Shown here: positions 1-64,000 of the stretch, in pieces
Numbering within the stretch: the stretch's first letter is position 1
Layout: each line of letters begins with the position of its first letter
From: Serratia surfactantfaciens
GTDB taxonomy: Bacteria > Pseudomonadota > Gammaproteobacteria > Enterobacterales > Enterobacteriaceae
Length of the DNA: 64,000 nucleotides
Direction: 5' to 3'
Assembly (NCBI RefSeq): GCF_001642805.2
Contig: NZ_CP016948.1
Coordinates: forward strand, 1,178,001-1,242,000
Position numbers and translations under genes: made by a program
The notes under the pieces: generated by a model
The model's database searches: none
Seen by the model: the letters and a program-made list of their open reading frames with translations, nothing else
What the model was told of the DNA's origin: nothing

Positions 1-11
1 CCGAGGCGGGT

Positions 12-677
12 TCAGCGCACCGGCTGCTTATTGGCCCAGCGCAGGAAACGCTTTTGCGTTTCCTTATCCGCTTGCTGGAACCAGTATTGCAGCATCTGCT
101 CCGATACGTTTTCGCCTTTCAGCGTCACCGTCGGGGCATTTAACGATGAGTCGGCCTGCGGGGAGACCGGGGCATTGCCGGCGTTCGCCTGCACGAAGGT
201 CGGGACGGAGGCCGGACGGTTTTGGCGGTTGTAATCCGTCATCACCTTTTCCAAATCGGCATTGAAGGTCACGCTGTCGGGATGCAGCACATCCTGTTTG
301 AACGGCAGGGCGTTGCCCCCTTTGTCCACCACCAGGTAATTCAGCGTTTTGTCGAAGCGTTGCGCGTCACGATCGTTCTCAATACGCGGAATTTCGATCG
401 CGACCTGGCTGATCTTTTGCGTATTGAAGGTGGCGATCAGCGGCAGGGATGCGTAGGTTTGCGCATGCTGGCCAGAATGTAGGGTTTTGGTCACTTTAAA
501 CAGCAATTGATGCTGCCCGCCATCCAGCTCAAGGCTGTCGGCGCCTTTTAACAACGAACCTGTCATTTTCTTGCCGTCGACCACCAGCAGGTCGATGTCC
601 GGGGAGAGTTTCAGGGTCGTAGCCGCGGCAGGCATGCTGATGCTGATCAACGCCGCAACCACCAGACCAAATTTCAT
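12..677 (-). CDS. yccT: YccT/CsgI family periplasmic protein (DUF2057)
   Basis: This 221-residue protein is a YccT homologue; the E. coli member, renamed CsgI, is a periplasmic inhibitor of curli assembly. The N-terminus has a short basic start, a hydrophobic run and a cleavage-like Ala-rich end (MPAAATT), so export is expected. The conserved LDLLVVDGKK-like segment and the C-terminal YWFQQADKETQ...WANKQP region match the family. Two ATGs are adjacent (680 and 677); I chose 677 because the AAGGAGA ribosome site then sits at better spacing. It lies beside yccU, as in E. coli. The family call is firm; the curli role here is inferred from the homologue. Confidence 0.9.
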   Translation of the reverse strand: MKFGLVVAALISISMPAAATTLKLSPDIDLLVVDGKKMTGSLLKGADSLELDGGQHQLLFKVTKTLHSGQHAQTYASLPLIATFNTQKISQVAIEIPRIENDRDAQRFDKTLNYLVVDKGGNALPFKQDVLHPDSVTFNADLEKVMTDYNRQNRPASVPTFVQANAGNAPVSPQADSSLNAPTVTLKGENVSEQMLQYWFQQADKETQKRFLRWANKQPVR

Positions 678-932
678 CATTATCTCCTTATAAAGTGACG
701 TAGCTCTAAGTGTTGAACATGGCACAGGTTGTGTCAAAATTTTTCAATCGGGTATTTTGTTTACATTTTCACATATTTTATCGCGATTAGACACGACCAT
801 GCACAGCTGAACCGCGACAGCCTCAGACCATAAGATCGCGCTGAAGTTTCGCACGCGTTGCGTTTAGCCGAGAGAAGGCCGATCGGTTACACTCGAAACG
901 GAGAGTGACGCAGTGATAAACGGGAGTTGAAG

Positions 933-1346
933 ATGCAAGATCAAGACATTGTTGAGCTGTTGCGGCAGGTGCAAACCATCGCGCTGGTGGGCGCCAGCGA
1001 TAATCCGTCGCGGCCCAGCTACGGGGTGATGGCTTATCTGTTGGCGCAAGGGTATCAGGTGATCCCGGTCAGCCCAAAGCTGGCGGGGCAGACGCTGTTG
1101 GGCCAGCAGGTTTACGCGACGCTGGCAGACATTCCGCAGCCGGTGGATATGGTCGATGTTTTCCGCAATTCGCAGGCCGCGTACGGCGTGGCGCAAGAGG
1201 CGATAGCGATCGGCGCCAAGGCGCTGTGGCTGCAGATCGGGGTAGTTAACGACCAGGCGGCAGAGCTGGCGCAACAGGCCGGGCTCCAGGTGGTGATGGA
1301 TCGCTGTCCGAAAATCGACATCCCGCGTTTGGGGCTGGAGCGCTGA
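933..1346 (+). CDS. yccU: CoA-binding protein YccU
   Basis: A 137-residue Rossmann-type CoA_binding domain protein. The glycine-rich nucleotide site is visible near the N-terminus ([16 protein letters not shown]), followed by VIPVSPK and the C-terminal [17 protein letters not shown], all close to E. coli YccU. The exact cellular role is not known. The frame is open from a TTG at 927, but the ATG at 933 follows GGGAG at useful spacing and gives the family's length. It is transcribed towards hspQ, with a hairpin between the two ends, in the same order as in E. coli. Confidence 0.92.
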
Positions 1347-1351
1347 ATAAA

Positions 1352-1380
1352 AAGGGCCTGGCGTGATGCCAGGCCCTCTC
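1352..1380. terminator. Bidirectional intrinsic terminator between yccU and hspQ
   Basis: A perfect 10-bp stem (AGGGCCTGGC/GCCAGGCCCT, 1353-1377) with a 5-nt loop lies between the convergent gene ends. The run of A before it on the plus strand is a U-run on the minus strand, so it ends hspQ transcription best. Confidence 0.85.
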
Positions 1381-1403
1381 GGGTTTCTCAGGTCTTGGCG
1401 CGG

Positions 1404-1721
1404 TCAATTGCGCAAGCGTGGCGCCTGTAGCTGGTGGCGGATGGATTCCGCCAGCTCATCCAGCGATGGTTGCTCGGGGTGGGCTTCCTGGGGCTCGCCA
1501 TCCAGCTGTGCTTCTGCCAGATAAGTGTGCACCGGTTGGCCTTCCTCGTCTTCCATCACCACGTGGTACCAAGGGGCGGAACGCAGTTCATCGTTCGCCG
1601 CTATCTCGTCAGCTTTGGGTTGTTCCAAAGAGTATTCGGGGTCGATATCGATCACGACGCCCAAATACCCCAGCAGTTTATGTCTAACCTGTTGTCCGAT
1701 ACCGAATTTGCTGGCAATCAT
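1404..1721 (-). CDS. hspQ: Heat shock protein HspQ
   Basis: A 105-residue HspQ (YccV-like, hemimethylated-DNA-binding family) protein, the same length as in E. coli. Family features include [20 protein letters not shown] at the start and [13 protein letters not shown] in the middle. In enterics HspQ affects Lon-dependent proteolysis and was first described through DnaA degradation. The ATG at 1721 follows GGAGGTCATC-type Shine-Dalgarno sequence; upstream in-frame starts would add an unconserved tail. It is followed by a strong terminator. Confidence 0.93.
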
Positions 1722-1781
1722 GATGACCTCCTGAGAAACAATGCCTTGCTCATATATGGGGGCAAGGCAGCGCATTTCAAG

Positions 1782-2972
1782 TTACATCACCCGACAAGCG
1801 AAGCCTTTCAGATACAGCCCCTCAGGGTATGTGGCGATCACCGGGTGATCGGCGGCCTGCCGGAACTGCTCTATAAATTGTACATCACGTCCGGCATCTA
1901 CAGCGGCGTCGGCCAAAATTTTCTGGAACAGGTCGGTCGGCATCAGCCCGGAGCAAGAGAAGCTGAGCAGAATACCGCCTGGGTTCAGCAGCTGCAGCGC
2001 CAGCATGTTGATGTCCTTGTAGCCGCGGCAGGCGCTGGCCAGCTGGTTCTTGTTCTCAACGAATTTCGGCGGATCCATGATGATCAGGTCGAACTTCTCG
2101 CCCTGGGTGCGGTAGTTGCGCAGCAGCTGGAATACGTCGTCGCGGACGAACTCCGCCTTGTTCAAATCCAGTTTGTTGAGCTCGACGTTCTGTTTGGCGA
2201 TATCCAGCGCCGCCTGCGAGGTATCCACGCTGATCACCTGCGCGCAGTCGCCCATCAGAGCGGAAACGGCGAAGGCGCCGGTGTAGGAGAAGCAGTTCAG
2301 CACCCGACGGCCGGCGGAGTAGTTGCGCGCCGCCAGGCGGCTGTCGCGCTGATCGAGGTAGAAGCCGGTCTTGTGCCCTTGCTGAATGTCCACCAGCAGC
2401 TTCATGCCGTGTTCGGTGATCGGCAATAGCTCAGGCGGCAGATCGCCCAATACCGGGCCTTGCGCCAGTGGCAGTCCTTCTTTCTTGCGCACCGCGACGT
2501 CGGAGCGATCGTAAATCGAACATTCCGGGTAGCAATGCTGCAGGGCGGAAAGCAGGGCCGGGCGCTGGTATTCCGCGCCGGCGGACAGCAGCTGCAGCAC
2601 CAGGAAATTCTGGAAGCGATCGATAGTGATGCCCGGCAGGCCGTCGGACTCGCCGGCGATCAGGCGATATCCGTCCAGACCGTCACGCTGTGCGACCCAA
2701 TCACGCCAGCTTTGCGCTTGCTGCAGGCGTCGAATAAAGAAATCGATGTTAATCTCTTCATCCTGCTGGAAGGTCCAGACGCGTGCGCGGATCTGCGACT
2801 CGGGCGAATAGGCACCGCGAGCCAGCCATTTGCCCTGGCTGTCGAGAATATCGATGGTTTCACCGGAGAGAGCTTTACCCTCAACGCGTTGAACGGCGCC
2901 GGAGAACACCCAAGGGTGGCGACGGAGTAAGGACTTTTCACGTCCTTTGGCGAGAAACAGGCGTACGGTCAT
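1782..2972 (-). CDS. rlmI: 23S rRNA (cytosine-1962-C5)-methyltransferase RlmI
   Basis: A 396-residue methyltransferase that places m5C at position 1962 of 23S rRNA using S-adenosylmethionine. The N-terminal PUA domain (about residues 1-75, [20 protein letters not shown]) precedes the Rossmann catalytic domain. The SAM loop ([16 protein letters not shown]), the IMDPPKF motif and the catalytic cysteine in SFSCSGLM are all present. Length and sequence follow E. coli RlmI throughout. It is divergent from yccX, as in E. coli. Confidence 0.96.
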
Positions 2973-3065
2973 AATTAATAATGCTGCCAGCTAGGATAGA
3001 AAGAGTGACACGGCGGTGCAAAGGCACGGCAATGCCATAATGAAAACTGAATTAAGGGGGCGATT

Positions 3066-3344
3066 ATGACACAAGTTTGCATTGCTGCGTATGTGTATGG
3101 CGTAGTGCAGGGGGTTGGGTTTCGCTATTCCACCCAGCGGCAGGCCGAGGCGCTGGGCGTGACCGGCTATGCGCGCAACCTTGATGACGGCAGCGTTCAG
3201 GTAGTGGCCTGTGGCGCTCAGGCCCAGGTGGATCAGCTGGTGGCATGGTTGAAACAGGGTGGCCCGCGCAGCGCGCGTGTCGAACGCGTGCTGGTGGAGC
3301 CGCAGGGCGTGGCCGATTACGCCGGGTTCGGCATTCGCTATTAA
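3066..3344 (+). CDS. yccX: Acylphosphatase YccX
   Basis: A 92-residue acylphosphatase, which hydrolyses carboxyl-phosphate bonds such as acetyl phosphate. The signature [16 protein letters not shown] near the N-terminus supplies the phosphate loop and the catalytic arginine, and [14 protein letters not shown] supplies the catalytic asparagine. The ATG at 3066 follows GGGGGCG. The length is normal for the family. It is divergent from rlmI and convergent with tusE. Confidence 0.94.
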
Positions 3345-3350
3345 ACGCTC

Positions 3351-3371
3351 GCCTGCAGCTGCGCTGCAGGC
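3351..3371. repeat. Hairpin between yccX and tusE
   Basis: A perfect 8-bp inverted repeat (GCCTGCAG/CTGCAGGC) with a 5-nt loop lies just after the yccX stop and before the tusE stop. There is no clear U-run, so it may be a weak or Rho-assisted transcription end rather than a classic terminator. Confidence 0.5.
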
Positions 3372-3378
3372 TGTGCAG

Positions 3379-3708
3379 TCAGATGCATTTCACCGGCTTC
3401 GGCAACCCGGCTATCTTGGTGGCTTGTTTGGCCGGCCCTTTCGGGAACAGGCGATACAGGTAACGGCTGTTGCCTTTTTCCTCACCGTATTTCTGCGCCA
3501 TGGCCTTGACCAGCATGCGAATAGCCGGCGAAGTATTGAATTCCTGATAGAAGTCGCGCACGAAGCGCACCACTTCCCAGTGTGCTTCGGTGAGCACGAT
3601 TTCTTCCTGCGCGGCCAGCAGCGGCGCCAGGCCCTCATGCCAGTCGGCGCTGTTTTTCAGATAGCCCTGCGCGTCAGTGTCGATAATCTGACCTTCAAAC
3701 TCCAACAT
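3379..3708 (-). CDS. tusE: Sulfur relay protein TusE
   Basis: A 109-residue DsrC/TusE family protein. TusE accepts persulfide from TusBCD and passes it to MnmA during 2-thiolation of tRNA wobble uridine. The C-terminus ends PKPVKCI, with the essential penultimate cysteine, and the W-x3[11 protein letters not shown] segment is typical. The ATG at 3708 gives the family's usual start (MLEFEGQ); longer starts add nonconserved residues. The neighbours yccX and yccA match the E. coli order. Confidence 0.95.
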
Positions 3709-3766
3709 ACTGCCTCGATAACGGATAATTCGGAACGGCCGCCAGTTTAGCAAATTTTTTCGGCCG

Positions 3767-3795
3767 CAAAAAACAAAGCCCCGCCGGAGCGGGGC
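3767..3795 (-). terminator. Intrinsic terminator of yccA
   Basis: A GCCCCGC/GCGGGGC stem (3778-3795) with a 4-nt loop is followed, on the minus strand, by a T-rich run (TTTGTTTTTT). It sits just beyond the yccA stop. Confidence 0.85.
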
Positions 3796-3819
3796 CTGGA
3801 AGGCATGCGTAGCGTGCTA

Positions 3820-4479
3820 TCAGTTGCTGCGGGCGAAGCCCAGAATGCTCAGCAGGCTGATGAACATGTTGTAGAGCGACACGTACAGGCTAACGGTGGC
3901 GCGAATGTAGTTGGTCTCGCCGCCGTGAATGATGTTGCTGGTTTCCCACAGGATAGCGCCAGCGGAGAACAGAATGAACAGCGCGCTGATCGCCAGATGC
4001 AGGGCAGGGATCTGCAGGAACAGGTTGGCGATCACCGCCACCAGCAGCACCACAAAACCGGCCATCATCATGCCTGACAGGAACGACATGTCCTTGCGCG
4101 TGGTCAGCACGTAGGCCGAGCAGCAGAAGAACACCGCGGCTGTGCCGCCCAGCGCCAGCATGATCAGATCGCCCGCGCCGGCGTTCAGGAACGAGCTGAG
4201 GATCGGGCCGAGGGCATATCCCATGAACCCGGTCAGCGCGAACGCCGCCAGAATGCCCGCCGGGCTGTTGGCCAGCTTATGCGTCAGGAACATCAGGCCG
4301 TAGAAGCCGACCAGCATCAGCAATAAGCCCGGCGCCGGCAGGCCCAACATCGTACTGGCGGTAGCGGTCAACGCCGAGAAAGCCAGCGTCAGGGATAACA
4401 GGAAATAGGTGTTGCGCAGGACTTTATGCGTGCTGAGCAGCGAGTCGCGCGAGGAAGACGAGACGACAATGCGGTCCAT
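3820..4479 (-). CDS. yccA: FtsH protease modulator YccA (Bax inhibitor-1 family)
   Basis: A 219-residue inner-membrane protein with about seven hydrophobic segments and the BI-1/UPF0005 signature. The N-terminal [25 protein letters not shown] and the C-terminal [14 protein letters not shown] are characteristic of YccA. In E. coli it is a substrate and modulator of the FtsH protease and protects SecY. The ATG at 4479 follows AGAGAG sequence and fits the E. coli length. A terminator follows the gene. Confidence 0.94.
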
Positions 4480-4666
4480 AATGCTCTCTCTTATCAAGCC
4501 ATCACAAAATAATCCCGATGATAGGCAGCGCAAGCGTTTGATTAAAGTCTGTTTACCAATCTTTACCCTTAGTTATCATTATTGCAACCGCGTGGGAGCG
4601 GCTGCGCGTTTGTTCGCCGCTTGCATGAGCGTCGCCGATTTTTCGCGCGGTTGAACGCCGCCGGGC

Positions 4667-4695
4667 TTTACAAGCGAATAAGCTCTGTTTATAGT
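4667..4695 (+). promoter_or_regulatory. Candidate sigma-70 promoter of the tRNA-Ser gene
   Basis: TTTACA (4667-4672) and TATAGT (4690-4695) are 17 bp apart. A GCGCG-rich discriminator follows, as in stable-RNA promoters, and the tRNA begins 12 bp downstream. Confidence 0.7.
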
Positions 4696-4707
4696 GCGCG
4701 TCGTTGC

Positions 4708-4795
4708 GGAGGGGTGGCCGAGTGGCTGAAGGCAACGGTCTTGAAAACCGTCGACGGGAAACCGTTCCAGAGTTCGAATCTCTGCTCCTCCGCCA
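4708..4795 (+). tRNA. serT: tRNA-Ser (anticodon TGA)
   Basis: An 88-nt serine tRNA with the long variable arm expected of tRNA-Ser and an encoded CCA end. The acceptor stem GGAGGGG pairs with CTCCTCC. The anticodon TGA is at 4742-4744, and the T arm GTTCGAATC is intact. Its position after yccA corresponds to serT in E. coli. Confidence 0.97.
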
Positions 4796-4805
4796 TACAT
4801 TCTGA

Positions 4806-4835
4806 CCCCGCGCTCTCTGAGCGCGGGGTTTTTTG
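4806..4835 (+). terminator. Intrinsic terminator of tRNA-Ser
   Basis: A 10-bp perfect stem (CCCCGCGCTC/GAGCGCGGGG) with a 3-nt loop is followed by TTTTTT, 10 nt after the tRNA CCA. Confidence 0.92.
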
Positions 4836-5023
4836 CTTTTGCGTGCGGAGAAACCGGCGCGCTTTGGCAGTAAACGCGTTCGGCTATTGATAAGGGCCAC
4901 GCATCGGTGAGATTATGCGGTCACCAAGGTCGGCCGTTCGGCTGCCTGCTGCTGTCAGGCGTGACCGGCGTAATAATCAACGCCGCCTTATCAATTTTGC
5001 GTAATGCTCTTATGGAGACAGAG

Positions 5024-5239
5024 ATGAACTGGTATCAAGTCGCCCTATGGACCATGATCTTCCTGAAGTCCGGCGCTTTCCTGGTATTCGTATGGTGGTG
5101 GATGTTCAAACGCGCGACCAAACCTTATGTGCGCCCGCAGGACGTCGTGGTGGACGATAAGCCGTATGACGAGAATCTCACCATGGAAGAGGTGATGAAA
5201 AAACATGGCATTACCCGCGCGGAGAATTCGGTTCAATAA
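5024..5239 (+). CDS. Small single-pass membrane protein, unknown function
   Basis: A 71-residue protein with one transmembrane segment (about residues 5-27, VALWTMIFLKSGAFLVFVWWWMF) and a charged C-terminal tail ending ...EEVMKKHGITRAENSVQ. The positive-inside rule (KRATK just after the helix) predicts a cytoplasmic tail. The ATG at 5024 has GGAG six bases upstream; ATG 5012 is possible but its ribosome site is poor. I do not recognise the family. It stands alone, between the tRNA-Ser terminator and the FidL-like gene on the other strand. Confidence 0.7.
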   Translation: MNWYQVALWTMIFLKSGAFLVFVWWWMFKRATKPYVRPQDVVVDDKPYDENLTMEEVMKKHGITRAENSVQ

Positions 5240-5329
5240 GCGCGTTGCTGCCGCCGGGGGCGTTTATCACGATAGCGCCCCTGTTGATTTTCCTTTCCTG
5301 TCCCTGTTGGTTTGCGCGATGAGCGTCCG

Positions 5330-5812
5330 TTAGCGGCACATCGCGACGGGGAACAACACGCCGTGCATGATATAGGCGTCCTGTCGTACTTTTCGCATCG
5401 AAAAGAACCCGTTCTTAATGCCGAGAGAAATCATGGGGATCTCCTTGGTGAGCTCATCCGGTGCGTTGTCGTCGGGGCTTTTGATCACTTCACGTTGCGT
5501 CGTCATATAAAAGCCATCGCCTATTTTTTTGAGTTTAAAGATGAGTTTCTGGTCCAGATTGTAGGTTTTACCCCTGAGGGTGATATCGCCGCGTTGCACG
5601 ATCACCGCCCTGTCTTCATCGTAAATGAACAAGCTGCCCGACACTTTCAGATCGAGAGCGTCGCCTGAAGCCAACAGCTTCCGAGTCACCGTCTCCGCCT
5701 TGCAGTTGATGTAGGAGGGGGGACGCAGGGTGAAGACGCGGACTATGACAATAAGAATAATCGCGGCTGACAAGCCGATAATCACTGCTTTGGGGGTGCG
5801 CAAGGCCGTCAT
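5330..5812 (-). CDS. FidL-like inner-membrane protein
   Basis: A 160-residue protein with one N-terminal transmembrane helix (about residues 9-27) and an extracytoplasmic domain. It starts immediately after the stop codon of the upstream winged-helix regulator, so the two are co-transcribed and probably act together. Size, topology and pairing fit FidL, the partner of the ToxR-like regulator MarT in the Salmonella SPI-3 island. This is a family-level inference; a ToxS-like role (stabilising or sensing for the regulator) is plausible but unproven. Confidence 0.7.
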   Translation of the reverse strand: MTALRTPKAVIIGLSAAIILIVIVRVFTLRPPSYINCKAETVTRKLLASGDALDLKVSGSLFIYDEDRAVIVQRGDITLRGKTYNLDQKLIFKLKKIGDGFYMTTQREVIKSPDDNAPDELTKEIPMISLGIKNGFFSMRKVRQDAYIMHGVLFPVAMCR

Positions 5813-6592
5813 TTATTTACCGTTGAGTATTTTGTAGGTCACACACTGAGTGTATTGATGTTCATTTCCCAGGTAACAAACGCCGAGAAATGTGTCATAA
5901 CTCAGCGTATGTCTGCGCATCGAAAAATACACGTCGGCGCTGATTTTCTTACAATCTACGTTGCTGAGCTGCAATATCTTCTCCGCCATGCGTTTTTCCG
6001 CTTCATTATCGATGTGTTTTTCGGCATCCAGTGAATACAGAGTGCAGTTGTCTTGTTTTCCCAACGCAATTAATTCTTGCTGCAGTTGCTTGGGAAATTC
6101 AATCGGATAGAACATCGCCATCATCAATAGTGTGGAGAGCAGGCCGATAATAATGACGGTTGGCGAGAGTCTCAGCCTTTTTAGCGCGTTATTGCGGCGT
6201 GGGGAAGGAAATGTCTCGGTCGGCAATGGCGTCTGGGAGGGTATTTCCTCTACCAGAGGCAGGGAGTGTATTTCAACCAACGCGGTAAAGCAAAAACCGA
6301 CCTTGGCAATGGTTTTTATGGGAGGCGTCTCCCTTCCCAGCAGCTTGAAGGCTTTTCTTATTTCACTCACGGCGACATTCAGGCTGATTGACGAGCCGGT
6401 AAAGCCGTATTCTTCCCATACCTTCTGTATCAATACCTCGCGTTTTAATGGAACGTTTGGATGCGTCAGCATTTCAATTAGCAGTCGTGATGCCGGGTTG
6501 GATATTCGTATTGATGACTCATGGTTATCAATAAGCTGGAGGTAACAGGTGCTTGCGTCATAGATCACGCAGAGATCGATAATGTATTTCAT
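5813..6592 (-). CDS. ToxR/CadC/MarT-like membrane-anchored transcriptional regulator
   Basis: A 259-residue protein with an N-terminal OmpR/PhoB-type winged helix (about residues 20-105, including LIEMLTHPNVPLKREVLIQK and SISLNVAVSEIRKAFK), a linker, one transmembrane helix (about residues 145-165, TVIIIGLLSTLLMMAMFY) and a roughly 90-residue periplasmic part containing several cysteines. This is the ToxR/CadC architecture, in which periplasmic sensing controls a cytoplasmic DNA-binding domain. It is coupled to the FidL-like gene. The fimbrial operon 1.2 kb away is a plausible target. Confidence 0.82.
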   Translation of the reverse strand: MKYIIDLCVIYDASTCYLQLIDNHESSIRISNPASRLLIEMLTHPNVPLKREVLIQKVWEEYGFTGSSISLNVAVSEIRKAFKLLGRETPPIKTIAKVGFCFTALVEIHSLPLVEEIPSQTPLPTETFPSPRRNNALKRLRLSPTVIIIGLLSTLLMMAMFYPIEFPKQLQQELIALGKQDNCTLYSLDAEKHIDNEAEKRMAEKILQLSNVDCKKISADVYFSMRRHTLSYDTFLGVCYLGNEHQYTQCVTYKILNGK

Positions 6593-6993
6593 ATTTGCAG
6601 GTTTTTATAAGGATATAGGCTTCCAATGCGCGGCTAGTATTTAGGTAAAAGGCAAGGAGGTCAAGGATTATGGCGGAATTCACAAGTGAAGCGGGTTGGT
6701 TTTTTATTTTTACGCTGGGCGCAATGTCTGACCTCGAGTGTGATGAATGATGTTTTAAGTGGTTTGTGCTAATAATTTTAATATTTTTAGATTATTGTTA
6801 TTAAAATTTCTGTTATAAAAAATAATCTTTCTAGTGGTGGCGGTTTGGTGCAGAATTATCCTGGCTGTACGGAACAGGGCTTCCCTGTGCATGTGGCTTA
6901 TTTTCTATGTTTATCTGGTAATAAGAATTTTCCGTAAAAGTGTTTTTTTCAGTGATGATGACGTGTTCTGGTTAAGCCACGGATGGAGGGGAT
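6593..6993. other. AT-rich divergent intergenic region
   Basis: About 400 bp separate the MarT-like and LuxR-type genes. The stretch 6750-6830 is strongly AT-rich (many TTATTAAA-type runs), unlike the surrounding GC-rich DNA. It probably carries both promoters and could bind a xenogeneic silencer. I see no convincing gene; the 61-codon ORF at 6834-7019 has no ribosome site. Confidence 0.5.
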
Positions 6994-7605
6994 ATGCTCA
7001 GTGTCGGTATTGTATCTGAAAATCTGTTCTTCAGAGAGGCGGTCAAGAGAATATTGACGCCAAGGATTTATCATCAAGAACACGTTATTACCTGTTACGG
7101 CGATTTGCCATTGGTAATGGGAAGTCGTTGTCATGACATTCTGGTTATTGACGACGCGGTAAAAAGCATGTTGCGTTTCAGCGTGGCGGTAACCTTATTA
7201 CCGTCCATTCACGGGCTTAAATTTTTTATTGCAACGGAAGAGATGCGCCGCCTGCTATGTCGATCCTTCTGGCACGATGTCGTGGTGTTCGACAAACGGG
7301 ACAGTGTATCTAATATGAGCCAGTCTCTGGCATTATTACTGGCCGATATTCTCCGTTGCTCAGCATCGCCCCAAAAGATAGATGATAGACCGGTTCGCGC
7401 GGCGAAACATTGCCTGACGGAAAGCGAGGCGGAAACTCTCCATTTGCTTTCTTTTGGCTATACGGTGACTCAGGTTTCCAAAATGTTGGATAAAAGCGTA
7501 AAAACCGTCAGCACGCAGAAATGCAGTGCGTTACGCAAAATGGGCCTGGAAAACCGGGTGCATAATTTGTTGGGGATTTCTTCCGGTTTTATAAGAGAGA
7601 GGTAG
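6994..7605 (+). CDS. LuxR-type (FixJ/NarL-like) transcriptional regulator
   Basis: A 203-residue regulator. The C-terminal LuxR helix-turn-helix (about residues 138-200) is clear: LTESEAETLHLLSFGYTVTQ, then KSVKTVSTQKCSALRKMG. The N-terminal half resembles a receiver fold (VGIVSENLFFREAVKRIL, DILVIDD) but lacks the full acidic pocket and conserved Lys/Thr, so phosphorylation is doubtful. The ATG at 6994 follows GGAGGGG. It stands directly upstream of the fimbrial operon in the same direction and probably regulates it. Confidence 0.82.
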   Translation: MLSVGIVSENLFFREAVKRILTPRIYHQEHVITCYGDLPLVMGSRCHDILVIDDAVKSMLRFSVAVTLLPSIHGLKFFIATEEMRRLLCRSFWHDVVVFDKRDSVSNMSQSLALLLADILRCSASPQKIDDRPVRAAKHCLTESEAETLHLLSFGYTVTQVSKMLDKSVKTVSTQKCSALRKMGLENRVHNLLGISSGFIRER

Positions 7606-7785
7606 GGGGCTATTTCTCGCTTATATTCCTGGTGGATGCATCACGTTATTTATTGGTTTTTATAAAAACAGGAATGTGATCGCTATTTTTTTGCCTCTGT
7701 ATTACGGGAAGGGACTGTTTCATCCCGCCGGCAGCGGCCGCTTTATTTATTCTCTCAAACCAAACTGTTATGGAGTTTTATCATC

Positions 7786-8370
7786 ATGATGAAGAAGATG
7801 TTTTCTGTTGCAATCATGGCGGCTGCGGTCGCTGCGCCTACGGCTTTCGCTGAAGATAATTCCGCCGGTGGCGTCATTAACTTTACCGGTGCCATTACCG
7901 ACACCACCTGTACCATCAACGGCGGCAAAAGTGCGGATTTCACCGTAGCGCTGAGCCCGATCTCGGTGACCGATGCCGGTAACGCCGTTGGGCCAATCAC
8001 CAAGAACAAAAAGTCCTTCTCGCTGACCTTCTCCGGCTGTTCGCCGGCGGCCGGCACGGCAGGCACCCCGCTGAAAATTTACTTCTCCTCCGCGGATAAC
8101 ATTTCCACTGACGGCAAATATTTGCTGAACAACTCGGTCAACGAGAACGACGCTTCCGTCGCGAAGAACGTGGGCTTCTCTCTGGCGGAAACCGGTTCTT
8201 CTACGCCGATCCAACTGAACGTGCCGTATGTCACCGACATCATGGGCGACAAAACGGCGCCGGATTCGGAAACCCTGACGCTGGATGCGTACTACTACAA
8301 AACCAACGCCGAAGCGGCAAAAGTGGGCGCTCTGAGCTCCAACGTGACTTACACCATTTCTTACCTGTAA
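7786..8370 (+). CDS. Fimbrial major subunit (pilin)
   Basis: A 194-residue type-1-like pilin. A signal peptide (about residues 1-23, ending TAFA) is followed by a mature domain with the paired cysteines of the pilin immunoglobulin-like fold (DTTCTING and FSGCSPA) and a C-terminal beta strand ending VTYTISYL, the donor-strand-type terminus with penultimate aromatic. First gene of a four-gene chaperone-usher operon, where the most abundant subunit is usually placed. The upstream 180 bp would hold the promoter. Confidence 0.9.
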   Translation: MMKKMFSVAIMAAAVAAPTAFAEDNSAGGVINFTGAITDTTCTINGGKSADFTVALSPISVTDAGNAVGPITKNKKSFSLTFSGCSPAAGTAGTPLKIYFSSADNISTDGKYLLNNSVNENDASVAKNVGFSLAETGSSTPIQLNVPYVTDIMGDKTAPDSETLTLDAYYYKTNAEAAKVGALSSNVTYTISYL

Positions 8371-8419
8371 TCACGCTGACCGCCAGGCCCCTGACCGGGC
8401 CTGGCCACTCGGGGGAACG

Positions 8420-9115
8420 ATGAAAAAATACTTGATGATGGCGGCGTTGCTGCTCACTGCCGTTGGCGCTCAGGCCAACGTGGTGGTTAACGGGACGCGG
8501 GTTATTTATCCGGCAAACAACAAGGACGTGATTGTCCAACTGCTGAACAATGGCGCCGACCCCTCATTGGTTCAGGCCTGGATCGACGACGGCGATATCA
8601 ATTCCACCCCGGAAACCGCCAATGTGCCGTTTTTGCTGTCGCCGCCGGTGGTGAAGGTCAACGGCAATAGCGGCCAGCAGCTGCGAATTCAGAAAGTCGG
8701 CGCCGCGTTGGCGGCGGATCGCGAATCGGTGTTCTATCTCAACGTGCTGGATATCCCGCCGACGCCGGAAAACCTGCAGGGCACCAACACGCTGCAGCTG
8801 GCGATCAAGTCGCGCATCAAACTGTTCTACCGCCCGCCGGCGTTAACCCGCGGCGTAGAAAGCGCGTTGGAAAAACTGACGCTGCAAGCCAACGGCAAAG
8901 GGTTCGACGTCACCAACAGCAGCCCGTATTTCATTACGATAGCGAATATCGGCCAGGGCGCGGACAAACACTTGCTGGTTGACTCGCTCATGGTTGCGCC
9001 GTTTTCCACCCAGTTTGCCGCCAGCAAACGATCGGTCACTAAAAACGCCCGCTATGACCTGATGTATATCGACGATCTGGGGGCTTACAAGTCTAAAGCC
9101 GTCACCGCACACTAA
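8420..9115 (+). CDS. Periplasmic fimbrial chaperone
   Basis: A 231-residue PapD-like chaperone with a short signal peptide (MKKYLMMAALLLTAVGAQA). It has the G1-strand region with alternating hydrophobics and the subunit-anchoring basic residues (GTRVIYP near the start; IKSRIKLFYRP in the middle), plus the LRIQKVG and DRESVFYLNVLDIPP signatures. It folds and caps pilus subunits and delivers them to the usher. It begins 50 bp after the pilin gene and ends 15 bp before the usher. Confidence 0.93.
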   Translation: MKKYLMMAALLLTAVGAQANVVVNGTRVIYPANNKDVIVQLLNNGADPSLVQAWIDDGDINSTPETANVPFLLSPPVVKVNGNSGQQLRIQKVGAALAADRESVFYLNVLDIPPTPENLQGTNTLQLAIKSRIKLFYRPPALTRGVESALEKLTLQANGKGFDVTNSSPYFITIANIGQGADKHLLVDSLMVAPFSTQFAASKRSVTKNARYDLMYIDDLGAYKSKAVTAH

Positions 9116-9130
9116 CCTGAAAGAACAACA

Positions 9131-11623
9131 ATGAAGCTGAATAAAAAAGTCCTCTCGTTGCTGACCGCCTCTTCATTCTTGTTGCCGGACACGGCCTGGG
9201 CGGTGACGTTCGATACTTCGCTGCTGGCCGGCGAATCGCGCGATTCCGATCTTTCGCGTTTTTATCTCAACAATGACATGCCTGCCGGCCGGCAGGAGAT
9301 CGATGTGTATGTCAACCATGACTGGAAAGGGCGCTACGCGCTGCTGTTTGGCGCCCAGCGCGACGATATTCAAATCGACTACCGGGATGCGCAGCGGCTG
9401 GGCATCGATCTGAGCCGGTTGCCGGCACCTCAGGCGCCCCAGGAGACGCTGCCAATCGCCACGCTGGTACAGGGCGGGCGGTTTGATATGGACGTCGGCG
9501 CGCTTAGCCTGCGGTTGACGGTGCCGCAGGCGCGGGTCAACCGGTCGGAGGCGGGGTATGTCGATCCCGCCTTTTGGAATCGCGGCATCTCAGCGCTGAC
9601 GCTGGCCTACAACGCGACCTACTATCACGCAGAGACGCACGGCGACGGCAATCGCAGCAACAATGACGATCTCTATACCGGGCTGGAGTCAGGGATCAAC
9701 CTGGCCGGTTGGCAATTTCGCGACAGCAGCAGCTTTCGCCACGGCAGCGGGCGCGGTAGTCACTGGCAGAACAACACGCGCTATCTGCAGCGCGGCTTCG
9801 CCGACATCAAATCCAACCTGACCGTCGGCGATTTTTATTCGCCGGGGGATCTGTTCGACTCGGTGCGCATTCGCGGGGTGGCGCTGGCGTCGGACATCAG
9901 CATGCGCCCCAACTCGCAGCAAGGTTTTTCACCGATCGTTCGGGGCGTGGCGCAAACCAACGCGTTGGTGAAAGTGGTGCAGAACGGCAACGTCATCTAT
10001 CAGGAAAACGTGCCGCCGGGCGCCTTTACGCTCGACAGCATTCAACCTACCGGCTCGGCGGGCGATCTGTGGGTGACGGTCAAAGAAGCGGATGGGCGCG
10101 AGCAGTCGTTCAGCGTGCCGTTTTCCGCCGTGCCCAACATGTTGAAGCAGGGTGTCGGCCAATACAGCGTGCTGGCGGGCAAGGTTAACGAAAGCAATAC
10201 CGATTACGATCCCGGCTTTGTGCAAGGCACCTTGCAGTATGGTTTCAATAACCTGGTGACCGGCTATGCCGGCAGCATTTTGAGCGACGATTATCAGGCC
10301 TGGCTGCTCGGCAGCGGCTGGAACCTGCCGATTGGGGCGGTGTCCATCGATCTGACGCATGCCGATACCCGTCTGAAAAATCGCCGCGAAAGCGGGCAGA
10401 GCTTTCGCATCGCCTACAGTAAATTTCTCGATGTCACCGCCACCAACTTCACGTTGGCGGCCTACCGTTACTCCACCCGCGGTTACTACAGCTTTACCGA
10501 CGCCATTTACTCCAATGACGGCTATCGCCAACTGGAGCGGCAATTTGATCGCTGGCGCGACGAAGAGGGTGTATCGGAACTGGATATGAACACCTGGGAT
10601 GCGCTGCGTTCCGCGCGGCCGAAAAATACCTTTACGCTTAACCTGAACCAGCGCCTGAACGAAGGCTGGGGCACGTTGTTCTTCTCCGGCTCTCAACGCG
10701 ATTACTGGACGGCCAACGCCAAGAGCCGCGAATACCAGCTGGGCTACTCCAACAATCTGGGGCGCGTCAGCTACGCGGTTTCCGCCAGCCGGGTGCGCAA
10801 CAGCCAGCGTGAAGAAGAGACGCGCTATTACCTGTCATTCAGCCTGCCGCTGTCGGTATTCGACAACAACGCCTATCTCAGCACCGGTCTGTCGGCGACG
10901 GACTCCCACTATCAGCAAAGCACGGTCAGCCTGAGCGGCAACGCGCTGGAATCCAACCGCCTGAGTTACTCGCTGAGCGGCAGCAACCGCAGCGGCGGCG
11001 ACAATATGGCCAGCGTCAATGCGGCCTATCGCGCTCGCGCTTCGACGCTGGGCGTCTCCTACAGCGAAGGCAACGATTATCGTCAGAGCGGCCTCAGCGC
11101 ACGCGGCAGCCTGGTGGCGATCCCCTGGCATTTGCTGGCGTCGAACGAAATCGGTAACACCATGACGGTGGTGGAGGCGCCGCAGGCTGCGGGGTTGATG
11201 GTCAACGGCGACGAAAGCATCGTCACCAACGCGCAAGGATTGGCGCTGGTGCCCTACGCCACGCCGTACCGGCAAAACTCGATCACGCTATCGGATACCG
11301 GCCACAGCAGCGGGGCGGAAATCAGCGGCAACGTCGCCAACCACGTGCCTTACTACGGCGCGGTCAGCTACCTGAAATTCGAAACCGATCAACGCCGGCC
11401 ATTCCAGCAACGGGCGCAACGCGCCGATGGCGCGCCGCTGCCGTTCGGCGCCGAAGTGCTGGATGAACACGATCGGTCGGTAGGCTTTGTCGGCCAGGCC
11501 AGCGTGCTGTATCTGCGCGCCGAACAGCCGCCAACGGCGTTGACGGTGCAACTGCGCGATGGCCGCTGCCGCATCGCCAAACCTACTCTGACGCTGGATG
11601 CGTCGCCCGGCGTTTGCCGCTAA
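9131..11623 (+). CDS. Outer-membrane fimbrial usher
   Basis: An 830-residue FimD/PapC-type usher with a signal peptide (ending WA|VTFDTSLL). The N-terminal chaperone-binding domain, the beta-barrel with its plug (PIVRGVAQTNALVKVVQNG), the DLWVTVKEADG segment and C-terminal domains with a late cysteine pair are all visible. It forms the pore that exports and assembles pilus subunits. The length is normal. It follows the chaperone after 15 bp, which indicates one transcript. Confidence 0.95.
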   Translation: MKLNKKVLSLLTASSFLLPDTAWAVTFDTSLLAGESRDSDLSRFYLNNDMPAGRQEIDVYVNHDWKGRYALLFGAQRDDIQIDYRDAQRLGIDLSRLPAPQAPQETLPIATLVQGGRFDMDVGALSLRLTVPQARVNRSEAGYVDPAFWNRGISALTLAYNATYYHAETHGDGNRSNNDDLYTGLESGINLAGWQFRDSSSFRHGSGRGSHWQNNTRYLQRGFADIKSNLTVGDFYSPGDLFDSVRIRGVALASDISMRPNSQQGFSPIVRGVAQTNALVKVVQNGNVIYQENVPPGAFTLDSIQPTGSAGDLWVTVKEADGREQSFSVPFSAVPNMLKQGVGQYSVLAGKVNESNTDYDPGFVQGTLQYGFNNLVTGYAGSILSDDYQAWLLGSGWNLPIGAVSIDLTHADTRLKNRRESGQSFRIAYSKFLDVTATNFTLAAYRYSTRGYYSFTDAIYSNDGYRQLERQFDRWRDEEGVSELDMNTWDALRSARPKNTFTLNLNQRLNEGWGTLFFSGSQRDYWTANAKSREYQLGYSNNLGRVSYAVSASRVRNSQREEETRYYLSFSLPLSVFDNNAYLSTGLSATDSHYQQSTVSLSGNALESNRLSYSLSGSNRSGGDNMASVNAAYRARASTLGVSYSEGNDYRQSGLSARGSLVAIPWHLLASNEIGNTMTVVEAPQAAGLMVNGDESIVTNAQGLALVPYATPYRQNSITLSDTGHSSGAEISGNVANHVPYYGAVSYLKFETDQRRPFQQRAQRADGAPLPFGAEVLDEHDRSVGFVGQASVLYLRAEQPPTALTVQLRDGRCRIAKPTLTLDASPGVCR

Positions 11624-11641
11624 TACAGGATAATCGAACCT

Positions 11642-12712
11642 ATGATCAGGCTGATTTCTTTACTGCTGCTGTCCGGGCTGTTCAGCAGCTATGGCTATGC
11701 TTCCTGCTATGGCAAAGGAGCGGAGTTTGCGCCCCCGATTTTCGTTGATCTCTCCGACAAGCTGAGCGCCAATACGCCGGTCTGGGAGGCGCAATATAAT
11801 ACCCAGTACACCGGCACATTTAACTGCAGCAAGTCCAAAAGCAACTTTTCCTACACCATCAAGCTTTCGCCGAAAGATTCGCAGGCCGCGATTTTCGGTT
11901 TTAACAACGGTCAACAGTGGGTCCGAGCGGAAATCACCAACAAGATAAGCGACAGAACGTTGAGGGGGCGCGGGGAACACTCCGCGTCAGAGTTAAACTC
12001 GCCGATGACCATTCGTTATTCGCTGGTGCAAAAACCCAAAGACGGGCGGGTGGTGCTGGGCGATACCTTGATGCTTGATGACGTTTTACTGGTGAGCGAT
12101 GTGACCGGTATCGGCATTCTGGAATTGCCGTTCTGGCTGCTGGAACAAGTAGGGAAACTGCTCACCTGGTTGCTTACCGGCAACTGGCCTTATGACGATC
12201 GCGACATGTACGGCCAGCCGATGAACATCAAATACGCGCCGAAAACCACCACCTGTCGTTTCGACAATGCCGGCCTGACGGTCAGGTTGCCCAAAATGGG
12301 CGTGGCGCAGGTGCTGAATAACAGCCAACCCGGCTACACACCGTTCTCGCTCACCATCAGCTGCCAGAACATGCAGCAGGAAGGCATCGCCGATCGCGCC
12401 GTAGAGATGTTCCTGTCCAGCAATAACCTGCTGGCCTCTGACGCCAGCGTACTGACCAATGCCAATGCGGGCGGTGCGCAAGGGGTGGGCCTGCGGCTGG
12501 TCAAGCGCGATATGCCGAGCTTGCCGGTGGTATTGTCGCCCTCCAACGTCGATCGCGGCGGCGCCACCTCGCTGTTTCACGTCGCCGCCGGCGGCAGCCT
12601 GAACAGTCACTTCATCATCGGCATGGGCGCTTATTATTACCCTTATCAGCGCGATGGCGTCACGCAGGGGGAAATTAACACCTCGGCTACGTTGAACATC
12701 ATCTATCCCTGA
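11642..12712 (+). CDS. Fimbrial tip adhesin
   Basis: A 356-residue exported protein (signal peptide ending YGYA|SCYG) and the last gene of the operon. The N-terminal part would be the receptor-binding domain. The C-terminal part (about residues 200-356) looks like a pilin domain, with TTTCRFDN and LTISCQNM cysteines and the terminal strand ending SATLNIIYP, suited to donor-strand exchange. Residues about 158-182 form an unusually hydrophobic stretch in the linker. The ligand cannot be predicted. Confidence 0.82.
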   Translation: MIRLISLLLLSGLFSSYGYASCYGKGAEFAPPIFVDLSDKLSANTPVWEAQYNTQYTGTFNCSKSKSNFSYTIKLSPKDSQAAIFGFNNGQQWVRAEITNKISDRTLRGRGEHSASELNSPMTIRYSLVQKPKDGRVVLGDTLMLDDVLLVSDVTGIGILELPFWLLEQVGKLLTWLLTGNWPYDDRDMYGQPMNIKYAPKTTTCRFDNAGLTVRLPKMGVAQVLNNSQPGYTPFSLTISCQNMQQEGIADRAVEMFLSSNNLLASDASVLTNANAGGAQGVGLRLVKRDMPSLPVVLSPSNVDRGGATSLFHVAAGGSLNSHFIIGMGAYYYPYQRDGVTQGEINTSATLNIIYP

Positions 12713-12752
12713 GAGGAATGGGCTGGGAAGCACCGGTGAGCCGCCGTCTCGC

Positions 12753-13229
12753 TCATCGGTCCTTTCCGGCGCCATGTTCGAGAATCTGTGCGCCGGTGCC
12801 CTGTTGGCCCAGAATATCGTTTGGGTTACGCAGCGGGCAGTCGGCAAGCGACAGGCAACCGCAGCCGATGCAGCCGTCGAGATGGTCGCGCAGCATGGTC
12901 AGCCGTTGAATGCGCTCATCGAGCGTTTTGCGCCAGGCGGAGGACAACACGCCCCATTGCTCCGAGGTCAGCTTGCTGCCGGCGGAAAAGCGGCCCAGCG
13001 TGGCGCGGATCTCCTCCAGCGGAATGCCTGCGCTTTGCGCGATCTTGATCACCGCGATGTAACGCAGCACCACCGGCGTGTAGCGGCGCTGGTTGCCGGC
13101 GTTGCGCGTCGCCTGAATCAGCCCCTTGCTCTCGTAAAAGTGCAAAGCGGACACTGCTACGCCACTGCGTTTCGCCACCTCTCCCACGGTCAGCAGCCGA
13201 TAGTTGTCAATCGGTTCATTTCTTGCCAT
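12753..13229 (-). CDS. soxR: Redox-sensitive transcriptional activator SoxR
   Basis: A 158-residue MerR-family regulator. The N-terminal winged helix ([20 protein letters not shown]) and the C-terminal [2Fe-2S] ligand cluster [12 protein letters not shown] are both intact and very close to E. coli SoxR. Oxidation of the cluster by redox-cycling compounds activates its target promoter. No soxS lies beside it; the divergent neighbour is an RND efflux pair with a SoxR-type promoter, as in pseudomonads. Convergent with the adhesin gene. Confidence 0.96.
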
Positions 13230-13244
13230 TCCACATCCCTTAGC

Positions 13245-13275
13245 TTGACCTCAAGTTAACCTGAGGTTTTATAGT
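13245..13275 (+). promoter_or_regulatory. SoxR operator and SoxR-dependent promoter
   Basis: TTGACC (13245-13250) and TATAGT (13270-13275) are separated by 19 bp, the over-long spacer typical of SoxR and other MerR-family promoters. Between them is the near-perfect dyad CCTCAAGTTAACCTGAGG (13249-13266), almost identical to the E. coli soxS operator. It drives the efflux genes and overlaps the soxR upstream region. Confidence 0.93.
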
Positions 13276-13374
13276 GCAGCCAGCCGGGCTTGGCAACCGG
13301 CATCTCTCGTCACCTGCCTGCGCTGCGTCGGGGGAAGGATGGCTTTGGCTGTAAAATCAGGAAGAAACCGTTAC

Positions 13375-14460
13375 ATGATGAAACGATACCTCATTATTGC
13401 CGCACTGTTGGCGGCGGTCGCCGTCGCTGCGGTAGCGATGCGCTCCACCGCCCGGCAAAGCGAAGGCGCGCCGGCCTATCCGCCGGTAAAAGTGGCGCTG
13501 GCGCCGGCCCTGCGTGAACAAACGGCGCGCAGCTATGCCGGCGTGGGCGAGCTGGAAGCGGCCAGCCAGGTGGAGGTCGCGGCGGAGACCAGCGGCCGCA
13601 TCACGCGCATTCTGTTCGAGTCCGGCCAAACGGTGCGGCAGGGGCAACTGCTGGTGCAGCTCAACGATGCGGTCGAGCAAGCGGAGCTGGTACGCCTGCA
13701 GGCGCAGCTGCGCAATGCCGATCTGCTGCTGGGGCGCATGCGCAAGCTGATGAACCTTAACGCCACCGCGCGGCAGCAGTTGGACGATGCGCTGGCTGAA
13801 CGGGATATGGCGCTCGGTGCGGTGCAGGAAACGCAGGCCAAAATCGCCCAGAAGGCGATCCGCGCGCCGTTCTCCGGCGTCATCGGCATTCGCCGCGTGC
13901 ATGAAGGGCAATACCTCAACGCCGCCGAGGCGGTGGCCAACCTGGTGGATGCCGATACGCTGCGGGTCAATTTCTCGCTGGACGAACAAAGCAGCGCCGG
14001 ATTGGCGTTGGGCCAGGCGGTATCGGTGCAGGTCGGCGCCTATCCCGATCGCGCTTTCCCCGCCGTTATTACCGCTATCGATCCGATGATCGGCAAATCT
14101 CGCACCGTACAGGTGCAGGCGACGTTGACTAACCGCCAGGGATTGCTGAAGGCCGGCATGTACGCCGGCATTCGCGTCACGCAGCAACAGCGCGTGGCGG
14201 TGCTGACGGTGCCGGAAACGGCGCTGACCTATACGGCGTACGGCGATACCGTGTTCGTCGCACAGCAGGGTGAAAAGGGCATGGTGGTCAAGCGCGTCTC
14301 GGTCACCGTGGGCGAACGCAATGACGGGCGCGTCGAGATCGTCAGCGGCCTGCAGGAAGGCGAGCGGGTGGTGACCTCGGGCCAGCTCAAACTGAGTGAC
14401 GGCATGGCGGCCGAGCCGGTGGCGCAGGATACCCTGAGCGCCGCCCAGGCCGGTTCCTGA
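13375..14460 (+). CDS. RND efflux periplasmic adaptor (membrane fusion protein)
   Basis: A 361-residue adaptor with an N-terminal signal/anchor (MMKRYLIIAALLAAVAVAAVA), a barrel-sandwich/lipoyl-like domain (GRITRILFESGQTVRQGQLL), a short alpha-hairpin around QAQLRNADLLLGRMRKL, and the closing KAIRAPFSGVIGIRRVHEGQ motif. It would join the inner-membrane pump to an outer-membrane channel. The ATG at 13375 lies 10 bp after AGGAAG; the ATG at 13339 is too close to its purine run. First gene downstream of the SoxR promoter. Confidence 0.93.
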   Translation: MMKRYLIIAALLAAVAVAAVAMRSTARQSEGAPAYPPVKVALAPALREQTARSYAGVGELEAASQVEVAAETSGRITRILFESGQTVRQGQLLVQLNDAVEQAELVRLQAQLRNADLLLGRMRKLMNLNATARQQLDDALAERDMALGAVQETQAKIAQKAIRAPFSGVIGIRRVHEGQYLNAAEAVANLVDADTLRVNFSLDEQSSAGLALGQAVSVQVGAYPDRAFPAVITAIDPMIGKSRTVQVQATLTNRQGLLKAGMYAGIRVTQQQRVAVLTVPETALTYTAYGDTVFVAQQGEKGMVVKRVSVTVGERNDGRVEIVSGLQEGERVVTSGQLKLSDGMAAEPVAQDTLSAAQAGS

Positions 14461-14470
14461 GGAGAGACCG

Positions 14471-17400
14471 ATGACATTTACCGATCTGTTCGTGCGCCGG
14501 CCAGTGCTGGCGCTGGTGGTCAGCACGCTGATCCTGCTGTTCGGCGCGCTGGCGCTCAGCCAATTGCCGATTCGCCAATACCCGCTGCTGGAAAATTCGA
14601 CCATCACCATCAGCACCGACTATCCCGGTGCCTCGTCCGAGCTGATGCAGGGCTTCGTCACGCAGCCGATCGCCCAGGCGGTGTCGTCCGTCGAAGGCGT
14701 TGATTACCTTTCTTCCTCGTCGGTGCAGGGGCGCAGCGTGGTGACGGTGCGCATGGCGCTGAACCGCGATTCCACCCAGGCGTTGACCGAGGTGATGGCC
14801 AAGGTCAATCAGGTGCGTTACAAGTTGCCGGAGCAGGCATACGATCCGGTGATTGAGCGTTCCGCCGGTGAAGCCACCGCCGTGGCCTATGTCGGTTTCT
14901 CCAGTAAAACGCTGTCCACGCCGGCGCTGAGCGAATACCTGACGCGGGTGGTGGAGCCGATGTTCACCACCATCGACGGCGTCGCCAAGGTTGAAGTGTT
15001 CGGCGGGCAAAAAATGGCGATGCGCCTGTGGCTGGACAGCGATCGGCTGGCGGGCCGCGGCCTGACCGCCGCCGACGTGGCCGACGCGGTGCGGCGCAAC
15101 AACTATCAGGCGGCGCCGGGCAAGGTGAAAGGGCAGTATGTGGTCGCCAACGTGCGGGTGAATACCGATCTCACCAGCGTGGAGGAGTTTCGCAATCTGG
15201 TGGTGCGCAACGACGGTAACGGCCTGGTGCGCTTGAAAGACGTCGGCACCGTGGAGCTGGGCGCCGCGGCCACGGAGACCAGCGCGCTGATGGATGGCGA
15301 ACCGGCGGTGTTCCTCGGCGTCTTCCCCACGCCGACCGGTAATCCGCTGGTGATCGTCGACGGCATTCGTCACCTGATGCCGGCGATCGACAAGATGCAG
15401 CCGCCGGGCGTGAAGATGGCGCTGGCGTTTGAAACCGCGCGCTTTATTCAGGCCTCGATCGATGAAGTGGTGCATACCCTGCTGGAAGCGCTGGCGATCG
15501 TAGTGGCGGTGATCTACCTGTGTCTGGGATCGCTGCGCACCGTGTTGATCCCGGTGGTGACCATTCCCTTGTCGATTCTCGGTGCCGCCGGGCTGATGCT
15601 GGCCTTTGGCTTCAGCGTCAATCTGCTGACGCTGCTGGCGATGGTTCTGGCGATCGGTCTGGTGGTGGACGACGCCATCGTGGTGGTGGAGAACGTGCAT
15701 CGCCATATCGAAGAGGGGAAAACGCCGCTGGCGGCGGCGATGATCGGCGCGCGCGAGGTGGCGGGGCCGGTGATCGCCATGACTCTGACGCTGGCGGCGG
15801 TCTATGCGCCGATCGGCCTGATGGGCGGGCTGACCGGTGCACTGTTCCGCGAGTTCGCGCTGACGCTGGCCGGCGCGGTGGTGGTGTCCGGCGTGGTGGC
15901 GCTGACGTTGTCGCCGGTGATGAGTTCTCTCCTGCTGCCCGCCAAACAGAGCGAAGGGCGCGTGGCGCGCGCCGCCGAGTGGTTCTTCGGCGGCCTGACG
16001 CGGCGCTATGCCCGCGCGCTGGATTTCTCGCTGCATCACCGTTGGCTGACCGGAGCGCTGGCGCTGCTGGTGATGATCAGCCTGCCGCTGCTGTATCTGA
16101 TGCCGCAGCGCGAGCTGGCGCCGACCGAGGATCAGGCCATCGTACTGACCGCCATCAAGGCGCCGCAGCACGCTAACCTGAACTATGTCGAACGCTTCGC
16201 CTATAAGCTGGATGAGGTCTACAACCGCATGCCGGAAACCGAAAGCCGTTGGATCATCAACGGCAGCGACGGCACGGCGTCCGGCATCGGCGGCATCAAC
16301 CTGACGCTATGGCAGGCGCGCCAGCGCTCGGCGTCGGCGGTGCAGGCCGATCTGCAACGGGCGGTGAACGATGTCGAAGGCACTAGCATTTTCGCCTTCC
16401 AGCTGCCCGCTTTGCCGGGCTCCACCGGTGGGCTGCCGGTGCAGATGGTGTTGCGCACGCCGCAGGACTACCCGCAGCTGTACCGCACCCTGGAAGAGGT
16501 CAAGCAGAACGCCAGAAACAGCGGCCTGTTTATGGTGGTAGACAGCGATTTGGACTACAACAATCCGCTGGCGGAGGTGCACATCGACCGCGCCAAGGCC
16601 AACAGCCTGGGGATCCGCATGAGCGACATCGGCGAATCGCTGGCGGTGCTGGTGGGCGAGAACTACCTCAACCGCTTCGGCATGGACGGGCGCGCCTATG
16701 ATGTGATCCCGCAGAGCCTGCGCGAACAGCGGCTGACGCCGCAGGCGCTGGCGCGGCAGTATGTCCGCACGCTGGACAATACGCTGGTGCCGCTCTCCAC
16801 CGTGGTGTCGGTGGCCGTTAAGGTCGAGCCGAACAAGCTGACCCAGTTCAACCAGCAGAACGCGGCCACCCTGCAGGCGATCCCCGCGCCCGGCGTTTCG
16901 ATGGGCGAAGCGGTAGCGTTCCTCGAACGGCAGGCGAATGCGCTGCCGGCCGAATTCAGCCACGATTGGCAGGGGGATTCGCGCCAGTATACCCAGGAAG
17001 GCAGCGCGCTGGCGTTCGCGTTCCTGGCGGCGCTGGTCATCATCTACCTGGTGCTGGCGGCGCAGTACGAGAGCCTGAAGGATCCGTTGATCATTCTGAT
17101 CACCGTGCCGCTGTCGATCTGCGGCGCCTTGCTGCCGTTGGCGCTGGGCTATGCGACGATGAATATCTATACCCAGGTCGGGCTGGTGACCCTGATCGGG
17201 CTTATCAGCAAGCACGGCATTTTGATGGTGGAGTTCGCCAACGAGCTGCAGATGCATCAAGGGCTGGCGCGGCGCGCCGCGATTTTGCAGGCGGCGAAAA
17301 TTCGTCTGCGGCCGGTGCTGATGACCACCGGGGCGATGGTGTTCGGCCTGATCCCGCTGTTGTTCGCCAGCGGCGCCGGCGCCGCCAGCCGCTTCGGTCT

Positions 17401-17551
17401 GGGCTTGGTGATCGTATCCGGCATGCTGGTGGGCACGCTGTTTACCCTGTTCGTGTTGCCGACGGTGTATACGTTGCTGGCACGCGACCACGCGGTAGCC
17501 TCACCTCGTCAGCGCGAGTTGGCCGCTGCGCAAAAGGCGCTGACGGAGTAA
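14471..17551 (+). CDS. RND multidrug efflux permease (MexI-like)
   Basis: A 1026-residue proton-driven pump of the HAE1 family, with 12 predicted transmembrane helices and two large periplasmic loops. The TM4 proton-relay aspartates are in IGLVVDDAIVVVENVHRH. The start FTDLFVRRPVLALVVSTL and the LISKHGILMVEFANEL segment are typical. It follows the adaptor by 10 bp with a GGAGAG ribosome site. There is no outer-membrane component in the operon, so it probably uses a TolC homologue. Substrates are unknown; the SoxR control suggests redox-active compounds. Confidence 0.95.
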   Translation: MTFTDLFVRRPVLALVVSTLILLFGALALSQLPIRQYPLLENSTITISTDYPGASSELMQGFVTQPIAQAVSSVEGVDYLSSSSVQGRSVVTVRMALNRDSTQALTEVMAKVNQVRYKLPEQAYDPVIERSAGEATAVAYVGFSSKTLSTPALSEYLTRVVEPMFTTIDGVAKVEVFGGQKMAMRLWLDSDRLAGRGLTAADVADAVRRNNYQAAPGKVKGQYVVANVRVNTDLTSVEEFRNLVVRNDGNGLVRLKDVGTVELGAAATETSALMDGEPAVFLGVFPTPTGNPLVIVDGIRHLMPAIDKMQPPGVKMALAFETARFIQASIDEVVHTLLEALAIVVAVIYLCLGSLRTVLIPVVTIPLSILGAAGLMLAFGFSVNLLTLLAMVLAIGLVVDDAIVVVENVHRHIEEGKTPLAAAMIGAREVAGPVIAMTLTLAAVYAPIGLMGGLTGALFREFALTLAGAVVVSGVVALTLSPVMSSLLLPAKQSEGRVARAAEWFFGGLTRRYARALDFSLHHRWLTGALALLVMISLPLLYLMPQRELAPTEDQAIVLTAIKAPQHANLNYVERFAYKLDEVYNRMPETESRWIINGSDGTASGIGGINLTLWQARQRSASAVQADLQRAVNDVEGTSIFAFQLPALPGSTGGLPVQMVLRTPQDYPQLYRTLEEVKQNARNSGLFMVVDSDLDYNNPLAEVHIDRAKANSLGIRMSDIGESLAVLVGENYLNRFGMDGRAYDVIPQSLREQRLTPQALARQYVRTLDNTLVPLSTVVSVAVKVEPNKLTQFNQQNAATLQAIPAPGVSMGEAVAFLERQANALPAEFSHDWQGDSRQYTQEGSALAFAFLAALVIIYLVLAAQYESLKDPLIILITVPLSICGALLPLALGYATMNIYTQVGLVTLIGLISKHGILMVEFANELQMHQGLARRAAILQAAKIRLRPVLMTTGAMVFGLIPLLFASGAGAASRFGLGLVIVSGMLVGTLFTLFVLPTVYTLLARDHAVASPRQRELAAAQKALTE

Positions 17552-17576
17552 GCCGCCGGCGCCCGCGTGAAAAATA

Positions 17577-17598
17577 AACCCGCCTCGGCGGGTTTTTT
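17577..17598. terminator. Bidirectional terminator between the RND permease and nuclease genes
   Basis: The stem AACCCGCC/GGCGGGTT with a 2-nt loop is followed by TTTT on the plus strand and by an A/T-rich run on the other side. It lies between two convergent genes. Confidence 0.85.
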
Positions 17599-17600
17599 CG

Positions 17601-18401
17601 TCAGTTTTTGCAGCCCATCAACTCCGGCAGCACGCCGGGTTTGCTCTTCAGCGAAGCCTGCACGTCGTCCGGCAGACCGGCCCAGATGATCAGACCGGTG
17701 CGTTTCTCAATTTCGTCCACCGTCACGCGGAATTGGCAGAAATCGGCGCCCTTCGGCGTGTTCTGGTCGAACAGGAAGGCGGCGTAGTGGTTTACCGCCG
17801 GGCTGTTGTTGATAAAAATCACCTTCCAGTAGGCGCTGGGGATGGTGTGCGCTTTCTGGGTGCCCGGCAGTTTGCCCATATCGCGTTCATACAGCGGTCC
17901 GGTCACGGTATAGACCGAAGAGATGTCGGCGCGATCGATCAGCTTGCGTTCCTGGTCTTCCAGCCGTGCCCAGGCGCCCTGGTTCAGATCGGACTTTTGC
18001 GGCGTGATGTTGGACAGATAGTTCAGCGATTCCCAGTCGGAAACGCCTGCCAGAGAAGCCAGCGGTGCCTGATGGCCGCGATCGACCTTCAGCGCCGCGT
18101 TGGCGCCGGTGTAATCGGCGGGCGCCAGGGTATCCGCCGGATTGAGCGCCGGATCGGTTTTCCAGTTGCGCGTCTTGCCGCTGGCTGGCGTGTCTTTGGT
18201 GATGTGATAGGCCACCCAGTTGGCGAACTTGGTGGTGCTGTTGTTATTCAATGTATAAGCATGACGCACGATCGACACGTTGCTGCTGCCGCCGGTCGGG
18301 CAGCCGACCGCGCAGTTGTCGATGGATTCGAGCGTGTCGGCCGACGCCTGTGCGGCGAACAGCAGGGCGACCAGGGCCAACATCTTGTTGTTAAAGCGCA
18401 T
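17601..18401 (-). CDS. nucA: Secreted non-specific DNA/RNA endonuclease (Serratia nuclease)
   Basis: The 266-residue precursor of the well-known S. marcescens extracellular nuclease (the enzyme sold as Benzonase), a His-Me-finger enzyme cutting DNA and RNA with Mg2+. The signal peptide ends AAQASA, and the mature protein begins DTLESIDNC. The active-site motif DRGH (catalytic His89 of the mature enzyme) and the disulfide cysteines are present. As remembered, the sequence is nearly identical to the published enzyme. I chose the ATG at 18401, with GAGG eight bases upstream; an in-frame ATG at 18407 is too close. A LexA-like box lies just upstream. Confidence 0.98.
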   Translation of the reverse strand: MRFNNKMLALVALLFAAQASADTLESIDNCAVGCPTGGSSNVSIVRHAYTLNNNSTTKFANWVAYHITKDTPASGKTRNWKTDPALNPADTLAPADYTGANAALKVDRGHQAPLASLAGVSDWESLNYLSNITPQKSDLNQGAWARLEDQERKLIDRADISSVYTVTGPLYERDMGKLPGTQKAHTIPSAYWKVIFINNSPAVNHYAAFLFDQNTPKGADFCQFRVTVDEIEKRTGLIIWAGLPDDVQASLKSKPGVLPELMGCKN

Positions 18402-18427
18402 ATTCATATCCTCAATAAGTTAAAATG

Positions 18428-18447
18428 TACTGTATATATTTACAGTG
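18428..18447 (-). promoter_or_regulatory. LexA-like SOS box upstream of the nuclease gene
   Basis: TACTGTATATATTTACAGTG contains the CTG-N10-CAG core with an AT-rich middle, one base off the ideal TATATATATA spacer. Its centre is about 36 bp before the nuclease start codon, so it should overlap the core promoter. RecA/SOS dependence of nuclease production is reported for S. marcescens as far as I recall. Confidence 0.8.
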
Positions 18448-18554
18448 AATTAAACTTATCGCAGTGAAACGAATACAACAATGCAACATATGTGTGTTGT
18501 GAATGTGTCAGCGATAACCGAGCGAAACGGCGGCTTCATGCCGGGTTTGTCCGC

Positions 18555-20015
18555 TTAAAAACGCCAAAACGCGCGTGAACAAAGGATCAGCATCGGGTAG
18601 ATCTCGAGGCGGCCAAGCAGCATGGCGGCGCACATCAGCCATTTCGCCGCGTCGTTCAACGTGCCGAAGCCGGCGGCGGTTTCTCCATATCCCAGCCCCA
18701 TATTGTTGATGCAGGCGGCGACGGTGGCGAAAGCGGTGACCAGATCATAGCCCATCAGATTCAGCAGCCAGATAAACAGGCAGGTGAACAACACGTAGAG
18801 GAAGAAAAAGCTCCAAACCGAGCGCAGCATCCGATCCTGGATCGGCGCATTGCCGACCTTGATGGTGTACAAGGCGTTAGGATGCACCAGCTGGTTGATC
18901 TCGAGCCGGCTTTGCTTGTACATGATCAGAAAACGCAGCGCTTTAATGCCGCCGCAGGTGGACCCGACGCAGCCGCCGAAAAAGCTCGCCGCCAGCAGCA
19001 GCATGATGGTGTGGGACGGAATTTTGGTGTAATCGGCGATGGCCAGACCGTTATCGGTCATCATCGAACTGGTGAGGAAAAAACCGTGCACGAAGGCGTC
19101 CTTGACCCCGTACATGCCCGAACGATACAGCTCGATGCACACGATAGCCACGACGATGGCCAGCACTAACAGGAAAAAGCGCAGCTCGGGGTTCCGGTAC
19201 AGCGGTTTCAGGCTGCGGCGGCCGACGGCGACGAAATAGAGCGTGAAGTTCACCGCCGCCAGAACAGAGAAAATGCCGCCGACCATTTCCACCGCCGAAC
19301 TGTCGTAGTAGCCCAGGCTTTCGTTGCGGGTGGAAAATCCGCCGAGCGAGACGGTAGAGATGCCGTGACACAAGGCATCGAACCACGGCATGCCCGCCAG
19401 GCGGAAGGCGACGGTGCAGGCCAGCCCCAGGCCAAGGTAGATCAGCCACAGGTTTTTCGAGGTGTCGGCCAGCCGCGGCGTCAGGCGCTCCTCTTTGAAT
19501 GGGCCGGGCATTTCCGATTGATAAAGTTTGGCGCCGCCGATGCCCAGCAGCGGCAGCACGGCCACCGCCAACACGATAACCCCCAGACCGCCGATAAAAT
19601 TGAGCTGAGAGCGATAGTAGAGGAATGATTTGGGGACGTTGGAGACGTCGTTCAGCACCGAAGCGCCGGTCGTGGTGATGCCGGAGACGCCCTCGAACAT
19701 CGCGTCCACCAGGCGGACGTTCAGCGTGTCATCCAGCCACAGCGGCAGGGCGCTGATTGCGGAAAACAACAGCCAAAACATGACGATGATCAGGAAACCG
19801 TCCTGGGTGCGCAGCTGCACTTTCGACTGCCGGGTGCTGAACCAGCCCAATCCGCCTAGCGTGGCGGCGAGCACCAGGGTATAGAAAAACGAGAAGGCGC
19901 TTTTTTCTTTATACAGCAGGCCCATCAGCAGGGGCGGGATCATTGAAAGGCTGTAAAGGAGGACTAAAAAGCTGCAAAGATGAATAACGACCAGGATTTG
20001 TTTGGTTTTGACCAT
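18555..20015 (-). CDS. TrkH/TrkG-type potassium uptake membrane subunit
   Basis: A 486-residue membrane protein of the Trk/Ktr superfamily. Four pore-loop-like motifs are visible: GVSGITTTGASVL, CHGISTVSLGGFSTRN, SSMMTDNGLA and ACINNMGLGYG. The GGIKALRFLIMYKQSRLE segment and the C-terminal LLGRLEIYPMLIL also fit TrkH/TrkG. Such subunits need TrkA for uptake; none is encoded here. It could be an additional paralogue; I cannot assign TrkH versus TrkG. Confidence 0.9.
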   Translation of the reverse strand: MVKTKQILVVIHLCSFLVLLYSLSMIPPLLMGLLYKEKSAFSFFYTLVLAATLGGLGWFSTRQSKVQLRTQDGFLIIVMFWLLFSAISALPLWLDDTLNVRLVDAMFEGVSGITTTGASVLNDVSNVPKSFLYYRSQLNFIGGLGVIVLAVAVLPLLGIGGAKLYQSEMPGPFKEERLTPRLADTSKNLWLIYLGLGLACTVAFRLAGMPWFDALCHGISTVSLGGFSTRNESLGYYDSSAVEMVGGIFSVLAAVNFTLYFVAVGRRSLKPLYRNPELRFFLLVLAIVVAIVCIELYRSGMYGVKDAFVHGFFLTSSMMTDNGLAIADYTKIPSHTIMLLLAASFFGGCVGSTCGGIKALRFLIMYKQSRLEINQLVHPNALYTIKVGNAPIQDRMLRSVWSFFFLYVLFTCLFIWLLNLMGYDLVTAFATVAACINNMGLGYGETAAGFGTLNDAAKWLMCAAMLLGRLEIYPMLILCSRAFWRF

Positions 20016-20142
20016 GCTGTTGCTCGGAGTGCCCGCCGACGATGCGTCAATTTATTGAAGTGTATCAAGCATAAAGCAGGCGATATAAAAATAACGTAAA
20101 AATTCATATCGCCGAATAAGCATGGCGTGGAGGGGGAGAACG

Positions 20143-20490
20143 CTATTCCAGCAGATCGTTGACCGTGCGGCGCACGTAGTGGGTCATCTGCGCCAGATCG
20201 TCCGGCGACACCGGGCCGCCGCCGGCGCGCACCACCTGCTGTTCGATCTGGGCGATCTCCTGCTCGACCTTGTTGGCGATCTGCACTTTGACTATCTTGT
20301 CTACCGAAGACAACAGCACCTTCAATACCACTTTCAACGCGATGTTTTCGCAGAACGAGTCGTAATGATGAACCGGCGGCGGCGGGGCCGGAGCCGGCTC
20401 GGGCGCGCGCGGAGCCAGAGCTTTGAAGCTGTCTACATTTTCAATAATAAGATCCATGTCTCTTATTAGTTCATCAAAATCTTTAGACAC
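20143..20490 (-). CDS. Hypothetical protein with Pro-rich linker
   Basis: A 115-residue protein of unknown family. It has an acidic helix (residues 1-25), a proline/alanine linker ([19 protein letters not shown]), and then two likely amphipathic or coiled-coil helices (about residues 48-85 and 95-115). The GTG start at 20490 has GAAGGGA about eight bases upstream. No signal peptide or membrane helix. It stands alone between the potassium transporter and wrbA. Confidence 0.65.
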   Translation of the reverse strand: MSKDFDELIRDMDLIIENVDSFKALAPRAPEPAPAPPPPVHHYDSFCENIALKVVLKVLLSSVDKIVKVQIANKVEQEIAQIEQQVVRAGGGPVSPDDLAQMTHYVRRTVNDLLE

Positions 20491-20693
20491 TGACTTATTC
20501 CCTTCGCTGTGCGCAAAAAACAGAACGCCCGTCCTCAGGCTGAAAGCCGATGAGCGACGGGCAGAACGAATTCGGGCCTGGCCTTCAGACGCTGAATGGC
20601 CGGGGGAGGGGCATTCTAACCTTGCGGCGGGTCGGCAACAAGATGGGGCCGTGCGAATGCGCGGCCCTTTGAATCACGGGTGCGGGAGGGCGC

Positions 20694-21293
20694 TTAACTT
20701 TTCAGCTTGGCGGTGATTTTCGCCACGTGCTCGCCCTGATAGCGGGCGATGGTCAGCTCTTCGTTGCTCGGCTGCCGCGAACCGTCGGCGCCGGCGATGG
20801 TGGTGGCGCCGTATGGGGTGCCGCCGCGTACCTGAGAAACGTCAAACAGCTCCTGCGTCGCATAGCCAATCGGCACGATGATGAAGCCGTGGTGCGCCAG
20901 CGTGGTCCAGGTCGAACTGATGGTCTGTTCCTGGCCGCCGCCGGTGCCGGTGGAGGAGAAGACGCTGCCCACCTTGCCGTACAGCGCGCCGGACGCCCAC
21001 AGGCCGCCGGTCTGATCGAGGAAGGTGCGCATTTGTCCGGCCATATTGCCGAAGCGGGTCGGCGTGCCGAAGATAATGCCGTCATAGTCCGCCAGCTCTT
21101 GCGGGGTGGCGACCGGCGCCTGCTGGTGTTGCTTGCCTCCGGCCTTGGCGAAGGCTTCCGGCGTCATGGTTTCCGGCACGCGTTTAATCGTCACGTCCAC
21201 GTTATCGACCCGATTTGCCCCTTCGGCCACCGCCTGCGCCAGGCGTTCGATGTGGCCGTACATTGAGTAATAAAGCACCAACAGTTTCGTCAT
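20694..21293 (-). CDS. wrbA: NAD(P)H:quinone oxidoreductase WrbA
   Basis: A 199-residue flavodoxin-like protein. The FMN phosphate loop ([21 protein letters not shown]) and the [20 protein letters not shown] motif are typical of WrbA, as is the length. It reduces quinones by two electrons with FMN, which limits redox cycling. It is monocistronic. Confidence 0.96.
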
Positions 21294-21371
21294 GTTCCGT
21301 ACTCCCTCTCAGATGATTAACAAAAACCCCTGATAAGCATAGAAGCGAATGACGAACTTGGCGTCGCGGCG

Positions 21372-21989
21372 TTACTTGATGCCGGCGATCGCCAGCAGGG
21401 CGCCAAAGGCGATCAGCAGCCCGCCAAAGGTGCGATCGATGCCGCGGCGCAAACGCAAAAAGCGCGCATTGACCCCCGGCGCAGAAAATAGCAGCGCGAC
21501 GGCGGCAAACCAGAAGATATGGACGGCGGCGATAAAAAGACCATAGCCAATTTGCACGCCGAGCGGGGTGTGCGGAGAAACCACCTGCATGAACAGGCTG
21601 ACGACGAAGATGGTGGTTTTCGGATTCAGCGCATTGGTTAAAAAACCGGTTTTCAGCGCCGCGAAATCGCTGATGGCGGCCGGTGTCGTGGTGGGCGCGG
21701 CGTCATGATGCGCCGCGTTGCGCAGCAACGTAAAACCGAGATAGATCAGATAGGCGGCGCCGATGCCTTTAAGCAGGTTAAACAGCCAGGGCGACTGTTG
21801 AATCAACACGCCGACGCCAATCAGCGTATAGCTGACATGGATCAGCACGCCGGCGCCGATGCCGCAGGCGGTCAAGACGCCGGCGCGGCGCGAAAGCAAT
21901 AGGCTGTTGCGCGAGACCATGGCGAAATCCGGCCCCGGGCTGATTACAGCGAGTAAAGTAATGGTGACGACAGCGATGAGTTCAGTCAT
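21372..21989 (-). CDS. LysE/RhtB family amino-acid exporter
   Basis: A 205-residue membrane protein with six hydrophobic segments. The N-terminal TLLAVISPGPDFAMVSRNSL contains the LysE/RhtB signature, and ALNPKTTIFVVSLFMQ is the second family motif. The ATG at 21989 follows AAGGAT. It is divergent from a LysR-type regulator whose start is 68 bp away, the usual regulator/exporter layout. The exported amino acid is unknown. Confidence 0.9.
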   Translation of the reverse strand: MTELIAVVTITLLAVISPGPDFAMVSRNSLLLSRRAGVLTACGIGAGVLIHVSYTLIGVGVLIQQSPWLFNLLKGIGAAYLIYLGFTLLRNAAHHDAAPTTTPAAISDFAALKTGFLTNALNPKTTIFVVSLFMQVVSPHTPLGVQIGYGLFIAAVHIFWFAAVALLFSAPGVNARFLRLRRGIDRTFGGLLIAFGALLAIAGIK

Positions 21990-22057
21990 AGTTATCCTTG
22001 CGATGTTTCTCGATAGAGTGACTGATTTATAAGAGTAATTTTCCTCGGTGACAAACG

Positions 22058-22981
22058 ATGAATAGTGACGGTATCGGTGAGAAAAACTCACGCAAAACCC
22101 GCAGGCCGCTGCCGCTGGGCGGTCTGCGCTGTTTTGAAGCCGCCGCGCGGCTGGAAAGTTTCACGCAGGCGGCACAGGGGCTGAATTTGACGCATGGCGC
22201 GGTCAGCCGGGCGGTGCGGGCGCTGGAAGAGGAGCTGGGCGTGGCGCTGTTTGAGCGCCGCCATCGGCGGGTTCGGCTCACGGCGGCGGGGCGCAAGCTG
22301 TTTCAGGCGACGCAGCAGGCATTCGGCATTTTGGATGCTACGGCGCTGGAGCTGCGCCAGCAGGCGCTCAATGCGCCGTTGGTGTTGTCCTGTGAGCCGA
22401 CCTTACTGATGCGCTGGCTGATCCCGCGCCTGCCGGCTTTTCAACAGGCGCACCCGGATATCAACTTACAGCTGGTGGCCGGCGGCGGGCCGTTTTCGTT
22501 CCATGACGGCATTACGGCGGCGATCAGGCGCAATGACTTTGATTGGGGAAAGCAGGTGCATAGCCTGGCGCTGTTTGATGAGAAAGTCGGGCCAGTGTGC
22601 CAACCCGAAGCGCTGACGAGGCTGACGACCAGCGTGGACGGCAGGCAGAACCTGCGGCCCGACGCCAAATTGCTGCATGCCGCCACCCGGCCGGATGCCT
22701 GGCGGCACTGGGCGCAGCGGCAGAGGGTGACGTTGGCGGGGCATCCGGAGCAGCGTTTCGATCATTTCTATTTCAGCCTGCAGGCGGCGGTAGCCGGTCT
22801 TGGCATCGCTATCGGCCCGTGGCTGCAGGTGCGAGACGATCTGGCCGCCGGTTTGCTGAGCGCGCCGTTCGGTTTCACGCCCGACGGCAGCGGCTATTAC
22901 CTGTTGTCGCCGCAGCCGATCGTGCCGGGCAGTGCGCTGGCCCGGCTGGCGGAGTGGCTGACGTTTACGGCAGGCGCCTGA
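22058..22981 (+). CDS. LysR-family regulator (GcvA-like)
   Basis: A 307-residue LysR-type regulator. The N-terminal helix-turn-helix (LPLGGLRCFEAAARLESFTQ, then LNLTHGAVSRAVRALEEELG) is followed by a substrate-binding domain of the GcvA subgroup. It is divergent from the LysE-type exporter and probably controls it in response to the exported amino acid. The last 17 bp overlap the end of the convergent XRE gene. Confidence 0.9.
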   Translation: MNSDGIGEKNSRKTRRPLPLGGLRCFEAAARLESFTQAAQGLNLTHGAVSRAVRALEEELGVALFERRHRRVRLTAAGRKLFQATQQAFGILDATALELRQQALNAPLVLSCEPTLLMRWLIPRLPAFQQAHPDINLQLVAGGGPFSFHDGITAAIRRNDFDWGKQVHSLALFDEKVGPVCQPEALTRLTTSVDGRQNLRPDAKLLHAATRPDAWRHWAQRQRVTLAGHPEQRFDHFYFSLQAAVAGLGIAIGPWLQVRDDLAAGLLSAPFGFTPDGSGYYLLSPQPIVPGSALARLAEWLTFTAGA

Positions 22982-23435
22982 GTTTTTGCGCCAGCCGCTG
23001 TTCCTGCCAGCGGCTGAAGACATTGCACAGCAGCAGGGTGCGCACCGCCCGCATGACCAGCGCGAGGCTCATGCCGCCGATCGCCCACAGCGACCAGAGG
23101 TACTGCGGGTGAGTCAACTCGTTGATGGCGAACAGCAGCGCGCCAATCACGGCGAAACGCACCGCCATGCTCAGCAGTTTGCCTTCTGCCGCGACCTGGC
23201 GACGAATGCGCTGCTCTTCATCTACCTCACTCGGCGTTTCCGCCTGCGGCGGTGAGGTGAGATCGCTGACCTGCACCCCCAGCGCGGCGGCGATCGCGGT
23301 CAAGGTTTCCAGGCTGGCCTGCTCGCCGTTTTCAATCCGCTGTACGGTGCGGGTGCTGAGACCGGCAATGGTCGCCAGCTGCTCCTGCGACCAGCCCTTT
23401 TCCAGACGTAATGGCCTGATGCGGTACTTTTGCAT
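22965..23435 (-). CDS. XRE-family regulator with C-terminal 2TM domain
   Basis: A 156-residue protein. Residues 1-60 form a Cro/C1-type helix-turn-helix (LRLEKGWSQEQLATIAGLST, then RTVQRIENGEQASLETL). After an acidic linker, two hydrophobic segments (about residues 92-107 and 115-130) match the 2TM domain found in membrane-tethered regulators. A five-copy hexamer repeat lies just upstream of its start. The target is unknown. Confidence 0.82.
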   Translation of the reverse strand: MQKYRIRPLRLEKGWSQEQLATIAGLSTRTVQRIENGEQASLETLTAIAAALGVQVSDLTSPPQAETPSEVDEEQRIRRQVAAEGKLLSMAVRFAVIGALLFAINELTHPQYLWSLWAIGGMSLALVMRAVRTLLLCNVFSRWQEQRLAQKLRRLP

Positions 23436-23450
23436 GATGCACTCCCGAGT

Positions 23451-23483
23451 TCACTGTCACTGTCACTGTCACTGTCACTGTCA
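23451..23483. repeat. Tandem hexamer repeat (TCACTG)5
   Basis: Five perfect copies of TCACTG (23451-23480) plus a partial sixth end 16-45 bp before the start codon of the XRE/2TM gene. The position is that of a core promoter or leader. Confidence 0.9.
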
Positions 23484-23512
23484 TCCAGTGTAGGGCGTGC
23501 GGGGTGACGGCG

Positions 23513-23543
23513 CCACGACAGCGGCACGACAGCGGCACGACAT
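23513..23543. repeat. Tandem 11-bp repeat
   Basis: CACGACAGCGG occurs twice in tandem (23513-23534) and is followed by a partial third copy (CACGACATCCG). It lies between the XRE/2TM promoter region and the end of the XRE/cupin gene. Confidence 0.8.
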
Positions 23544-23570
23544 CCGCCGCCGGCGCAGGCTGGCGGGCAG

Positions 23571-24146
23571 TCAGAAGGCGACGTTGCGGATAAAGCGCAG
23601 GGGCAGGTCGCCGAGATTGGCGTAAGCGTAGCGTTGATCGCTGTTGAAGGTTTGCGCGGCGCCGGCGGAAAGGGTCAGCGTGCCTTGTTCCAGCTCCAGC
23701 GTCAGGGTGCCGGCAATCACATAGATCATCTCGCTCCAGCCTTCGGCGTCCGGCGCCGAGTCATAGCGCTCGCCCGGCATCAGCGTCCATTCCCACAGCT
23801 CGGCCCGTTGGCGCGCCGGCACGCTGGCGGCGAACAGCGCCTGGCTGCCGGACTGCGCGCCTTGCCAGGCCAGTTCCCCTACCAGATGGCTGCCGCGCGC
23901 TTCCGGCGCCTGGATCAGATCGGTAAAGGAAATCGCCAGGGCGGCGGCGATCTTGTCGAGCACTGCCAGGCTGACGTTGCGATCGCCGGCCTCGATGCCC
24001 GCCAGCATGCGGCGGCTGACGCCGGAAAGCTCGGCCAACGCCACTTGGCTCAGGCCCGCCTGTTGGCGGTAGCCGCGCAGATTGCTGCTCAGGTACTGCA
24101 GCACTTTCGGAGGATCGGTTTTCGCGTTATGCGCCGTATTGCTCAT
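23571..24146 (-). CDS. XRE-family regulator with C-terminal cupin domain
   Basis: A 191-residue regulator. The helix-turn-helix is at about residues 18-75 (LRGYRQQAGLSQVALAELSG, then VSRRMLAGIEAGDRNVSLAV). The C-terminal cupin (about residues 115-190) includes WEWTLMPGERYDS and MIYVIAGTLTLELEQGTL. Such proteins often repress a divergent catabolic or export gene. Here the divergent neighbour is an EamA transporter 67 bp away. Confidence 0.88.
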   Translation of the reverse strand: MSNTAHNAKTDPPKVLQYLSSNLRGYRQQAGLSQVALAELSGVSRRMLAGIEAGDRNVSLAVLDKIAAALAISFTDLIQAPEARGSHLVGELAWQGAQSGSQALFAASVPARQRAELWEWTLMPGERYDSAPDAEGWSEMIYVIAGTLTLELEQGTLTLSAGAAQTFNSDQRYAYANLGDLPLRFIRNVAF

Positions 24147-24213
24147 CGCCGGACTTTATCTCATACTGGCAGGATCTGTGCATTATATTGCACTCAGCAG
24201 GAAGGGCAAGCCG

Positions 24214-25137
24214 GTGTCAGCAGCAAAAAAATCCTTTATTTCCGCCGTGGTTCCGCAAATCAGGTTGCCGGAAGCGGTGTTGATTTTCATCACCATGATC
24301 TGGGGCGGCACCTTTTTGGCGGTGCATCACGCGATGCAGGTCAGCGGGCCGTTCTTTTTCGTCGGTCTGCGTTTCGCCACCGCCACGCTGGCGCTGACGC
24401 TGTTTTCGCTGCGCGTGCTGCGCGGCCTGACGCTGTATGAACTGAAGGCGGGCGGGCTGATCGGGCTGGCGATCATGTTTGGCTACAGCATGCAAACCGT
24501 CGGCCTGCAGACCATCACCAGCAGCCAGTCGGCGTTCATCACCGCCATGTATGTGCCGATCGTACCGCTGCTGCAATGGCTGGTGCTGGGGCGGTTCCCC
24601 GGCATCATGTCGTGGATCGGCATTCTGCTGGCCTTTACCGGGCTGATGCTGCTGGCAGCGCCGAGCAGCACCGACATGACGCTGAGCCTCGGCGAAATTC
24701 TGACGCTGGCCGGCACCCTTGGCATGGCGGCGGAGATCATCCTGATCGGCGCCTTTGCCGGCAAGGTGAATATCCGCCGGGTGACCATCGTACAGCTGGC
24801 GACCGCCTCGCTGACCTCATTCTTGATGATGGCGCCGACCGGTGAATCGCCACCGCCGTATTCGGATTACCTGCTGTACAGCGCCATTGGGCTGGGGCTG
24901 GCCAGCGCGTTGATTCAACTGACCATGAACTGGGCGCAGCGCAGCGTTTCGCCGACGCGGGCCACGGTGATTTACGCCGGCGAACCGGTCTGGGCGGGCA
25001 TCGTCGGGCGGTTGGCCGGGGAGCGTTTGCCGGGTGTGGCGTTATTGGGCGGCGCGTTGATCGTGATCGGGGTGGTGGTCAGCGAGCTGCGCGTGCGGCG
25101 CAAGGGGAAAGCGGCGGTGGCGACGGAAGCGGACTAG
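24214..25137 (+). CDS. EamA/DMT-family transporter
   Basis: A 307-residue drug/metabolite transporter with ten predicted helices and two EamA repeats (GGTFLAVHHAMQVSGPFFFV; RATVIYAGEPVWAGIVGRL). The frame is open from 24082, but that would overlap the divergent regulator. The GTG at 24214 has AGGAAGGG seven bases upstream, so I chose it. It is probably controlled by the XRE/cupin protein. The substrate is unknown. Confidence 0.87.
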   Translation: MSAAKKSFISAVVPQIRLPEAVLIFITMIWGGTFLAVHHAMQVSGPFFFVGLRFATATLALTLFSLRVLRGLTLYELKAGGLIGLAIMFGYSMQTVGLQTITSSQSAFITAMYVPIVPLLQWLVLGRFPGIMSWIGILLAFTGLMLLAAPSSTDMTLSLGEILTLAGTLGMAAEIILIGAFAGKVNIRRVTIVQLATASLTSFLMMAPTGESPPPYSDYLLYSAIGLGLASALIQLTMNWAQRSVSPTRATVIYAGEPVWAGIVGRLAGERLPGVALLGGALIVIGVVVSELRVRRKGKAAVATEAD

Positions 25138-25157
25138 CGCCGAGACACAGAAAGAAC

Positions 25158-25185
25158 AAAGGGGCGGCGATATCCGCCCCTTTTT
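25158..25185. terminator. Bidirectional terminator between the EamA transporter gene and cycA
   Basis: AAAGGGGCGG and CCGCCCCTTTTT form a 7-bp GC stem with a 6-nt loop, flanked by A and T runs. It lies between two convergent genes. Confidence 0.9.
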
Positions 25186-25188
25186 ACA

Positions 25189-26589
25189 TCAAGCGGTTTT
25201 CTTCTTGCGCAGGAACACGTAAGACAGGCCGAGCACGATGAACCACAGCGGGGTAACGATCAGCGCCTGACGGGTATCTTCGCGCAGTGACAGCAGCACC
25301 AGCACGAACACGAAGAACGCCATGCACACCCAGCACATCAGTTTGCCGGCAGGCATTTTGTAGATCGATTTCTGGTGCAGCGCCGGGCGCTGTTTACGGT
25401 AGACCAGGTACGAACACAGGATGATGGTCCAGACGAACATGAATAGAATCGCCGACACGGTGGTCACCAGGGTGAAGACCGTCATCACGTTCGGGATCAG
25501 GTAAATCAGCACCACCCCGCCCAGCAGGCAGATGCAGGAGAAGGTGAGGCCATTGGCCGGCACCGCGCGCTTGGACAGGTTGGCGAACGACTTCGGCGCG
25601 TCGCCTTCCTGCGCCAGCCCGAACAGCATGCGGCTGGTGGAGAACACCCCGCTGTTGGCGGAGGAGGCGGCGGAGGTCAGCACCACGAAGTTGATTACGC
25701 TGGCCGCGGCCGGCAGGCCGATCAGCACGAACAGTTCAACGAACGGGCTCTTGTCAGGCACCACGGAGTTCCATGGCGTCACCGACATGATAACGATCAG
25801 GGCGAACACGTAGAACATGATGATGCGGATCGGAATCGAGTTGATGGCGCGCGGCAGCGACTTCTCAGGATCCTTGGTTTCCGCGGCGGTGGTGCCCACC
25901 AGCTCAATGCCGACGAAGGCGAATACGGCGATCTGGAAGCCGGCGAAGAAGCCGCTGATGCCTTTCGGGAACATGCCGCCGTCATTCCACAGATGGGTGA
26001 ATGAGGCCACGGTACCGGTCGGCGACTGGAACTGCATGGCGATCATCACCAGCCCGGCGACGATCAGCCCGACGATGGCGACGATTTTGATCATCGCAAA
26101 CCAAAACTCCATTTCGCCGAACATTTTCACCGTCGCTAGATTAAGGCCGAGCAGCAACAGCACGCACAGCAGTGAAGCGATCCACTGGGAGAGTCCCGGG
26201 AACCAAAACTGGGTGTAGGCGGTGATCGCCACGACGTCGGCGATGCCGGTCACCACCCAACAGAACCAGTAGGTCCAGCCGGTGAAGAAACCGGCCCAAG
26301 GGCCGAGCAGGTCCGCGGCGAAATCGCTGAAGGATTTGTATTCCAGGTTGGACAGCAGCAGCTCGCCCATGGCGCGCATCACGAAGAACAGCATAAAGCC
26401 GATGATCATGTACACGAAGATGATCGAGGGGCCGGCCAGGCTGATGGTTTTACCGGAACCCATAAACAGGCCGGTGCCGATGGCGCCGCCGATGGCGATC
26501 AGTTGAATATGTCGGTTAGTGAGGTTTCGCCGTAGATGATCTTCTGAGGCGGGCGTCGCTTCAGTCGCTATTTTAGAGTGATCTACCAT
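25189..26589 (-). CDS. cycA: D-serine/D-alanine/glycine permease CycA
   Basis: A 466-residue APC-family permease with 12 helices, very close to E. coli CycA throughout (LRRNLTNRHIQLIAIGGAIG; GIELVGTTAAETKDPEKSLP; YRKQRPALHQKSIYKMP). It is a proton symporter for glycine, D-alanine, D-serine and D-cycloserine. I chose the ATG at 26589, which gives the family's MVD start; an in-frame ATG nine codons upstream adds an unconserved tail. In enterics cycA mRNA is repressed by the GcvB small RNA; I did not test for that pairing here. Confidence 0.96.
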   Translation of the reverse strand: MVDHSKIATEATPASEDHLRRNLTNRHIQLIAIGGAIGTGLFMGSGKTISLAGPSIIFVYMIIGFMLFFVMRAMGELLLSNLEYKSFSDFAADLLGPWAGFFTGWTYWFCWVVTGIADVVAITAYTQFWFPGLSQWIASLLCVLLLLGLNLATVKMFGEMEFWFAMIKIVAIVGLIVAGLVMIAMQFQSPTGTVASFTHLWNDGGMFPKGISGFFAGFQIAVFAFVGIELVGTTAAETKDPEKSLPRAINSIPIRIIMFYVFALIVIMSVTPWNSVVPDKSPFVELFVLIGLPAAASVINFVVLTSAASSANSGVFSTSRMLFGLAQEGDAPKSFANLSKRAVPANGLTFSCICLLGGVVLIYLIPNVMTVFTLVTTVSAILFMFVWTIILCSYLVYRKQRPALHQKSIYKMPAGKLMCWVCMAFFVFVLVLLSLREDTRQALIVTPLWFIVLGLSYVFLRKKKTA

Positions 26590-26899
26590 CTGATGATGTC
26601 CTGTTTTACCTGTCATTAGTGAAGTCGCGAGCTCTGAAGTGGCTCTTTTTTATACATTTATCCGGTTGGCCCGGCTTTAGTAAGGTAGTGCAATAACGCC
26701 ACCTTTGTGCAACATGTTTACAACATTTATACGCGGGATAAAAGTCGATCAATCTTTACACGGAGGAGGCAAATCGGACGTTCAGGGAGCGGAAGATTAC
26801 TCTTCAAAAGAGGGGATTAACAGACCTTATGCGGCTTATCTCGTTGATTAAACAAAGAGTTGTAAATTTCGCATGAGAAAAAGTAATGTGTGTAAGCGT
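26590..26899. other. Intergenic region upstream of cycA
   Basis: About 310 bp between the cycA start and the tRNA-Lys promoter. It should hold the cycA promoter and leader. I see no gene or strong dyad in it; the ORF starting at 26873 runs straight through the tRNA and is not real. Confidence 0.5.
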
Positions 26900-26928
26900 T
26901 TGACAGCGCCTCTGACGAGGAGGACAAT
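26900..26928 (+). promoter_or_regulatory. Candidate sigma-70 promoter of tRNA-Lys
   Basis: TTGACA (26900-26905) and GACAAT (26923-26928) are 17 bp apart. The tRNA begins 11 bp after the -10 element, so the leader would be very short. Confidence 0.65.
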
Positions 26929-26938
26929 TTACCTCGTT

Positions 26939-27014
26939 GGGTCGTTAGCTCAGTCGGTAGAGCAGTTGACTCTTAATCAATTGGTCACAGGTTCGAACCC
27001 TGTACGACCCACCA
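26939..27014 (+). tRNA. tRNA-Lys (anticodon CTT)
   Basis: A 76-nt tRNA with encoded CCA. The acceptor stem GGGTCGT pairs with ACGACCC. The anticodon loop CTCTTAA gives CTT at 26972-26974, which reads AAG. The rest of the molecule resembles tRNA-Lys(TTT). E. coli K-12 has only the TTT form. Confidence 0.97.
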
Positions 27015-27234
27015 ACCAAATCAGCGTGTTACGCTCAGACTTTTCTTCGTTTCTTCCCGCATTGCGCTGTTTTAAGCGCGCATTCTGCAAAAAAATTCGC
27101 ATTTTTCGACTGATGTTCAGAAAGGTGATCTGGCGCAAACTGCAATGTTGCACTGGACTTTATACGGCAAGGAAGGCTGTGCGCTGGCGCAACGTCGGCG
27201 TAGGGGCGGACCATTTGCCCAAGAATCTTTCAGG

Positions 27235-27738
27235 TCAGGAAACGGGGAATAAATGCGCAGCCGACATCAAAAGCAGTGCCCAGACGGCGGCCGAGAGCGC
27301 GGCGGTGGCATAGACGCGCCGCGCCGGCAGTTGCAACATGCCGGCCATCAGCGGCACGGTGTAACGCATCACCGCCAGAAACCGCGAGGCGAACAGCAGC
27401 GGTAGCCCGCGTTGTTGCAAGGCGCTTTGCGCTTTACGCAGCGGAGCGTGAAAGCGCGCCGGCAGCCGGCGGCCAAGATCTCGGCGGCATAGCAGCGTGC
27501 CGCAGTGGAACGACAGGATCGATCCCAACGCGGCGCCGAGGGAGATGGCCGCCCAAACCGCGCCGATGGGCAGCGCATGCTTGCCCGCTACGATGCCCAT
27601 CAGCAACGTGACTGAGGCGGGCGGCAAGACGGAAGACACTACGATCACGGATTTACCCAGCGCAAACAGGAAAATCAGCAGCAGCAACATCTCCGGTTCC
27701 GGGCTGTACTTGGCGATAATGTGCGTCAATTCATCCAT
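27235..27738 (-). CDS. DedA-family membrane protein
   Basis: A 167-residue DedA/SNARE-associated (VTT domain) membrane protein with four or five hydrophobic segments. The family core is present: LPPASVTLLMGIVAG, LGAALGSILSFHCG and FASRFLAVMRYTVPLMAGM (the F/G-x-R-F/x-P type motif). DedA proteins are linked to lipid-carrier flipping and membrane homeostasis. It is slightly shorter than YqjA/YghB-type members. Its stop lies 220 bp from the tRNA-Lys gene. Confidence 0.82.
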   Translation of the reverse strand: MDELTHIIAKYSPEPEMLLLLIFLFALGKSVIVVSSVLPPASVTLLMGIVAGKHALPIGAVWAAISLGAALGSILSFHCGTLLCRRDLGRRLPARFHAPLRKAQSALQQRGLPLLFASRFLAVMRYTVPLMAGMLQLPARRVYATAALSAAVWALLLMSAAHLFPVS

Positions 27739-27812
27739 TTAACACCTGCGGGTGAGGAGGCTGAGTGTCAGTGTCACATCCACAGGTTCAATAATGGCTA
27801 AATAACGCGCCG

Positions 27813-29126
27813 CTATCCGGCAATCTCTGCATCTGGTTTGCTCACGTCGGCACGCCGATGTTTGAGCGCCCATAATAGTGCGGCGCACATCAGTGAAAAG
27901 GCGGCCAGCACCAGCGGCCCGGCATGCGGGCTGTTGAAGCGCTGTTCCGCCTCGGTGCGGATAAGCGGAGCTAAAAAGCTGAATGCGGCGCCGAGCGTGG
28001 TGCAAAAACCGATGCCGGCCGCCAGCGCCGGGCCGGTCAGCACCTGGGCGGGAAACGTCCAGAAAATCGGTTGTACCGCCAGGAAACTTACCGCGCAACA
28101 GCTCAGGGCGACGATAGCGAGCAAAGGGCCGGCATAGGACGAGACCACCAAACCCAGCGCTGCCGCTACCATGCAGCCGACGGCGATCGGTAATCGTCTG
28201 GCGGTTTTTCTGTCGGCATAGCGCGGCAGGAAATAGACGCCCAGCGCGGAGAATGCCCAGGGAATGGCGGCCACCAGCGAGGCCTTGAAGCCAAGATGGG
28301 TGCCCATCAGCGAGGCGACCTGCGACGGCAGGAAAAACATCAGGCCGTATACGCCGATCTGCAGGGTGCCGTAGATCAATGCCAGATGCCAAACTTTGCC
28401 GCTGCTCATCGCCGCTTTGACGCTGCTGGTTTCGGTCTGCTGCTGTTCATCGGCCAATTGTGCCACCAGCGCCGTGCGTTCTTCCTCGCTCAGAAAGCGC
28501 GCCTGCCGTGGATTATCGTCGAGATAGAAAAAGGCGAAAACGCCGAGGGCGACGGCCGGCAACCCTTCCAACACAAACATCCAGAACCAGCCGGGTTTAC
28601 CCAACACGCCGTGCATCTCCAGCAATGCCCCCGACAGCGGTGAACCAAGCGTCAGCGCCGCCGGCACGCCGAGCACGAAAATGCCAATGACCGAGGCGCG
28701 AACCTTATTGGGAAAATAGATAGACGCCAGCAGCAGGATGCCGGGGTAAAAGCCGGCTTCGGCGATCCCCAGCAGAAACCGCAGGACGATAAATTGCTGT
28801 TCGTTGGTCACCAGCCCGGTGCAGGCCGATAACGCGCCCCACAGCGCGGTGGTGGCGCTAAGCCAGCGTTTGGCGCCCCAGCGATTCATCAACAGGTTAG
28901 CAGGGATGCCGAACAGCGCATAGGCGGCAAAGAATATCCCGGCGCCCAGGGCAAAGGCGGATTGCGACAATGCGATATCGATGGCCATTGCGTCTTTGGC
29001 AAAACCGACGTTAACCCTGTCGATAAAGGCGATGAAATACATGGCGAACATCAATGGCACCAGTCTGCGCCAGGTTTTGCGGATGGCGGCATTGAGCGCA
29101 GGGGCGGCATAGGTGGCGTGATTCAC
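27813..29126 (-). CDS. MFS transporter, anion:cation symporter (ACS) family
   Basis: A 437-residue, 12-helix major facilitator of the GudP/phthalate/tartrate-permease type. The ACS signature is near the start (RLVPLMFAMYFIAFIDRVNV), and LRFLLGIAEAGFYPGILLL follows. I chose the GTG at 29126, which has GAGAGG nine bases upstream; the in-frame TTG at 29156 would overlap that site. Substrates of this family are usually organic anions or sugar acids. Twin palindromes lie 90-130 bp upstream. Confidence 0.88.
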   Translation of the reverse strand: MNHATYAAPALNAAIRKTWRRLVPLMFAMYFIAFIDRVNVGFAKDAMAIDIALSQSAFALGAGIFFAAYALFGIPANLLMNRWGAKRWLSATTALWGALSACTGLVTNEQQFIVLRFLLGIAEAGFYPGILLLASIYFPNKVRASVIGIFVLGVPAALTLGSPLSGALLEMHGVLGKPGWFWMFVLEGLPAVALGVFAFFYLDDNPRQARFLSEEERTALVAQLADEQQQTETSSVKAAMSSGKVWHLALIYGTLQIGVYGLMFFLPSQVASLMGTHLGFKASLVAAIPWAFSALGVYFLPRYADRKTARRLPIAVGCMVAAALGLVVSSYAGPLLAIVALSCCAVSFLAVQPIFWTFPAQVLTGPALAAGIGFCTTLGAAFSFLAPLIRTEAEQRFNSPHAGPLVLAAFSLMCAALLWALKHRRADVSKPDAEIAG

Positions 29127-29495
29127 TGGCGTTAACCTCTCTTCTGAGAATGACAAACGTCGGTCACAAGACCGTCTGGCGCCGTCGCCGATGACATCGG
29201 ATTTTTTTCGTGCCTTTAAAGGTCTAAAGGACTAATGGTCAGGCCTTTAAAGGCGAAAAAACGCCGCGCAGTGCGTCGGCATATCGCAGCAGACATCACC
29301 CTAGTGAATGGTGTGTTGCTTTTTTGTTAATCAAAAGTTCACACAGGGCTGTGGCGTGTTCAAGCGCTTTGATCGAGATCTGTGTGCGCTATCACCGAAT
29401 TGAGAACTCGGTTAGAGGCCTGGAGAGCGTCGCTTTCTTCTCGAGAAGGAGAAAGATAAGGTGAAGCACGAAAAAACGGAACGCAGGAGTGCGAC
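29127..29495. other. Divergent intergenic region with palindromes
   Basis: About 370 bp between the ACS transporter and the monooxygenase-like pseudogene. It contains two CCTTTAAAGG palindromes 31 bp apart and a 12-bp palindrome CTTCTCGAGAAG at 29437-29448. No gene is seen. It probably carries both promoters. Confidence 0.6.
29212..29254. promoter_or_regulatory. Twin operator-like palindromes (CCTTTAAAGG)
   Basis: Two perfect copies of the 10-bp palindrome CCTTTAAAGG, at 29213-29222 and 29244-29253, have centres 31 bp apart, close to three helical turns. The second extends to GCCTTTAAAGGC. A dimeric regulator binding both on one DNA face is plausible; the regulator is unknown. Confidence 0.65.
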
Positions 29496-29798
29496 ATGCT
29501 TAAGGTCATTGCTGAAGATTTTATTCATCCGGAACACATTGAAACCGTCATGCCCTGGTATCGTGAGCTGGTGGAAAAAACCCGACAGGAGCCGCTGTGC
29601 ATCAGTTATGACCTGTGAATCGATCAGCAGGATCCCGGGCATTTTATTTTTATCGAAAGCTGGCCGGACCGCGCCGCTCTGGATGTGCATTGCCAAACCG
29701 AGCATTTCACCCGGCTGGTGCCGCAGATCAATCAGCATCAGCGCAAGCCTTGCACCTTCCTGTTTATGCAGGCATTTCCGGGCCTAAACGACGGCTAG
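29496..29798 (+). pseudogene. ABM/YgiN-type monooxygenase-like gene with in-frame stop
   Basis: The reading frame from ATG 29496 (CAGGAG upstream) to TAG 29796 encodes 100 codons that read as a small antibiotic-biosynthesis-monooxygenase-like domain: VIAEDFIHPEHIETVMPWYR, then GHFIFIESWPDRAALDVHCQ and TEHFTRLVPQI. It is interrupted at codon 41 by TGA (29616-29618), right after CISYDL. Both halves keep family-like sequence, so this is a recent single-base nonsense change or a sequencing error. The context does not look like selenocysteine or programmed readthrough. Confidence 0.75.
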
Positions 29799-29800
29799 AT

Positions 29801-29828
29801 GAAAAAAGCCCCGCAGGGGGGCGGGGCT
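29801..29828 (-). terminator. Intrinsic terminator downstream of the DUF gene at 29916
   Basis: The 8-bp stem AGCCCCGC/GCGGGGCT (29807-29828) is followed on the minus strand by TTTTTT. It ends the minus-strand GNAT/hypothetical transcript. Confidence 0.85.
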
Positions 29829-29915
29829 AATGGCTTCTCAATGCATGTTATAGTGGTTAATAAATAACCTTTCCGATCGCGTTATGCTTTGAGAATGCTC
29901 CTAAACACATTCGCA

Positions 29916-30470
29916 CTATGAATGGTTGTGCGGCATGACCTCGCTGGCGGTTTTGATGGCGCGCAACATGCGGCGGCGTATCAACCCGCTGACCAGGCGA
30001 ATGGTATACCAGTAGGGAGTAAACCGCCGCCGGCTGGCGTCGTCGGGACAGAAGATGCGCGTTTCCGTCTCCAGACGGCAACGGCCGTCCGGCAGCGGGC
30101 TCACGGCATAGCCCAGCGCCAGTTTGGCGACGCCGGGCTGCGCGAAGGCCAGAAATTCCGGCCCGTCAGCGATCTGTTTCAGGCCGTATTCGGCCTGCCA
30201 AAAGCGGCCGATCAGGCCATAGACCAACGCGCCTTCATCTTGCTCGAGCAGGCAAAAGTTATGCAGGCCAAACGGCGGCGGGCTGGGTTTATTGCGTGGC
30301 ATCAGACGCGCGGGCAATTCGCGCAGCGCTATCATGCTGCGGAAAAAGCGATCGTGCTTGGGATCGTAAGCGGCCACGGCCGCCAGGACCCGGGCCTGCG
30401 GCGCGGCGATGGCGATCGCGTGCCGCTCCGAGAACTGGTATTGCCCAAGGTATTTATTCAGCAGCTTCAT
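29916..30470 (-). CDS. Hypothetical protein, possibly DUF2867-like
   Basis: A 184-residue soluble protein without signal peptide or membrane helix. It reads as a compact START-like or SRPBCC-like fold: an N-terminal segment FSERHAIAIAAPQARVLAAV, then FFRSMIALRELPARLM, and strands ending LETETRIFCPDDASRRRF. I do not recognise a function. The ATG at 30470 lies inside the end of the GNAT gene (17-bp overlap), so the two are translated from one mRNA. Confidence 0.72.
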   Translation of the reverse strand: MKLLNKYLGQYQFSERHAIAIAAPQARVLAAVAAYDPKHDRFFRSMIALRELPARLMPRNKPSPPPFGLHNFCLLEQDEGALVYGLIGRFWQAEYGLKQIADGPEFLAFAQPGVAKLALGYAVSPLPDGRCRLETETRIFCPDDASRRRFTPYWYTIRLVSGLIRRRMLRAIKTASEVMPHNHS

Positions 30471-31020
30471 GTTTTGCAGCTTCCCGCCATTCGCTTTGCA
30501 GCAGAGCGAAGCCGAATTCGTCGCCCCATGCGCCTTTGAAAAACACGTTTTGCCGCCAACAGGCTTCACGACGAAAACCCAGCTTGCTGAACAGCGCGGC
30601 GGCGCGAAGATTTCGCGCGTCCACCACGGCGGTAATGCGGTGCTTCGCCAGCGGCCCGAACAGCAGGGCGATGGCGGCGCTCAGCGCCTCGCGCGCCTGA
30701 CCTTGCCGCTGATGAGCGGGATCGAAGGTCACGCCCAGCTCTGCCTGGCGTCCCTCATCGAAAAAATGCACTGCGACATCGCCCAGCAAGGTGCCGTCCT
30801 CGCGGCGTTCGACCGCCAGTTGAAACCAGCTGTCGTCGCGGTTGAAGGGGAGCTGCTGCTGCTGTTCGAAGAAGGCCTGGGCGTCCGCCGCGTTGTAGTC
30901 GCTCCAGCTCTGGTAGCGCGCCACGTCGGGATGATTGCGGTAAGCGGTAAAATGGGGCAGATCGTCGGCCGTGAACGGGCGCAGGATCAGCCTGGGGGTC
31001 AACAGAGGCAAATGGCGCAT
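30454..31020 (-). CDS. GNAT-family N-acetyltransferase (RimJ/RimL-like)
   Basis: A 188-residue acetyltransferase of the Acetyltransf_3 type. The N-terminal LTPRLILRPFTADDLPHF and the acetyl-CoA loop region DPAHQRQGQAREALSAAIAL (Q-x-x-G-x-A/G) are clear, followed by RITAVVDARNLRAAALFSKLGF. The ATG at 31020 has GGAAAAA upstream. It overlaps the downstream hypothetical gene. The substrate is unknown. Confidence 0.9.
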   Translation of the reverse strand: MRHLPLLTPRLILRPFTADDLPHFTAYRNHPDVARYQSWSDYNAADAQAFFEQQQQLPFNRDDSWFQLAVERREDGTLLGDVAVHFFDEGRQAELGVTFDPAHQRQGQAREALSAAIALLFGPLAKHRITAVVDARNLRAAALFSKLGFRREACWRQNVFFKGAWGDEFGFALLQSEWREAAKHEAAE

Positions 31021-31144
31021 TGTTTTTCCTTATCAGCGCATTAGGGCAACGGGCAGTGTAGCTTAGCGTCGAGAGATGGGCTGCGTAAAATGAGCTGTGG
31101 AGGAGAGGCGGGACATGCCGACTCAGGCGAGCCGGCAAGGAGGA

Positions 31145-31864
31145 TTAACGCCGGGCGGCCGCCTGGCGCAGGCGCTCGACCGGCGCTTGTTGAAAGTCGA
31201 ACGATGGCGCTTCGCGCTGCGTCAGCCCCTGGCGCACGATGGCCTTGACGGCCAGGCTGGCGTCACGGTCTTTCCCGGCGATCTGCTCGGCGATGCGCAA
31301 CGCTTCTTCCCGGGCCGAACTTGCGCTGATGCGGGAAATGGCGCCGTGTGACAACGCTTCCTGTGCGCTGACGGTTCTGCCGGTCAGCAGCCAATCCAGC
31401 GCCACGTAGGGCGAAACTCGCGTCGGCAAGCGGGCGCATCCTCCCTGGGCGGCGACTAACCCAAGCCCGGTCTCGGGAAAGCTGAAGCGCGCATCGCACC
31501 CGGCGACGATCAGATCGCACGCCAGCGCCAGCTCAAAGCCGCCGCCGTAGGCGATACCGTCAACGGCGGCGATGATCACCTTGCCGATCTGCGCATGGAT
31601 CAACCCGCCAAATCCCTCCGGCGTGACGATGGGCAGTTCGCCCTGACGAAAGGCGTTAACATCCATGCCGGCGGAAAATACCGTCGGTTGACCGGCCAGG
31701 ACGATAGCGCGCACCGAGTCGTCGCTGTCCGCCTGGCGCAGGTAGGTGCGGATCAGTTCGGCCATCTGCAGGTTGATGGCGTTCTTTTTTTCCGGCCGAT
31801 TGAGGGTGATGACCGCAACCTGCGCGCCGTGGCGCTCATAAAGCACCGGCGGTGATTCACTCAT
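31145..31864 (-). CDS. Enoyl-CoA hydratase/isomerase (crotonase) of the ALAS-like cluster
   Basis: A 239-residue crotonase. The CoA-binding LNRPEKKNAIN and oxyanion-hole segments are present. Both acid-base glutamates expected of a hydratase are visible (the E in GGGFELALACDL and the E in FSFPETGLGL). It would interconvert 3-hydroxyacyl-CoA and 2-enoyl-CoA. Last gene of the five-gene operon, overlapping the MFS gene by 8 bp. PaaF-like dicarboxylyl specificity is inferred from the neighbours and not visible in the protein itself. Confidence 0.9.
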   Translation of the reverse strand: MSESPPVLYERHGAQVAVITLNRPEKKNAINLQMAELIRTYLRQADSDDSVRAIVLAGQPTVFSAGMDVNAFRQGELPIVTPEGFGGLIHAQIGKVIIAAVDGIAYGGGFELALACDLIVAGCDARFSFPETGLGLVAAQGGCARLPTRVSPYVALDWLLTGRTVSAQEALSHGAISRISASSAREEALRIAEQIAGKDRDASLAVKAIVRQGLTQREAPSFDFQQAPVERLRQAAARR

Positions 31865-33029
31865 CGATGGCCTCTCCCCGGAAAAAGAACAGCGTCAGCA
31901 GCAGGGCGATGGCGCCGAGCGGCAGCGAAAACAGCGGCAGATAATAGGCCGGCAGCGCGTAGAGCGTCAGGCCGCCCAGCATGCCGCCCGCCGCGATGCC
32001 GGCGTACAGCACCGAGCTGTTGAGCGACACGGTCAAGGCGCCAAAGCGTTTCGACAGCGATAACAAGTGGTGCTGGATCGGCACCAGATACATCCAGCCG
32101 GTGATACCCCAGACCAGAAAGATGACCAGCACCCACCAGGGCGAGGTGACATAAAAGGCCAGCAGAAACAGGGACAGCGTCTGGATCGCCACGGAAAACA
32201 GCAGCACGAATTTGCTGCCGAGGGCGTCGGTCAGCGCGCCGGAGGCAAAATTGCCGATCACCGCGCCAATGCCGAATACCAGCAGCGCGAGGGGCAGGAT
32301 CGCCTCCGGGCCGAACTGGGTGTTTTTCAATAATACGCTGACGTAGCTGTAGACGATGTGCTCCGAGCAAACGGCAAAGAAGGTGATCAGCAGCGTGGTC
32401 AGCACCGCCTTTTGCCGCAGCGGGGCGAGCCGCTCTTTCAGCGAATGCTTGCCCGGCGGCGCAATGGCGCGCAGCGCCAGCGAAAGACCGAGCAGCGCAA
32501 TCACTCCCAGCAGGGCGATGAACAGGAAGATTTCGCGCCAGCCGATCAGTTTGGCGAGAAAGGTGCCGAACGGGATGCCGAGCGCGATGGCTAGCGTCAT
32601 GCCGCCATAAACGATGGAAATGGCCAGGCCGCGGCGTTTTTCCGTCACCAACCCCACCGCGGCGGCGGCGGCCTGCGGCGTATAGCAGGCCGCGCCCAAT
32701 GCCGCCAACACTCTGCCGAACGAGATCTGCAGGTAGCTGGTGGCCCAGGCGCAGGCCAGATTGCCGGCGATGAACAGCACCAGCGCCAACTGCAGAATAT
32801 GCTTGCGGTTGACGTTGCCCAGCAGCCAGGCGGTCAGCGGCGCGAACAGCATATAAGCCAGCGCGAATACCGATATCAACTGCCCCGCTTGCGCGGGGCT
32901 GACGGCAAAGGTTTCGGAAATGTCGCTGAGCACGCCGGCGACGATAAAGGCGTCGGTGCCGATGGCGAAGGTGCCGGTCGCCATCAAACAGAGCGTGACC
33001 AGATGGCCGTTATAATCCGCTAACTTCAT
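31857..33029 (-). CDS. MFS exporter of the ALAS-like cluster
   Basis: A 390-residue, 12-helix transporter of the DHA1 (AraJ/YdhP-like) group. The N-terminal ATGTFAIGTDAFIVAGVLSD and the motif A/motif C-like segments (LGNVNRKHILQLAL; AISIVYGGMTLAIALGIPFG) suggest an exporter. The ATG at 33029 overlaps the synthase stop by 4 bp (ATGA), so translation is coupled. Placement within the biosynthetic operon suggests that it exports the product. Confidence 0.88.
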   Translation of the reverse strand: MKLADYNGHLVTLCLMATGTFAIGTDAFIVAGVLSDISETFAVSPAQAGQLISVFALAYMLFAPLTAWLLGNVNRKHILQLALVLFIAGNLACAWATSYLQISFGRVLAALGAACYTPQAAAAAVGLVTEKRRGLAISIVYGGMTLAIALGIPFGTFLAKLIGWREIFLFIALLGVIALLGLSLALRAIAPPGKHSLKERLAPLRQKAVLTTLLITFFAVCSEHIVYSYVSVLLKNTQFGPEAILPLALLVFGIGAVIGNFASGALTDALGSKFVLLFSVAIQTLSLFLLAFYVTSPWWVLVIFLVWGITGWMYLVPIQHHLLSLSKRFGALTVSLNSSVLYAGIAAGGMLGGLTLYALPAYYLPLFSLPLGAIALLLTLFFFRGEAIDE

Positions 33030-34237
33030 CCCGCCCTCCGCAGATCGTTCGCCGCCCAAACCTGTCCCAGCGCCGCCAGAAACGTTTCCACGTCGGCATG
33101 GGAGTGCGCCGAGGTCGGCGTCACCCGCAGCCGCTCGCTGCCGGCGGGCACCGTCGGGGCATTGACCGGCTGCACGTAGATATCATGCTCGTCGAGCAGC
33201 ACCTGACTGATGTGCTTGTTGCGGTGCGGATCGCCGACCAACAGCGGCAGGATGTGGCTGTCGGCCGATACCAGCGGGATGCCGGCGGCGCGCAGGCCGG
33301 TTTTTAGGTGATCGACGATCGCCAGCAGGTGCTTGCGCTGGGTGTCATGCTCGAGGTTGTATTTGAAACTGGCCAACGCCGCAGCGACCACCGGCGCCGG
33401 TGACGAGGTGCTGAACACGAATGCCGGCGCCCAGCTGCGCACCGCCTCCACCACCGAGCGGGGCGCGGCGATATAACCGCCCGCTGCGCCGTAAGACTTG
33501 CCGAATCCGCCCTGAATAATGGTGATTTTATCCAACAGGCCCAGCTGTTCGGCGTAGCCCAATCCCCGTTCGCCGTACACGCCGGCGGAGTGGATCTCGT
33601 CGAGATAGGTCAGCGCCTGGTACTGTTCCGCCAACGCCACGATCTGTGCCAGGGGAGCAAAGTCACCGTCCATGGAATACAGCGACTCGAAGGCGATCAG
33701 CTTTGGCCGCGCCGGGTCGGCGGCCTGCAGCAGTTCGGCGAGGTGCGCCACGTCGTTGTGGCGGAAGATTTTTTTCTCCGCTTTGCTGTAGCGGATGCCA
33801 TAAATCATCGAGGCGTGATTCAGCTCGTCGGAGAACACGATCAGATCGGGAATGGCGTCGCACAGGGTGGACAAGGTGGCGTCGTTGGCGCCGAAACCGG
33901 TGGTGAACAGCAGCGCCGACTCTTTGCCGTAGGCGCTGGCCAGCAGCGTTTCCAGCTCGCTGTGATAAACCGAGGTGCCGGAAATGCTGCGGGCGCCGCA
34001 GGTGCCCAGCCCGACGCGGTTAACCGCGTCGGTGGTGGCCAGCAGCACCTTGGGATGGTGGCTCATCGCCAGATAGTCGTTTGAGCACCAGACGTTGAGA
34101 CGACGCTCGCCTTGTTGCCCGTGACGGGTGGCCCAGGGTTTGTCCTGCACGCCGCGCTCAAGATTGAGGAACTCGCGAAAGCGCCCCTGTCTTTTGGTTT
34201 CTGCCAGCTTTTCTTCAAGAATGTTCAGTACGCTCAT
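33026..34237 (-). CDS. 5-Aminolevulinate synthase-like alpha-oxoamine synthase
   Basis: A 403-residue PLP enzyme that aligns along its length with bacterial 5-aminolevulinate synthase. It has the PLP lysine (K247 in GGFGKSYG), the DEIH segment (213-216), SDELNHASMI, and PTVPAGSERLR near the end. Such enzymes condense an acyl-CoA with an amino acid and release CO2. Arg21 (GRFR) is kept, but the acyl-pocket motif GTRN of Rhodobacter ALAS is GARS here (A82, S84), both smaller residues. Enterobacteria make haem precursor from glutamyl-tRNA, so this is probably not a housekeeping HemA. It overlaps the exporter gene by 4 bp. Confidence 0.9.
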   Translation of the reverse strand: MSVLNILEEKLAETKRQGRFREFLNLERGVQDKPWATRHGQQGERRLNVWCSNDYLAMSHHPKVLLATTDAVNRVGLGTCGARSISGTSVYHSELETLLASAYGKESALLFTTGFGANDATLSTLCDAIPDLIVFSDELNHASMIYGIRYSKAEKKIFRHNDVAHLAELLQAADPARPKLIAFESLYSMDGDFAPLAQIVALAEQYQALTYLDEIHSAGVYGERGLGYAEQLGLLDKITIIQGGFGKSYGAAGGYIAAPRSVVEAVRSWAPAFVFSTSSPAPVVAAALASFKYNLEHDTQRKHLLAIVDHLKTGLRAAGIPLVSADSHILPLLVGDPHRNKHISQVLLDEHDIYVQPVNAPTVPAGSERLRVTPTSAHSHADVETFLAALGQVWAANDLRRAG

Positions 34238-34252
34238 AGCATATTCCTTGTG

Positions 34253-35464
34253 TTAAACGGCTTTAAGGCTTAATGACAGACCCTGACCGACGCCGACGCA
34301 CATCGTCACCAATGCATTGCCGGCCTGCCGATCGCGTAATTCCAGCGCCGCCGACAGCACCAGACGCGCGCCGGACATCCCCAGCGGATGGCCGAGTGCG
34401 ATGGCACCGCCGTTCGGGTTGACGCGTGCGTCGTTGGCGTCGATGCGCCAGTGTTTCAGCGCCGCCAGCACCTGTGAGGCGAACGCTTCGTTAATCTCGA
34501 TGATGTCGAAGTCGTGCAACGTGAATCCGCCGCGCTGCAGCAAACGCTCGGTGGAGGCGATCGGCCCCAGCCCCATCAGCGCCGGTGCAACGCCGGCGGC
34601 CGCGCTGTCGCCGATCTCCGCCAGCGGTTGCCACCCCTGGCGTTTCACGTAGCGGCCGGAGGCCAGCAGCAGTGCGGCGGCGCCGTCGTTGATGCCGGAA
34701 GCGTTGCCGGCAGTGACCGAGCCGCCGGCGGAGAACGCCGGTTTCAATGCCTGCAGCTGTTGCAGCGTGCTGAGGCGGGGGAATTCATCCTGCGCGAACA
34801 GGCGGGTGGTTTTACGATCGGCCGGCACTTCCACCGGCGTGATCTCCCGCGCCAACCGGCCGCTGTCGATCGCCCTGCGGGCCTTTTGCTGCGAGGCCAG
34901 CGCGAACAGATCTTGTTCCTCACGCGAGATATGCTGTTGTTGGGCCACGTTTTCCGCCGTGATGCCCAGCGGATCGCTGCCGTAGCGTTCCGCCAGACGC
35001 GGGTTAACGAAGCGCCATCCCAGCGTGGTGTCGTACAGCTTTACCCCCTTATCGAACGGCGTTTCGCTTTTGCTCAGCACATAGGGCGCGCGGCTCATGC
35101 TTTCCACGCCGCCGGCCAGGATCAGTTCGCTGAGGCCGCTGCGAATTTTCGCCGCGGCGTAAATCACCGCATCCAATCCGGAGGCGCAAAGGCGGTTGAG
35201 GGTAATGGCCGGCACCGACTGATCCACCCCGGAAAGCAGCGTCGCCATGCGGGCGACGTTGCGATTGTCTTCACCGGCCTGGTTGGCGCAGCCCAGCACC
35301 ACTTCGTCCAGACTCGCCTCTGACGCCGGATGGCGCTGCAGCAGGCTGCGAATGATGGTCGCCGCCATATCGTCGGGGCGGGTCTGCGCCAGGCTGCCGC
35401 CATAGGCGCCGATCGCCGTGCGCGTGCCGTCGATCAGATACACACCGTCATCTTTAATGCTCAT
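34253..35464 (-). CDS. Acetyl-CoA acyltransferase (PaaJ/3-oxoadipyl-CoA thiolase-like)
   Basis: A 403-residue thiolase. The nucleophilic cysteine is in LNRLCASGLDA, the catalytic histidine in NGGAIALGHPLGMSGAR, and the second cysteine in VTMCVGVGQGLS. It resembles PaaJ/PcaF more than FadA: GCANQAGEDNRNVARMATLL and DTTLGWRFVNPRLAE are shared. PaaJ joins or cleaves succinyl-CoA plus acetyl-CoA to and from 3-oxoadipyl-CoA. It lies 15 bp upstream of the synthase gene in the same operon. Confidence 0.92.
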   Translation of the reverse strand: MSIKDDGVYLIDGTRTAIGAYGGSLAQTRPDDMAATIIRSLLQRHPASEASLDEVVLGCANQAGEDNRNVARMATLLSGVDQSVPAITLNRLCASGLDAVIYAAAKIRSGLSELILAGGVESMSRAPYVLSKSETPFDKGVKLYDTTLGWRFVNPRLAERYGSDPLGITAENVAQQQHISREEQDLFALASQQKARRAIDSGRLAREITPVEVPADRKTTRLFAQDEFPRLSTLQQLQALKPAFSAGGSVTAGNASGINDGAAALLLASGRYVKRQGWQPLAEIGDSAAAGVAPALMGLGPIASTERLLQRGGFTLHDFDIIEINEAFASQVLAALKHWRIDANDARVNPNGGAIALGHPLGMSGARLVLSAALELRDRQAGNALVTMCVGVGQGLSLSLKAV

Positions 35465-35473
35465 CGTTGATCC

Positions 35474-37003
35474 TTAAGGCGTGGTGGTCAGCGCCGGTTG
35501 GGCGGCGTGCAGAAGGGTGTAATGCGGCGCATAGCGGGCCGCGTGCAGCAGCTGCGCCAGGTTGCTCAGCGTCGTCCTGACGTTTTTCTCCCCCAGGCGA
35601 GTGAGCCAGCCGAAAATGCCGTCGGCGTAGTTCACGCCGGCGACGGCGGCGACATCGATGTCTTCCCGGCTGCAGACGCCGCTTTCCACCATGATCACCG
35701 ACTCGTTGATCAGGCTGCTGAGGACGCGGGCGACGATCAGCGCCGGGGAGTCCTTGATAAATTCAACCTGCGGAAGCGCGGTGTGCAGCAGGCGCAAAAA
35801 CAACGCCTTATTAGCCGCAGAGGCGTGGCGGCTGTGCGCCGCCACCAGATACGCCGTGTCGGCGTAGTTCAGGGCGACATCGACCACAAAGGCGTCCGCC
35901 GCCGTCTGCTCGGCCAACTGATTTGCCGTGCGGCCATCGGTGACGCTGACGGTGAAAGCGTCATTGACCTGAATGGCCGCTCCCAGGCCCGACAAGGCCG
36001 GCCGCTGTTCCACGCGCAACTGCGGCCATTGCAGTGCGGCTCGCTGTTGCAGCAGGGTAAACAAAGGGTGTTCGCCGTAAATGCGCAGCGTCTCGACATC
36101 CGCCTCGGCGGCGGCCTCAACCGGCGGGGCGGTTTCTTCGGCGGAAAAATAGGAGCGACCGTTCTTTTTCCCCAGCAGCCCGGCATCGACCAGCGAACGC
36201 TGCAGATGGCCGGGGGTATAGCGCGGGTCGTACTGCATGTCCTGCCAAATTTGCCGGCTGACCTGATAGTTGATGTCCTGGCCGATAAAATCGGTCAGCT
36301 CGAGCGGCCCCATGCGAAAGTGTCCGCCGGCCTTGAGGGCGCGGTCGATCTGCGGCGCGCGCGCCACGTGCTCTTCCAACAGGCGAAAGCCTTCCAGGTA
36401 GTAGGGGCGGGCCATACGGTTGACGATGAACCCCGGCGTAGCCTGGCAGACGACATCGCGTTTCCCCAATGCCGCCACCAGTTGGCGGCAACGTTCAGTG
36501 GTGGCTTGGGTGGTAAAGTAGGCCGGAATGATTTCAATCAGCTTCATTAGCGGTGCGGGATTGAAAAAGTGCAAACCGATAAAGCGTTCGCTGTGGGTCA
36601 CCGCCGTTGCCAGCTTATTGAGCGACAATGAGGAAGTATTGGTGGCGATCAGCGTGTCGGGTTTGACCGCCGCAGCGATGGCGGCCAGCACCTCGAGTTT
36701 GGCTTGCTCTTGCTCGGCGATAGTTTCGAGCACCAAATCGCTGTCGACGATAGCTTCAAACACCGATGAGAACTGCAGATTGGCCAGCACCGCGTCTTTA
36801 TCCTGCGGCGCGAGCCTGCCCTGTTCGACCTTTTTGTCCAGGTCTTGCACGATATATTCACGAGCCTGAATGAGGGTATTGCCGTTGCGATTATAAAGCA
36901 CCGTACGAATGCCTTTTTGCGCGAAAAGATAAGCGATGCCTCTGCCCATCGTTCCCGCGCCGATAATCGCAGCCGATTGAATTGCCGCATTACGTTCTGC
37001 CAT
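35474..37003 (-). CDS. 3-Hydroxyacyl-CoA dehydrogenase (PaaH-like)
   Basis: A 509-residue two-part dehydrogenase. The NAD site is AAIIGAGTMGRGIAYLF, the catalytic His lies in IGLHFFNPAPLMKL, and ATPGFIVNRMARPYY and GPLELTDFIGQDINYQ follow. The C-terminal repeat (about residues 415-490) matches PaaH, which acts on 3-hydroxyadipyl-CoA. It would interconvert 3-oxo- and 3-hydroxyacyl-CoA. First gene of the operon, nine bp before the thiolase, and divergent from the LuxR-type regulator. Confidence 0.92.
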   Translation of the reverse strand: MAERNAAIQSAAIIGAGTMGRGIAYLFAQKGIRTVLYNRNGNTLIQAREYIVQDLDKKVEQGRLAPQDKDAVLANLQFSSVFEAIVDSDLVLETIAEQEQAKLEVLAAIAAAVKPDTLIATNTSSLSLNKLATAVTHSERFIGLHFFNPAPLMKLIEIIPAYFTTQATTERCRQLVAALGKRDVVCQATPGFIVNRMARPYYLEGFRLLEEHVARAPQIDRALKAGGHFRMGPLELTDFIGQDINYQVSRQIWQDMQYDPRYTPGHLQRSLVDAGLLGKKNGRSYFSAEETAPPVEAAAEADVETLRIYGEHPLFTLLQQRAALQWPQLRVEQRPALSGLGAAIQVNDAFTVSVTDGRTANQLAEQTAADAFVVDVALNYADTAYLVAAHSRHASAANKALFLRLLHTALPQVEFIKDSPALIVARVLSSLINESVIMVESGVCSREDIDVAAVAGVNYADGIFGWLTRLGEKNVRTTLSNLAQLLHAARYAPHYTLLHAAQPALTTTP

Positions 37004-37350
37004 AGAAAATCCCCGTCACTGTATGCCATGCGAAATTCGCAAATGCTTATTATCTCTTTGGATTTACGGCGGCACCGGGTGCCTGTGAGGAAAGTAATTG
37101 GCGGTGTGTTGGCTGTCTAACGGTAAAAATGACAGGTTTACGCGCTGGAGGGTTTATGCTATTCGCGTAGTTTTCCCGTGTAGCGTAATAAAAAGGCGTA
37201 TTCTGAGGCCAATAAACGGGAGAATAGCTTTTTTCGTTATAGCCTTGGTATTTTTTATTATATGAAACGGCTACTGACGCCAGGCGGCGATATCCTATAG
37301 TGAGTCTGACCTATCGATAAATCGGCATCGCTATCTGGAGAACTCGCGTT
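37004..37350. other. Divergent promoter region of the ALAS-like cluster
   Basis: About 350 bp between the first biosynthetic gene and the LuxR-type gene, with an AT-rich middle (37190-37265). An imperfect dyad CCTATCGATAAATCGG at 37310-37325 (10 of 16 positions symmetric) is the only lux-box-like feature and is weak. No gene is seen. Confidence 0.45.
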
Positions 37351-38067
37351 ATGGATACCCGCACTCAACGGCTCATGGCGGAGGTGATTGGCAGCTTAAC
37401 CGATCGCGAACGTTTTCTGACGCAGCTGGGGCCCTGCGCCGAGGCGTTGGGGTTTGATTACTTCTCCTACATCGTTTTTTCCTGCTACCCGGCCAGCCGG
37501 CCCAAAATGCTGATCGAGGGGAATATCCCTGCGAGCTATCTCGAGGAATATCGGCGGCAGCGGGCCTATTTGCAGGATCCGGTCATCGAGCGCGCCCACC
37601 ATTCCACGCTGCAGTTTCAGTGGGACGAAAGCTTTTATCACCAGTGGCCGGCGATGTGGCGGCGTATGGCGCAGTTTGGCCTGTGTACCGGTTGGTCGCA
37701 GTCGGTCAAGGATTGCTATGGTCGCCTCGGGATCCTGACTTTTGCCGGCAAGACGCTGCCGCAGCAAACGCCGCAAGCGCGCGCGGCCAACGAAACGTTT
37801 TTCCTTTGGCTGGCGCAAACCGCCCACAAAACGCTGCGTGAAGCGTTGATATCGGTGAACGACGAAGCGATAAAAGATGTGCTGACGCTGCGCGAGAAAG
37901 ATATCTTGCGCTGGTGCAGCGAAGGGAAAACGGCGGAAGAGATCGCGTTGCTGATGGGGGTGAGCGAACGCACGATCAACTTCCATATCGGCAACTCGAT
38001 TAAAAAGCTTTCTGTCGCCAATAAGACCGCGGCCACCGCCAAAGCGGTTTATTTACAGCTGATTTAA
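37351..38067 (+). CDS. LuxR-type quorum-sensing-like regulator without adjacent luxI
   Basis: A 238-residue protein with an autoinducer-binding domain (about residues 15-160) and a LuxR helix-turn-helix (about residues 175-235; LTLREKDILRWCSEGKTAEE, ERTINFHIGNSIKKL). Among the ligand-pocket positions known from TraR, Tyr61, Asp70, Pro71 and Trp85 have counterparts (Y67, D76, P77, W91), but Trp57 is replaced by Tyr63. No luxI is in the window, so it is an orphan or solo here. Its divergent position suggests that it controls the five-gene operon, possibly in response to the product. Confidence 0.9.
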   Translation: MDTRTQRLMAEVIGSLTDRERFLTQLGPCAEALGFDYFSYIVFSCYPASRPKMLIEGNIPASYLEEYRRQRAYLQDPVIERAHHSTLQFQWDESFYHQWPAMWRRMAQFGLCTGWSQSVKDCYGRLGILTFAGKTLPQQTPQARAANETFFLWLAQTAHKTLREALISVNDEAIKDVLTLREKDILRWCSEGKTAEEIALLMGVSERTINFHIGNSIKKLSVANKTAATAKAVYLQLI

Positions 38068-38246
38068 CGGTGAGGAATAAATAATTAATCGCCTATCAGT
38101 TAGCGGCGCGGTGTTTATATTTTGTTAAATTAAACATTGTCCTTGTCAGTATTTACCCCCGATCACAAAAGTGCGATAAAGCGGTTCACCGCGCTGGTGC
38201 GCGGCAGTATTCTGTAGGCACCCGCTTTACATAGAAAGGATGTGAT

Positions 38247-38675
38247 ATGTATAAGACTATTTTGGTGCCGATAGATATTGAAGAAGATCTGTTGACTGAA
38301 CATGCGTTGAAGCATGTGGAATATTTGGCGAAGATGTCCGGCGCTAAAGTGCATTTCTTCCATGCGTTGCCGGATGCTTCGGCCTTTGTTACCGCCTATT
38401 CATTTGGCCTCAAGGAGTTTGAGAATCAGGCGGAAGTGAAGGCGGTGGACAAGCTGAAGAAAATCATGTCGGAGATCGATCTGCCGTTGGATCGCCTCAA
38501 CTACACCGTGAGCTTCGGTTCGGCGCGCGATCAGGCGCTGGAACTGGCGGAAGAGATCGACGCCGATCTGATCATTATCGGTTCTCGTCGCCCGAGCGTG
38601 AAAACCTATCTGCTGGGCTCCAACGCCGCCGCTATCGTGCGCCATGCCAACATCTCGGTGATGGTAGTGAGATAA
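38247..38675 (+). CDS. Universal stress protein (UspF/UspG-like)
   Basis: A 142-residue single-domain Usp. The start MYKTILVPIDIEEDLLTEHA and the ATP-binding loop region IIIGSRRPSVKTYLLGSNAA are typical of nucleotide-binding Usp proteins. The length equals that of UspF/UspG; the sequence shares features of both, so I give no symbol. It is monocistronic with its own terminator. Confidence 0.92.
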   Translation: MYKTILVPIDIEEDLLTEHALKHVEYLAKMSGAKVHFFHALPDASAFVTAYSFGLKEFENQAEVKAVDKLKKIMSEIDLPLDRLNYTVSFGSARDQALELAEEIDADLIIIGSRRPSVKTYLLGSNAAAIVRHANISVMVVR

Positions 38676-38700
38676 CCCCCCTCAAGCCCGCCGTTTTCAG

Positions 38701-38739
38701 GCGCGTTCTGCGGTTGCAGAGCGCGCTTTGCGTTTTTTT
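38701..38739 (+). terminator. Intrinsic terminator of the universal stress protein gene
   Basis: An 11-bp stem GCGCGTTCTGC/GCAGAGCGCGC (one G-U pair, 4-nt loop) is followed by TTTGCGTTTTTTT. Confidence 0.9.
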
Positions 38740-38846
38740 GCCATCTCAGCCTGAACTGCTACGATTTTAGCTGACGTTTTATCGGTGTAATCCGGTCTGC
38801 CGGCCTTACACGTTTTCATCTCAGCCAGACCAGAAGAGGGACAGCC

Positions 38847-39530
38847 ATGCCATTAGAGGCCAACGGGATCATTAAGGGCGATCGAGGTGCCGAACCGGGC
38901 AAGTGGCAGCATACGCCCACTACGCCGTCAGTGACATTAACCTGGCACCACACCATTCCCTGGAATTGCCTGCGCGCGGTATGGAATGGTTTAGTGGCGG
39001 GAGAACATTGGGAGGCGCTGGCAGAGTATATGCAGTTGATCAGTGTGCCAAATTACGCGGGCGTGCTTCAGCAGATTAAAGATAAAAATGTGCATGACCG
39101 CGATGGACTGCACACGCTGGTGACCTGGCAAGGATGGAATATTGTTGAAGGGCCGGGCAGCGAATATCGCCAGCAAGGGGATGATCCCGGGGAGAAGTAT
39201 GAGCATTGGTCCGGCAAAGGGATGAGCGGCAACCAACTTTCGACGCTGCAACAGGTTAACGTGCTCAATCTTTGCATGGCGCCGTTCGCCGCCTGCGCGC
39301 TGGATCCGGCCACCAATGCGCCGGAGATCAAGCGGGCAGAGGCGGAGCACCTGCGGCGAGTGATTAAGCAGGTCAGGCCCACGTTGAAAGGCAAAGCCCC
39401 GATGCTGTGGAAAGAGAGCATGTGGCATAACGTGCAGCAGGGCAAGGTGGATAAAAAGAATGTCGGCAAATGGGCGACAAAACCGATCTGGCGTCGGCGT
39501 TTGCATACCGATTTAGTCCAGACCGGTTGA
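38847..39530 (+). CDS. Orphan protein with WHH nuclease-like motif
   Basis: A 227-residue protein that I do not recognise as a whole. Residues 31-40 read LTWHHTIPWN, which resembles the conserved WHH/HHxIP element of the HNH/Endonuclease VII toxin superfamily, and further His, Asp and Glu residues follow (NVHDRDGLH; EKYEHW). There is no signal peptide, repeat or delivery domain. It stands alone between the stress protein and the hydroxyproline locus, with no obvious immunity gene beside it. The nuclease assignment rests on one short motif and is tentative. Confidence 0.72.
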   Translation: MPLEANGIIKGDRGAEPGKWQHTPTTPSVTLTWHHTIPWNCLRAVWNGLVAGEHWEALAEYMQLISVPNYAGVLQQIKDKNVHDRDGLHTLVTWQGWNIVEGPGSEYRQQGDDPGEKYEHWSGKGMSGNQLSTLQQVNVLNLCMAPFAACALDPATNAPEIKRAEAEHLRRVIKQVRPTLKGKAPMLWKESMWHNVQQGKVDKKNVGKWATKPIWRRRLHTDLVQTG

Positions 39531-39537
39531 TTAAGGC

Positions 39538-39566
39538 GGGCCCGCGATGACGCTTATCGCGAGCCC
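39538..39566. terminator. Hairpin between convergent genes
   Basis: GGGCCCGCGAT and ATCGCGAGCCC form an 11-bp stem with one mismatch and a 7-nt loop. It lacks a clear U-run, so termination is possible but not certain. Confidence 0.5.
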
Positions 39567-39576
39567 AGAGCGGCGC

Positions 39577-40590
39577 TTATTGGCACAGTGCCGCTATTTC
39601 ATCGTACAGCGTTGCGGGAATCGCTACCCCCGACTGCTCGCTTTGTCTGCGACGCTGATAGCGCCGTTCGCCGGGGATGCGTGCGCCTTGCGCCTGCATC
39701 TCGGCAAACATTGTTTCCGCCGCGGCGAAATACGTCTCCTTATCCGCACCGAGAAAACGTTCGGGATCCAATGCGATGATCAACTCACCGCCGTAAGGCG
39801 ACGAACCGGTGCCGCCGTCATAAGCCAGCGATTCCTTGCTGGTCATATCGCCGATCAGCGGGCCGGCCAGCAGTTCCACCATCGCCGCCAGCGCCGAGCC
39901 TTTATGTCCGCCGAAGGTCAGCATTGCGCCCTCCAACACGCTGGCGGCGTCGGTGGAGGGGTTGCCTGCTTTATCAATGCCCCAGCCTTCGGGTAACGGG
40001 GTGCCGGCGCGGCGATGCAGCTCGATTTCGCCGCGCGCCGCCGCGCTGGTGGCCATGTCGAACAGAAACGGCGGCCGCTGCGAGCGCGGCCAGCCGAAGG
40101 CGATGGGATTGGTGCCGAATAGCGGGCGAGAGCCGCCGGCCGGTGTCACCCAGGCGTGGCTGGGCGTGCAGGCCAGGGCCACCAACCCCTGTTCGGTCAG
40201 CGGTTCGATGTCGGCCCACAGCGCAGAGAAATGCACGCAGCGATTGATCGCCAGGGCGGCAATGCCGTTGGCGCGTACCTTATCGATAAAGGCCGGCAGC
40301 GCGGTGCGGTAAGCCAACAGCGAAAAGGCGCCGCCGGCGTCGACCCGCAAGATGGCCGGCGCCTGGTCGACCAACCTGGGCTGGGCATCGGCGGAGACTT
40401 TGCCCGCCTGCAGTGAGCGCACGCAGCCCAACAGCCGATACAGCCCGTGCGAAGCGCAGCCGTCGCGTTCGCCTTGCGTGACATTTTGCGCTACCGCTTC
40501 GGCGTGAGCCTGATTGAAGCCGTTGCTGCGCAGCGCGCGCAATGCCAGTTGATAAGCCTGTTCCAGCGACAGAACGTGCATGGATGTCAT
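39577..40590 (-). CDS. Malate/L-lactate dehydrogenase-like oxidoreductase (pyrroline-2-carboxylate reductase type)
   Basis: A 337-residue NAD(P)-dependent Ldh_2 family enzyme (YiaK/DpkA/LhpD fold). Family motifs include ASHGLYRL, PLFGTNPIAFGWPR and TFGGHKGSALAAMVELL. In hydroxyproline loci the matching enzyme reduces delta-1-pyrroline-2-carboxylate to L-proline, which is the likely reaction here. I chose the ATG at 40590 after GGAGGAG; an in-frame start 44 codons upstream would overlap the permease. Last gene of the minus-strand arm. Confidence 0.85.
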   Translation of the reverse strand: MTSMHVLSLEQAYQLALRALRSNGFNQAHAEAVAQNVTQGERDGCASHGLYRLLGCVRSLQAGKVSADAQPRLVDQAPAILRVDAGGAFSLLAYRTALPAFIDKVRANGIAALAINRCVHFSALWADIEPLTEQGLVALACTPSHAWVTPAGGSRPLFGTNPIAFGWPRSQRPPFLFDMATSAAARGEIELHRRAGTPLPEGWGIDKAGNPSTDAASVLEGAMLTFGGHKGSALAAMVELLAGPLIGDMTSKESLAYDGGTGSSPYGGELIIALDPERFLGADKETYFAAAETMFAEMQAQGARIPGERRYQRRRQSEQSGVAIPATLYDEIAALCQ

Positions 40591-40609
40591 CTTGATCTCC
40601 TCCCTGGGG

Positions 40610-42175
40610 TCACTCTTCTTCATCGCCGATAAAATTGGCCTGGGGTAAACAGGTATAGGCGCCCCAGTAGTAAATCGCCAGCGCGATCGCCGCCATGGTG
40701 AGGGTGTCCCACGGGTGGGCAATGGCGCCGATGCCGCCGAAGCTGCTGAGATAGGAAAGCGCGATCACCAGCGCATAGAAGACGATCAGCCACAGCGAGG
40801 ACCTGATTTGTTGCCTGAGACTAACGGCGTGGGTCGGCACCTGATTCTTGAACAGGATGTAGATGAAGAACATCAGGATCTGCAAACCGAGCAGCCAGGA
40901 AACGGTATCCCAGCCGGACCAGAAAACGATCAGCGCCGAAATGATAAATGACAGCGGGCCGAGTACGCAGAAACCGCGCACCCTGAACGGACGCGGCATA
41001 TCGGGCGCATTGCGCCGCAGCCCGGCGGCGGTGACCGGCGCGATGGCGTAGCTCAGCACCAGCGCGGCGGACACCACGCCGATCAGTTTTTCCCACGACG
41101 GGAACGGCAGCGTCCAGAATACCGAGAGGGCGAAGGTCAGCCACAGCGCCGGGCGCGGGATGCCGGACTCGCCATCCACCCGGGTGAATAGCTTGAAGAA
41201 GGTGCCGGCGCGTGCCCAACCGTAGATCACGCGAGGCGTGGCGTTCATGTAGATGTTGCCGGTGCCGCTCGGCGAAACGATCGCGTCGCTGACCACCAAA
41301 AACGCCAGCCATCCCATGCCCAACGTGATGGCGATATCGCGGAACGGCAGGGAGAACTGTTGGCTGATGCCGGCCCAGCCGCCGCTCAGCATCTCGCTGG
41401 GGATACTGCCGAGAAAGGCTATCTGCAGCAGCACATAGATGATGGTGGACAACACGACCGACAGGATCAGCGCGATGGGGATGGTGCGCTGCGGTTTTTG
41501 CACCTCGCTGGCGACCGAGATGATCGGCGTCAGACCGAGGTAGGCGAAGATGATGCCGCCGGCGGAAATGGCGGCTTCAACCCCGGCGGAGCCGAAGGGG
41601 GCAAAGCCCTGGCTGTGCAGGTTTTCCGGTTTGAAGAAGCCGAACAGCACCACGATCACCAACAGCGGCACCAGAAACTTCAGCACGCTGATCAGGTTAT
41701 TGGATTTGGCGAAGGTTTTGACGCTGTAGTAGTTGAGCGCGAAGAAAAAGCACAGCAGCGCCAGCTGCACCAGCCAGCCGATCGGCGTCGGGTCGCCGGA
41801 ACCCGGCTGGCTGAGGAACGGAAACCAGGCGGCGGCGTACTGTCGGGCGGCGACGACTTCGATGGCAATGAGGCTGGAGAAGGCGATCAACGTAATAAAC
41901 CCCAGCAGATAACCCATCAACTCGCCGTGCGAGAACACCGGATAGCGAATGATGCCGCCGGCGCGCGGCAGGGCTGCGCCGAGCTCGCAGTAGACGATGC
42001 CGAGCAGCAACACCGCCAGGCCGCCGATCAGCCAGGAATAGATGCCGGCAGGGCCGGCGATGGAGGAGACATGGCTGGCGGCGAACAGCCAGCCGGAGCC
42101 GAAGATGGCGCCCAGACCGATGAACGTCAGATCGGTGAGCGTAAGCTGCTTCTTGAATTTGCCTTGGGTTGTCAT
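40610..42175 (-). CDS. APC-family amino-acid permease (probable hydroxyproline/proline uptake)
   Basis: A 521-residue, 12-helix or larger APC permease. The first helix region LTDLTFIGLGAIFGSGWLFA has the glycine-rich substrate motif, and PLVIVVLFGFFKP and GIPRPALWLTFALSVFWTL mark later helices. The position between the semialdehyde dehydrogenase and the reductase indicates uptake of the pathway substrate. Specificity is inferred from context only. Confidence 0.87.
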   Translation of the reverse strand: MTTQGKFKKQLTLTDLTFIGLGAIFGSGWLFAASHVSSIAGPAGIYSWLIGGLAVLLLGIVYCELGAALPRAGGIIRYPVFSHGELMGYLLGFITLIAFSSLIAIEVVAARQYAAAWFPFLSQPGSGDPTPIGWLVQLALLCFFFALNYYSVKTFAKSNNLISVLKFLVPLLVIVVLFGFFKPENLHSQGFAPFGSAGVEAAISAGGIIFAYLGLTPIISVASEVQKPQRTIPIALILSVVLSTIIYVLLQIAFLGSIPSEMLSGGWAGISQQFSLPFRDIAITLGMGWLAFLVVSDAIVSPSGTGNIYMNATPRVIYGWARAGTFFKLFTRVDGESGIPRPALWLTFALSVFWTLPFPSWEKLIGVVSAALVLSYAIAPVTAAGLRRNAPDMPRPFRVRGFCVLGPLSFIISALIVFWSGWDTVSWLLGLQILMFFIYILFKNQVPTHAVSLRQQIRSSLWLIVFYALVIALSYLSSFGGIGAIAHPWDTLTMAAIALAIYYWGAYTCLPQANFIGDEEE

Positions 42176-42190
42176 GGTGTGACCCTTTTG

Positions 42191-43828
42191 TTATTGGCAG
42201 ATGCGGCCGGGCTGGTGTTGGGCAGGTGAAACTATGGGATCTCGGGTATAAACGCCGTTCACCAGCCGCAGCAGGTTGAGCGGGTTAGCGTCCTGCAGCG
42301 GCGGCGGCAACAGCGCCGCGGGGGTGTTTTGCAGACAGATCGGCCGCAGAAAACGCTCGATGGCCAACGTGCCTACCGAGGTGCCGCGCGCGTCGCTGGT
42401 CGCCGGGTAAGGGCCGCCGTGCACCATGGCGTCGCACACCTCTACCCCGGTCGGGTAGCCGTTGAACAGCACCCGACCGGCTTTGCGCGTCAGCAATGTC
42501 GTCAGCCCGGCTGCCATGTCGAGATCGCCGTCATCCGCCAGCAGCGTGGCGGTTAACTGGCCTTGCAAGGCCGCCAGCGTCGCATGCAGCTGCGCTTCGT
42601 TATCCACCGCCACCAGAATGCTGACCGGGCCGAATACCTCCTGTTGCAGCAGCGGGTCGGCCTGCAGCAGCAACGCGCCCTCGGCCCGATACAGCTGCGC
42701 CGCTGCCCGATGAGGAGGCGTTTCGCTTCGGCCCGCCAGACGCCGCATGCCCGGGTGCGCATCGAGGGCCGCCAGCCCGTGGCGGTAGTGCTCCAGCGTG
42801 CCGGCATTCAGCATTGGCTGCGGTTCGGCGGCGTTGACCAGGGCACTCATCGTTTCGATCAACTGTTCGAAGGCGGCGCCGCGCAGCGCGACGATCACGC
42901 CGGGCTTGGTGCAGAACTGACCGCAGCCGAGTGTGAAGGAAGAGACCAGTTCCTGCGCGATGCGTTGGCCGCGCCGCGCCAGCGCCTGCGGCAGGATAAC
43001 CACCGGGTTGATGCTCGACATTTCGGCGAAGACCGGGATCGGCTGAGGGCGTTGCATGGCCAGATCGAACAACGCCCGACCGCCTTGCAACGAGCCGGTG
43101 AATCCCACCGCCTGAATCGCCGGATGCTGTACCAGGCCGGCCCCCACGCGGTTGCCGAAGATCATGTTGAAGACGCCGGCGGGCATGCCCGTGCGTTGCC
43201 GCGCGCGCTCGATCGCCTGAGCGGTCAGCTCAGCGGTGATCATATGGCCGCTGTGCGCCTTGAACACGACCGGGCAACCGGCGGCGAGCGCGGCGGCGGT
43301 GTCGCCGCCCGCGGTGGAAAAGGCCAGCGGGAAGTTGCTGGCGCCGAACACCGCCACCGGACCGAGTGCCGTGCGATATTGGCGCAGGTCGGGACGCGGC
43401 AGGGGGGAGCGCTGCGGCAATGCGCAGTCGATGCGCACACCTTCGACGTCGCCGCGCCGTAGCAGCGTGGCGAACAGCCGCATCTGGCCGCTGGTTCTGG
43501 CGCGCTCGCCGCTCAACCGCGCCGGCGGCAGGGCGGTCTCCTGCGTGGCGAAGGCGAAGAAGGCCTCATCCAAGGCATCCAGCTCCTCGGCGATGGCGTC
43601 GAGAAAGTTCGCGCGCCGCTCGGCGCTGAGTTGCGAATAAGGCGCAAAGGCTGCTGAGGCGGCTTCGGCGGCGGCAGCGATTTCCTCCGCCGTAGCCTGA
43701 TGGAAACGGTAGCCGGTCGGCTGACCGTCTTCGGCGCGCAGGCTCAGCAGCACCGCTTCTTCCGCCGCGCGGCGCTGGCCGCCGATAAAGTGTTGGCCGC
43801 TGATGGCGGCGTAGCGATCGTTGGGCAT
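42191..43828 (-). CDS. Alpha-ketoglutarate semialdehyde dehydrogenase
   Basis: A 545-residue aldehyde dehydrogenase of the long NADP-type found in hydroxyproline and aldarate pathways. The catalytic cysteine is in TLGCGQFCTKPGV, the general-base Glu in VFAEMSSINP, and the cofactor loop region in AVGFTGSLQGGRAL. It oxidises 2,5-dioxopentanoate to 2-oxoglutarate, the last pathway step. I chose the ATG at 43828 (MPNDRYAAISGQ) as the family-like start. It lies between the deaminase and permease genes. Confidence 0.92.
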   Translation of the reverse strand: MPNDRYAAISGQHFIGGQRRAAEEAVLLSLRAEDGQPTGYRFHQATAEEIAAAAEAASAAFAPYSQLSAERRANFLDAIAEELDALDEAFFAFATQETALPPARLSGERARTSGQMRLFATLLRRGDVEGVRIDCALPQRSPLPRPDLRQYRTALGPVAVFGASNFPLAFSTAGGDTAAALAAGCPVVFKAHSGHMITAELTAQAIERARQRTGMPAGVFNMIFGNRVGAGLVQHPAIQAVGFTGSLQGGRALFDLAMQRPQPIPVFAEMSSINPVVILPQALARRGQRIAQELVSSFTLGCGQFCTKPGVIVALRGAAFEQLIETMSALVNAAEPQPMLNAGTLEHYRHGLAALDAHPGMRRLAGRSETPPHRAAAQLYRAEGALLLQADPLLQQEVFGPVSILVAVDNEAQLHATLAALQGQLTATLLADDGDLDMAAGLTTLLTRKAGRVLFNGYPTGVEVCDAMVHGGPYPATSDARGTSVGTLAIERFLRPICLQNTPAALLPPPLQDANPLNLLRLVNGVYTRDPIVSPAQHQPGRICQ

Positions 43829-43882
43829 CGGTACCCCCGGTAGAAAAAGAGTGACGCCCGACATGGCCGGGCGGTGAAGGCG

Positions 43883-44803
43883 TTACAGACCGACGTTCGG
43901 CAGCGCGGGGCGGGTGGCCAGCGCTTTATCGATCACGGCGTTGATTTCGGTGAGCGTTTCCCCCTGCAGCGCCAGGCGCGGTGGGCGAGTGACGGCGCTG
44001 CCGCGGCCGACCCGTTGTTCACACAGCTTGATGCACTGCACCAGATCGGGGCGGGCATCGAGATGCAGCAGCGGCATGAACCAGCTGTACAGCGCCAACG
44101 CCTCCTCATAGCGTTTTTCCTTCGCCAGACGGAACAGGGTTTCCCCTTCGCGCGGGAAGGCGTTGGACATGCCTGAGATCCAGCCTTGTGCGCCAACGGC
44201 GATGCTCTCCAGCACCACGTCGTCCAACCCGGCGAACAGCACGAAGCGATCGCCGACTGCGTTGCGCAGATCGATAAAGCGGCGTGTGTCGCCGGACGAG
44301 TCTTTGAAACACACGATGTTCTCGCAGTCGACCAGCGAGGTCAGGATGTCGGGCGTGACGTCGTTCTTGTAAATCGGCGGGTTGTTGTAGACCATGATCG
44401 GCAGATCGGTCGCGCCGGCGACGCTGCGGAAGTGCGCGGCGGTTTCGTGCGGCTTGGCGGAATAGACCAGCGCCGGCATTACCATAATGCCGTCGACGCC
44501 GGCCTTTTGCGCTTCGCGCGCCATGTTCTGCGCGAAGGCGGTGGTGAACTCGGCGATGCCGGCGATCACCGGCACTTTGCCGTCGGCGGCGTCTCTGGCC
44601 ACTTCGATCACCGCCAGCTTTTCCTGCACCGTCATCGAGGTGTTTTCACCGACGGTGCCGCATACCACCAGGCCGGAGACGCCGTCGCGCACCAGGTTTT
44701 TGATCACCGTATGGGTAGCGTCGAGATCCAGAGTGAAATCGTTGCGAAACTGGGTCGTCACCGCCGGGAATACGCCGCTCCAGCTTAGGGTTTTATGGCT
44801 CAT
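43883..44803 (-). CDS. DapA-superfamily delta-1-pyrroline-4-hydroxy-2-carboxylate deaminase
   Basis: A 306-residue TIM-barrel enzyme of the DHDPS/N-acetylneuraminate lyase family. The Schiff-base lysine is in NIVCFKDSSGD, the tyrosine motif is YNNPPIY, and the GTVGENTSM loop is near the N-terminus. In this locus it should deaminate pyrroline-4-hydroxy-2-carboxylate to alpha-ketoglutarate semialdehyde rather than make lysine precursors. First gene of the minus-strand catabolic arm. Confidence 0.9.
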   Translation of the reverse strand: MSHKTLSWSGVFPAVTTQFRNDFTLDLDATHTVIKNLVRDGVSGLVVCGTVGENTSMTVQEKLAVIEVARDAADGKVPVIAGIAEFTTAFAQNMAREAQKAGVDGIMVMPALVYSAKPHETAAHFRSVAGATDLPIMVYNNPPIYKNDVTPDILTSLVDCENIVCFKDSSGDTRRFIDLRNAVGDRFVLFAGLDDVVLESIAVGAQGWISGMSNAFPREGETLFRLAKEKRYEEALALYSWFMPLLHLDARPDLVQCIKLCEQRVGRGSAVTRPPRLALQGETLTEINAVIDKALATRPALPNVGL

Positions 44804-44910
44804 GGTGTTTGTCCTGTCGTTCGAAAGTGTTAATGAAAAGTGAACCGTTGGTGAAACTCACCGACAGATTGACCGGTATTGCACAGGGAGGCTTGACGCT
44901 TTTCGCCGAT

Positions 44911-44929
44911 TGCCACGACGAAATTGGCA
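44911..44929. promoter_or_regulatory. Inverted repeat upstream of the deaminase gene
   Basis: TGCCA and TGGCA are separated by 9 bp, about 108-126 bp before the deaminase start. It is a possible operator of the minus-strand catabolic operon. Confidence 0.35.
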
Positions 44930-45011
44930 CAGTAGCGCCAAGAGGCGGGCATGCGAAAATCAGGCGCCGGTGCGCCATGAGAAGATGTTTTTAATCTGGT
45001 AGATCAGCGCA

Positions 45012-45866
45012 TTAAGCGGAAAGCGTCAGACGGAAATCGCGCGGCGTGGAGCCGGTCATCGCTTTGAACTGACGGCTGAAGGCGCTGTGATCGGTATAGC
45101 CGCACTGCAGCGCGATGTCGGTGATCGGCAGATCGCCGGCCAGCAGTTCCGTGGCCTTTTCCAGCCGTACTTTGTGGATCATCTGGCGCGGGGTGAGGTG
45201 GAAGATGCGTTTACAGTAGCGTTCGATCTGCGCCACCGACAAACCGGTCAGCGCCGTCAACTCCTCGAGCGCGATCGGCCTGGCGTAGTGGCGGCGGATG
45301 TGCACGTCGATCGCCGCCAGTCGTTGATAAGCAGGGTGATTGGCTCTGGCTTCCTGCAGGTCGTGGGAAATGCCCGCCATGCCGATGACTTTTCCCTGTG
45401 CGTCGTACAGCGCCAGCTTTTGCGTCAGGCACCAGCCGGTTTCACGGCCGTTGTACAGATGCATTTCCAGCTGATCCTGGATCAGCACGCCGTGGCGCAA
45501 CACCCGCAGATCCTGCTCGGTATAGCCGGAACCGAGCTGCGCGGGAAACACGTCGGCGGACGTCTTGCCCAGCAGCGGTGTGACGGTCTTGAAACCGCAG
45601 CGCCTGGCCAGCGTCAGGTTGGCCAGCAGGTAGCGGGCCTGGGCGTCTTTGATAAAGAACACCACGTTGGGAATCGCGTTCAGCAACGGTGCGATCAGCG
45701 CCAGCGTATTCAACAGATCGCGCAGGTTGTTCGGGCGCTGCTGCGCCAGCCCATCGCACAGGCGCGACAGATGCTCGACGGCGAAAATGTCCTCCTGTTC
45801 AGGCTGCCCCGCGAGCGAAGGCGGCGAGAGAGAAACCTGAGGCTGAGGGGCTGAAGTGGTTCGCAT
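45012..45866 (-). CDS. AraC-family regulator with N-terminal PAS-like domain
   Basis: A 284-residue regulator. The N-terminal PAS-like sensor (about residues 50-165; AIPNVVFFIKDAQARYLLAN, GMAGISHDLQEA) is followed by an AraC DNA-binding domain (about residues 180-280; ITDIALQCGYTDHSAFSRQF). I chose the ATG at 45866, with AGGGAA upstream; an earlier in-frame ATG adds 21 unconserved residues. It lies between the two catabolic arms and is the obvious candidate to control both. Confidence 0.9.
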   Translation of the reverse strand: MRTTSAPQPQVSLSPPSLAGQPEQEDIFAVEHLSRLCDGLAQQRPNNLRDLLNTLALIAPLLNAIPNVVFFIKDAQARYLLANLTLARRCGFKTVTPLLGKTSADVFPAQLGSGYTEQDLRVLRHGVLIQDQLEMHLYNGRETGWCLTQKLALYDAQGKVIGMAGISHDLQEARANHPAYQRLAAIDVHIRRHYARPIALEELTALTGLSVAQIERYCKRIFHLTPRQMIHKVRLEKATELLAGDLPITDIALQCGYTDHSAFSRQFKAMTGSTPRDFRLTLSA

Positions 45867-46255
45867 AGCATTCCCTTTTCGATCGTTAGCCGGAATAACA
45901 GGCGGGCCAGGTTGGCGCTTTCGCATCAATATTAACTTTCCTGTAACGAATCAAGCGCTATTTCCGGCCGGTTATTAAATATGCGGATTGCCGCATACTT
46001 TTGTCGCGCTGCGCTTGGCGGTTGCTTGAAAACTGCGGCGTCTCTCGCTACTCGGTGGTTTAGCATGAAAGTAAGGCTATGATAAATAAGTTATTGTTAT
46101 GGCGTTCGTTAAACTCATACCCGCGACGCGCCAGGTCTGACGTTTATCACTGTGCTGATTTCTTCATTCGCCACGCCGAAACGCATCAAGCCGTCATGCT
46201 CGCATTCGTTCAGGCTACTGCTATTGGTAACATCTCATTAACCCTGGAGACGCCG
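45867..46255. other. Divergent regulatory region araC-type/epimerase
   Basis: About 390 bp. It carries a perfect 7-bp-arm inverted repeat at 45980-45997 and should hold the promoters of the regulator and of the plus-strand catabolic operon. An in-frame extension of the epimerase to 46079 is open but has no ribosome site. No other gene is seen. Confidence 0.55.
45980..45997. promoter_or_regulatory. Perfect inverted repeat, candidate operator
   Basis: TATGCGG-ATTG-CCGCATA is a perfect dyad with 7-bp arms and a 4-bp spacer, between the AraC-type gene and the epimerase operon. It could bind a dimeric regulator or form a hairpin. Confidence 0.6.
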
Positions 46256-47203
46256 ATGGCACTTTCAGCGCATATCACCGCTTTGCGGGCGATCGATTCT
46301 CATACCGGCGGGGAGCCGACCCGGCTGATCGTCGAAGGTTTTCCCGATCTCGGTGCAGGCAGCATGGCGGAACGGCGGGCGAATTTCGCGCAACATTATG
46401 ATCACTGGCGCTGTGCGGTGATGCTCGAACCGCGCGGCAATGACGTGTTGGTGGGGGCGCTGCTGTGCTCTCCCTGTTCGCCGCAGGCCACCGCCGGGGT
46501 GATCTTTTTCAACAACGCCGGCTATCTGGGCATGTGCGGCCACGGCACTATCGGGCTGATCGCTTCGCTGGCGCACCTGGGGCGCATCCGCGCCGGGCGC
46601 CATCTGATCGAGACCCCGGTCGGCCCGGTAAACGCTACGCTGCACGATGACGGCAGTGTGACGGTGGAGAACGTGGCGGCTTATCGTTATCGCCATGAGG
46701 TGCGGGTTGAGGTGGCGGGTTATGGCTCGGTGACGGGGGACATCGCCTGGGGGGGCAACTGGTTTTTCCTGATCGGTGAGTCGCCCTTGTCCATCGATAA
46801 GCAAAATTTGGAGGCGCTGACCGCGTTCACCTGGGCGGTGCGGCAGGCGCTGGAGCAGGCGGGCATCTGTGGTGAAGACGGCGGGGTGATAGATCATATC
46901 GAACTGTTCGGTGACGACCCGCGGGCCGACAGCCGCAGCTTCGTGTTATGCCCCGGCAAAGCCTACGATCGATCGCCGTGCGGCACCGGTACCAGCGCCA
47001 AACTGGCGTGTCTGGCGGCGGACGGCAAACTGCCGCCGGATACTCCCTGGCGGCAGGCCAGCGTGATCGGCAGCGAATTCCAGGCCTATTATCGCTGGAA
47101 CGGCGAGCGCATCACGCCCTATATTCGCGGGCAAGCCTACGTGTGCGCTGATAGCCAACTGCTGCTCGACGAACGCGATCCCTTCGTCTGGGGCATACGC
47201 TGA
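46256..47203 (+). CDS. 4-Hydroxyproline 2-epimerase (proline racemase family)
   Basis: A 315-residue PLP-independent epimerase. The start has [14 protein letters not shown]. The two catalytic cysteines are in GMCGHGTIG and [12 protein letters not shown]. It converts trans-4-hydroxy-L-proline to cis-4-hydroxy-D-proline. I chose the ATG at 46256, seven bases after GGAG. The stop overlaps the next start (TGATG), so translation is coupled to the dehydrogenase subunits. Context supports hydroxyproline over proline as substrate. Confidence 0.93.
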
Positions 47204-48327
47204 TGGGGACGGGGCGGGCAGCCGATGCGATCGTGGTGGGTGCCGGCATCATCGGCGCCGCCTGCGCCTGGCGGTTGGCGAGGGAAGGCTATCGTGTCTC
47301 GGTGGTGGACGATCGCCGCGCTGGCGCCACCGCTGCCGGCATGGGGCATTTGGTGTGCATGGACGATAATCCGGCCGAGCTGGCGCTGAGCGCTTATTCA
47401 CTGCGGCTGTGGCGTGACGTGACGGGGCGGATGCCGGAAGAATGCGCCTGGCGCGGCTGCGGTACGCTGTGGCTGGCGGATAAAGCCGATGAAATGGCCA
47501 TCGCCGAACAAAAGCGGGCGCGGCTGGCGGAGCGGGGCGTGGTCGCAGAGCTGCTGACGGCGGAGCAGATCGCCGCCATCGAGCCGATGTTGCGGCCTGG
47601 CCTGGCCGGTGGGCTGCGAGTGCCGGGAGACGGTATTTTGTATGCGCCGCAGGCGGCTCGCTGGCTGTTGGCCGATGCTGGCGCGGCGATCGACGTGGTG
47701 CAGGGTGAAGCGGTCGCGCTGGACGAGCAGACGGTGCGGTTGGCGGATGGCCGAGAGTTGGCTGCGCCGGTGGTGGTTTTGGCCTGCGGCCTGCGGGCCA
47801 ATGTCTTGTTGCCGCAACCGTTGCTGCACGCCAAAAAGGGGCACCTGGCGATCACCGATCGCTACCCAGCGCGGGTGCGGCATCAGCTGGTGGAGCTGGG
47901 GTATGGCGCCAGCGCGCACGCCAGCGACGGCACATCGGTGGCATTCAATGTGCAGGCGCGGCCTACCGGGCAATGGCTGATCGGTTCTTCCCGCCAATTC
48001 GATTCCGTCGACTCGTCATTGGATATGCCGCTGTTGGCGGCGATGCTCATGCGTGCGCAGCATTTCTTGCCCGCATTGGCGCAGATGAACATCATTCGCT
48101 GTTGGACCGGGCTGCGCGCCGCCTCGATCGACGGGCTGCCGCTGCTGGGCGCGCATCCGCACCATCCCTGGCTGTGGCTGGCGTTGGGGCACGAAGGGTT
48201 AGGCGTCACGACTGCGCTCGGCAGCGCCGCGTTGATCGCCGCGCAGATCGGCCGGCAAACGCCGGAGATTGACGACTCCCCGTATTTGGCGGCGCGGGCA
48301 TTTGCCGCCGAGGAGCTGGCTGTATGA
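47203..48327 (+). CDS. D-hydroxyproline dehydrogenase, DadA-like FAD subunit
   Basis: A 374-residue FAD oxidoreductase of the DAO/DadA family. The dinucleotide motif AIVVGAGIIGAACAWRLARE is at residues about 6-25. The C-terminal GLRAASIDGLPLLGAHP and ALGHEGLGVTTALGSA are typical. It should oxidise cis-4-hydroxy-D-proline to the pyrroline. The start overlaps the epimerase stop and its end overlaps the ferredoxin-like subunit by 4 bp. Confidence 0.92.
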   Translation: MGTGRAADAIVVGAGIIGAACAWRLAREGYRVSVVDDRRAGATAAGMGHLVCMDDNPAELALSAYSLRLWRDVTGRMPEECAWRGCGTLWLADKADEMAIAEQKRARLAERGVVAELLTAEQIAAIEPMLRPGLAGGLRVPGDGILYAPQAARWLLADAGAAIDVVQGEAVALDEQTVRLADGRELAAPVVVLACGLRANVLLPQPLLHAKKGHLAITDRYPARVRHQLVELGYGASAHASDGTSVAFNVQARPTGQWLIGSSRQFDSVDSSLDMPLLAAMLMRAQHFLPALAQMNIIRCWTGLRAASIDGLPLLGAHPHHPWLWLALGHEGLGVTTALGSAALIAAQIGRQTPEIDDSPYLAARAFAAEELAV

Positions 48328-48584
48328 ACGAAAGGCAAAACACGCTCATGTTGAGCATCGACGGCGAACCCTGCCGGGTGCCGGTTGGCATCAGCGTTGC
48401 GGCGGCGCTCAGTCTGTGTGGCGCCGATCGTTGTCGGTTATCGGTTTCACGCCAGCCGCGCGCGCCATTTTGCGGCATGGGCGTTTGTCAGGAATGTCGG
48501 GTGACCATAAACGGCCTGCGTCGTTTGGCATGCCAGACGCTGTGCCAGTCCGGCATGCGTATCGAGAGGAGCGATGATGAGTGA
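48324..48584 (+). CDS. D-hydroxyproline dehydrogenase, small [2Fe-2S] subunit
   Basis: An 86-residue ferredoxin-like protein. Cysteines are arranged as FCGMGVCQECRVTI and ACQTLC, as in the small subunit of sarcosine-oxidase-type or LhpF-type complexes. It carries electrons between the two flavoprotein subunits. It overlaps its neighbours on both sides, which suggests a fixed subunit ratio. Confidence 0.9.
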   Translation: MNERQNTLMLSIDGEPCRVPVGISVAAALSLCGADRCRLSVSRQPRAPFCGMGVCQECRVTINGLRRLACQTLCQSGMRIERSDDE

Positions 48585-49845
48585 CTTTGACTGCGAAGTG
48601 CTGATCGTCGGCGCCGGGCCGGCCGGCATGGCGGCAGCGTTGGCTGCGGCGGAGAGTGGGGGGCTGGTGCGGGTGATCGATGATAATCCGCGCCCCGGCG
48701 GGCAAATTTGGCGCGATGGGCCGCAGGTGATCCTGCCTAAGGCGGCGAACCGCTATCGGCAGGCGCTGGCGGCGCGGGAAAATATTGTGCTGCAGTCCGG
48801 TTGCAAACTGGTGGCGCGGTGCGGCGCCGATCGATTGGCGTATGAAGACGCAGAAGGCTGTGGCGTGATTCGCTATAAAAAGCTGATTTTATGCCATGGC
48901 GCCCGCGAACTGCTGCTGCCGTTTCCCGGCTGGACGCTGCCAGGGGTGACCGGCGCAGGCGGCTTACAGGCGCAAATCAAGCAGGGGCTGACGATGCGCG
49001 GCGAGCGGGTGGTTATCGCCGGCAGCGGTCCGCTGCTGCTGGCGGTGGCGCGCAGTGTGAAGCAGGCCGGCGGCGAGGTGGTGCTGGTGGCTGAACAGGC
49101 GCCGCTGTGGCGGTTGGCGGCGTTCGCCGGCGGCCTGTGGCGCTGGCCGGGCAAGCTGCGTCAGGCCTTCTCTCTGATGCCAAGCCATTATCGCGCCGGT
49201 AGCCGGGTGCTGGCGGCCTTGGGGCAAGAGCGCTTGGCGTCGGTGCGTGTCGAGATTGGCGGGCGGGAAAGTACGGTGGCCTGCGACAGGCTGGCCTGCG
49301 GCTTCGGTTTGGTGGCGAACATTGAGCTGGCGATGCTGCTGGGGTGCAGAATAGAACACGACGCCGTAGCGGTTGATCATTGGCAGCAAACCAGTCTGGT
49401 GCAAGTTTATGCCGCCGGGGAGTGTACCGGCATCGGCGGCAGTGAATTGGCGCTCACCGAAGGCGCCATCGCCGGTTATGCCGCCACCGGGCAGCAGGAA
49501 AAAGCCGATGCCCTGGCGGCGCAACGGCGGCGGTGGCGTCGTTTCGCCACGGCGACGGCGAGCGCCTTTCGGCTCGATGAACGCGTGAGCTCACTGGCCA
49601 AACCGCAGACGTTGCTATGCCGCTGCGAAGACGTCACGTTGGAACAGGTACGTCATCAGCCGGATTGGAACACGGCCAAGCTGAGCAGCCGTTGCGGCAT
49701 GGGGGCCTGTCAGGGCAAGGTTTGTGCGGCGGCGGCGCGGCAACTGTTGGGATGGCCTTTGCCGGCGCCGCGCGTTCCTTTAACGCCGGTGAGAACGGAA
49801 ACGCTGGCTGCTCTGGGGAAGCTCTGCAGCAGCGACGATAACTGA
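48574..49845 (+). CDS. D-hydroxyproline dehydrogenase, FAD/NAD(P)-type subunit
   Basis: A 423-residue pyridine-nucleotide-disulfide-like flavoprotein. The first dinucleotide motif is VLIVGAGPAGMAAALAAAES, and a second lies around VVIAGSGPLLLAVARSV. The C-terminal BFD-type iron-sulfur segment has cysteines in LLCRCEDVT and SRCGMGACQGKVC. It is the third subunit of the dehydrogenase and overlaps the small subunit by 11 bp. End of the plus-strand catabolic operon. Confidence 0.91.
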   Translation: MMSDFDCEVLIVGAGPAGMAAALAAAESGGLVRVIDDNPRPGGQIWRDGPQVILPKAANRYRQALAARENIVLQSGCKLVARCGADRLAYEDAEGCGVIRYKKLILCHGARELLLPFPGWTLPGVTGAGGLQAQIKQGLTMRGERVVIAGSGPLLLAVARSVKQAGGEVVLVAEQAPLWRLAAFAGGLWRWPGKLRQAFSLMPSHYRAGSRVLAALGQERLASVRVEIGGRESTVACDRLACGFGLVANIELAMLLGCRIEHDAVAVDHWQQTSLVQVYAAGECTGIGGSELALTEGAIAGYAATGQQEKADALAAQRRRWRRFATATASAFRLDERVSSLAKPQTLLCRCEDVTLEQVRHQPDWNTAKLSSRCGMGACQGKVCAAAARQLLGWPLPAPRVPLTPVRTETLAALGKLCSSDDN

Positions 49846-49851
49846 TGGGAC

Positions 49852-49909
49852 ATTGCCGCAGTGGCGTTTCAGTCTGAACCACGCTCGCTGCATCACCACT
49901 GCGGCCAAT
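49852..49909. repeat. Long-spaced inverted repeat after the dehydrogenase operon
   Basis: CCGCAGTGG (49856-49864) and CCACTGCGG (49896-49904) are perfect 9-bp arms, and outer ATTG/CAAT extend the pairing with one bulge. The 31-bp loop itself contains a smaller dyad. It may end transcription of the convergent genes. Confidence 0.55.
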
Positions 49910-50252
49910 AGTAGGTTTTCTCCCGCCAGCCCTTGCCGTACATGCAGGCTTCGATGGTGGCGTCTCGAGCGGATTTATTGCGATCGGTCTGCACCGTTTT
50001 AATTGACGGCTCCTTGTCATAACGGTATCCCGATGGGCAATCTTTCTTATTCTTCTCGCAAGGAATGTATTTGTTTTCGTAGCTGAACTCCACGTCCCGC
50101 ACCACATCCGGCGGGAAGCGATCGTAGCCGCGGCTGCGGCATTCGGCATATTCGGCATCCCGGGTACTCTCAACTGCGCCAGGCCTTTCCCATTGTGTGC
50201 AGGCAGTCAGCATCAATAACGGCAAAACAATCAAATAACGACAATTCTTCAT
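49893..50252 (-). CDS. Putative lipoprotein, unknown function
   Basis: A 119-residue exported protein. The signal peptide ends in the lipobox LTAC, so cysteine lipidation is expected. The mature part has four further cysteines (AECRSRGY, IPCEKNKKDC, EACMYGKGW), suggesting disulfides, and ends KTYYWPQW. The ATG at 50252 gives a normal signal sequence; an earlier in-frame start would not. I do not recognise the family. Confidence 0.75.
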   Translation of the reverse strand: MKNCRYLIVLPLLMLTACTQWERPGAVESTRDAEYAECRSRGYDRFPPDVVRDVEFSYENKYIPCEKNKKDCPSGYRYDKEPSIKTVQTDRNKSARDATIEACMYGKGWREKTYYWPQW

Positions 50253-50776
50253 AGTGTCCCTAACTCTTTCTTTATCCTGAGGACGCGGTCTAGGAATATT
50301 CCCAACCTGCGACACAAAAAAGTGTAATCAACTGGAGCGATAATTGGAAATGATAATAGTTATTGTTTAGGTGTGATTGAGGAAACGCGAGCATCGATAG
50401 ATGATGCAGATGGGGGCGGGAGGTCTGCAGGAATCAGTGATCTGATGATGTGGGCAGGAGGCAGGCCCGGTAATTTTATCCCTTCTCTTACGCCGTCATG
50501 ATCCGGTTACTGTGTGAACGTTAGGGTGATTCGGTATAATATGCAGGCTAAGCATTTTCTTATGCGATTTCACTATTATTTTTGTTTAGGATATTTACCC
50601 ATGCCAAAGATTTAATTCACGGTATTAATACTCTATTTTTTTATTTCGGTTTTTTTATTGTGGTTTTATTTTCAGATTTTCTCCATAAAAGTCTTTTTAG
50701 TTATAGGGAATTCATTTGCATTTTAAATTTGGATTTTTTAAATTCATTCCAGATGAAGGATAACCGTTAGTGACAG
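50253..50776. other. AT-rich intergenic region, probable foreign DNA
   Basis: About 520 bp. The part from 50560 to 50770 is markedly AT-rich (long T and A runs) compared with its flanks. A 62-codon ORF at 50582-50770 reads as hydrophobic low-complexity sequence without a ribosome site and is not called. Composition and the phage-like ORF downstream suggest a mobile-element remnant. Confidence 0.5.
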
Positions 50777-51112
50777 ATGCAAAAAAAGGAGTTTATTTTG
50801 CCTGGGATAAAGAAAACGTCTGAAAACCATGACGGTTTACCTTCAGCATCAGAGGATTATGATACATTTAAGTACCTCGCTGACGTCGGCGCCGTGTTGG
50901 GATATGGGCGAACCCGTTTTTATCAGTGGTGTCGCGGGCGCGGGTTTCTTACGCCGATGAATGTCCCATCACATGAAATGATCAGTCTGGGATATATGGT
51001 GGCCGTGCTGTCGGAGAGTGGCCATACCCGGGTTTACGTCACGCCGGATGGTTTTAGTTACGTCAGCGGCGCATTGGCGGCAGATATCCAACGCGGTATG
51101 GTCAAGTTATAA
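50777..51112 (+). CDS. KilAC/antirepressor-like ORF (phage remnant)
   Basis: A 111-codon ORF. Residues 30-105 resemble the C-terminal domain of phage antirepressors: FKYLADVGAVLGYGRTRFYQ, then GFLTPMNVPSHEMISLGYMV and RVYVTPDGFSYV. No other phage gene is next to it. The ATG at 50777 lacks a good ribosome site; a TTG at 50798 has AAGGAG at ideal spacing and may be the true start (104 residues). Function is unlikely to be housekeeping. Confidence 0.65.
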   Translation: MQKKEFILPGIKKTSENHDGLPSASEDYDTFKYLADVGAVLGYGRTRFYQWCRGRGFLTPMNVPSHEMISLGYMVAVLSESGHTRVYVTPDGFSYVSGALAADIQRGMVKL

Positions 51113-51288
51113 TTTCGTAAAAACCGTCTTTATTTCAATGTTTTTAATACAGAATCTTCTTATCTTCACTGGTCATGGATGGAGACTGGGAAGTTATCCT
51201 ATTTTTTCATCTCTGCGGCATTAGCACTACGGGTGGCCGCTATTCTCTTGTTACGATGAGCATTATTTTCTTCAGGAGCCAAGCAAGG

Positions 51289-51720
51289 ATGAAGCACTAC
51301 GCCGCGTTGTTTTTTGCCTCTGTACTGTTGACGGGATGTACGACCCAGGCCGTGCCGCCGCAGCAGGCCGAATTACCCCCCCCAAGCCGTCTGCTGCTCT
51401 ATCAAAATATTCCGGATACACCTTATGCCACGGTGGTCGTCGTGCGCGACAGCGGCATGCTGGCGGGCAGTTGCCGCACTGGCGTCTATGTGAATGGCGA
51501 GTTCGCCGCTTCGCTGGGCGCGAAAGAAAAAGCGGAGTTTCGCGTGCCGACGGGCAATACGTCGATCAGCATCGGGCAAGATATGATCGAGAATCACCTG
51601 TGTATTTGGCGTGATACCGGCGGCAACGTGCCAATGACGCTGCGCGCCGGTGAGAGCCGCTACCTGCGTATCGCCGGCGACCGGCAGCGCGGTTTCGTTT
51701 TGCAGGCGGGGCGCCCGTAA
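51289..51720 (+). CDS. Putative lipoprotein, unknown function
   Basis: A 143-residue protein with a signal peptide and lipobox LTGC (MKHYAALFFASVLLTGC). The mature part begins with a Pro/Gln-rich linker and then a compact beta-rich domain (PYATVVVVRDSGMLAGSCRT; GVYVNGEFAASLGAKEKAEF) resembling small DUF2846-like lipoproteins. The ATG at 51289 lies ten bases after AGGAG. Conserved function unknown. Confidence 0.78.
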   Translation: MKHYAALFFASVLLTGCTTQAVPPQQAELPPPSRLLLYQNIPDTPYATVVVVRDSGMLAGSCRTGVYVNGEFAASLGAKEKAEFRVPTGNTSISIGQDMIENHLCIWRDTGGNVPMTLRAGESRYLRIAGDRQRGFVLQAGRP

Positions 51721-51727
51721 TCGCCGA

Positions 51728-51751
51728 GGCAAGGGCGTTAACGCCCTTGCC
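51728..51751. terminator. Perfect palindrome at the shared 3' ends
   Basis: GGCAAGGGCGTTAACGCCCTTGCC is a perfect 24-bp palindrome straddling the glpM stop, just after the lipoprotein stop. It can form a strong hairpin; the following sequence has no T-run. Confidence 0.6.
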
Positions 51752-52079
51752 ACCATCCCCAGAGCGTGATTAATAGCCACGCCGCTGCAATCCAGCACAG
51801 CACTGCTGCCCCTAACGCGACGGACAACCGCAGGCTGTTAATCAGAAAATACAGCGAAATCAAATACACCAGATATGGCAGCACCGCCCACATGCCGAAA
51901 ATCAGCGTGGTTTTCAGAGCCGCAATTGAACGTTCATTGCCGACAATGTAGTGGGCAATCAGGGCGAAAGTGGGGAAGAGCGGGACTAAACCGGCGATAT
52001 AATAGTTGCGCGTTTTGGCCAGCAGGCCAATCAGAACCACGACCAGCGCGCCGATCAGCGCTTTGACAAGAATGCCCAT
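51738..52079 (-). CDS. glpM: GlpM family inner-membrane protein
   Basis: A 113-residue protein with four hydrophobic helices. It follows E. coli GlpM along its length (KALIGALVVVLIGLLAKTRN, YYIAGLVPLFPTFALIAHYI). The family is linked to exopolysaccharide production in Pseudomonas, but the biochemical role is not established. It lies next to yecF here, while in E. coli it is elsewhere. Confidence 0.93.
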   Translation of the reverse strand: MGILVKALIGALVVVLIGLLAKTRNYYIAGLVPLFPTFALIAHYIVGNERSIAALKTTLIFGMWAVLPYLVYLISLYFLINSLRLSVALGAAVLCWIAAAWLLITLWGWWQGR

Positions 52080-52160
52080 AATGGTCTCGGGTGTCGGGGG
52101 AATGCCAACACACTGCCCGAAAGCCTGAGCAAGATCAACGGGGTGAGGCTGAGCTTGGGG

Positions 52161-52190
52161 AAAAGCAGACCCGCATGTAACGCGGGTCTG
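52161..52190 (-). terminator. Intrinsic terminator of yecF
   Basis: The 9-bp stem CAGACCCGC/GCGGGTCTG (52166-52190) is followed on the minus strand by CTTTTCC, 12 bp after the yecF stop. Confidence 0.75.
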
Positions 52191-52201
52191 AGGCGCAACG
52201 C

Positions 52202-52426
52202 TTACTGACGGTAAGCGTGCTTGATTTGCTGAATGCTGTTCTTGAAGATTTCTGCCTGGGTCGGATCTTCAATCTGGGCAATGAAACGTTCCATGTTGAT
52301 GATGACTTTCCCGGCGTCGGCCTGGCCGATCGATTTCAGGATCAGCGTCAGCGTGGCTTTGAGGCAGGCAACCTCGGTTGCCAAGATTTCCGGGTTTGCA
52401 GACGTAGTGAAATCAACGTTGCTCAT
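52202..52426 (-). CDS. yecF: YecF (DUF2594) family protein
   Basis: A 74-residue helical protein matching E. coli YecF (ACLKATLTLILKSIGQADAG; NMERFIAQIEDPTQAEIF). Function unknown. The ATG at 52426 follows AGGAGAAAAA. It keeps the yecF-uvrY-uvrC order of E. coli, but sdiA, which adjoins yecF there, is not present here. Confidence 0.92.
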   Translation of the reverse strand: MSNVDFTTSANPEILATEVACLKATLTLILKSIGQADAGKVIINMERFIAQIEDPTQAEIFKNSIQQIKHAYRQ

Positions 52427-53129
52427 TTTTTCTCCTGATTTTTTTGAGGCCGTAGCCTGATACAAACTGCTTTGGCGCACCGCGCGCGGGCTAAGAAAGG
52501 TTGCTCCAGGCACGGCGGCGAATTTAACTGGGCGCGGAGTATAGCATAGCATGTGCCCGCCATCTGCACCGGGCTTGTTTGGGTCGCATCCCGGGGCAAA
52601 ACTCGCTCACTGCATGACCGAACCATTCAATTATCGACAAGTTATTTCGAGACGGTTAACAAGTATTTGTCCGGCGCGTCATTGTTGAATCCTTGGGGTT
52701 ATTATAATTATCTTGGGCTGATGGCGCTGATTTCGCCGGCATTCAGCGGGAATAATAGTTTTGCACTCAGGGGGGCAGGTTCCCATCAGTAGTGGTTCTT
52801 CCTTCGCCGTTAAATATCAAATGATTACAAAGAACCGGCAACCGTGTTAATATTATTCATGTCGTGATTGCTTACACAGATTTCCCCTTGCGGCATGATT
52901 GTCAGGCTATCCTGTATGCGGCGCAGCGAAATTATTTTATCCGGCCAATGTTTCCCCGCGTGACGATTTATCGGCGGCATAGACGGCTAAAATTGAAAAA
53001 TCAGCTCTGCTCCGCAAAGTTATTCGGCAGTATGTATTAATCTGTGTTCATTCTTGTCTGAAAAACAAGTAATATCTCTGGCGAAAACAGAGGCTGATTG
53101 CGTTACTCCCTTTTTTTGGAGATTTTTCC
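52427..53129. other. 700-bp intergenic region yecF-uvrY
   Basis: The region holds the promoters of yecF and uvrY. It contains an AT-rich tract around 52620-52710 and 52800-52870 and several small inverted repeats. A 79-codon ORF at 52553-52792 has no ribosome site and no recognisable domain, so it is not called. I see no definite RNA gene, though a small RNA cannot be excluded. Confidence 0.5.
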
Positions 53130-53786
53130 TTGATTAGCGTTCTTCTTGTTGATGACCACGAACTGGTGCGCGCAGGGATACGACGCATTCTTGAAGATAT
53201 CAAAGGTATAAAAGTTGTCGGTGAGGCCCAGTGCGGTGAAGACGCCGTTAAATGGTGCCGTGGCAACGCTGTCGATATCGTGCTGATGGACATGAATATG
53301 CCGGGCATTGGCGGGCTGGAAGCCACGCGCAAGATTGTGCGCTATGCACCCGACGTCAAAGTCATCATGTTGACTATCCATACTGAAAATCCCTTGCCCG
53401 CGAAGGTGATGCAGGCAGGTGCCGCCGGCTATCTGAGCAAGGGCGCCGCGCCGCAGGAAGTGGTTAACGCCTTGCGTTCCGTGCATGCGGGGCAGCGCTA
53501 TATCGCGTCTGATATCGCCCAGCAAATGGCTCTTAGCCAGCTGGAGCCGCAGGCTGAAACGCCGTTCAGCTGCCTGTCTGAGCGCGAGCTGCAGATCATG
53601 TTGATGATCACCAAAGGCAAAAAAGTGAATGAGATCTCGGAGCAATTGAGTCTCAGCCCGAAAACGGTGAACAGCTACCGTTACCGCATGTTCAGTAAGC
53701 TGAATATCAGCGGCGACGTCGAACTGACCCACCTGGCCATCCGACATGGATTGTTCAATGCGGAGACGTTGTTAAGCAGTGAATGA
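53130..53786 (+). CDS. uvrY: Response regulator UvrY (GacA/SirA family)
   Basis: A 218-residue response regulator, partner of the BarA kinase, which switches on the CsrB/CsrC small RNAs. The receiver has the acidic pair VLLVDDHE, the phosphoacceptor Asp in VLMDMNMPG and the K in LSKGAAP. The LuxR helix-turn-helix is at about residues 145-205. The start is TTG with TTTGGAG eight bases upstream, as in E. coli. It overlaps uvrC by 8 bp. Confidence 0.97.
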
Positions 53787-55611
53787 TCGTTTCGATGCCA
53801 AAGCCTTCCTGAGTACCGTCACCAGCCAGCCCGGCGTCTACCGTATGTACGACGCCACGGGCACGGTGATCTACGTCGGTAAAGCCAAAGACCTGAAAAA
53901 ACGTCTCGCCAGCTATTTTCGGCAGCAGGTCAGCAGCCGTAAAACCGAGACGCTGGTTAAAAATATCGCGCAAATAGACGTAACGGTTACCCATACCGAA
54001 ACCGAAGCGCTGCTGTTGGAACATAACTACATTAAATTGTACCAACCGCGATATAATGTTCTTTTGCGAGACGATAAATCTTATCCGCTGATTTTTCTCA
54101 GTGCGGATACCCATCCCCGTTTGGCGGTGCATCGCGGCGCCAAACACGCCAAGGGCGAATATTTCGGTCCTTTTCCCAATTCTTACGCCGTGCGCGAAAC
54201 GCTGGCGTTGCTGCAGAAGCTGTTCCCGATCCGTCAGTGCGAAAACAGCGTGTATCGCAACCGGTCGCGGCCGTGCCTGCAGTATCAGATTGGCCGCTGC
54301 CTGGGGCCTTGCGTCGCCGGCCTCGTGAGCGAAGAAGAGTATCGGCAACAGGTGGATTATGTGCGGCTGTTCCTTTCAGGTAAGGATCAGCAGGTGTTGC
54401 ACCAGCTGATTGCGCGCATGGAAGAAGCCAGCAAGCTGCTGAATTTCGAAGAGGCGGCGCGCATTCGCGATCAAATTCAGGCCGTGCGCCGCGTCACCGA
54501 ACGGCAGTTCGTGTCGGGCGATAGCGACGATCTGGACGTGATCGGCGTGGCGTTCGACGCCGGTATGGCCTGCCTGCATGTGTTGTTCATCCGTCAGGGC
54601 AAGGTGCTGGGCAGCCGCAGCTATTTCCCTAAGGTACCGGGCGGCACGGATATGGGCGAAGTCGTGCAAACCTTCGTCGGCCAATTTTATCTGCAGGGCA
54701 GCCAGGCGCGCACGCTGCCCGGCGAGATCCTGCTGGATTTCAGCTTGCCGGAAAAAGATCTGCTCGCAGAATCGCTCTCCGAGTTGGCGGGGCGAAAAAT
54801 CCAGATCCAAAGCAAACCGCGCGGTGACCGCGCTCGTTATCTGAAGCTGGCGCGCACCAATGCGGCAACGGCGTTGACCACCAAGCTGTCACAGCAGTCG
54901 ACGATCCATCAGCGGCTGGCTGAATTGGCCAAAGTGCTGAACCTGACGGAAATCAACCGTATGGAGTGCTTCGACATCAGCCATACCATGGGGGAGCAAA
55001 CTGTGGCCTCGTGCGTGGTGTTTGACGGTAATGGTCCGGTGCGCGCGGAATATCGGCGCTACAATATTAGCGGCATTACACCCGGCGATGATTATGCGGC
55101 GATGACGCAGGTGCTGAAGCGCCGCTACGGCAAAGTGCTGGAAGAGAAGAAGATCCCGGATGTCATTTTCATCGACGGCGGCAAAGGGCAGCTTGGCATG
55201 GCGATCGAGGTGTTCAAATCGCTGAATGTGACCTGGGACAAGAACAAACCGCTGCTGATCGGCATCGCCAAAGGCGCGGATCGCAAGGCCGGATTAGAGA
55301 CGTTGTTCTTCGTGCCGGAAGGCGAGGGGATTTCGCTGCCGCCGGATTCGCCGGCGCTGCATGTGATCCAACACATCCGCGATGATTCACACAATCATGC
55401 GATTACCGGTCACCGGCAGAGAAGAGCGAAAGTCAGAAATACCAGCGCACTGGAGCTGATTGAGGGCGTAGGGCCGAAACGGCGCCAGGTGCTGTTGAAG
55501 TATATGGGCGGACTGCAACCTTTGTTGAACGCCAGCGTGGAGGAAATTGCAAAAGTGCCGGGTATTTCACAAGCATTGGCAGAAAAGATCTACAATGCAT
55601 TGAAACACTGA
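53779..55611 (+). CDS. uvrC: Excinuclease ABC subunit C (UvrC)
   Basis: A 610-residue nucleotide-excision-repair nuclease. The N-terminal GIY-YIG domain ([20 protein letters not shown]) makes the 3' incision. The UVR motif ([17 protein letters not shown]), the RNase-H-like domain ([28 protein letters not shown]) for the 5' incision and C-terminal helix-hairpin-helix repeats follow. The GTG start overlaps the uvrY end. Normal length. Confidence 0.98.
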
Positions 55612-55669
55612 GGGCAATGTAGCAACATACTCTTAATTTCCACTCTAGCCAGATAGTTACCGTAGCATT

Positions 55670-56218
55670 ATGCAATTGAATATACCGACTTGGCTTACCC
55701 TGTTTCGCGTAGTTCTGATCCCATTCTTTGTGCTGGCGTTTTATCTGCCGTTCAGCTGGGCTCCGATGGTATGCGCCGTTATCTTTGTGTTTGCCGCTGT
55801 CACCGACTGGTTTGACGGCTTTCTGGCACGCCGCTGGAAACAAACGACGCGCTTCGGGGCGTTCCTGGATCCGGTCGCGGACAAAGTCATGGTGGCGGTG
55901 GCGCTGGTGCTGGTGGCGGAGCACTACCACAGCTGGTGGATCACGCTGCCGGCGGCGACCATGATCGCCCGTGAAATCATCATTTCGTCGCTGCGCGAGT
56001 GGATGGCGGAGATCGGCAAACGCAGCAGCGTGGCGGTGTCCTGGATCGGCAAAGTGAAAACCATGGCGCAGATGATGTCGCTGGTGGGCTTGCTGTGGCG
56101 CCCGGATCGTTCCGTCGAGTATGTGGCGTTCGGTTTGCTGTATATCGCGGCGGTGCTGACTTTCTGGTCGATGTTCCAATATTTGAATGCAGCGCGCAAC
56201 GATCTGCTGGAACCGTGA
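55670..56218 (+). CDS. pgsA: Phosphatidylglycerophosphate synthase PgsA
   Basis: A 182-residue integral membrane CDP-alcohol phosphatidyltransferase. The signature D-x2-D-G-x2-A-R-x8-G-x3-D-x3-D is present in [20 protein letters not shown] and [10 protein letters not shown]. It makes phosphatidylglycerophosphate from CDP-diacylglycerol and glycerol 3-phosphate. It lies 58 bp after uvrC and before glyW, as in E. coli. Confidence 0.98.
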
Positions 56219-56268
56219 TCGATACGCTGCAAAAAGCGGCAAACGATCGTGATGGGCCAACAATTTTA

Positions 56269-56296
56269 TTGACTCATCACGTCAGGTAAGTAGAAT
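56269..56296 (+). promoter_or_regulatory. Candidate sigma-70 promoter of tRNA-Gly
   Basis: TTGACT (56269-56274) and TAGAAT (56291-56296) are 16 bp apart and are followed by a GC-rich discriminator (GCATCGC), 66 bp before the tRNA. Confidence 0.7.
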
Positions 56297-56362
56297 GCAT
56301 CGCATCAGACGACAACGATGAATTGCCGAAAGATAGCAAAGAAATCAGTCAGTTCTGGTAAT

Positions 56363-56438
56363 GCGGGAATAGCTCAGTTGGTAGAGCGCAACCTTGCCAA
56401 GGTTGAGGTCGCGAGTTCGAGCCTCGTTTCCCGCTCCA
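56363..56438 (+). tRNA. glyW: tRNA-Gly (anticodon GCC)
   Basis: A 76-nt tRNA with encoded CCA. The acceptor stem GCGGGAA pairs with TTCCCGC. The anticodon GCC is at 56396-56398. It follows pgsA, the position of glyW in E. coli, but is not followed directly by cysT-leuZ. Confidence 0.97.
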
Positions 56439-56480
56439 AATATTGGCCTGTTGAATCCCAGTGATTCGACAGGCAAGCGA

Positions 56481-56504
56481 AAAGGGGCTTCGGCCCCTTT
56501 TTCG
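56481..56504 (+). terminator. Intrinsic terminator of tRNA-Gly
   Basis: AAAGGGGC and GCCCCTTT form a stem with a TTCG tetraloop-type loop, followed by a T-run, 42 bp after the tRNA. Confidence 0.9.
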
Positions 56505-56665
56505 TTTTCTTTTTTAGCGCCGTTCGCTAAACCTTTCTTCAATTTCCCATATCGATTATTGACCCTCCTCACGTTATCTCTCCCGCTATCTTCATACTGC
56601 TGGCTGCGCCCGTTAAACGGTGAAAGAATGAGCGGCAGAATTTTGGCTATGCCGGGAGCAGCGCC

Positions 56666-57541
56666 ATGCAGGAAGAAACTCACGCGGCGTATGAAACGAT
56701 CCATTTTATCGCAGCGGACGGCTATGCGCTGAGCGGCAGCTACTTTCCTGCCCCATGCGGTAATAAAACGCCGGTGCTGATTTGCCCCGCCACCGGCGTT
56801 AAGTAAGGGTTTTATTATGCCTTCGCGCAGTGGCTGAGCGAGCAGGGGCACCCGGTTATGGTGTTCGACTACCGGGGCATCGGCGCTTCTCTGGTGGAAT
56901 CGCATGTCCGACACTCTAAAGCCCGCAAGCAGGATTGGGGTGAGCGGGATATGCCGGCAGCGCTGAACTGGCTGCTGGCGAAAACCGCAGCGCAACAGGC
57001 GCATGTGATCGGTCATAGCGCCGGCGCTCAGCTGGTGGGGTTGATGCCTAACCACCAAGCGGTACGCAGCCTGACGGCGGTCTCCGCCTCCTCCGGCTAT
57101 ATCGGCAATATCCGTTGGCCTTTCAGGGCGACGGCGATAGGCTTGATGTGGGGCTATATTCCGCTTTCGGTACGGTTGCTCGGCTACGCGCCGGCAAAGT
57201 GGTTGGGGTGGGGGGAGGATCTGCCCGCCGGCGTCGCACGGCAATGGGCCGCTTGGTGTCGGCGGCCAGGCTACGTGGAAAACTCATTTGGTACGGAAAT
57301 CCAACGTCATTATTATGAAGCGTTTCAGGCACCGATCGCCGTGGTTACCGCAGCCGATGACGTGTTGGTAACGCCGTGCAGTATTGCAGACTGGCTGCGG
57401 CTATTGCCCAATGCGCGACATAAGGTTCACTTGCTGCACCCGGCGGAGACTGATGGCCGGGCGATAGGGCATATCAACATGTTCAGGCGCAGTCACGCTG
57501 TGCTTTGGCCGCGATTGATCGCAGGGTTATCGGCAAAGTGA
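56666..57541 (+). pseudogene. Alpha/beta hydrolase gene with in-frame stop
   Basis: The frame from ATG 56666 to TGA 57541 encodes a 291-codon serine hydrolase of the YheT/YpfH-like 'predicted alpha/beta hydrolase' group. Codon 47 is TAA (56804-56806), directly before GFYYAFAQWLSEQGHPV, where a glutamine codon would fit. The rest is intact: nucleophile elbow VIGHSAGAQL, acid in TAADDVLVTP, and histidine in GHINMF. A restart at ATG 56858 could make a 227-residue product, but it would lack the N-terminal strands and oxyanion region. Probably a recent nonsense mutation. Confidence 0.8.
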
Positions 57542-57624
57542 AGCGTTATGTCGGTATGAGAAAGAGCGTCTGCGGGGGGCTGGCCGCTGCTGGCGATGGA
57601 CCACTATAGGAAGAAGGGGGGCCG

Positions 57625-57960
57625 ATGGCCTCAAAACCGAGTACGGTAGAATTTATCATCGGCAATATTTCTGTGTCGGATACGGTTTCGGCAAAGAAGA
57701 TGTTCGGTGAGTATGGCATTTATTGCGGCGAGAAACTGGTCGCGTTGGTGTGCGATGATCGATTGTTTATCAAACCGACGGCGGGCGGCAAAACGCTCCT
57801 GAACGACGGTTTAGAGGCGGCGCCTTATCCTGGCGCAAAGCCTTGCTTTCTGATCCCTGAAGAGCGCTGGGAGGATAGCGCCTGGCTTTCCCAATTAGTC
57901 TCTGTGACTTACGCCCAGTTGCCGGTACCCAAGAAAAAAGCATCGAAGAAATCCAATTGA
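57625..57960 (+). CDS. TfoX N-terminal domain protein
   Basis: A 111-residue protein consisting of a TfoX/Sxy N-terminal domain only (SAKKMFGEYGIYCGEKLVAL; VCDDRLFIKPT) with a Lys-rich tail. Full-length TfoX/Sxy proteins activate competence genes with CRP; single-domain versions are common and uncharacterised. It lies within the segment separating glyW from cysT. Confidence 0.85.
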   Translation: MASKPSTVEFIIGNISVSDTVSAKKMFGEYGIYCGEKLVALVCDDRLFIKPTAGGKTLLNDGLEAAPYPGAKPCFLIPEERWEDSAWLSQLVSVTYAQLPVPKKKASKKSN

Positions 57961-58050
57961 ATGGCGCGGAGCCACCTTTTACACGGCAGTCTACCCATTT
58001 CACCATTACTGTCGGTATCTTGGGGCCGCGCATAGCGCATAGGAGGCGGT

Positions 58051-58503
58051 ATGGAATCCGGTGCTATAAGGCATCTGGTGAGGACGGCGGCGGCATGCAT
58101 GTTATTTTTCGGTCTGATTGCACCGCCGTTAGGGGGCGTTATCATGTTGCTGCTGATGACGTTCGGCAGCGGCGAACTGGCGGAAATGGGCCGTTTCGAC
58201 GCCGGAGATATGCTGGGCATGGTGGGGTTTATCGGGGCTTTTTCTTACGCGATTGGTTTTTTGCCGGCATGCTTGGTGGGGGCTATCGTCGGTATCGCCC
58301 ATCCTGGCATCAGCCGGTTGCGATGGTTTCTGCTGTTATGCGCGCTGCTGTCCGCCGTTGCGCCCGGTTTGCTGAATGTCGAACAGCGCATTTTTGGCGC
58401 GATTGCGGTCTTGCCGGGGATAATCACCGGTTTTTTATGGTGGCGCAGGAGATTGCGAGCAGCCTCTAACCAGGATATTTTGCCCGGTACGCCATGGCAA
58501 TAA
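58051..58503 (+). CDS. Hypothetical membrane protein
   Basis: A 150-residue protein with four predicted transmembrane helices (about residues 14-40, 56-82, 90-106 and 112-128) and a basic C-terminus (WWRRRLRAAS). No family recognised. The ATG at 58051 follows AGGAGG. It is part of the glyW/cysT insertion, downstream of the TfoX-N gene. Confidence 0.7.
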   Translation: MESGAIRHLVRTAAACMLFFGLIAPPLGGVIMLLLMTFGSGELAEMGRFDAGDMLGMVGFIGAFSYAIGFLPACLVGAIVGIAHPGISRLRWFLLLCALLSAVAPGLLNVEQRIFGAIAVLPGIITGFLWWRRRLRAASNQDILPGTPWQ

Positions 58504-58844
58504 ACAAGCGCCCCAACAGTCTGAACGAGAAAAAATCGCCGATTTGCCCGTGAACTTCTGAGCCGATGCATATAAAATCAACATTCCGCTTGCCTTTGCG
58601 TCGGCATTGTGAACAGTGCGCCCACAAAATAAGCAGTTGAAAGCGTTAGAGAACTTTTTGCTATTTCGAGGGGTTGCCAAGGTAGGGGGTTTAGTCCATA
58701 ATGCAGTCCATCGATTCGGCGGTAACGAAACAAATCGCTTGAGAATCAGATGATTAGGTTAAGCGGTTTCAGCATCGCAGACCAAAAGAATAAAACGAAG
58801 CGGGTGATTCACCGGCTTTAGCCTGAAAAGGCAAACAGAATAAA
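58504..58844. other. Upstream region of cysT-leuZ
   Basis: About 340 bp without a gene. It includes a good promoter candidate at 58674-58702 and a long leader before tRNA-Cys. Nothing else is seen. Confidence 0.5.
58674..58702 (+). promoter_or_regulatory. Candidate promoter of cysT-leuZ
   Basis: TTGCCA (58674-58679) and CATAAT (58697-58702) are 17 bp apart. The tRNA starts 142 bp further on, so the leader would be long. The separation from glyW means that these tRNAs need their own promoter. Confidence 0.5.
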
Positions 58845-58918
58845 GGCGCGTTAACAAAGCGGTTATGTAGCGGATTGCAAATCCGTCCAGTCCGGTTCGA
58901 CTCCGGAACGCGCCTCCA
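58845..58918 (+). tRNA. cysT: tRNA-Cys (anticodon GCA)
   Basis: A 74-nt tRNA with encoded CCA. The acceptor stem GGCGCGT pairs with ACGCGCC. The anticodon GCA is at 58877-58879. It lies 10 bp before tRNA-Leu, as in E. coli. Confidence 0.97.
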
Positions 58919-58928
58919 ACTTTCCCGA

Positions 58929-59014
58929 GCCCGGGTGGTGAAATCGGTAGACACAAGGGATTTAAAATCCCTCGGCTTATGGCTGTGCGGGTTCAAGTCC
59001 CGCCCCGGGTACCA
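58929..59014 (+). tRNA. leuZ: tRNA-Leu (anticodon TAA)
   Basis: An 86-nt leucine tRNA with long variable arm and encoded CCA. The acceptor stem GCCCGGG pairs with CCCGGGT (one G-U). The anticodon TAA is at 58963-58965. It corresponds to leuZ. Confidence 0.97.
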
Positions 59015-59062
59015 GGGAATAAAAATACCGAATAATCAAAGCAATAAGTAGTAATGTCGTAG

Positions 59063-59084
59063 ACCGCCGAGAGGCGGTTTTTTT
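59063..59084 (+). terminator. Intrinsic terminator of cysT-leuZ
   Basis: ACCGCC/GGCGGT with a 4-nt loop is followed by seven T residues. Confidence 0.9.
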
Positions 59085-59172
59085 GTGCCTGAAATTCGCA
59101 TTATACCTGCATCCTTTCTTGTCGTGCTGCCACCCTGCCTGCACGGAGCCCCGCAGGGCTCCGAAGTACAAC

Positions 59173-60513
59173 TCATAAGAAACCGAACGCTGCGGCGAGG
59201 ATCCAGCCGAAGACGCAGGAGACGCTGACGCCGATCAGGCCGGGCAGAATAAAGCTGTGGTTGATCACGAAGCGGCCGATACGGGTAGTGCCGGAGCGGT
59301 CAAATTGGATCGCCGCCAGATCGCTGGGGTAGGTCGGCAGAATGTAATAGCCGTAGCAGGCCGGCGCCGAAGCGACGATATAGGCCGGGTTGACGCCGAT
59401 CGCCAGCGCGACCGGCACCAGCGCCGCCAGTGCGGCGGCCTGTGAATTGACGAACTTCGACACCAGCAGCAGGATCAGCGCATAGGCCCAGGGGTACTCT
59501 TTCACCAGCACGCCCAGCGTGGCCTCTATCTGCGCCAGATGGGCGCCAAACATGGTTTCTGCCATCCAGGCGACGCCATACACCGCCACGATGGCGATCA
59601 TGCCGGAACGGAACACTTCATTTTTAGAGATCGACGCCGGATTGGTGCGGGTGATGATAACGATCAGCGCCCCGGCCATCAGCATACACATCTGGATCAC
59701 CAGGACCATGGAGAGCGGTTTGCCGCCGAAGTTGGGCCGCAGGTCGGAAAAGGCTCCCAGCACCGCCACCAATGCGATGGTGGCGAGGAAGATCCACATG
59801 GCGATCCAGTTGCTGCGCGGCAGCACCCGATCCAGCAGGGTGGCGGCGTCGCCATAGACGTAGCGATGGTTCTCCGGCACTGAGATAAATTTTTGGAACT
59901 CGGGATCTTTGTCCAGGTCTTTGCCGCGGAACCAGCTGAAGATGCCGATCGCCAGAATGCCGCACAGGGTTGAGGGAATGGTGATCGACAGCAGATCGAG
60001 GAATTCCAGATGGCGGCCATTAAAGGTGTAGCTGCTGAGCATCGCCACCAGTGAGACCACCGCCACCGAGACCGGGCTGGCGATAATGCCCATCTGCGCG
60101 CCGATCGAACTGGCGGCCATCGGCCGTTCCGGGCGGATATTATTTTTGATCGCCACGTCATAGATGATAGGCAAGATGGTGTACACCACATGCCCGGTGC
60201 CGCACAGGATAGTGAGAATGCAGGTGACGAACGGTGCAATGATCGAAACATAGCGCGGGTTACGCCGCAGCATCCGTTCGGCTATTTGCAGCATGACGTC
60301 CAATCCGCCCGAGGCCTGCAGGGTGGCCGAAGCTGCAACCACCGCAATGATCACCAGCATCACGTCTACCGGCGGTTTGCCGGGCTGCAGGTGAAAGCCG
60401 AACACCAGAATCATCAAACCGATACCGCCCAGCAACCCCAGCGCGATGCCGCCCTTACGCGCCCCATACAGCAGGCATGCCAATATAACCGCTAATTGCA
60501 GAAAGAAATCCAT
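59173..60513 (-). CDS. dcuB: Anaerobic C4-dicarboxylate transporter DcuB
   Basis: A 446-residue membrane protein nearly identical in pattern to E. coli DcuB ([60 protein letters not shown]). It exchanges fumarate for succinate during anaerobic fumarate respiration. The fumB and dcuSR genes that adjoin it in E. coli are absent. A CRP-like site lies about 120 bp upstream; I saw no clear FNR box. Confidence 0.96.
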
Positions 60514-60629
60514 GATAGATGCGCCTTAATAATGTTGAACTTAACTGCGTTCAGTTTCCGGCGGCGCTTACAGCAGAAAGTTGTTTTAAATCTATAGTCA
60601 TGAATAAATTGTGGTTATTAACCCTAAAG

Positions 60630-60645
60630 AGTGATAGCGGTCACA
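60630..60645. promoter_or_regulatory. CRP-like binding site
   Basis: AGTGA-TAGCGG-TCACA matches the TGTGA-N6-TCACA consensus at nine of ten positions. It lies about 125 bp before dcuB and about 110 bp before the divergent thioesterase gene; dcuB is CRP-dependent in E. coli. Confidence 0.65.
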
Positions 60646-60749
60646 TTCGAGCATCGGAAACGCGGCTGACTGACGTCATCAGCACGAAAAAGCAAGCCAA
60701 CAGGTCAGACCTCTCCTATATGACGGGTTTACCACCAGAGGAGAAAACT

Positions 60750-61202
60750 ATGGATCCGACCAAAATGACAGGATTGGCGTTATTACAGGCTGCGATGGCC
60801 GGCAAGATCCCACCGGCTTCAATCGCTGAAACGGTGCCCATGAAACCGGATGCGGTTGAAGAGGGCTATATCCGCATCGTGGCGCGGGCTGACGAACGTC
60901 ACCTGAATCCGCTGGGAGGCGTTCATGGCGGCTTCGCCGCCACGGTTCTGGATTCGGTGACCGGTTGCGCGGTGCACAGCACGCTGGCTGCGGGGATTGG
61001 CTATGGCACTGTCGATCTGCAGGTTAAAATGTTGCGCCCTGTGCCGAAGGGAATTGATCTGATCGCCGAGGGGCGCCTGGTCTACACATCGAAGAATGTC
61101 GCGTTCGCTGAAGGCACGCTTAAAACGACGGAAGGGAAGCTGTTGGCTTCGGCAACCGCCACTTGCTTTATCATTCGCCCTACCGGGCAAGCGCCGCAAT
61201 AA
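60750..61202 (+). CDS. PaaI-type hotdog thioesterase
   Basis: A 150-residue acyl-CoA thioesterase of the 4HBT/PaaI group. The active-site motif LNPLGGVHGGFAATVLDS is followed by GTVDLQVKMLRPVPKG and a C-terminal strand. The frame is open from 60519, but the ATG at 60750 has AGAGGAGA at good spacing and gives the family's length. The substrate is not predictable. Divergent from dcuB. Confidence 0.88.
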   Translation: MDPTKMTGLALLQAAMAGKIPPASIAETVPMKPDAVEEGYIRIVARADERHLNPLGGVHGGFAATVLDSVTGCAVHSTLAAGIGYGTVDLQVKMLRPVPKGIDLIAEGRLVYTSKNVAFAEGTLKTTEGKLLASATATCFIIRPTGQAPQ

Positions 61203-61212
61203 CCTGTCACTT

Positions 61213-61250
61213 ATCAGGCCCGGGATTAATCATCCGGGGCCTGATGCCTT
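61213..61250 (+). terminator. Hairpin terminator of the thioesterase gene
   Basis: ATCAGGCCC/GGGCCTGAT (61213-61245) is a perfect 9-bp stem with a 15-nt loop, followed by GCCTTTCT. Confidence 0.6.
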
Positions 61251-61344
61251 TCTCTTCGGCTGCATATCACGCGGTGGCGCAATGGCGGGCGCGATGCGTC
61301 ATTGTGGTCTAGTATTCTTGGGTAAAAATTTTATCGGAGTGAGT

Positions 61345-61626
61345 ATGCAGCCGCATAAAGAGGTTGAGTTTGATCATGAGCTTTGTCTGGCGATCGGCAG
61401 GGCCGTATTGGACGTGGTGGCGCAGGGGGAAGAAACCAGCGCGCCGACAGTCATGGGCGCCATCGAGCGGTCGGTGGCGCAGGGGTTGAATGATGAGGAA
61501 ACCGCTATCGCCGACGACGCTCTGGATTTGATGGCTCGTTTGATCCACCGTTGTGGATTGACTCATCCGACAGGCGGAGAGGATGCTTCCCATGCATTGG
61601 TTGAATTTCAAGCGTTACAAGAGTGA
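61345..61626 (+). CDS. Small helical protein upstream of the NlpC/P60-like gene
   Basis: A 93-residue cytoplasmic-type protein, predicted all-helical and acidic. It bears a faint likeness to FumD/YdhZ (DHELCLAIGRAVLDVVAQGE; DDEETAIADDALDLMARL-type pattern), too weak for a call. The ATG at 61345 follows TCGGAGTG. Its last 35 bp overlap the next gene in another frame, so the two are translationally linked. Role unknown: partner, chaperone or antidote are possibilities. Confidence 0.7.
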   Translation: MQPHKEVEFDHELCLAIGRAVLDVVAQGEETSAPTVMGAIERSVAQGLNDEETAIADDALDLMARLIHRCGLTHPTGGEDASHALVEFQALQE

Positions 61627-62143
61627 GGTTGCCAAACAGGCTGTGCCGCCGCATCTGAATGCGGCCGAATTCGCACGACATTACGCGGCTCAGCCGCAGG
61701 CGAATACGGATGAATACTTCTCGTTGAGCGGGGAGATATGTTGGGATGCGGTCGTGCTTTGCGCCTATCGCTCCGGGGCACTCAGCAAGGCGAAATATAA
61801 GCAGCTGTGGCTGACGGTATTCGATAAACAATACAAACATTTCGTCAGCCCGGAAGATACCGAGATCCGCACCAGTGCAGAGATGCTGCGCGCTCCGCAG
61901 GGCTGCTTTATCGGCATATTCTCCCTGCGCGACGCGGCGGCTCCCCGTTTGCTGCATGCGATGATCGGCACCGGTGCGGGCTTTGCCGCAGGCAATAAAA
62001 ATCTTTGCATCGGCGTGGGCGGCGCGGTCGGCTGGGAAAATCTCAACCTGGCGCGCGATCTGCGCTGGCAGCCGGAAGGCGGCTTTTTACGCCAGGGCGA
62101 CAACGAAGTGCTGCGCATTTTTTATCGGCCTTTCCCCGCCTGA
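61592..62143 (+). CDS. Cryptic NlpC/P60-like (papain-fold) protein
   Basis: A 183-residue protein with no signal peptide. The order of motifs fits a papain-like NlpC/P60 fold: a helix-start cysteine (C50 in GEICWDAVVLCAYRSG), then PQGCFIGIFSL, then the histidine strand (H122 in RLLHAMIGTGAGFAAG) and polar residues N135/N137. The Cys-His distance of 72 residues is normal for such folds. The ATG at 61592 has GGAGAGG nine bases upstream; ATG 61583 is an alternative. Function is not known; an amidase, protease or toxin role is possible. Confidence 0.7.
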   Translation: MHWLNFKRYKSEVAKQAVPPHLNAAEFARHYAAQPQANTDEYFSLSGEICWDAVVLCAYRSGALSKAKYKQLWLTVFDKQYKHFVSPEDTEIRTSAEMLRAPQGCFIGIFSLRDAAAPRLLHAMIGTGAGFAAGNKNLCIGVGGAVGWENLNLARDLRWQPEGGFLRQGDNEVLRIFYRPFPA

Positions 62144-62167
62144 CCCGGCCAGCATGCTGCCCGAAAT

Positions 62168-62193
62168 AAAAAACCGCCGTCCGGCGGTTTTTT
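62168..62193. terminator. Bidirectional terminator
   Basis: AAACCGCCG/CGGCGGTTT with a 2-nt loop is flanked by A and T runs between the convergent genes ending at 62143 and 62211. Confidence 0.9.
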
Positions 62194-62210
62194 ATTGGTG
62201 ACCATCGCCC

Positions 62211-62480
62211 TTATTTGAAACCACCGTTGCGAATGAACTCGAGACCAGCGGCGGTGATCCGCGTTTGATGCGGATCGATGTCATAGTTGTTCTCGTCGAT
62301 ATCGCTCATTACATAGGCCTGTATCAGCCCCTTGGTTTTGAGATAGGCGAAGGGATCGGCGAAGGCGTGCGGGCTGGTGGCGTCTTGCTTCCACAGCTCG
62401 TAGGTTTTTTCATCCAGCGTGCCGGGGTGATTGGCGGCCAGCCGGGTCAGGATCTGATTGTAGAATGCATAGTCGGTCAT
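62211..62480 (-). CDS. Hypothetical protein, winged-helix-like
   Basis: An 89-residue soluble protein of unknown function. The C-terminal part (DPHQTRITAAGLEFIRNGGF) reads like the end of a small winged-helix or YjcQ-like fold. The ATG at 62480 has AAAGAGGACC upstream. It ends at a bidirectional terminator. Confidence 0.7.
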   Translation of the reverse strand: MTDYAFYNQILTRLAANHPGTLDEKTYELWKQDATSPHAFADPFAYLKTKGLIQAYVMSDIDENNYDIDPHQTRITAAGLEFIRNGGFK

Positions 62481-62583
62481 GATGCGGTCCTCTTTATCGC
62501 GAGCGACAGTCTCGGAAAATGACGGTAACGTCTTTCAATCATAGTCGATGTTTGCTCATCGCCCGTGTTGCCGCGTACGCAGG

Positions 62584-62721
62584 CTATCCTCGTTGGCTTT
62601 CAATCCAGTGAAACAGACGAGAAATGGTGAAGGTGATATCGCCGATGTTGAACAGTGCGCCGAGCCACAGGGTTAGCATAACCAGGATGCCAATGATGAC
62701 GGGAAGATCCATCTTGCTCAT
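62584..62721 (-). CDS. Possible small membrane protein
   Basis: A 45-codon ORF with one strong transmembrane helix (DLPVIIGILVMLTLWLGALF) and a short tail FHWIESQRG. In-frame ATGs at 62736, 62721 and 62712 are all possible; none has a good ribosome site. The frame stays open further upstream to 62817. Small single-helix proteins are common in enterics, but this call is weak. Confidence 0.4.
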   Translation of the reverse strand: MSKMDLPVIIGILVMLTLWLGALFNIGDITFTISRLFHWIESQRG

Positions 62722-62821
62722 GATCAGGTGCTTCATCAATAAAGAGTGTGGTTCAAAGCGTATCATCAATCCTGATTGCCATAAAATGCGCTGCGCGTTG
62801 TTTCGCGTGAAACCCATGTAA

Positions 62822-62847
62822 AAAAGCCACCCAAGCGGGTGGCTTTT
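62822..62847. terminator. Intrinsic terminator of proP
   Basis: GCCACCC/GGGTGGC (62826-62843) with a 4-nt loop is flanked by AAAA and TTTT; on the minus strand the U-run follows the hairpin beyond the proP stop. Confidence 0.88.
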
Positions 62848-62862
62848 GCCTTTCAGCGCCGA

Positions 62863-64000
62863 TCAGTCCAGCTTGGGATGCTGGTCGATCAGGATCTGCT
62901 TTTTCTTTTCCAGTTCGGCGATCTGCGCGTTGATGTCCTCGACTTTCTGTTCGATGTTGTCGTAGGTCTCCTGCAGCAGCTCTTTCGCTTCGGTACGGTC
63001 AGATGCCGCCGGCGTCGCGCCGCGTAGTGGCTTGTTGGCAGTTTCTTTCATGTACAGACCGGTGATAAGACCGATTACCGCCACAACCATCAGGTAGTAG
63101 GCCGGCATGTACAGGTTGCCGGTCGCCTCCACCAACCAGGCGGCAGCGGTTGGCGTTGCACCGGCGATCAGCACCGAAATGTTGAACGAAATCGCCAGCG
63201 CGCTGTAGCGGATGTGCGTTGGGAACATCGCCGGCAGAATGGACGCCATCACCCCGGTGAAGGAGTTGAGCAGCACCGCCAGCACCAGCAGGCCGACGAA
63301 GATCAGGCCAATCACGTTGCTGTTGATCAGAATGAAGCACGGGATCGCCAGCGCCAACAGGCCAATGCTGCCGCCGATAATGAACGGCTTGCGGCCGATG
63401 CGGTCGCTGGTCAGGCCGATGACCGGCTGCACGAACAGCATGCCGATCATGATGGCGATAATGATCAGAACGCCGTGATCTTCCGAGTAGTGCAGGTTAT
63501 GCGACAGGTAGCTCGGCATGTAGGTCAGCAGCATGTAATAGGTCACGTTGGTGGAGATCACGATACCGACACACACCAGCAAACTTTTCCAATGTTTGGC
63601 CGCGATCTCTTTGAACGAGGTTTTCGGCGGATTTTCGATGGCGTTGCGGTCCTCTTTCTCCATCTTGTCCACGTGCTGCTGGAACGCCGGGGTTTCTTCC
63701 AGCGCATGGCGCAGATAGAGACCGATCAGGCCCAGCGGTGCGGCGATGAAGAACGGGATACGCCAGCCCCAGTCGAGGAAGTTGGCTTCACCGACGATGC
63801 TGGAGATCAGCACCACCACGCCGGCACCCATCACAAAGCCGGCGATGGAGCCGAAGTCCAGCCAGCTGCCCATAAAGCCGCGTTTGCGGTCCGGCGAGTA
63901 CTCGGCGACGAAGATCGCCGCACCGGAATATTCACCGCCGACGGAGAAGCCCTGTGCCAGCTTGGCCAGCAGCAGCAGGATCGGCGCCCAGATGCCGATC
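62863..64000 (-). CDS. proP: Proline/glycine betaine transporter ProP (5' end outside window)
   Basis: The C-terminal 379 or so codons of an MFS osmolyte:H+ symporter; the frame remains open to the window edge, so the start is missing. Sequence matches ProP (RIPFFIAAPLGLIGLYLRHA; TDRTEAKELLQ-type tail). The C-terminus forms a heptad-repeat coiled coil (about the last 40 residues, QKVEDINAQIAELEKKKQIL), which tunes osmotic activation in E. coli. It takes up proline, betaine and ectoine at high osmolality. Confidence 0.95.
   Translation of the reverse strand, partial: IGIWAPILLLLAKLAQGFSVGGEYSGAAIFVAEYSPDRKRGFMGSWLDFGSIAGFVMGAGVVVLISSIVGEANFLDWGWRIPFFIAAPLGLIGLYLRHALEETPAFQQHVDKMEKEDRNAIENPPKTSFKEIAAKHWKSLLVCVGIVISTNVTYYMLLTYMPSYLSHNLHYSEDHGVLIIIAIMIGMLFVQPVIGLTSDRIGRKPFIIGGSIGLLALAIPCFILINSNVIGLIFVGLLVLAVLLNSFTGVMASILPAMFPTHIRYSALAISFNISVLIAGATPTAAAWLVEATGNLYMPAYYLMVVAVIGLITGLYMKETANKPLRGATPAASDRTEAKELLQETYDNIEQKVEDINAQIAELEKKKQILIDQHPKLD

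What the first reader, a model, noticed from the sequence alone, without database searches (positions are those of the whole stretch)
31145..37003. Five-gene operon joining PaaH/PaaJ/crotonase enzymes to an ALAS-like synthase and an exporter
Seen: a dehydrogenase, thiolase, ALAS-like alpha-oxoamine synthase, MFS exporter and crotonase are packed with gaps of 9 and 15 bp and overlaps of 4 and 8 bp, so one transcript is near certain. Known: PaaJ and PaaH act on six-carbon dicarboxylyl-CoAs (succinyl-CoA + acetyl-CoA to and from 3-oxoadipyl-CoA, then 3-hydroxyadipyl-CoA); ALAS condenses a dicarboxylyl-CoA with glycine; enterobacteria normally make haem precursor by the glutamyl-tRNA route. Inference: the set runs beta-oxidation enzymes in the synthetic direction to build an elongated dicarboxylyl-CoA (oxo, hydroxy or enoyl), which the synthase turns into an aminoketone that is exported. 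No enoyl-CoA reductase, acyl-CoA ligase or NRPS is nearby. I know no described pathway with this gene set.
Basis: partly seen in the sequence, partly recalled or inferred. Interest (0 to 1): 0.87.

Follow-up and report, generated by a model that had tools for sequence, protein, structure and literature searches.

The report
Serratia aminoketone operon with retained exporter
A five-gene operon found in many Serratia species and on two rhizobial plasmids probably builds a small aminoketone from central-metabolism building blocks and pumps it out, and relatives that have lost the building genes often keep the pump and its regulator, as if still protecting themselves from the product.

Summary
In detail: HAD, thiolase, ALAS-like synthase (AOS), MFS and crotonase genes form one tight operon beside a divergent LuxR-type gene. 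All five, in this order, are in 18 of 30 Serratia genomes; R. gallicum carries the same order with one insertion on a plasmid, R. etli a damaged copy. The AOS passes the ALAS profile (514.6 bits vs 338.55), but its clade lacks residues nearly invariant in ALAS relatives (T83A, N85S, Y/F363A). A separate GtrR and two true PcaF/PaaJ lie elsewhere. New here: of 9 examined genomes that lost the synthetic genes, 7 keep a full-length MFS with LuxR, through at least four, probably five, separate losses. In three that share one loss, both genes are still under purifying selection. Best reading: a dedicated small-molecule pathway whose exporter also protects. Direction, substrates, product and toxicity are inferred. 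No matching cluster appeared in the listings of four paper searches.

The parts
35474..37003 (-). 3-hydroxyacyl-CoA dehydrogenase (PaaH-like, 509 aa), first gene of the operon
   Evidence: (PRK08268 430.5 bits, cut-off 508; PaaH 373.7, cut-off 669.4); present in 18 Serratia loci
34253..35464 (-). thiolase, nearest to 3-oxoadipyl-CoA thiolase (403 aa)
   Evidence: PcaF 533.5 bits, cut-off 597; third-best PcaF match of the genome; 64% identical to the R. gallicum copy
33026..34237 (-). ALAS-like alpha-oxoamine synthase (403 aa) with altered active site: A82, S84, A360 (R. capsulatus ALAS 83, 85, 363)
31857..33029 (-). MFS exporter (390 aa), Cmx/CmrA-like; start placed at ATG 33029 by comparison with orthologues
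   Evidence: full-length in 7 of 9 examined genomes that lost the synthetic genes
31145..31864 (-). crotonase / enoyl-CoA hydratase family protein (239 aa)
   Evidence: (PRK08252 200.2 bits, cut-off 282)
37351..38067 (+). LuxR-type regulator with autoinducer-binding domain, divergent; found wherever the MFS is kept in the loci examined
   Evidence: (Autoind_bind 100.2 bits)
37115..37138 (-). 24-bp motif AACCTGTCAYTTYTACCGTTAGAC in the shared promoter region, invariant in 10 of 10 intact copies apart from the two Y positions; one site in the genome at up to 3 mismatches; candidate regulator site

Best explanation
A dedicated small-molecule operon with built-in self-protection. Inferred chemistry: the thiolase joins acetyl-CoA to succinyl-CoA (3-oxoadipyl-CoA), the dehydrogenase reduces it to 3-hydroxyadipyl-CoA, the crotonase dehydrates it to 2,3-didehydroadipyl-CoA, and the alpha-oxoamine synthase condenses that dicarboxylyl-CoA, with loss of CO2, with a small amino acid. 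I favour L-alanine or L-serine over glycine, because the residue that faces the amino-acid side chain is Ala instead of Thr. The product would be a water-soluble, unsaturated alpha-aminoketone acid (or a spontaneous ring or dimer of it), exported by the MFS. The divergent LuxR protein controls the exporter and probably the operon. Shown by sequence: gene set, order, conservation, distinct AOS clade, repeated loss of the synthetic genes with retention of MFS and LuxR. Inferred: direction, substrates, product, toxicity of the product, role and ligand of LuxR.
For: Conserved block: 18 of 30 Serratia genomes carry all five genes in order; the R. gallicum IE4872 plasmid carries HAD-thiolase-AOS-MFS-(CMD/AhpD-like)-ECH. 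AOS clade support 0.997, apart from 71 ALAS relatives. T83 is kept in 75 of 76 relatives and N85 in 76 of 76; the clade has A and S in 29 of 29 rows covering these positions (with repeats removed 20 distinct loci). The residue equivalent to 83 affects amino-acid scope in another AOS, where V79A and V79G widen it (PMC11906848 passages). 3-oxoadipyl-CoA thiolase, 3-hydroxyadipyl-CoA dehydrogenase and 2,3-dehydroadipyl-CoA hydratase, with a thioesterase, gave trans-2-hexenedioic acid in engineered C. glutamicum (PMC8336102 abstract): the acyl unit expected here without an enoyl reductase. Self-protection: 7 of 9 examined losers keep MFS and LuxR while genes on both sides of the MFS are deleted or decayed; MFS pN/pS 0.256 (p=5e-10) and LuxR 0.064 (p=3e-16) between G162 and G159, which share one deletion scar.
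Against: No substrate, product or phenotype was tested. The AOS still passes the ALAS cut-off and keeps Arg21 and Thr365, recalled as succinyl-carboxylate ligands, so succinyl-CoA itself could be its substrate. In the engineered AOS, V79A also uses glycine and V79T used only L-Ala, so the residue at 83 alone does not fix the amino acid. The three beta-oxidation enzymes fall below the PaaJ/PaaH/PaaF cut-offs. HAD and ECH evolve fastest in the operon, and the Rhizobium HAD and ECH are only 41% and 33% identical. MFS retention may reflect a broader efflux role or later recombination. 2 of 9 examined losers lost the MFS too. MFS omega is higher in some losers (pairs with G151 up to 0.27) than in producers (mean 0.063).
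Confidence: 0.5

Rival explanations
1. The AOS makes a signal rather than a toxin: an alpha-aminoketone (or derived pyrazine or hydroxyketone), analogous to CqsA/LqsA products, exported by the MFS and sensed by the divergent LuxR protein. Losers keep exporter and receptor to eavesdrop.
For: Divergent LuxR with autoinducer-binding domain, present beside the MFS in 7 of 7 losers that keep the MFS; CqsA-type synthases are relatives in the same superfamily.
Against: AOS is far below the autoinducer-synthase cut-off (167.8 vs 428 bits). An exporter is not expected to outlive its signal synthase unless it protects. Three CoA enzymes are an expensive route to a signal.
Confidence: 0.2
2. Plain accessory ALAS: succinyl-CoA plus glycine to 5-aminolevulinate, with the beta-oxidation enzymes feeding succinyl-CoA and the MFS exporting ALA.
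For: AOS passes TIGR01821 (514.6 vs 338.55 bits); Arg21, Thr365 and the PLP lysine are conserved.
Against: Residues invariant or nearly so in 76 ALAS relatives are changed in the whole clade (T83A, N85S, I361V, Y/F363A). Glutamyl-tRNA reductase is present. Succinyl-CoA is a central metabolite and needs no dedicated thiolase set (general knowledge).
Confidence: 0.12
3. Catabolic operon for a dicarboxylate or aromatic, with the AOS a bystander.
For: Family resemblance to PaaJ/PaaH/PaaF.
Against: No ligase, oxygenase or acyl-CoA dehydrogenase among the five genes; MFS nearest to an efflux family; AOS is the most constrained gene of the operon (omega 0.034); two bona fide PcaF/PaaJ exist elsewhere; 7 of 9 examined losers keep the MFS without the enzymes.
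Confidence: 0.06
4. MFS and LuxR are a separately useful drug-efflux pair that happens to sit in the operon, so their retention says nothing about the product.
For: MFS resembles Cmx/CmrA efflux proteins (191.4 bits, below the 400 cut-off); higher MFS omega in some losers fits a changed role.
Against: The MFS also sits between AOS and the ECH side in Rhizobium; no homologue at E <= 1e-110 in 392 sampled family genomes outside Serratia and G145, and none at 60% identity or more on 72,556 plasmids.
Confidence: 0.2

Closest known systems
Dynaplanin (dynVWXYZ) and ketomemicin type clusters with a stand-alone PLP C-acyltransferase (PMC9239090: outline, three Results sections and part 1 of 2 of the Discussion read)
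   Same: Small non-NRPS/PKS cluster built round a stand-alone alpha-oxoamine synthase that joins an acyl-CoA to an amino acid; the dyn cluster was missed by the usual genome-mining tools.
   Different: dynY, an N-acyltransferase, is required for dynaplanin; here no acyltransferase is in the operon but a three-enzyme CoA set and an exporter are.
Alaremycin pathway (inhibitor of PBG synthase: PMC12670364 passages; ALAS-like synthase and serine use recalled; the 2025 pathway paper is not held)
   Same: ALAS-family enzyme turned to an antibiotic (recalled); a Streptomyces relative (L074) has Ser at 83 and at 363 and has MFS and GNAT neighbours.
   Different: Here no N-acetyltransferase in the operon and an added thiolase-HAD-crotonase set; different residues (Ala83, Ser85, Ala363).
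C5N-forming ALAS of manumycin-type clusters (PMC4525017 seen in search listing only; pathway details recalled)
   Same: Second ALAS in an organism for secondary metabolism.
   Different: No acyl-CoA ligase or amide synthase among the five genes.
Reverse beta-oxidation to adipate (PMC8336102, abstract and section list seen)
   Same: The same three enzyme types in the synthetic direction give trans-2-hexenedioic acid.
   Different: Engineered, ends in a free acid; here the CoA ester would be trapped by an AOS.
Orphan immunity genes in Serratia (Rhs/T6SS; PMC10539506, start of abstract in search listing only)
   Same: Protection gene kept without its cognate weapon.
   Different: Protein effector and immunity protein there; exporter and small molecule inferred here.

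Membership tests
5-aminolevulinate synthase (ALAS) | TIGR01821 curated score | tested here: met
   514.6 bits vs 338.55
5-aminolevulinate synthase (ALAS) | Thr83, Asn85, Tyr/Phe363 (R. capsulatus numbering) | tested here: not met
   Ala, Ser, Ala in the clade; 75/76, 76/76 and 75/76 of ALAS relatives keep the ALAS residues
5-aminolevulinate synthase (ALAS) | PLP lysine, Arg21, Thr365 | tested here: met
   K247 and R21 invariant in the 8-sequence alignment; T362 aligns with Thr365. Roles of Arg21 and Thr365 recalled
[quoted passage not shown]
   needs enzyme assay
3-oxoadipyl-CoA thiolase PcaF/PaaJ | TIGR02430 curated score | tested here: not met
   533.5 vs 597; two other loci of the genome pass with 705.2 and 690.3
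PaaH | TIGR02279 curated score | tested here: not met
   373.7 vs 669.4
PaaF | NF007239 curated score | tested here: not met
   136.9 vs 371
CqsA/LqsA-type autoinducer synthase | NF005526 curated score | tested here: not met
   167.8 vs 428
Dynaplanin/alaremycin-type AOS cluster | N-acyltransferase in the cluster | tested here: not met
   no such gene in the five-gene block; the GNAT at 30454-31020 was matched beside the operon in 4 of 9 named Serratia loci, not in the other 5
Self-protection gene of a biosynthetic operon | Kept under purifying selection after loss of the biosynthetic genes | tested here: met
   7 of 9 examined losers keep it, 2 do not
Self-protection gene of a biosynthetic operon | Deletion sensitises a producer to its own product | not testable with these tools
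   needs experiment

The most novel reading that the evidence does not exclude
A new class of antimetabolite made by trapping a reverse-beta-oxidation intermediate: a 2,3-didehydroadipyl (or 3-oxo/3-hydroxyadipyl) unit joined to L-alanine or L-serine by an ALAS-derived synthase. It would be exported by a LuxR-controlled MFS that also serves as immunity, so that Serratia populations split into producers, immune non-producers and sensitive strains, with the same weapon also carried on rhizobial plasmids.
Probability: 0.3. Interest if true: 0.8.

Novelty: new variant of a known kind. Interest (0 to 1): 0.63.

Why it matters
It gives a compact, testable case of primary-metabolism enzyme types recombined into a small-molecule pathway without the NRPS, PKS or ligase genes that genome mining looks for. 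The repeated loss of synthesis with retention of exporter and regulator is a natural experiment on producers and immune non-producers in a common environmental genus, and it predicts which gene protects. If the product exists it would also show how an ALAS can be re-aimed at other acyl and amino-acid substrates. A pangenome study lists an ALAS term among the functions of insect-associated S. marcescens genes (PMC10656689, one passage); that it refers to this gene is my inference.

Tried and rejected
Rejected or made unlikely: (1) haem role of the AOS, because GtrR is present and active-site residues differ. (2) Plain PaaJ/PaaH/PaaF identity, by curated cut-offs. (3) Presence in E. coli: no match of the operon DNA in 20,395 records with megablast, which sees only close DNA. 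(4) A canonical lux box in the promoter: ACCTGT is conserved but I saw no partner half at lux-box spacing (by eye, consensus recalled).

Led nowhere: the LuxI search of the own genome found nothing, but no control genome rang either, so absence is not shown. A search of 385 alphaproteobacterial genomes with the R. gallicum AOS found nothing at E <= 1e-145, without a positive control. Gammaproteobacteria (369 genomes) gave only the own locus; the phylum sample (398 genomes) gave the own locus and five ALAS of 50-52% identity. Passages of PMC7272653, PMC8892079 and PMC6073955 did not name the residues that hold the succinyl group. The permease row was discarded because one copy was mis-extended. 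Row L109 duplicates L011, so the 76 ALAS relatives hold at least one repeat. The 30 clade rows include 9 named loci that are the same places as 9 of the 18 genus loci (coordinates), so they are 21 distinct loci, 20 of which cover positions 83 and 85. G151 and G145 were left out of the promoter alignment. The LuxR gene of G145 could be read over 183 residues only, because the locus ends there. No structure was predicted.
Full report
OBSERVATION. One search lists the five ORFs on the - strand at the stated coordinates. Gaps and overlaps (9, 15, -4, -8 bp) hold if the MFS starts at ATG 33029, the start used by its orthologues. Family scans give a 3-hydroxyacyl-CoA dehydrogenase, a thiolase, an ALAS/AOS enzyme, an MFS efflux-type transporter and a crotonase; a divergent LuxR-type gene with an autoinducer-binding domain lies at 37351-38067. 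The window is G000:C1:1178001-1242000; its best AOS matches in a named collection are Serratia.

NOT CHANCE. Of 30 genomes of the genus, 18 have the AOS at 92% identity or more; in all 18 the fetched 4.2-kb stretch shows HAD, thiolase, AOS, MFS and crotonase in this order, the outer two genes in part. In the 9 named Serratia loci with longer flanks (the same places as 9 of the 18) the LuxR gene is also in place, 9 of 9. In a scan of a collection of 84,980 species genomes, 460 stretches encoded a relative and the best 80 were kept: 9 are Serratia (92-99%) and the other 71 are at most 52% identical. Samples of 149 family genomes, 369 of the class and 398 of the phylum gave no other full copy. 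Among 72,556 plasmid records, two have an AOS at 60-80% identity: R. gallicum pRgalIE4872c (L086), with HAD-thiolase-AOS-MFS-CMD-ECH, and R. etli bv. mimosae pRetMIM1e (L087), where only a thiolase end and no HAD match is left in front of the AOS, with a transposase gene annotated further upstream. Identities of the R. gallicum proteins to Serratia: thiolase 64%, AOS 69%, MFS 52%, HAD 41%, ECH 33%. The R. gallicum ECH carries an extra C-terminal 3HCDH_N-like part, and a CMD-family gene is inserted after the MFS.

ENZYMES. The thiolase (533.5 bits, cut-off 597), HAD (373.7, cut-off 669.4) and crotonase (136.9 to PaaF, cut-off 371) are relatives of, not members of, the PcaF/PaaJ, PaaH and PaaF equivalogs. 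The genome holds two genuine PcaF/PaaJ (705.2 and 690.3 bits) elsewhere, so the operon's thiolase is a third, diverged paralogue. The AOS passes the ALAS cut-off, but 17 positions separate the clade from its ALAS relatives by the criterion. Four lie in motifs near the substrates: R. capsulatus T83 (75 of 76 relatives), N85 (76 of 76), I361 (76 of 76) and Y/F363 (75 of 76) are A, S, V and A in the clade. The exception at 83 and 363 is a Streptomyces relative, L074, which has Ser and has GNAT and MFS neighbours; I recall alaremycin synthesis as such a case. None of the 76 relatives' loci shows the operon, though several loci are cut short by contig ends: weak isolated matches were one thiolase, one MFS and four crotonases. 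A tree of 83 sequences puts the 8 clade members together (support 0.997), apart from the 71 ALAS relatives; the relatives were picked by similarity, so the root position is only indicative. In a different AOS, the residue equivalent to 83 lies about 3.5 A from the amino-acid side chain in an overlay model, and its replacement by Ala or Gly widens amino-acid use; against a simple rule, V79A also takes glycine and V79T took only L-Ala (PMC11906848 passages). Haem precursor is covered by glutamyl-tRNA reductase (517.4 bits; hemL was not searched).

DIRECTION AND PRODUCT (inferred). The five genes include no acyl-CoA ligase, acyl-CoA dehydrogenase or enoyl reductase. The same three enzyme types, with a thioesterase and without an enoyl reductase, gave secreted trans-2-hexenedioic acid in an engineered host (PMC8336102 abstract). 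A decarboxylating AOS step, described as irreversible for the family (PMC11906848 passages), would pull such a route. The simplest product is an unsaturated alpha-aminoketone acid. If the AOS takes the 3-oxo intermediate instead, the product could close to a pyrrolinone; I cannot tell these apart.

LOSS PATTERN. Twelve of the 30 genus genomes lack the AOS at the cut-off used. Nine of them, and G145, were searched with the neighbouring Usp gene; 8 genomes gave the site, G172 and G145 gave none, and G173-G175 (reduced genomes of 1.5 to 2.5 Mb) were not searched. At these 8 sites: G162, G159, G025, G151 and G171 keep LuxR and a full-length MFS but show none of the other four genes; G153 keeps LuxR, MFS and scraps of HAD, AOS and ECH; G152 keeps only the end of LuxR; G158 keeps only short scraps. 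In another genus of the family, G145 has a HAD-AOS deletion fusion, intact MFS and LuxR (read over 183 residues, to the end of the locus), and no ECH match beyond about its first 60 bases. So 7 of 9 examined losers keep a full-length MFS with LuxR, and in each of the 7 the genes on both sides of the MFS are deleted or decayed; the other 2 have lost both. In the MFS tree G153 pairs with S. plymuthica (L007), G145 with L008, G171 joins these last two, and G162+G159 lie in the S. marcescens group; the place of G025 is poorly supported. With the different junctions this means at least four, probably five, separate losses. I read the change as loss because the Rhizobium operon has the MFS inside the same gene order and because G153 and G145 show remains.

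SELECTION AFTER LOSS. G162, G159 and G025 share a leader 88-91% identical among them and 46-48% identical to two producers, which I take as unrelated (not tested against shuffles), so they share one deletion. Between G162 and G159 the MFS has pN/pS 0.256 (Fisher p=5.2e-10) and LuxR 0.064 (p=3.0e-16); the other two pairs agree. Producer MFS pairs average omega 0.063 (0.031-0.084), while pairs with a loser range from about 0.04 to 0.27, highest with G151: constrained, in part less tightly. The Fisher test treats sites as independent, and recombination with producers could mimic selection.

REGULATION. In 10 of 10 intact copies a 24-bp motif lies upstream of HAD; its first part, AACCTGT, stays in 5 of 5 aligned losers, G151 and G145 not being aligned. 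The motif occurs once in the genome at up to 3 mismatches, with none for the reversed control. LuxR and MFS are found together in 7 of 9 examined losers and are both lost or broken in the other 2. I infer that LuxR controls the MFS. Its ligand is unknown.

LITERATURE. No paper holding Serratia, aminolevulinate synthase and 3-oxoadipyl-CoA thiolase was found. Six hold Serratia and 5-aminolevulinate synthase; one of them lists an ALAS term among functions of insect-associated S. marcescens genes (PMC10656689, one passage). Searches for stand-alone AOS clusters listed 15 of 12,959 and 20 of 206 papers; these led to dynaplanin, and no title or abstract start among those listed describes a cluster with this gene set. 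The library lacks most subscription papers, and MIBiG and antiSMASH were not available.

VERDICT. The operon is real, conserved, and best read as a small-molecule pathway plus exporter-type self-protection. Membership in ALAS is formal (profile score) but not supported at the active site. Chemistry and biological role remain to be tested.

Noticed in passing
L086:14393-14998: R. gallicum version of the operon has an extra CMD-family 'peroxidase-related' gene (TIGR01926, 154.8 bits vs 81.8) between MFS and ECH, not present between these genes in Serratia.
   Followed up: partly
L087 (R. etli bv. mimosae pRetMIM1e): The damaged copy of the operon sits near type III secretion and nodulation genes on a plasmid typed as conjugative.
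   Followed up: partly
L074:7274-11194: Streptomyces sp. CT34 ALAS-like gene with Ser at positions 83 and 363 beside MFS and GNAT genes; looks like an alaremycin-type cluster (recalled).
   Followed up: partly
38847-39530 (+): 227-aa ORF with no Pfam match, 67-68% identical in three named Serratia loci, 40% over part of it in a fourth and not matched in five others: a variable neighbour of the LuxR/Usp genes.
   Followed up: no
39577-44803: Adjacent set of Ldh_2 oxidoreductase, amino-acid permease, aldehyde dehydrogenase and DHDPS-family genes; looks like hydroxyproline-type catabolism (recalled), separate from the finding.
   Followed up: no
5001-8000: Low-GC stretch (0.45-0.47 in the 2-kb windows, against 0.55-0.59 on either side) near a tRNA-Ser gene at 4708-4795; possible island.
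   Followed up: no
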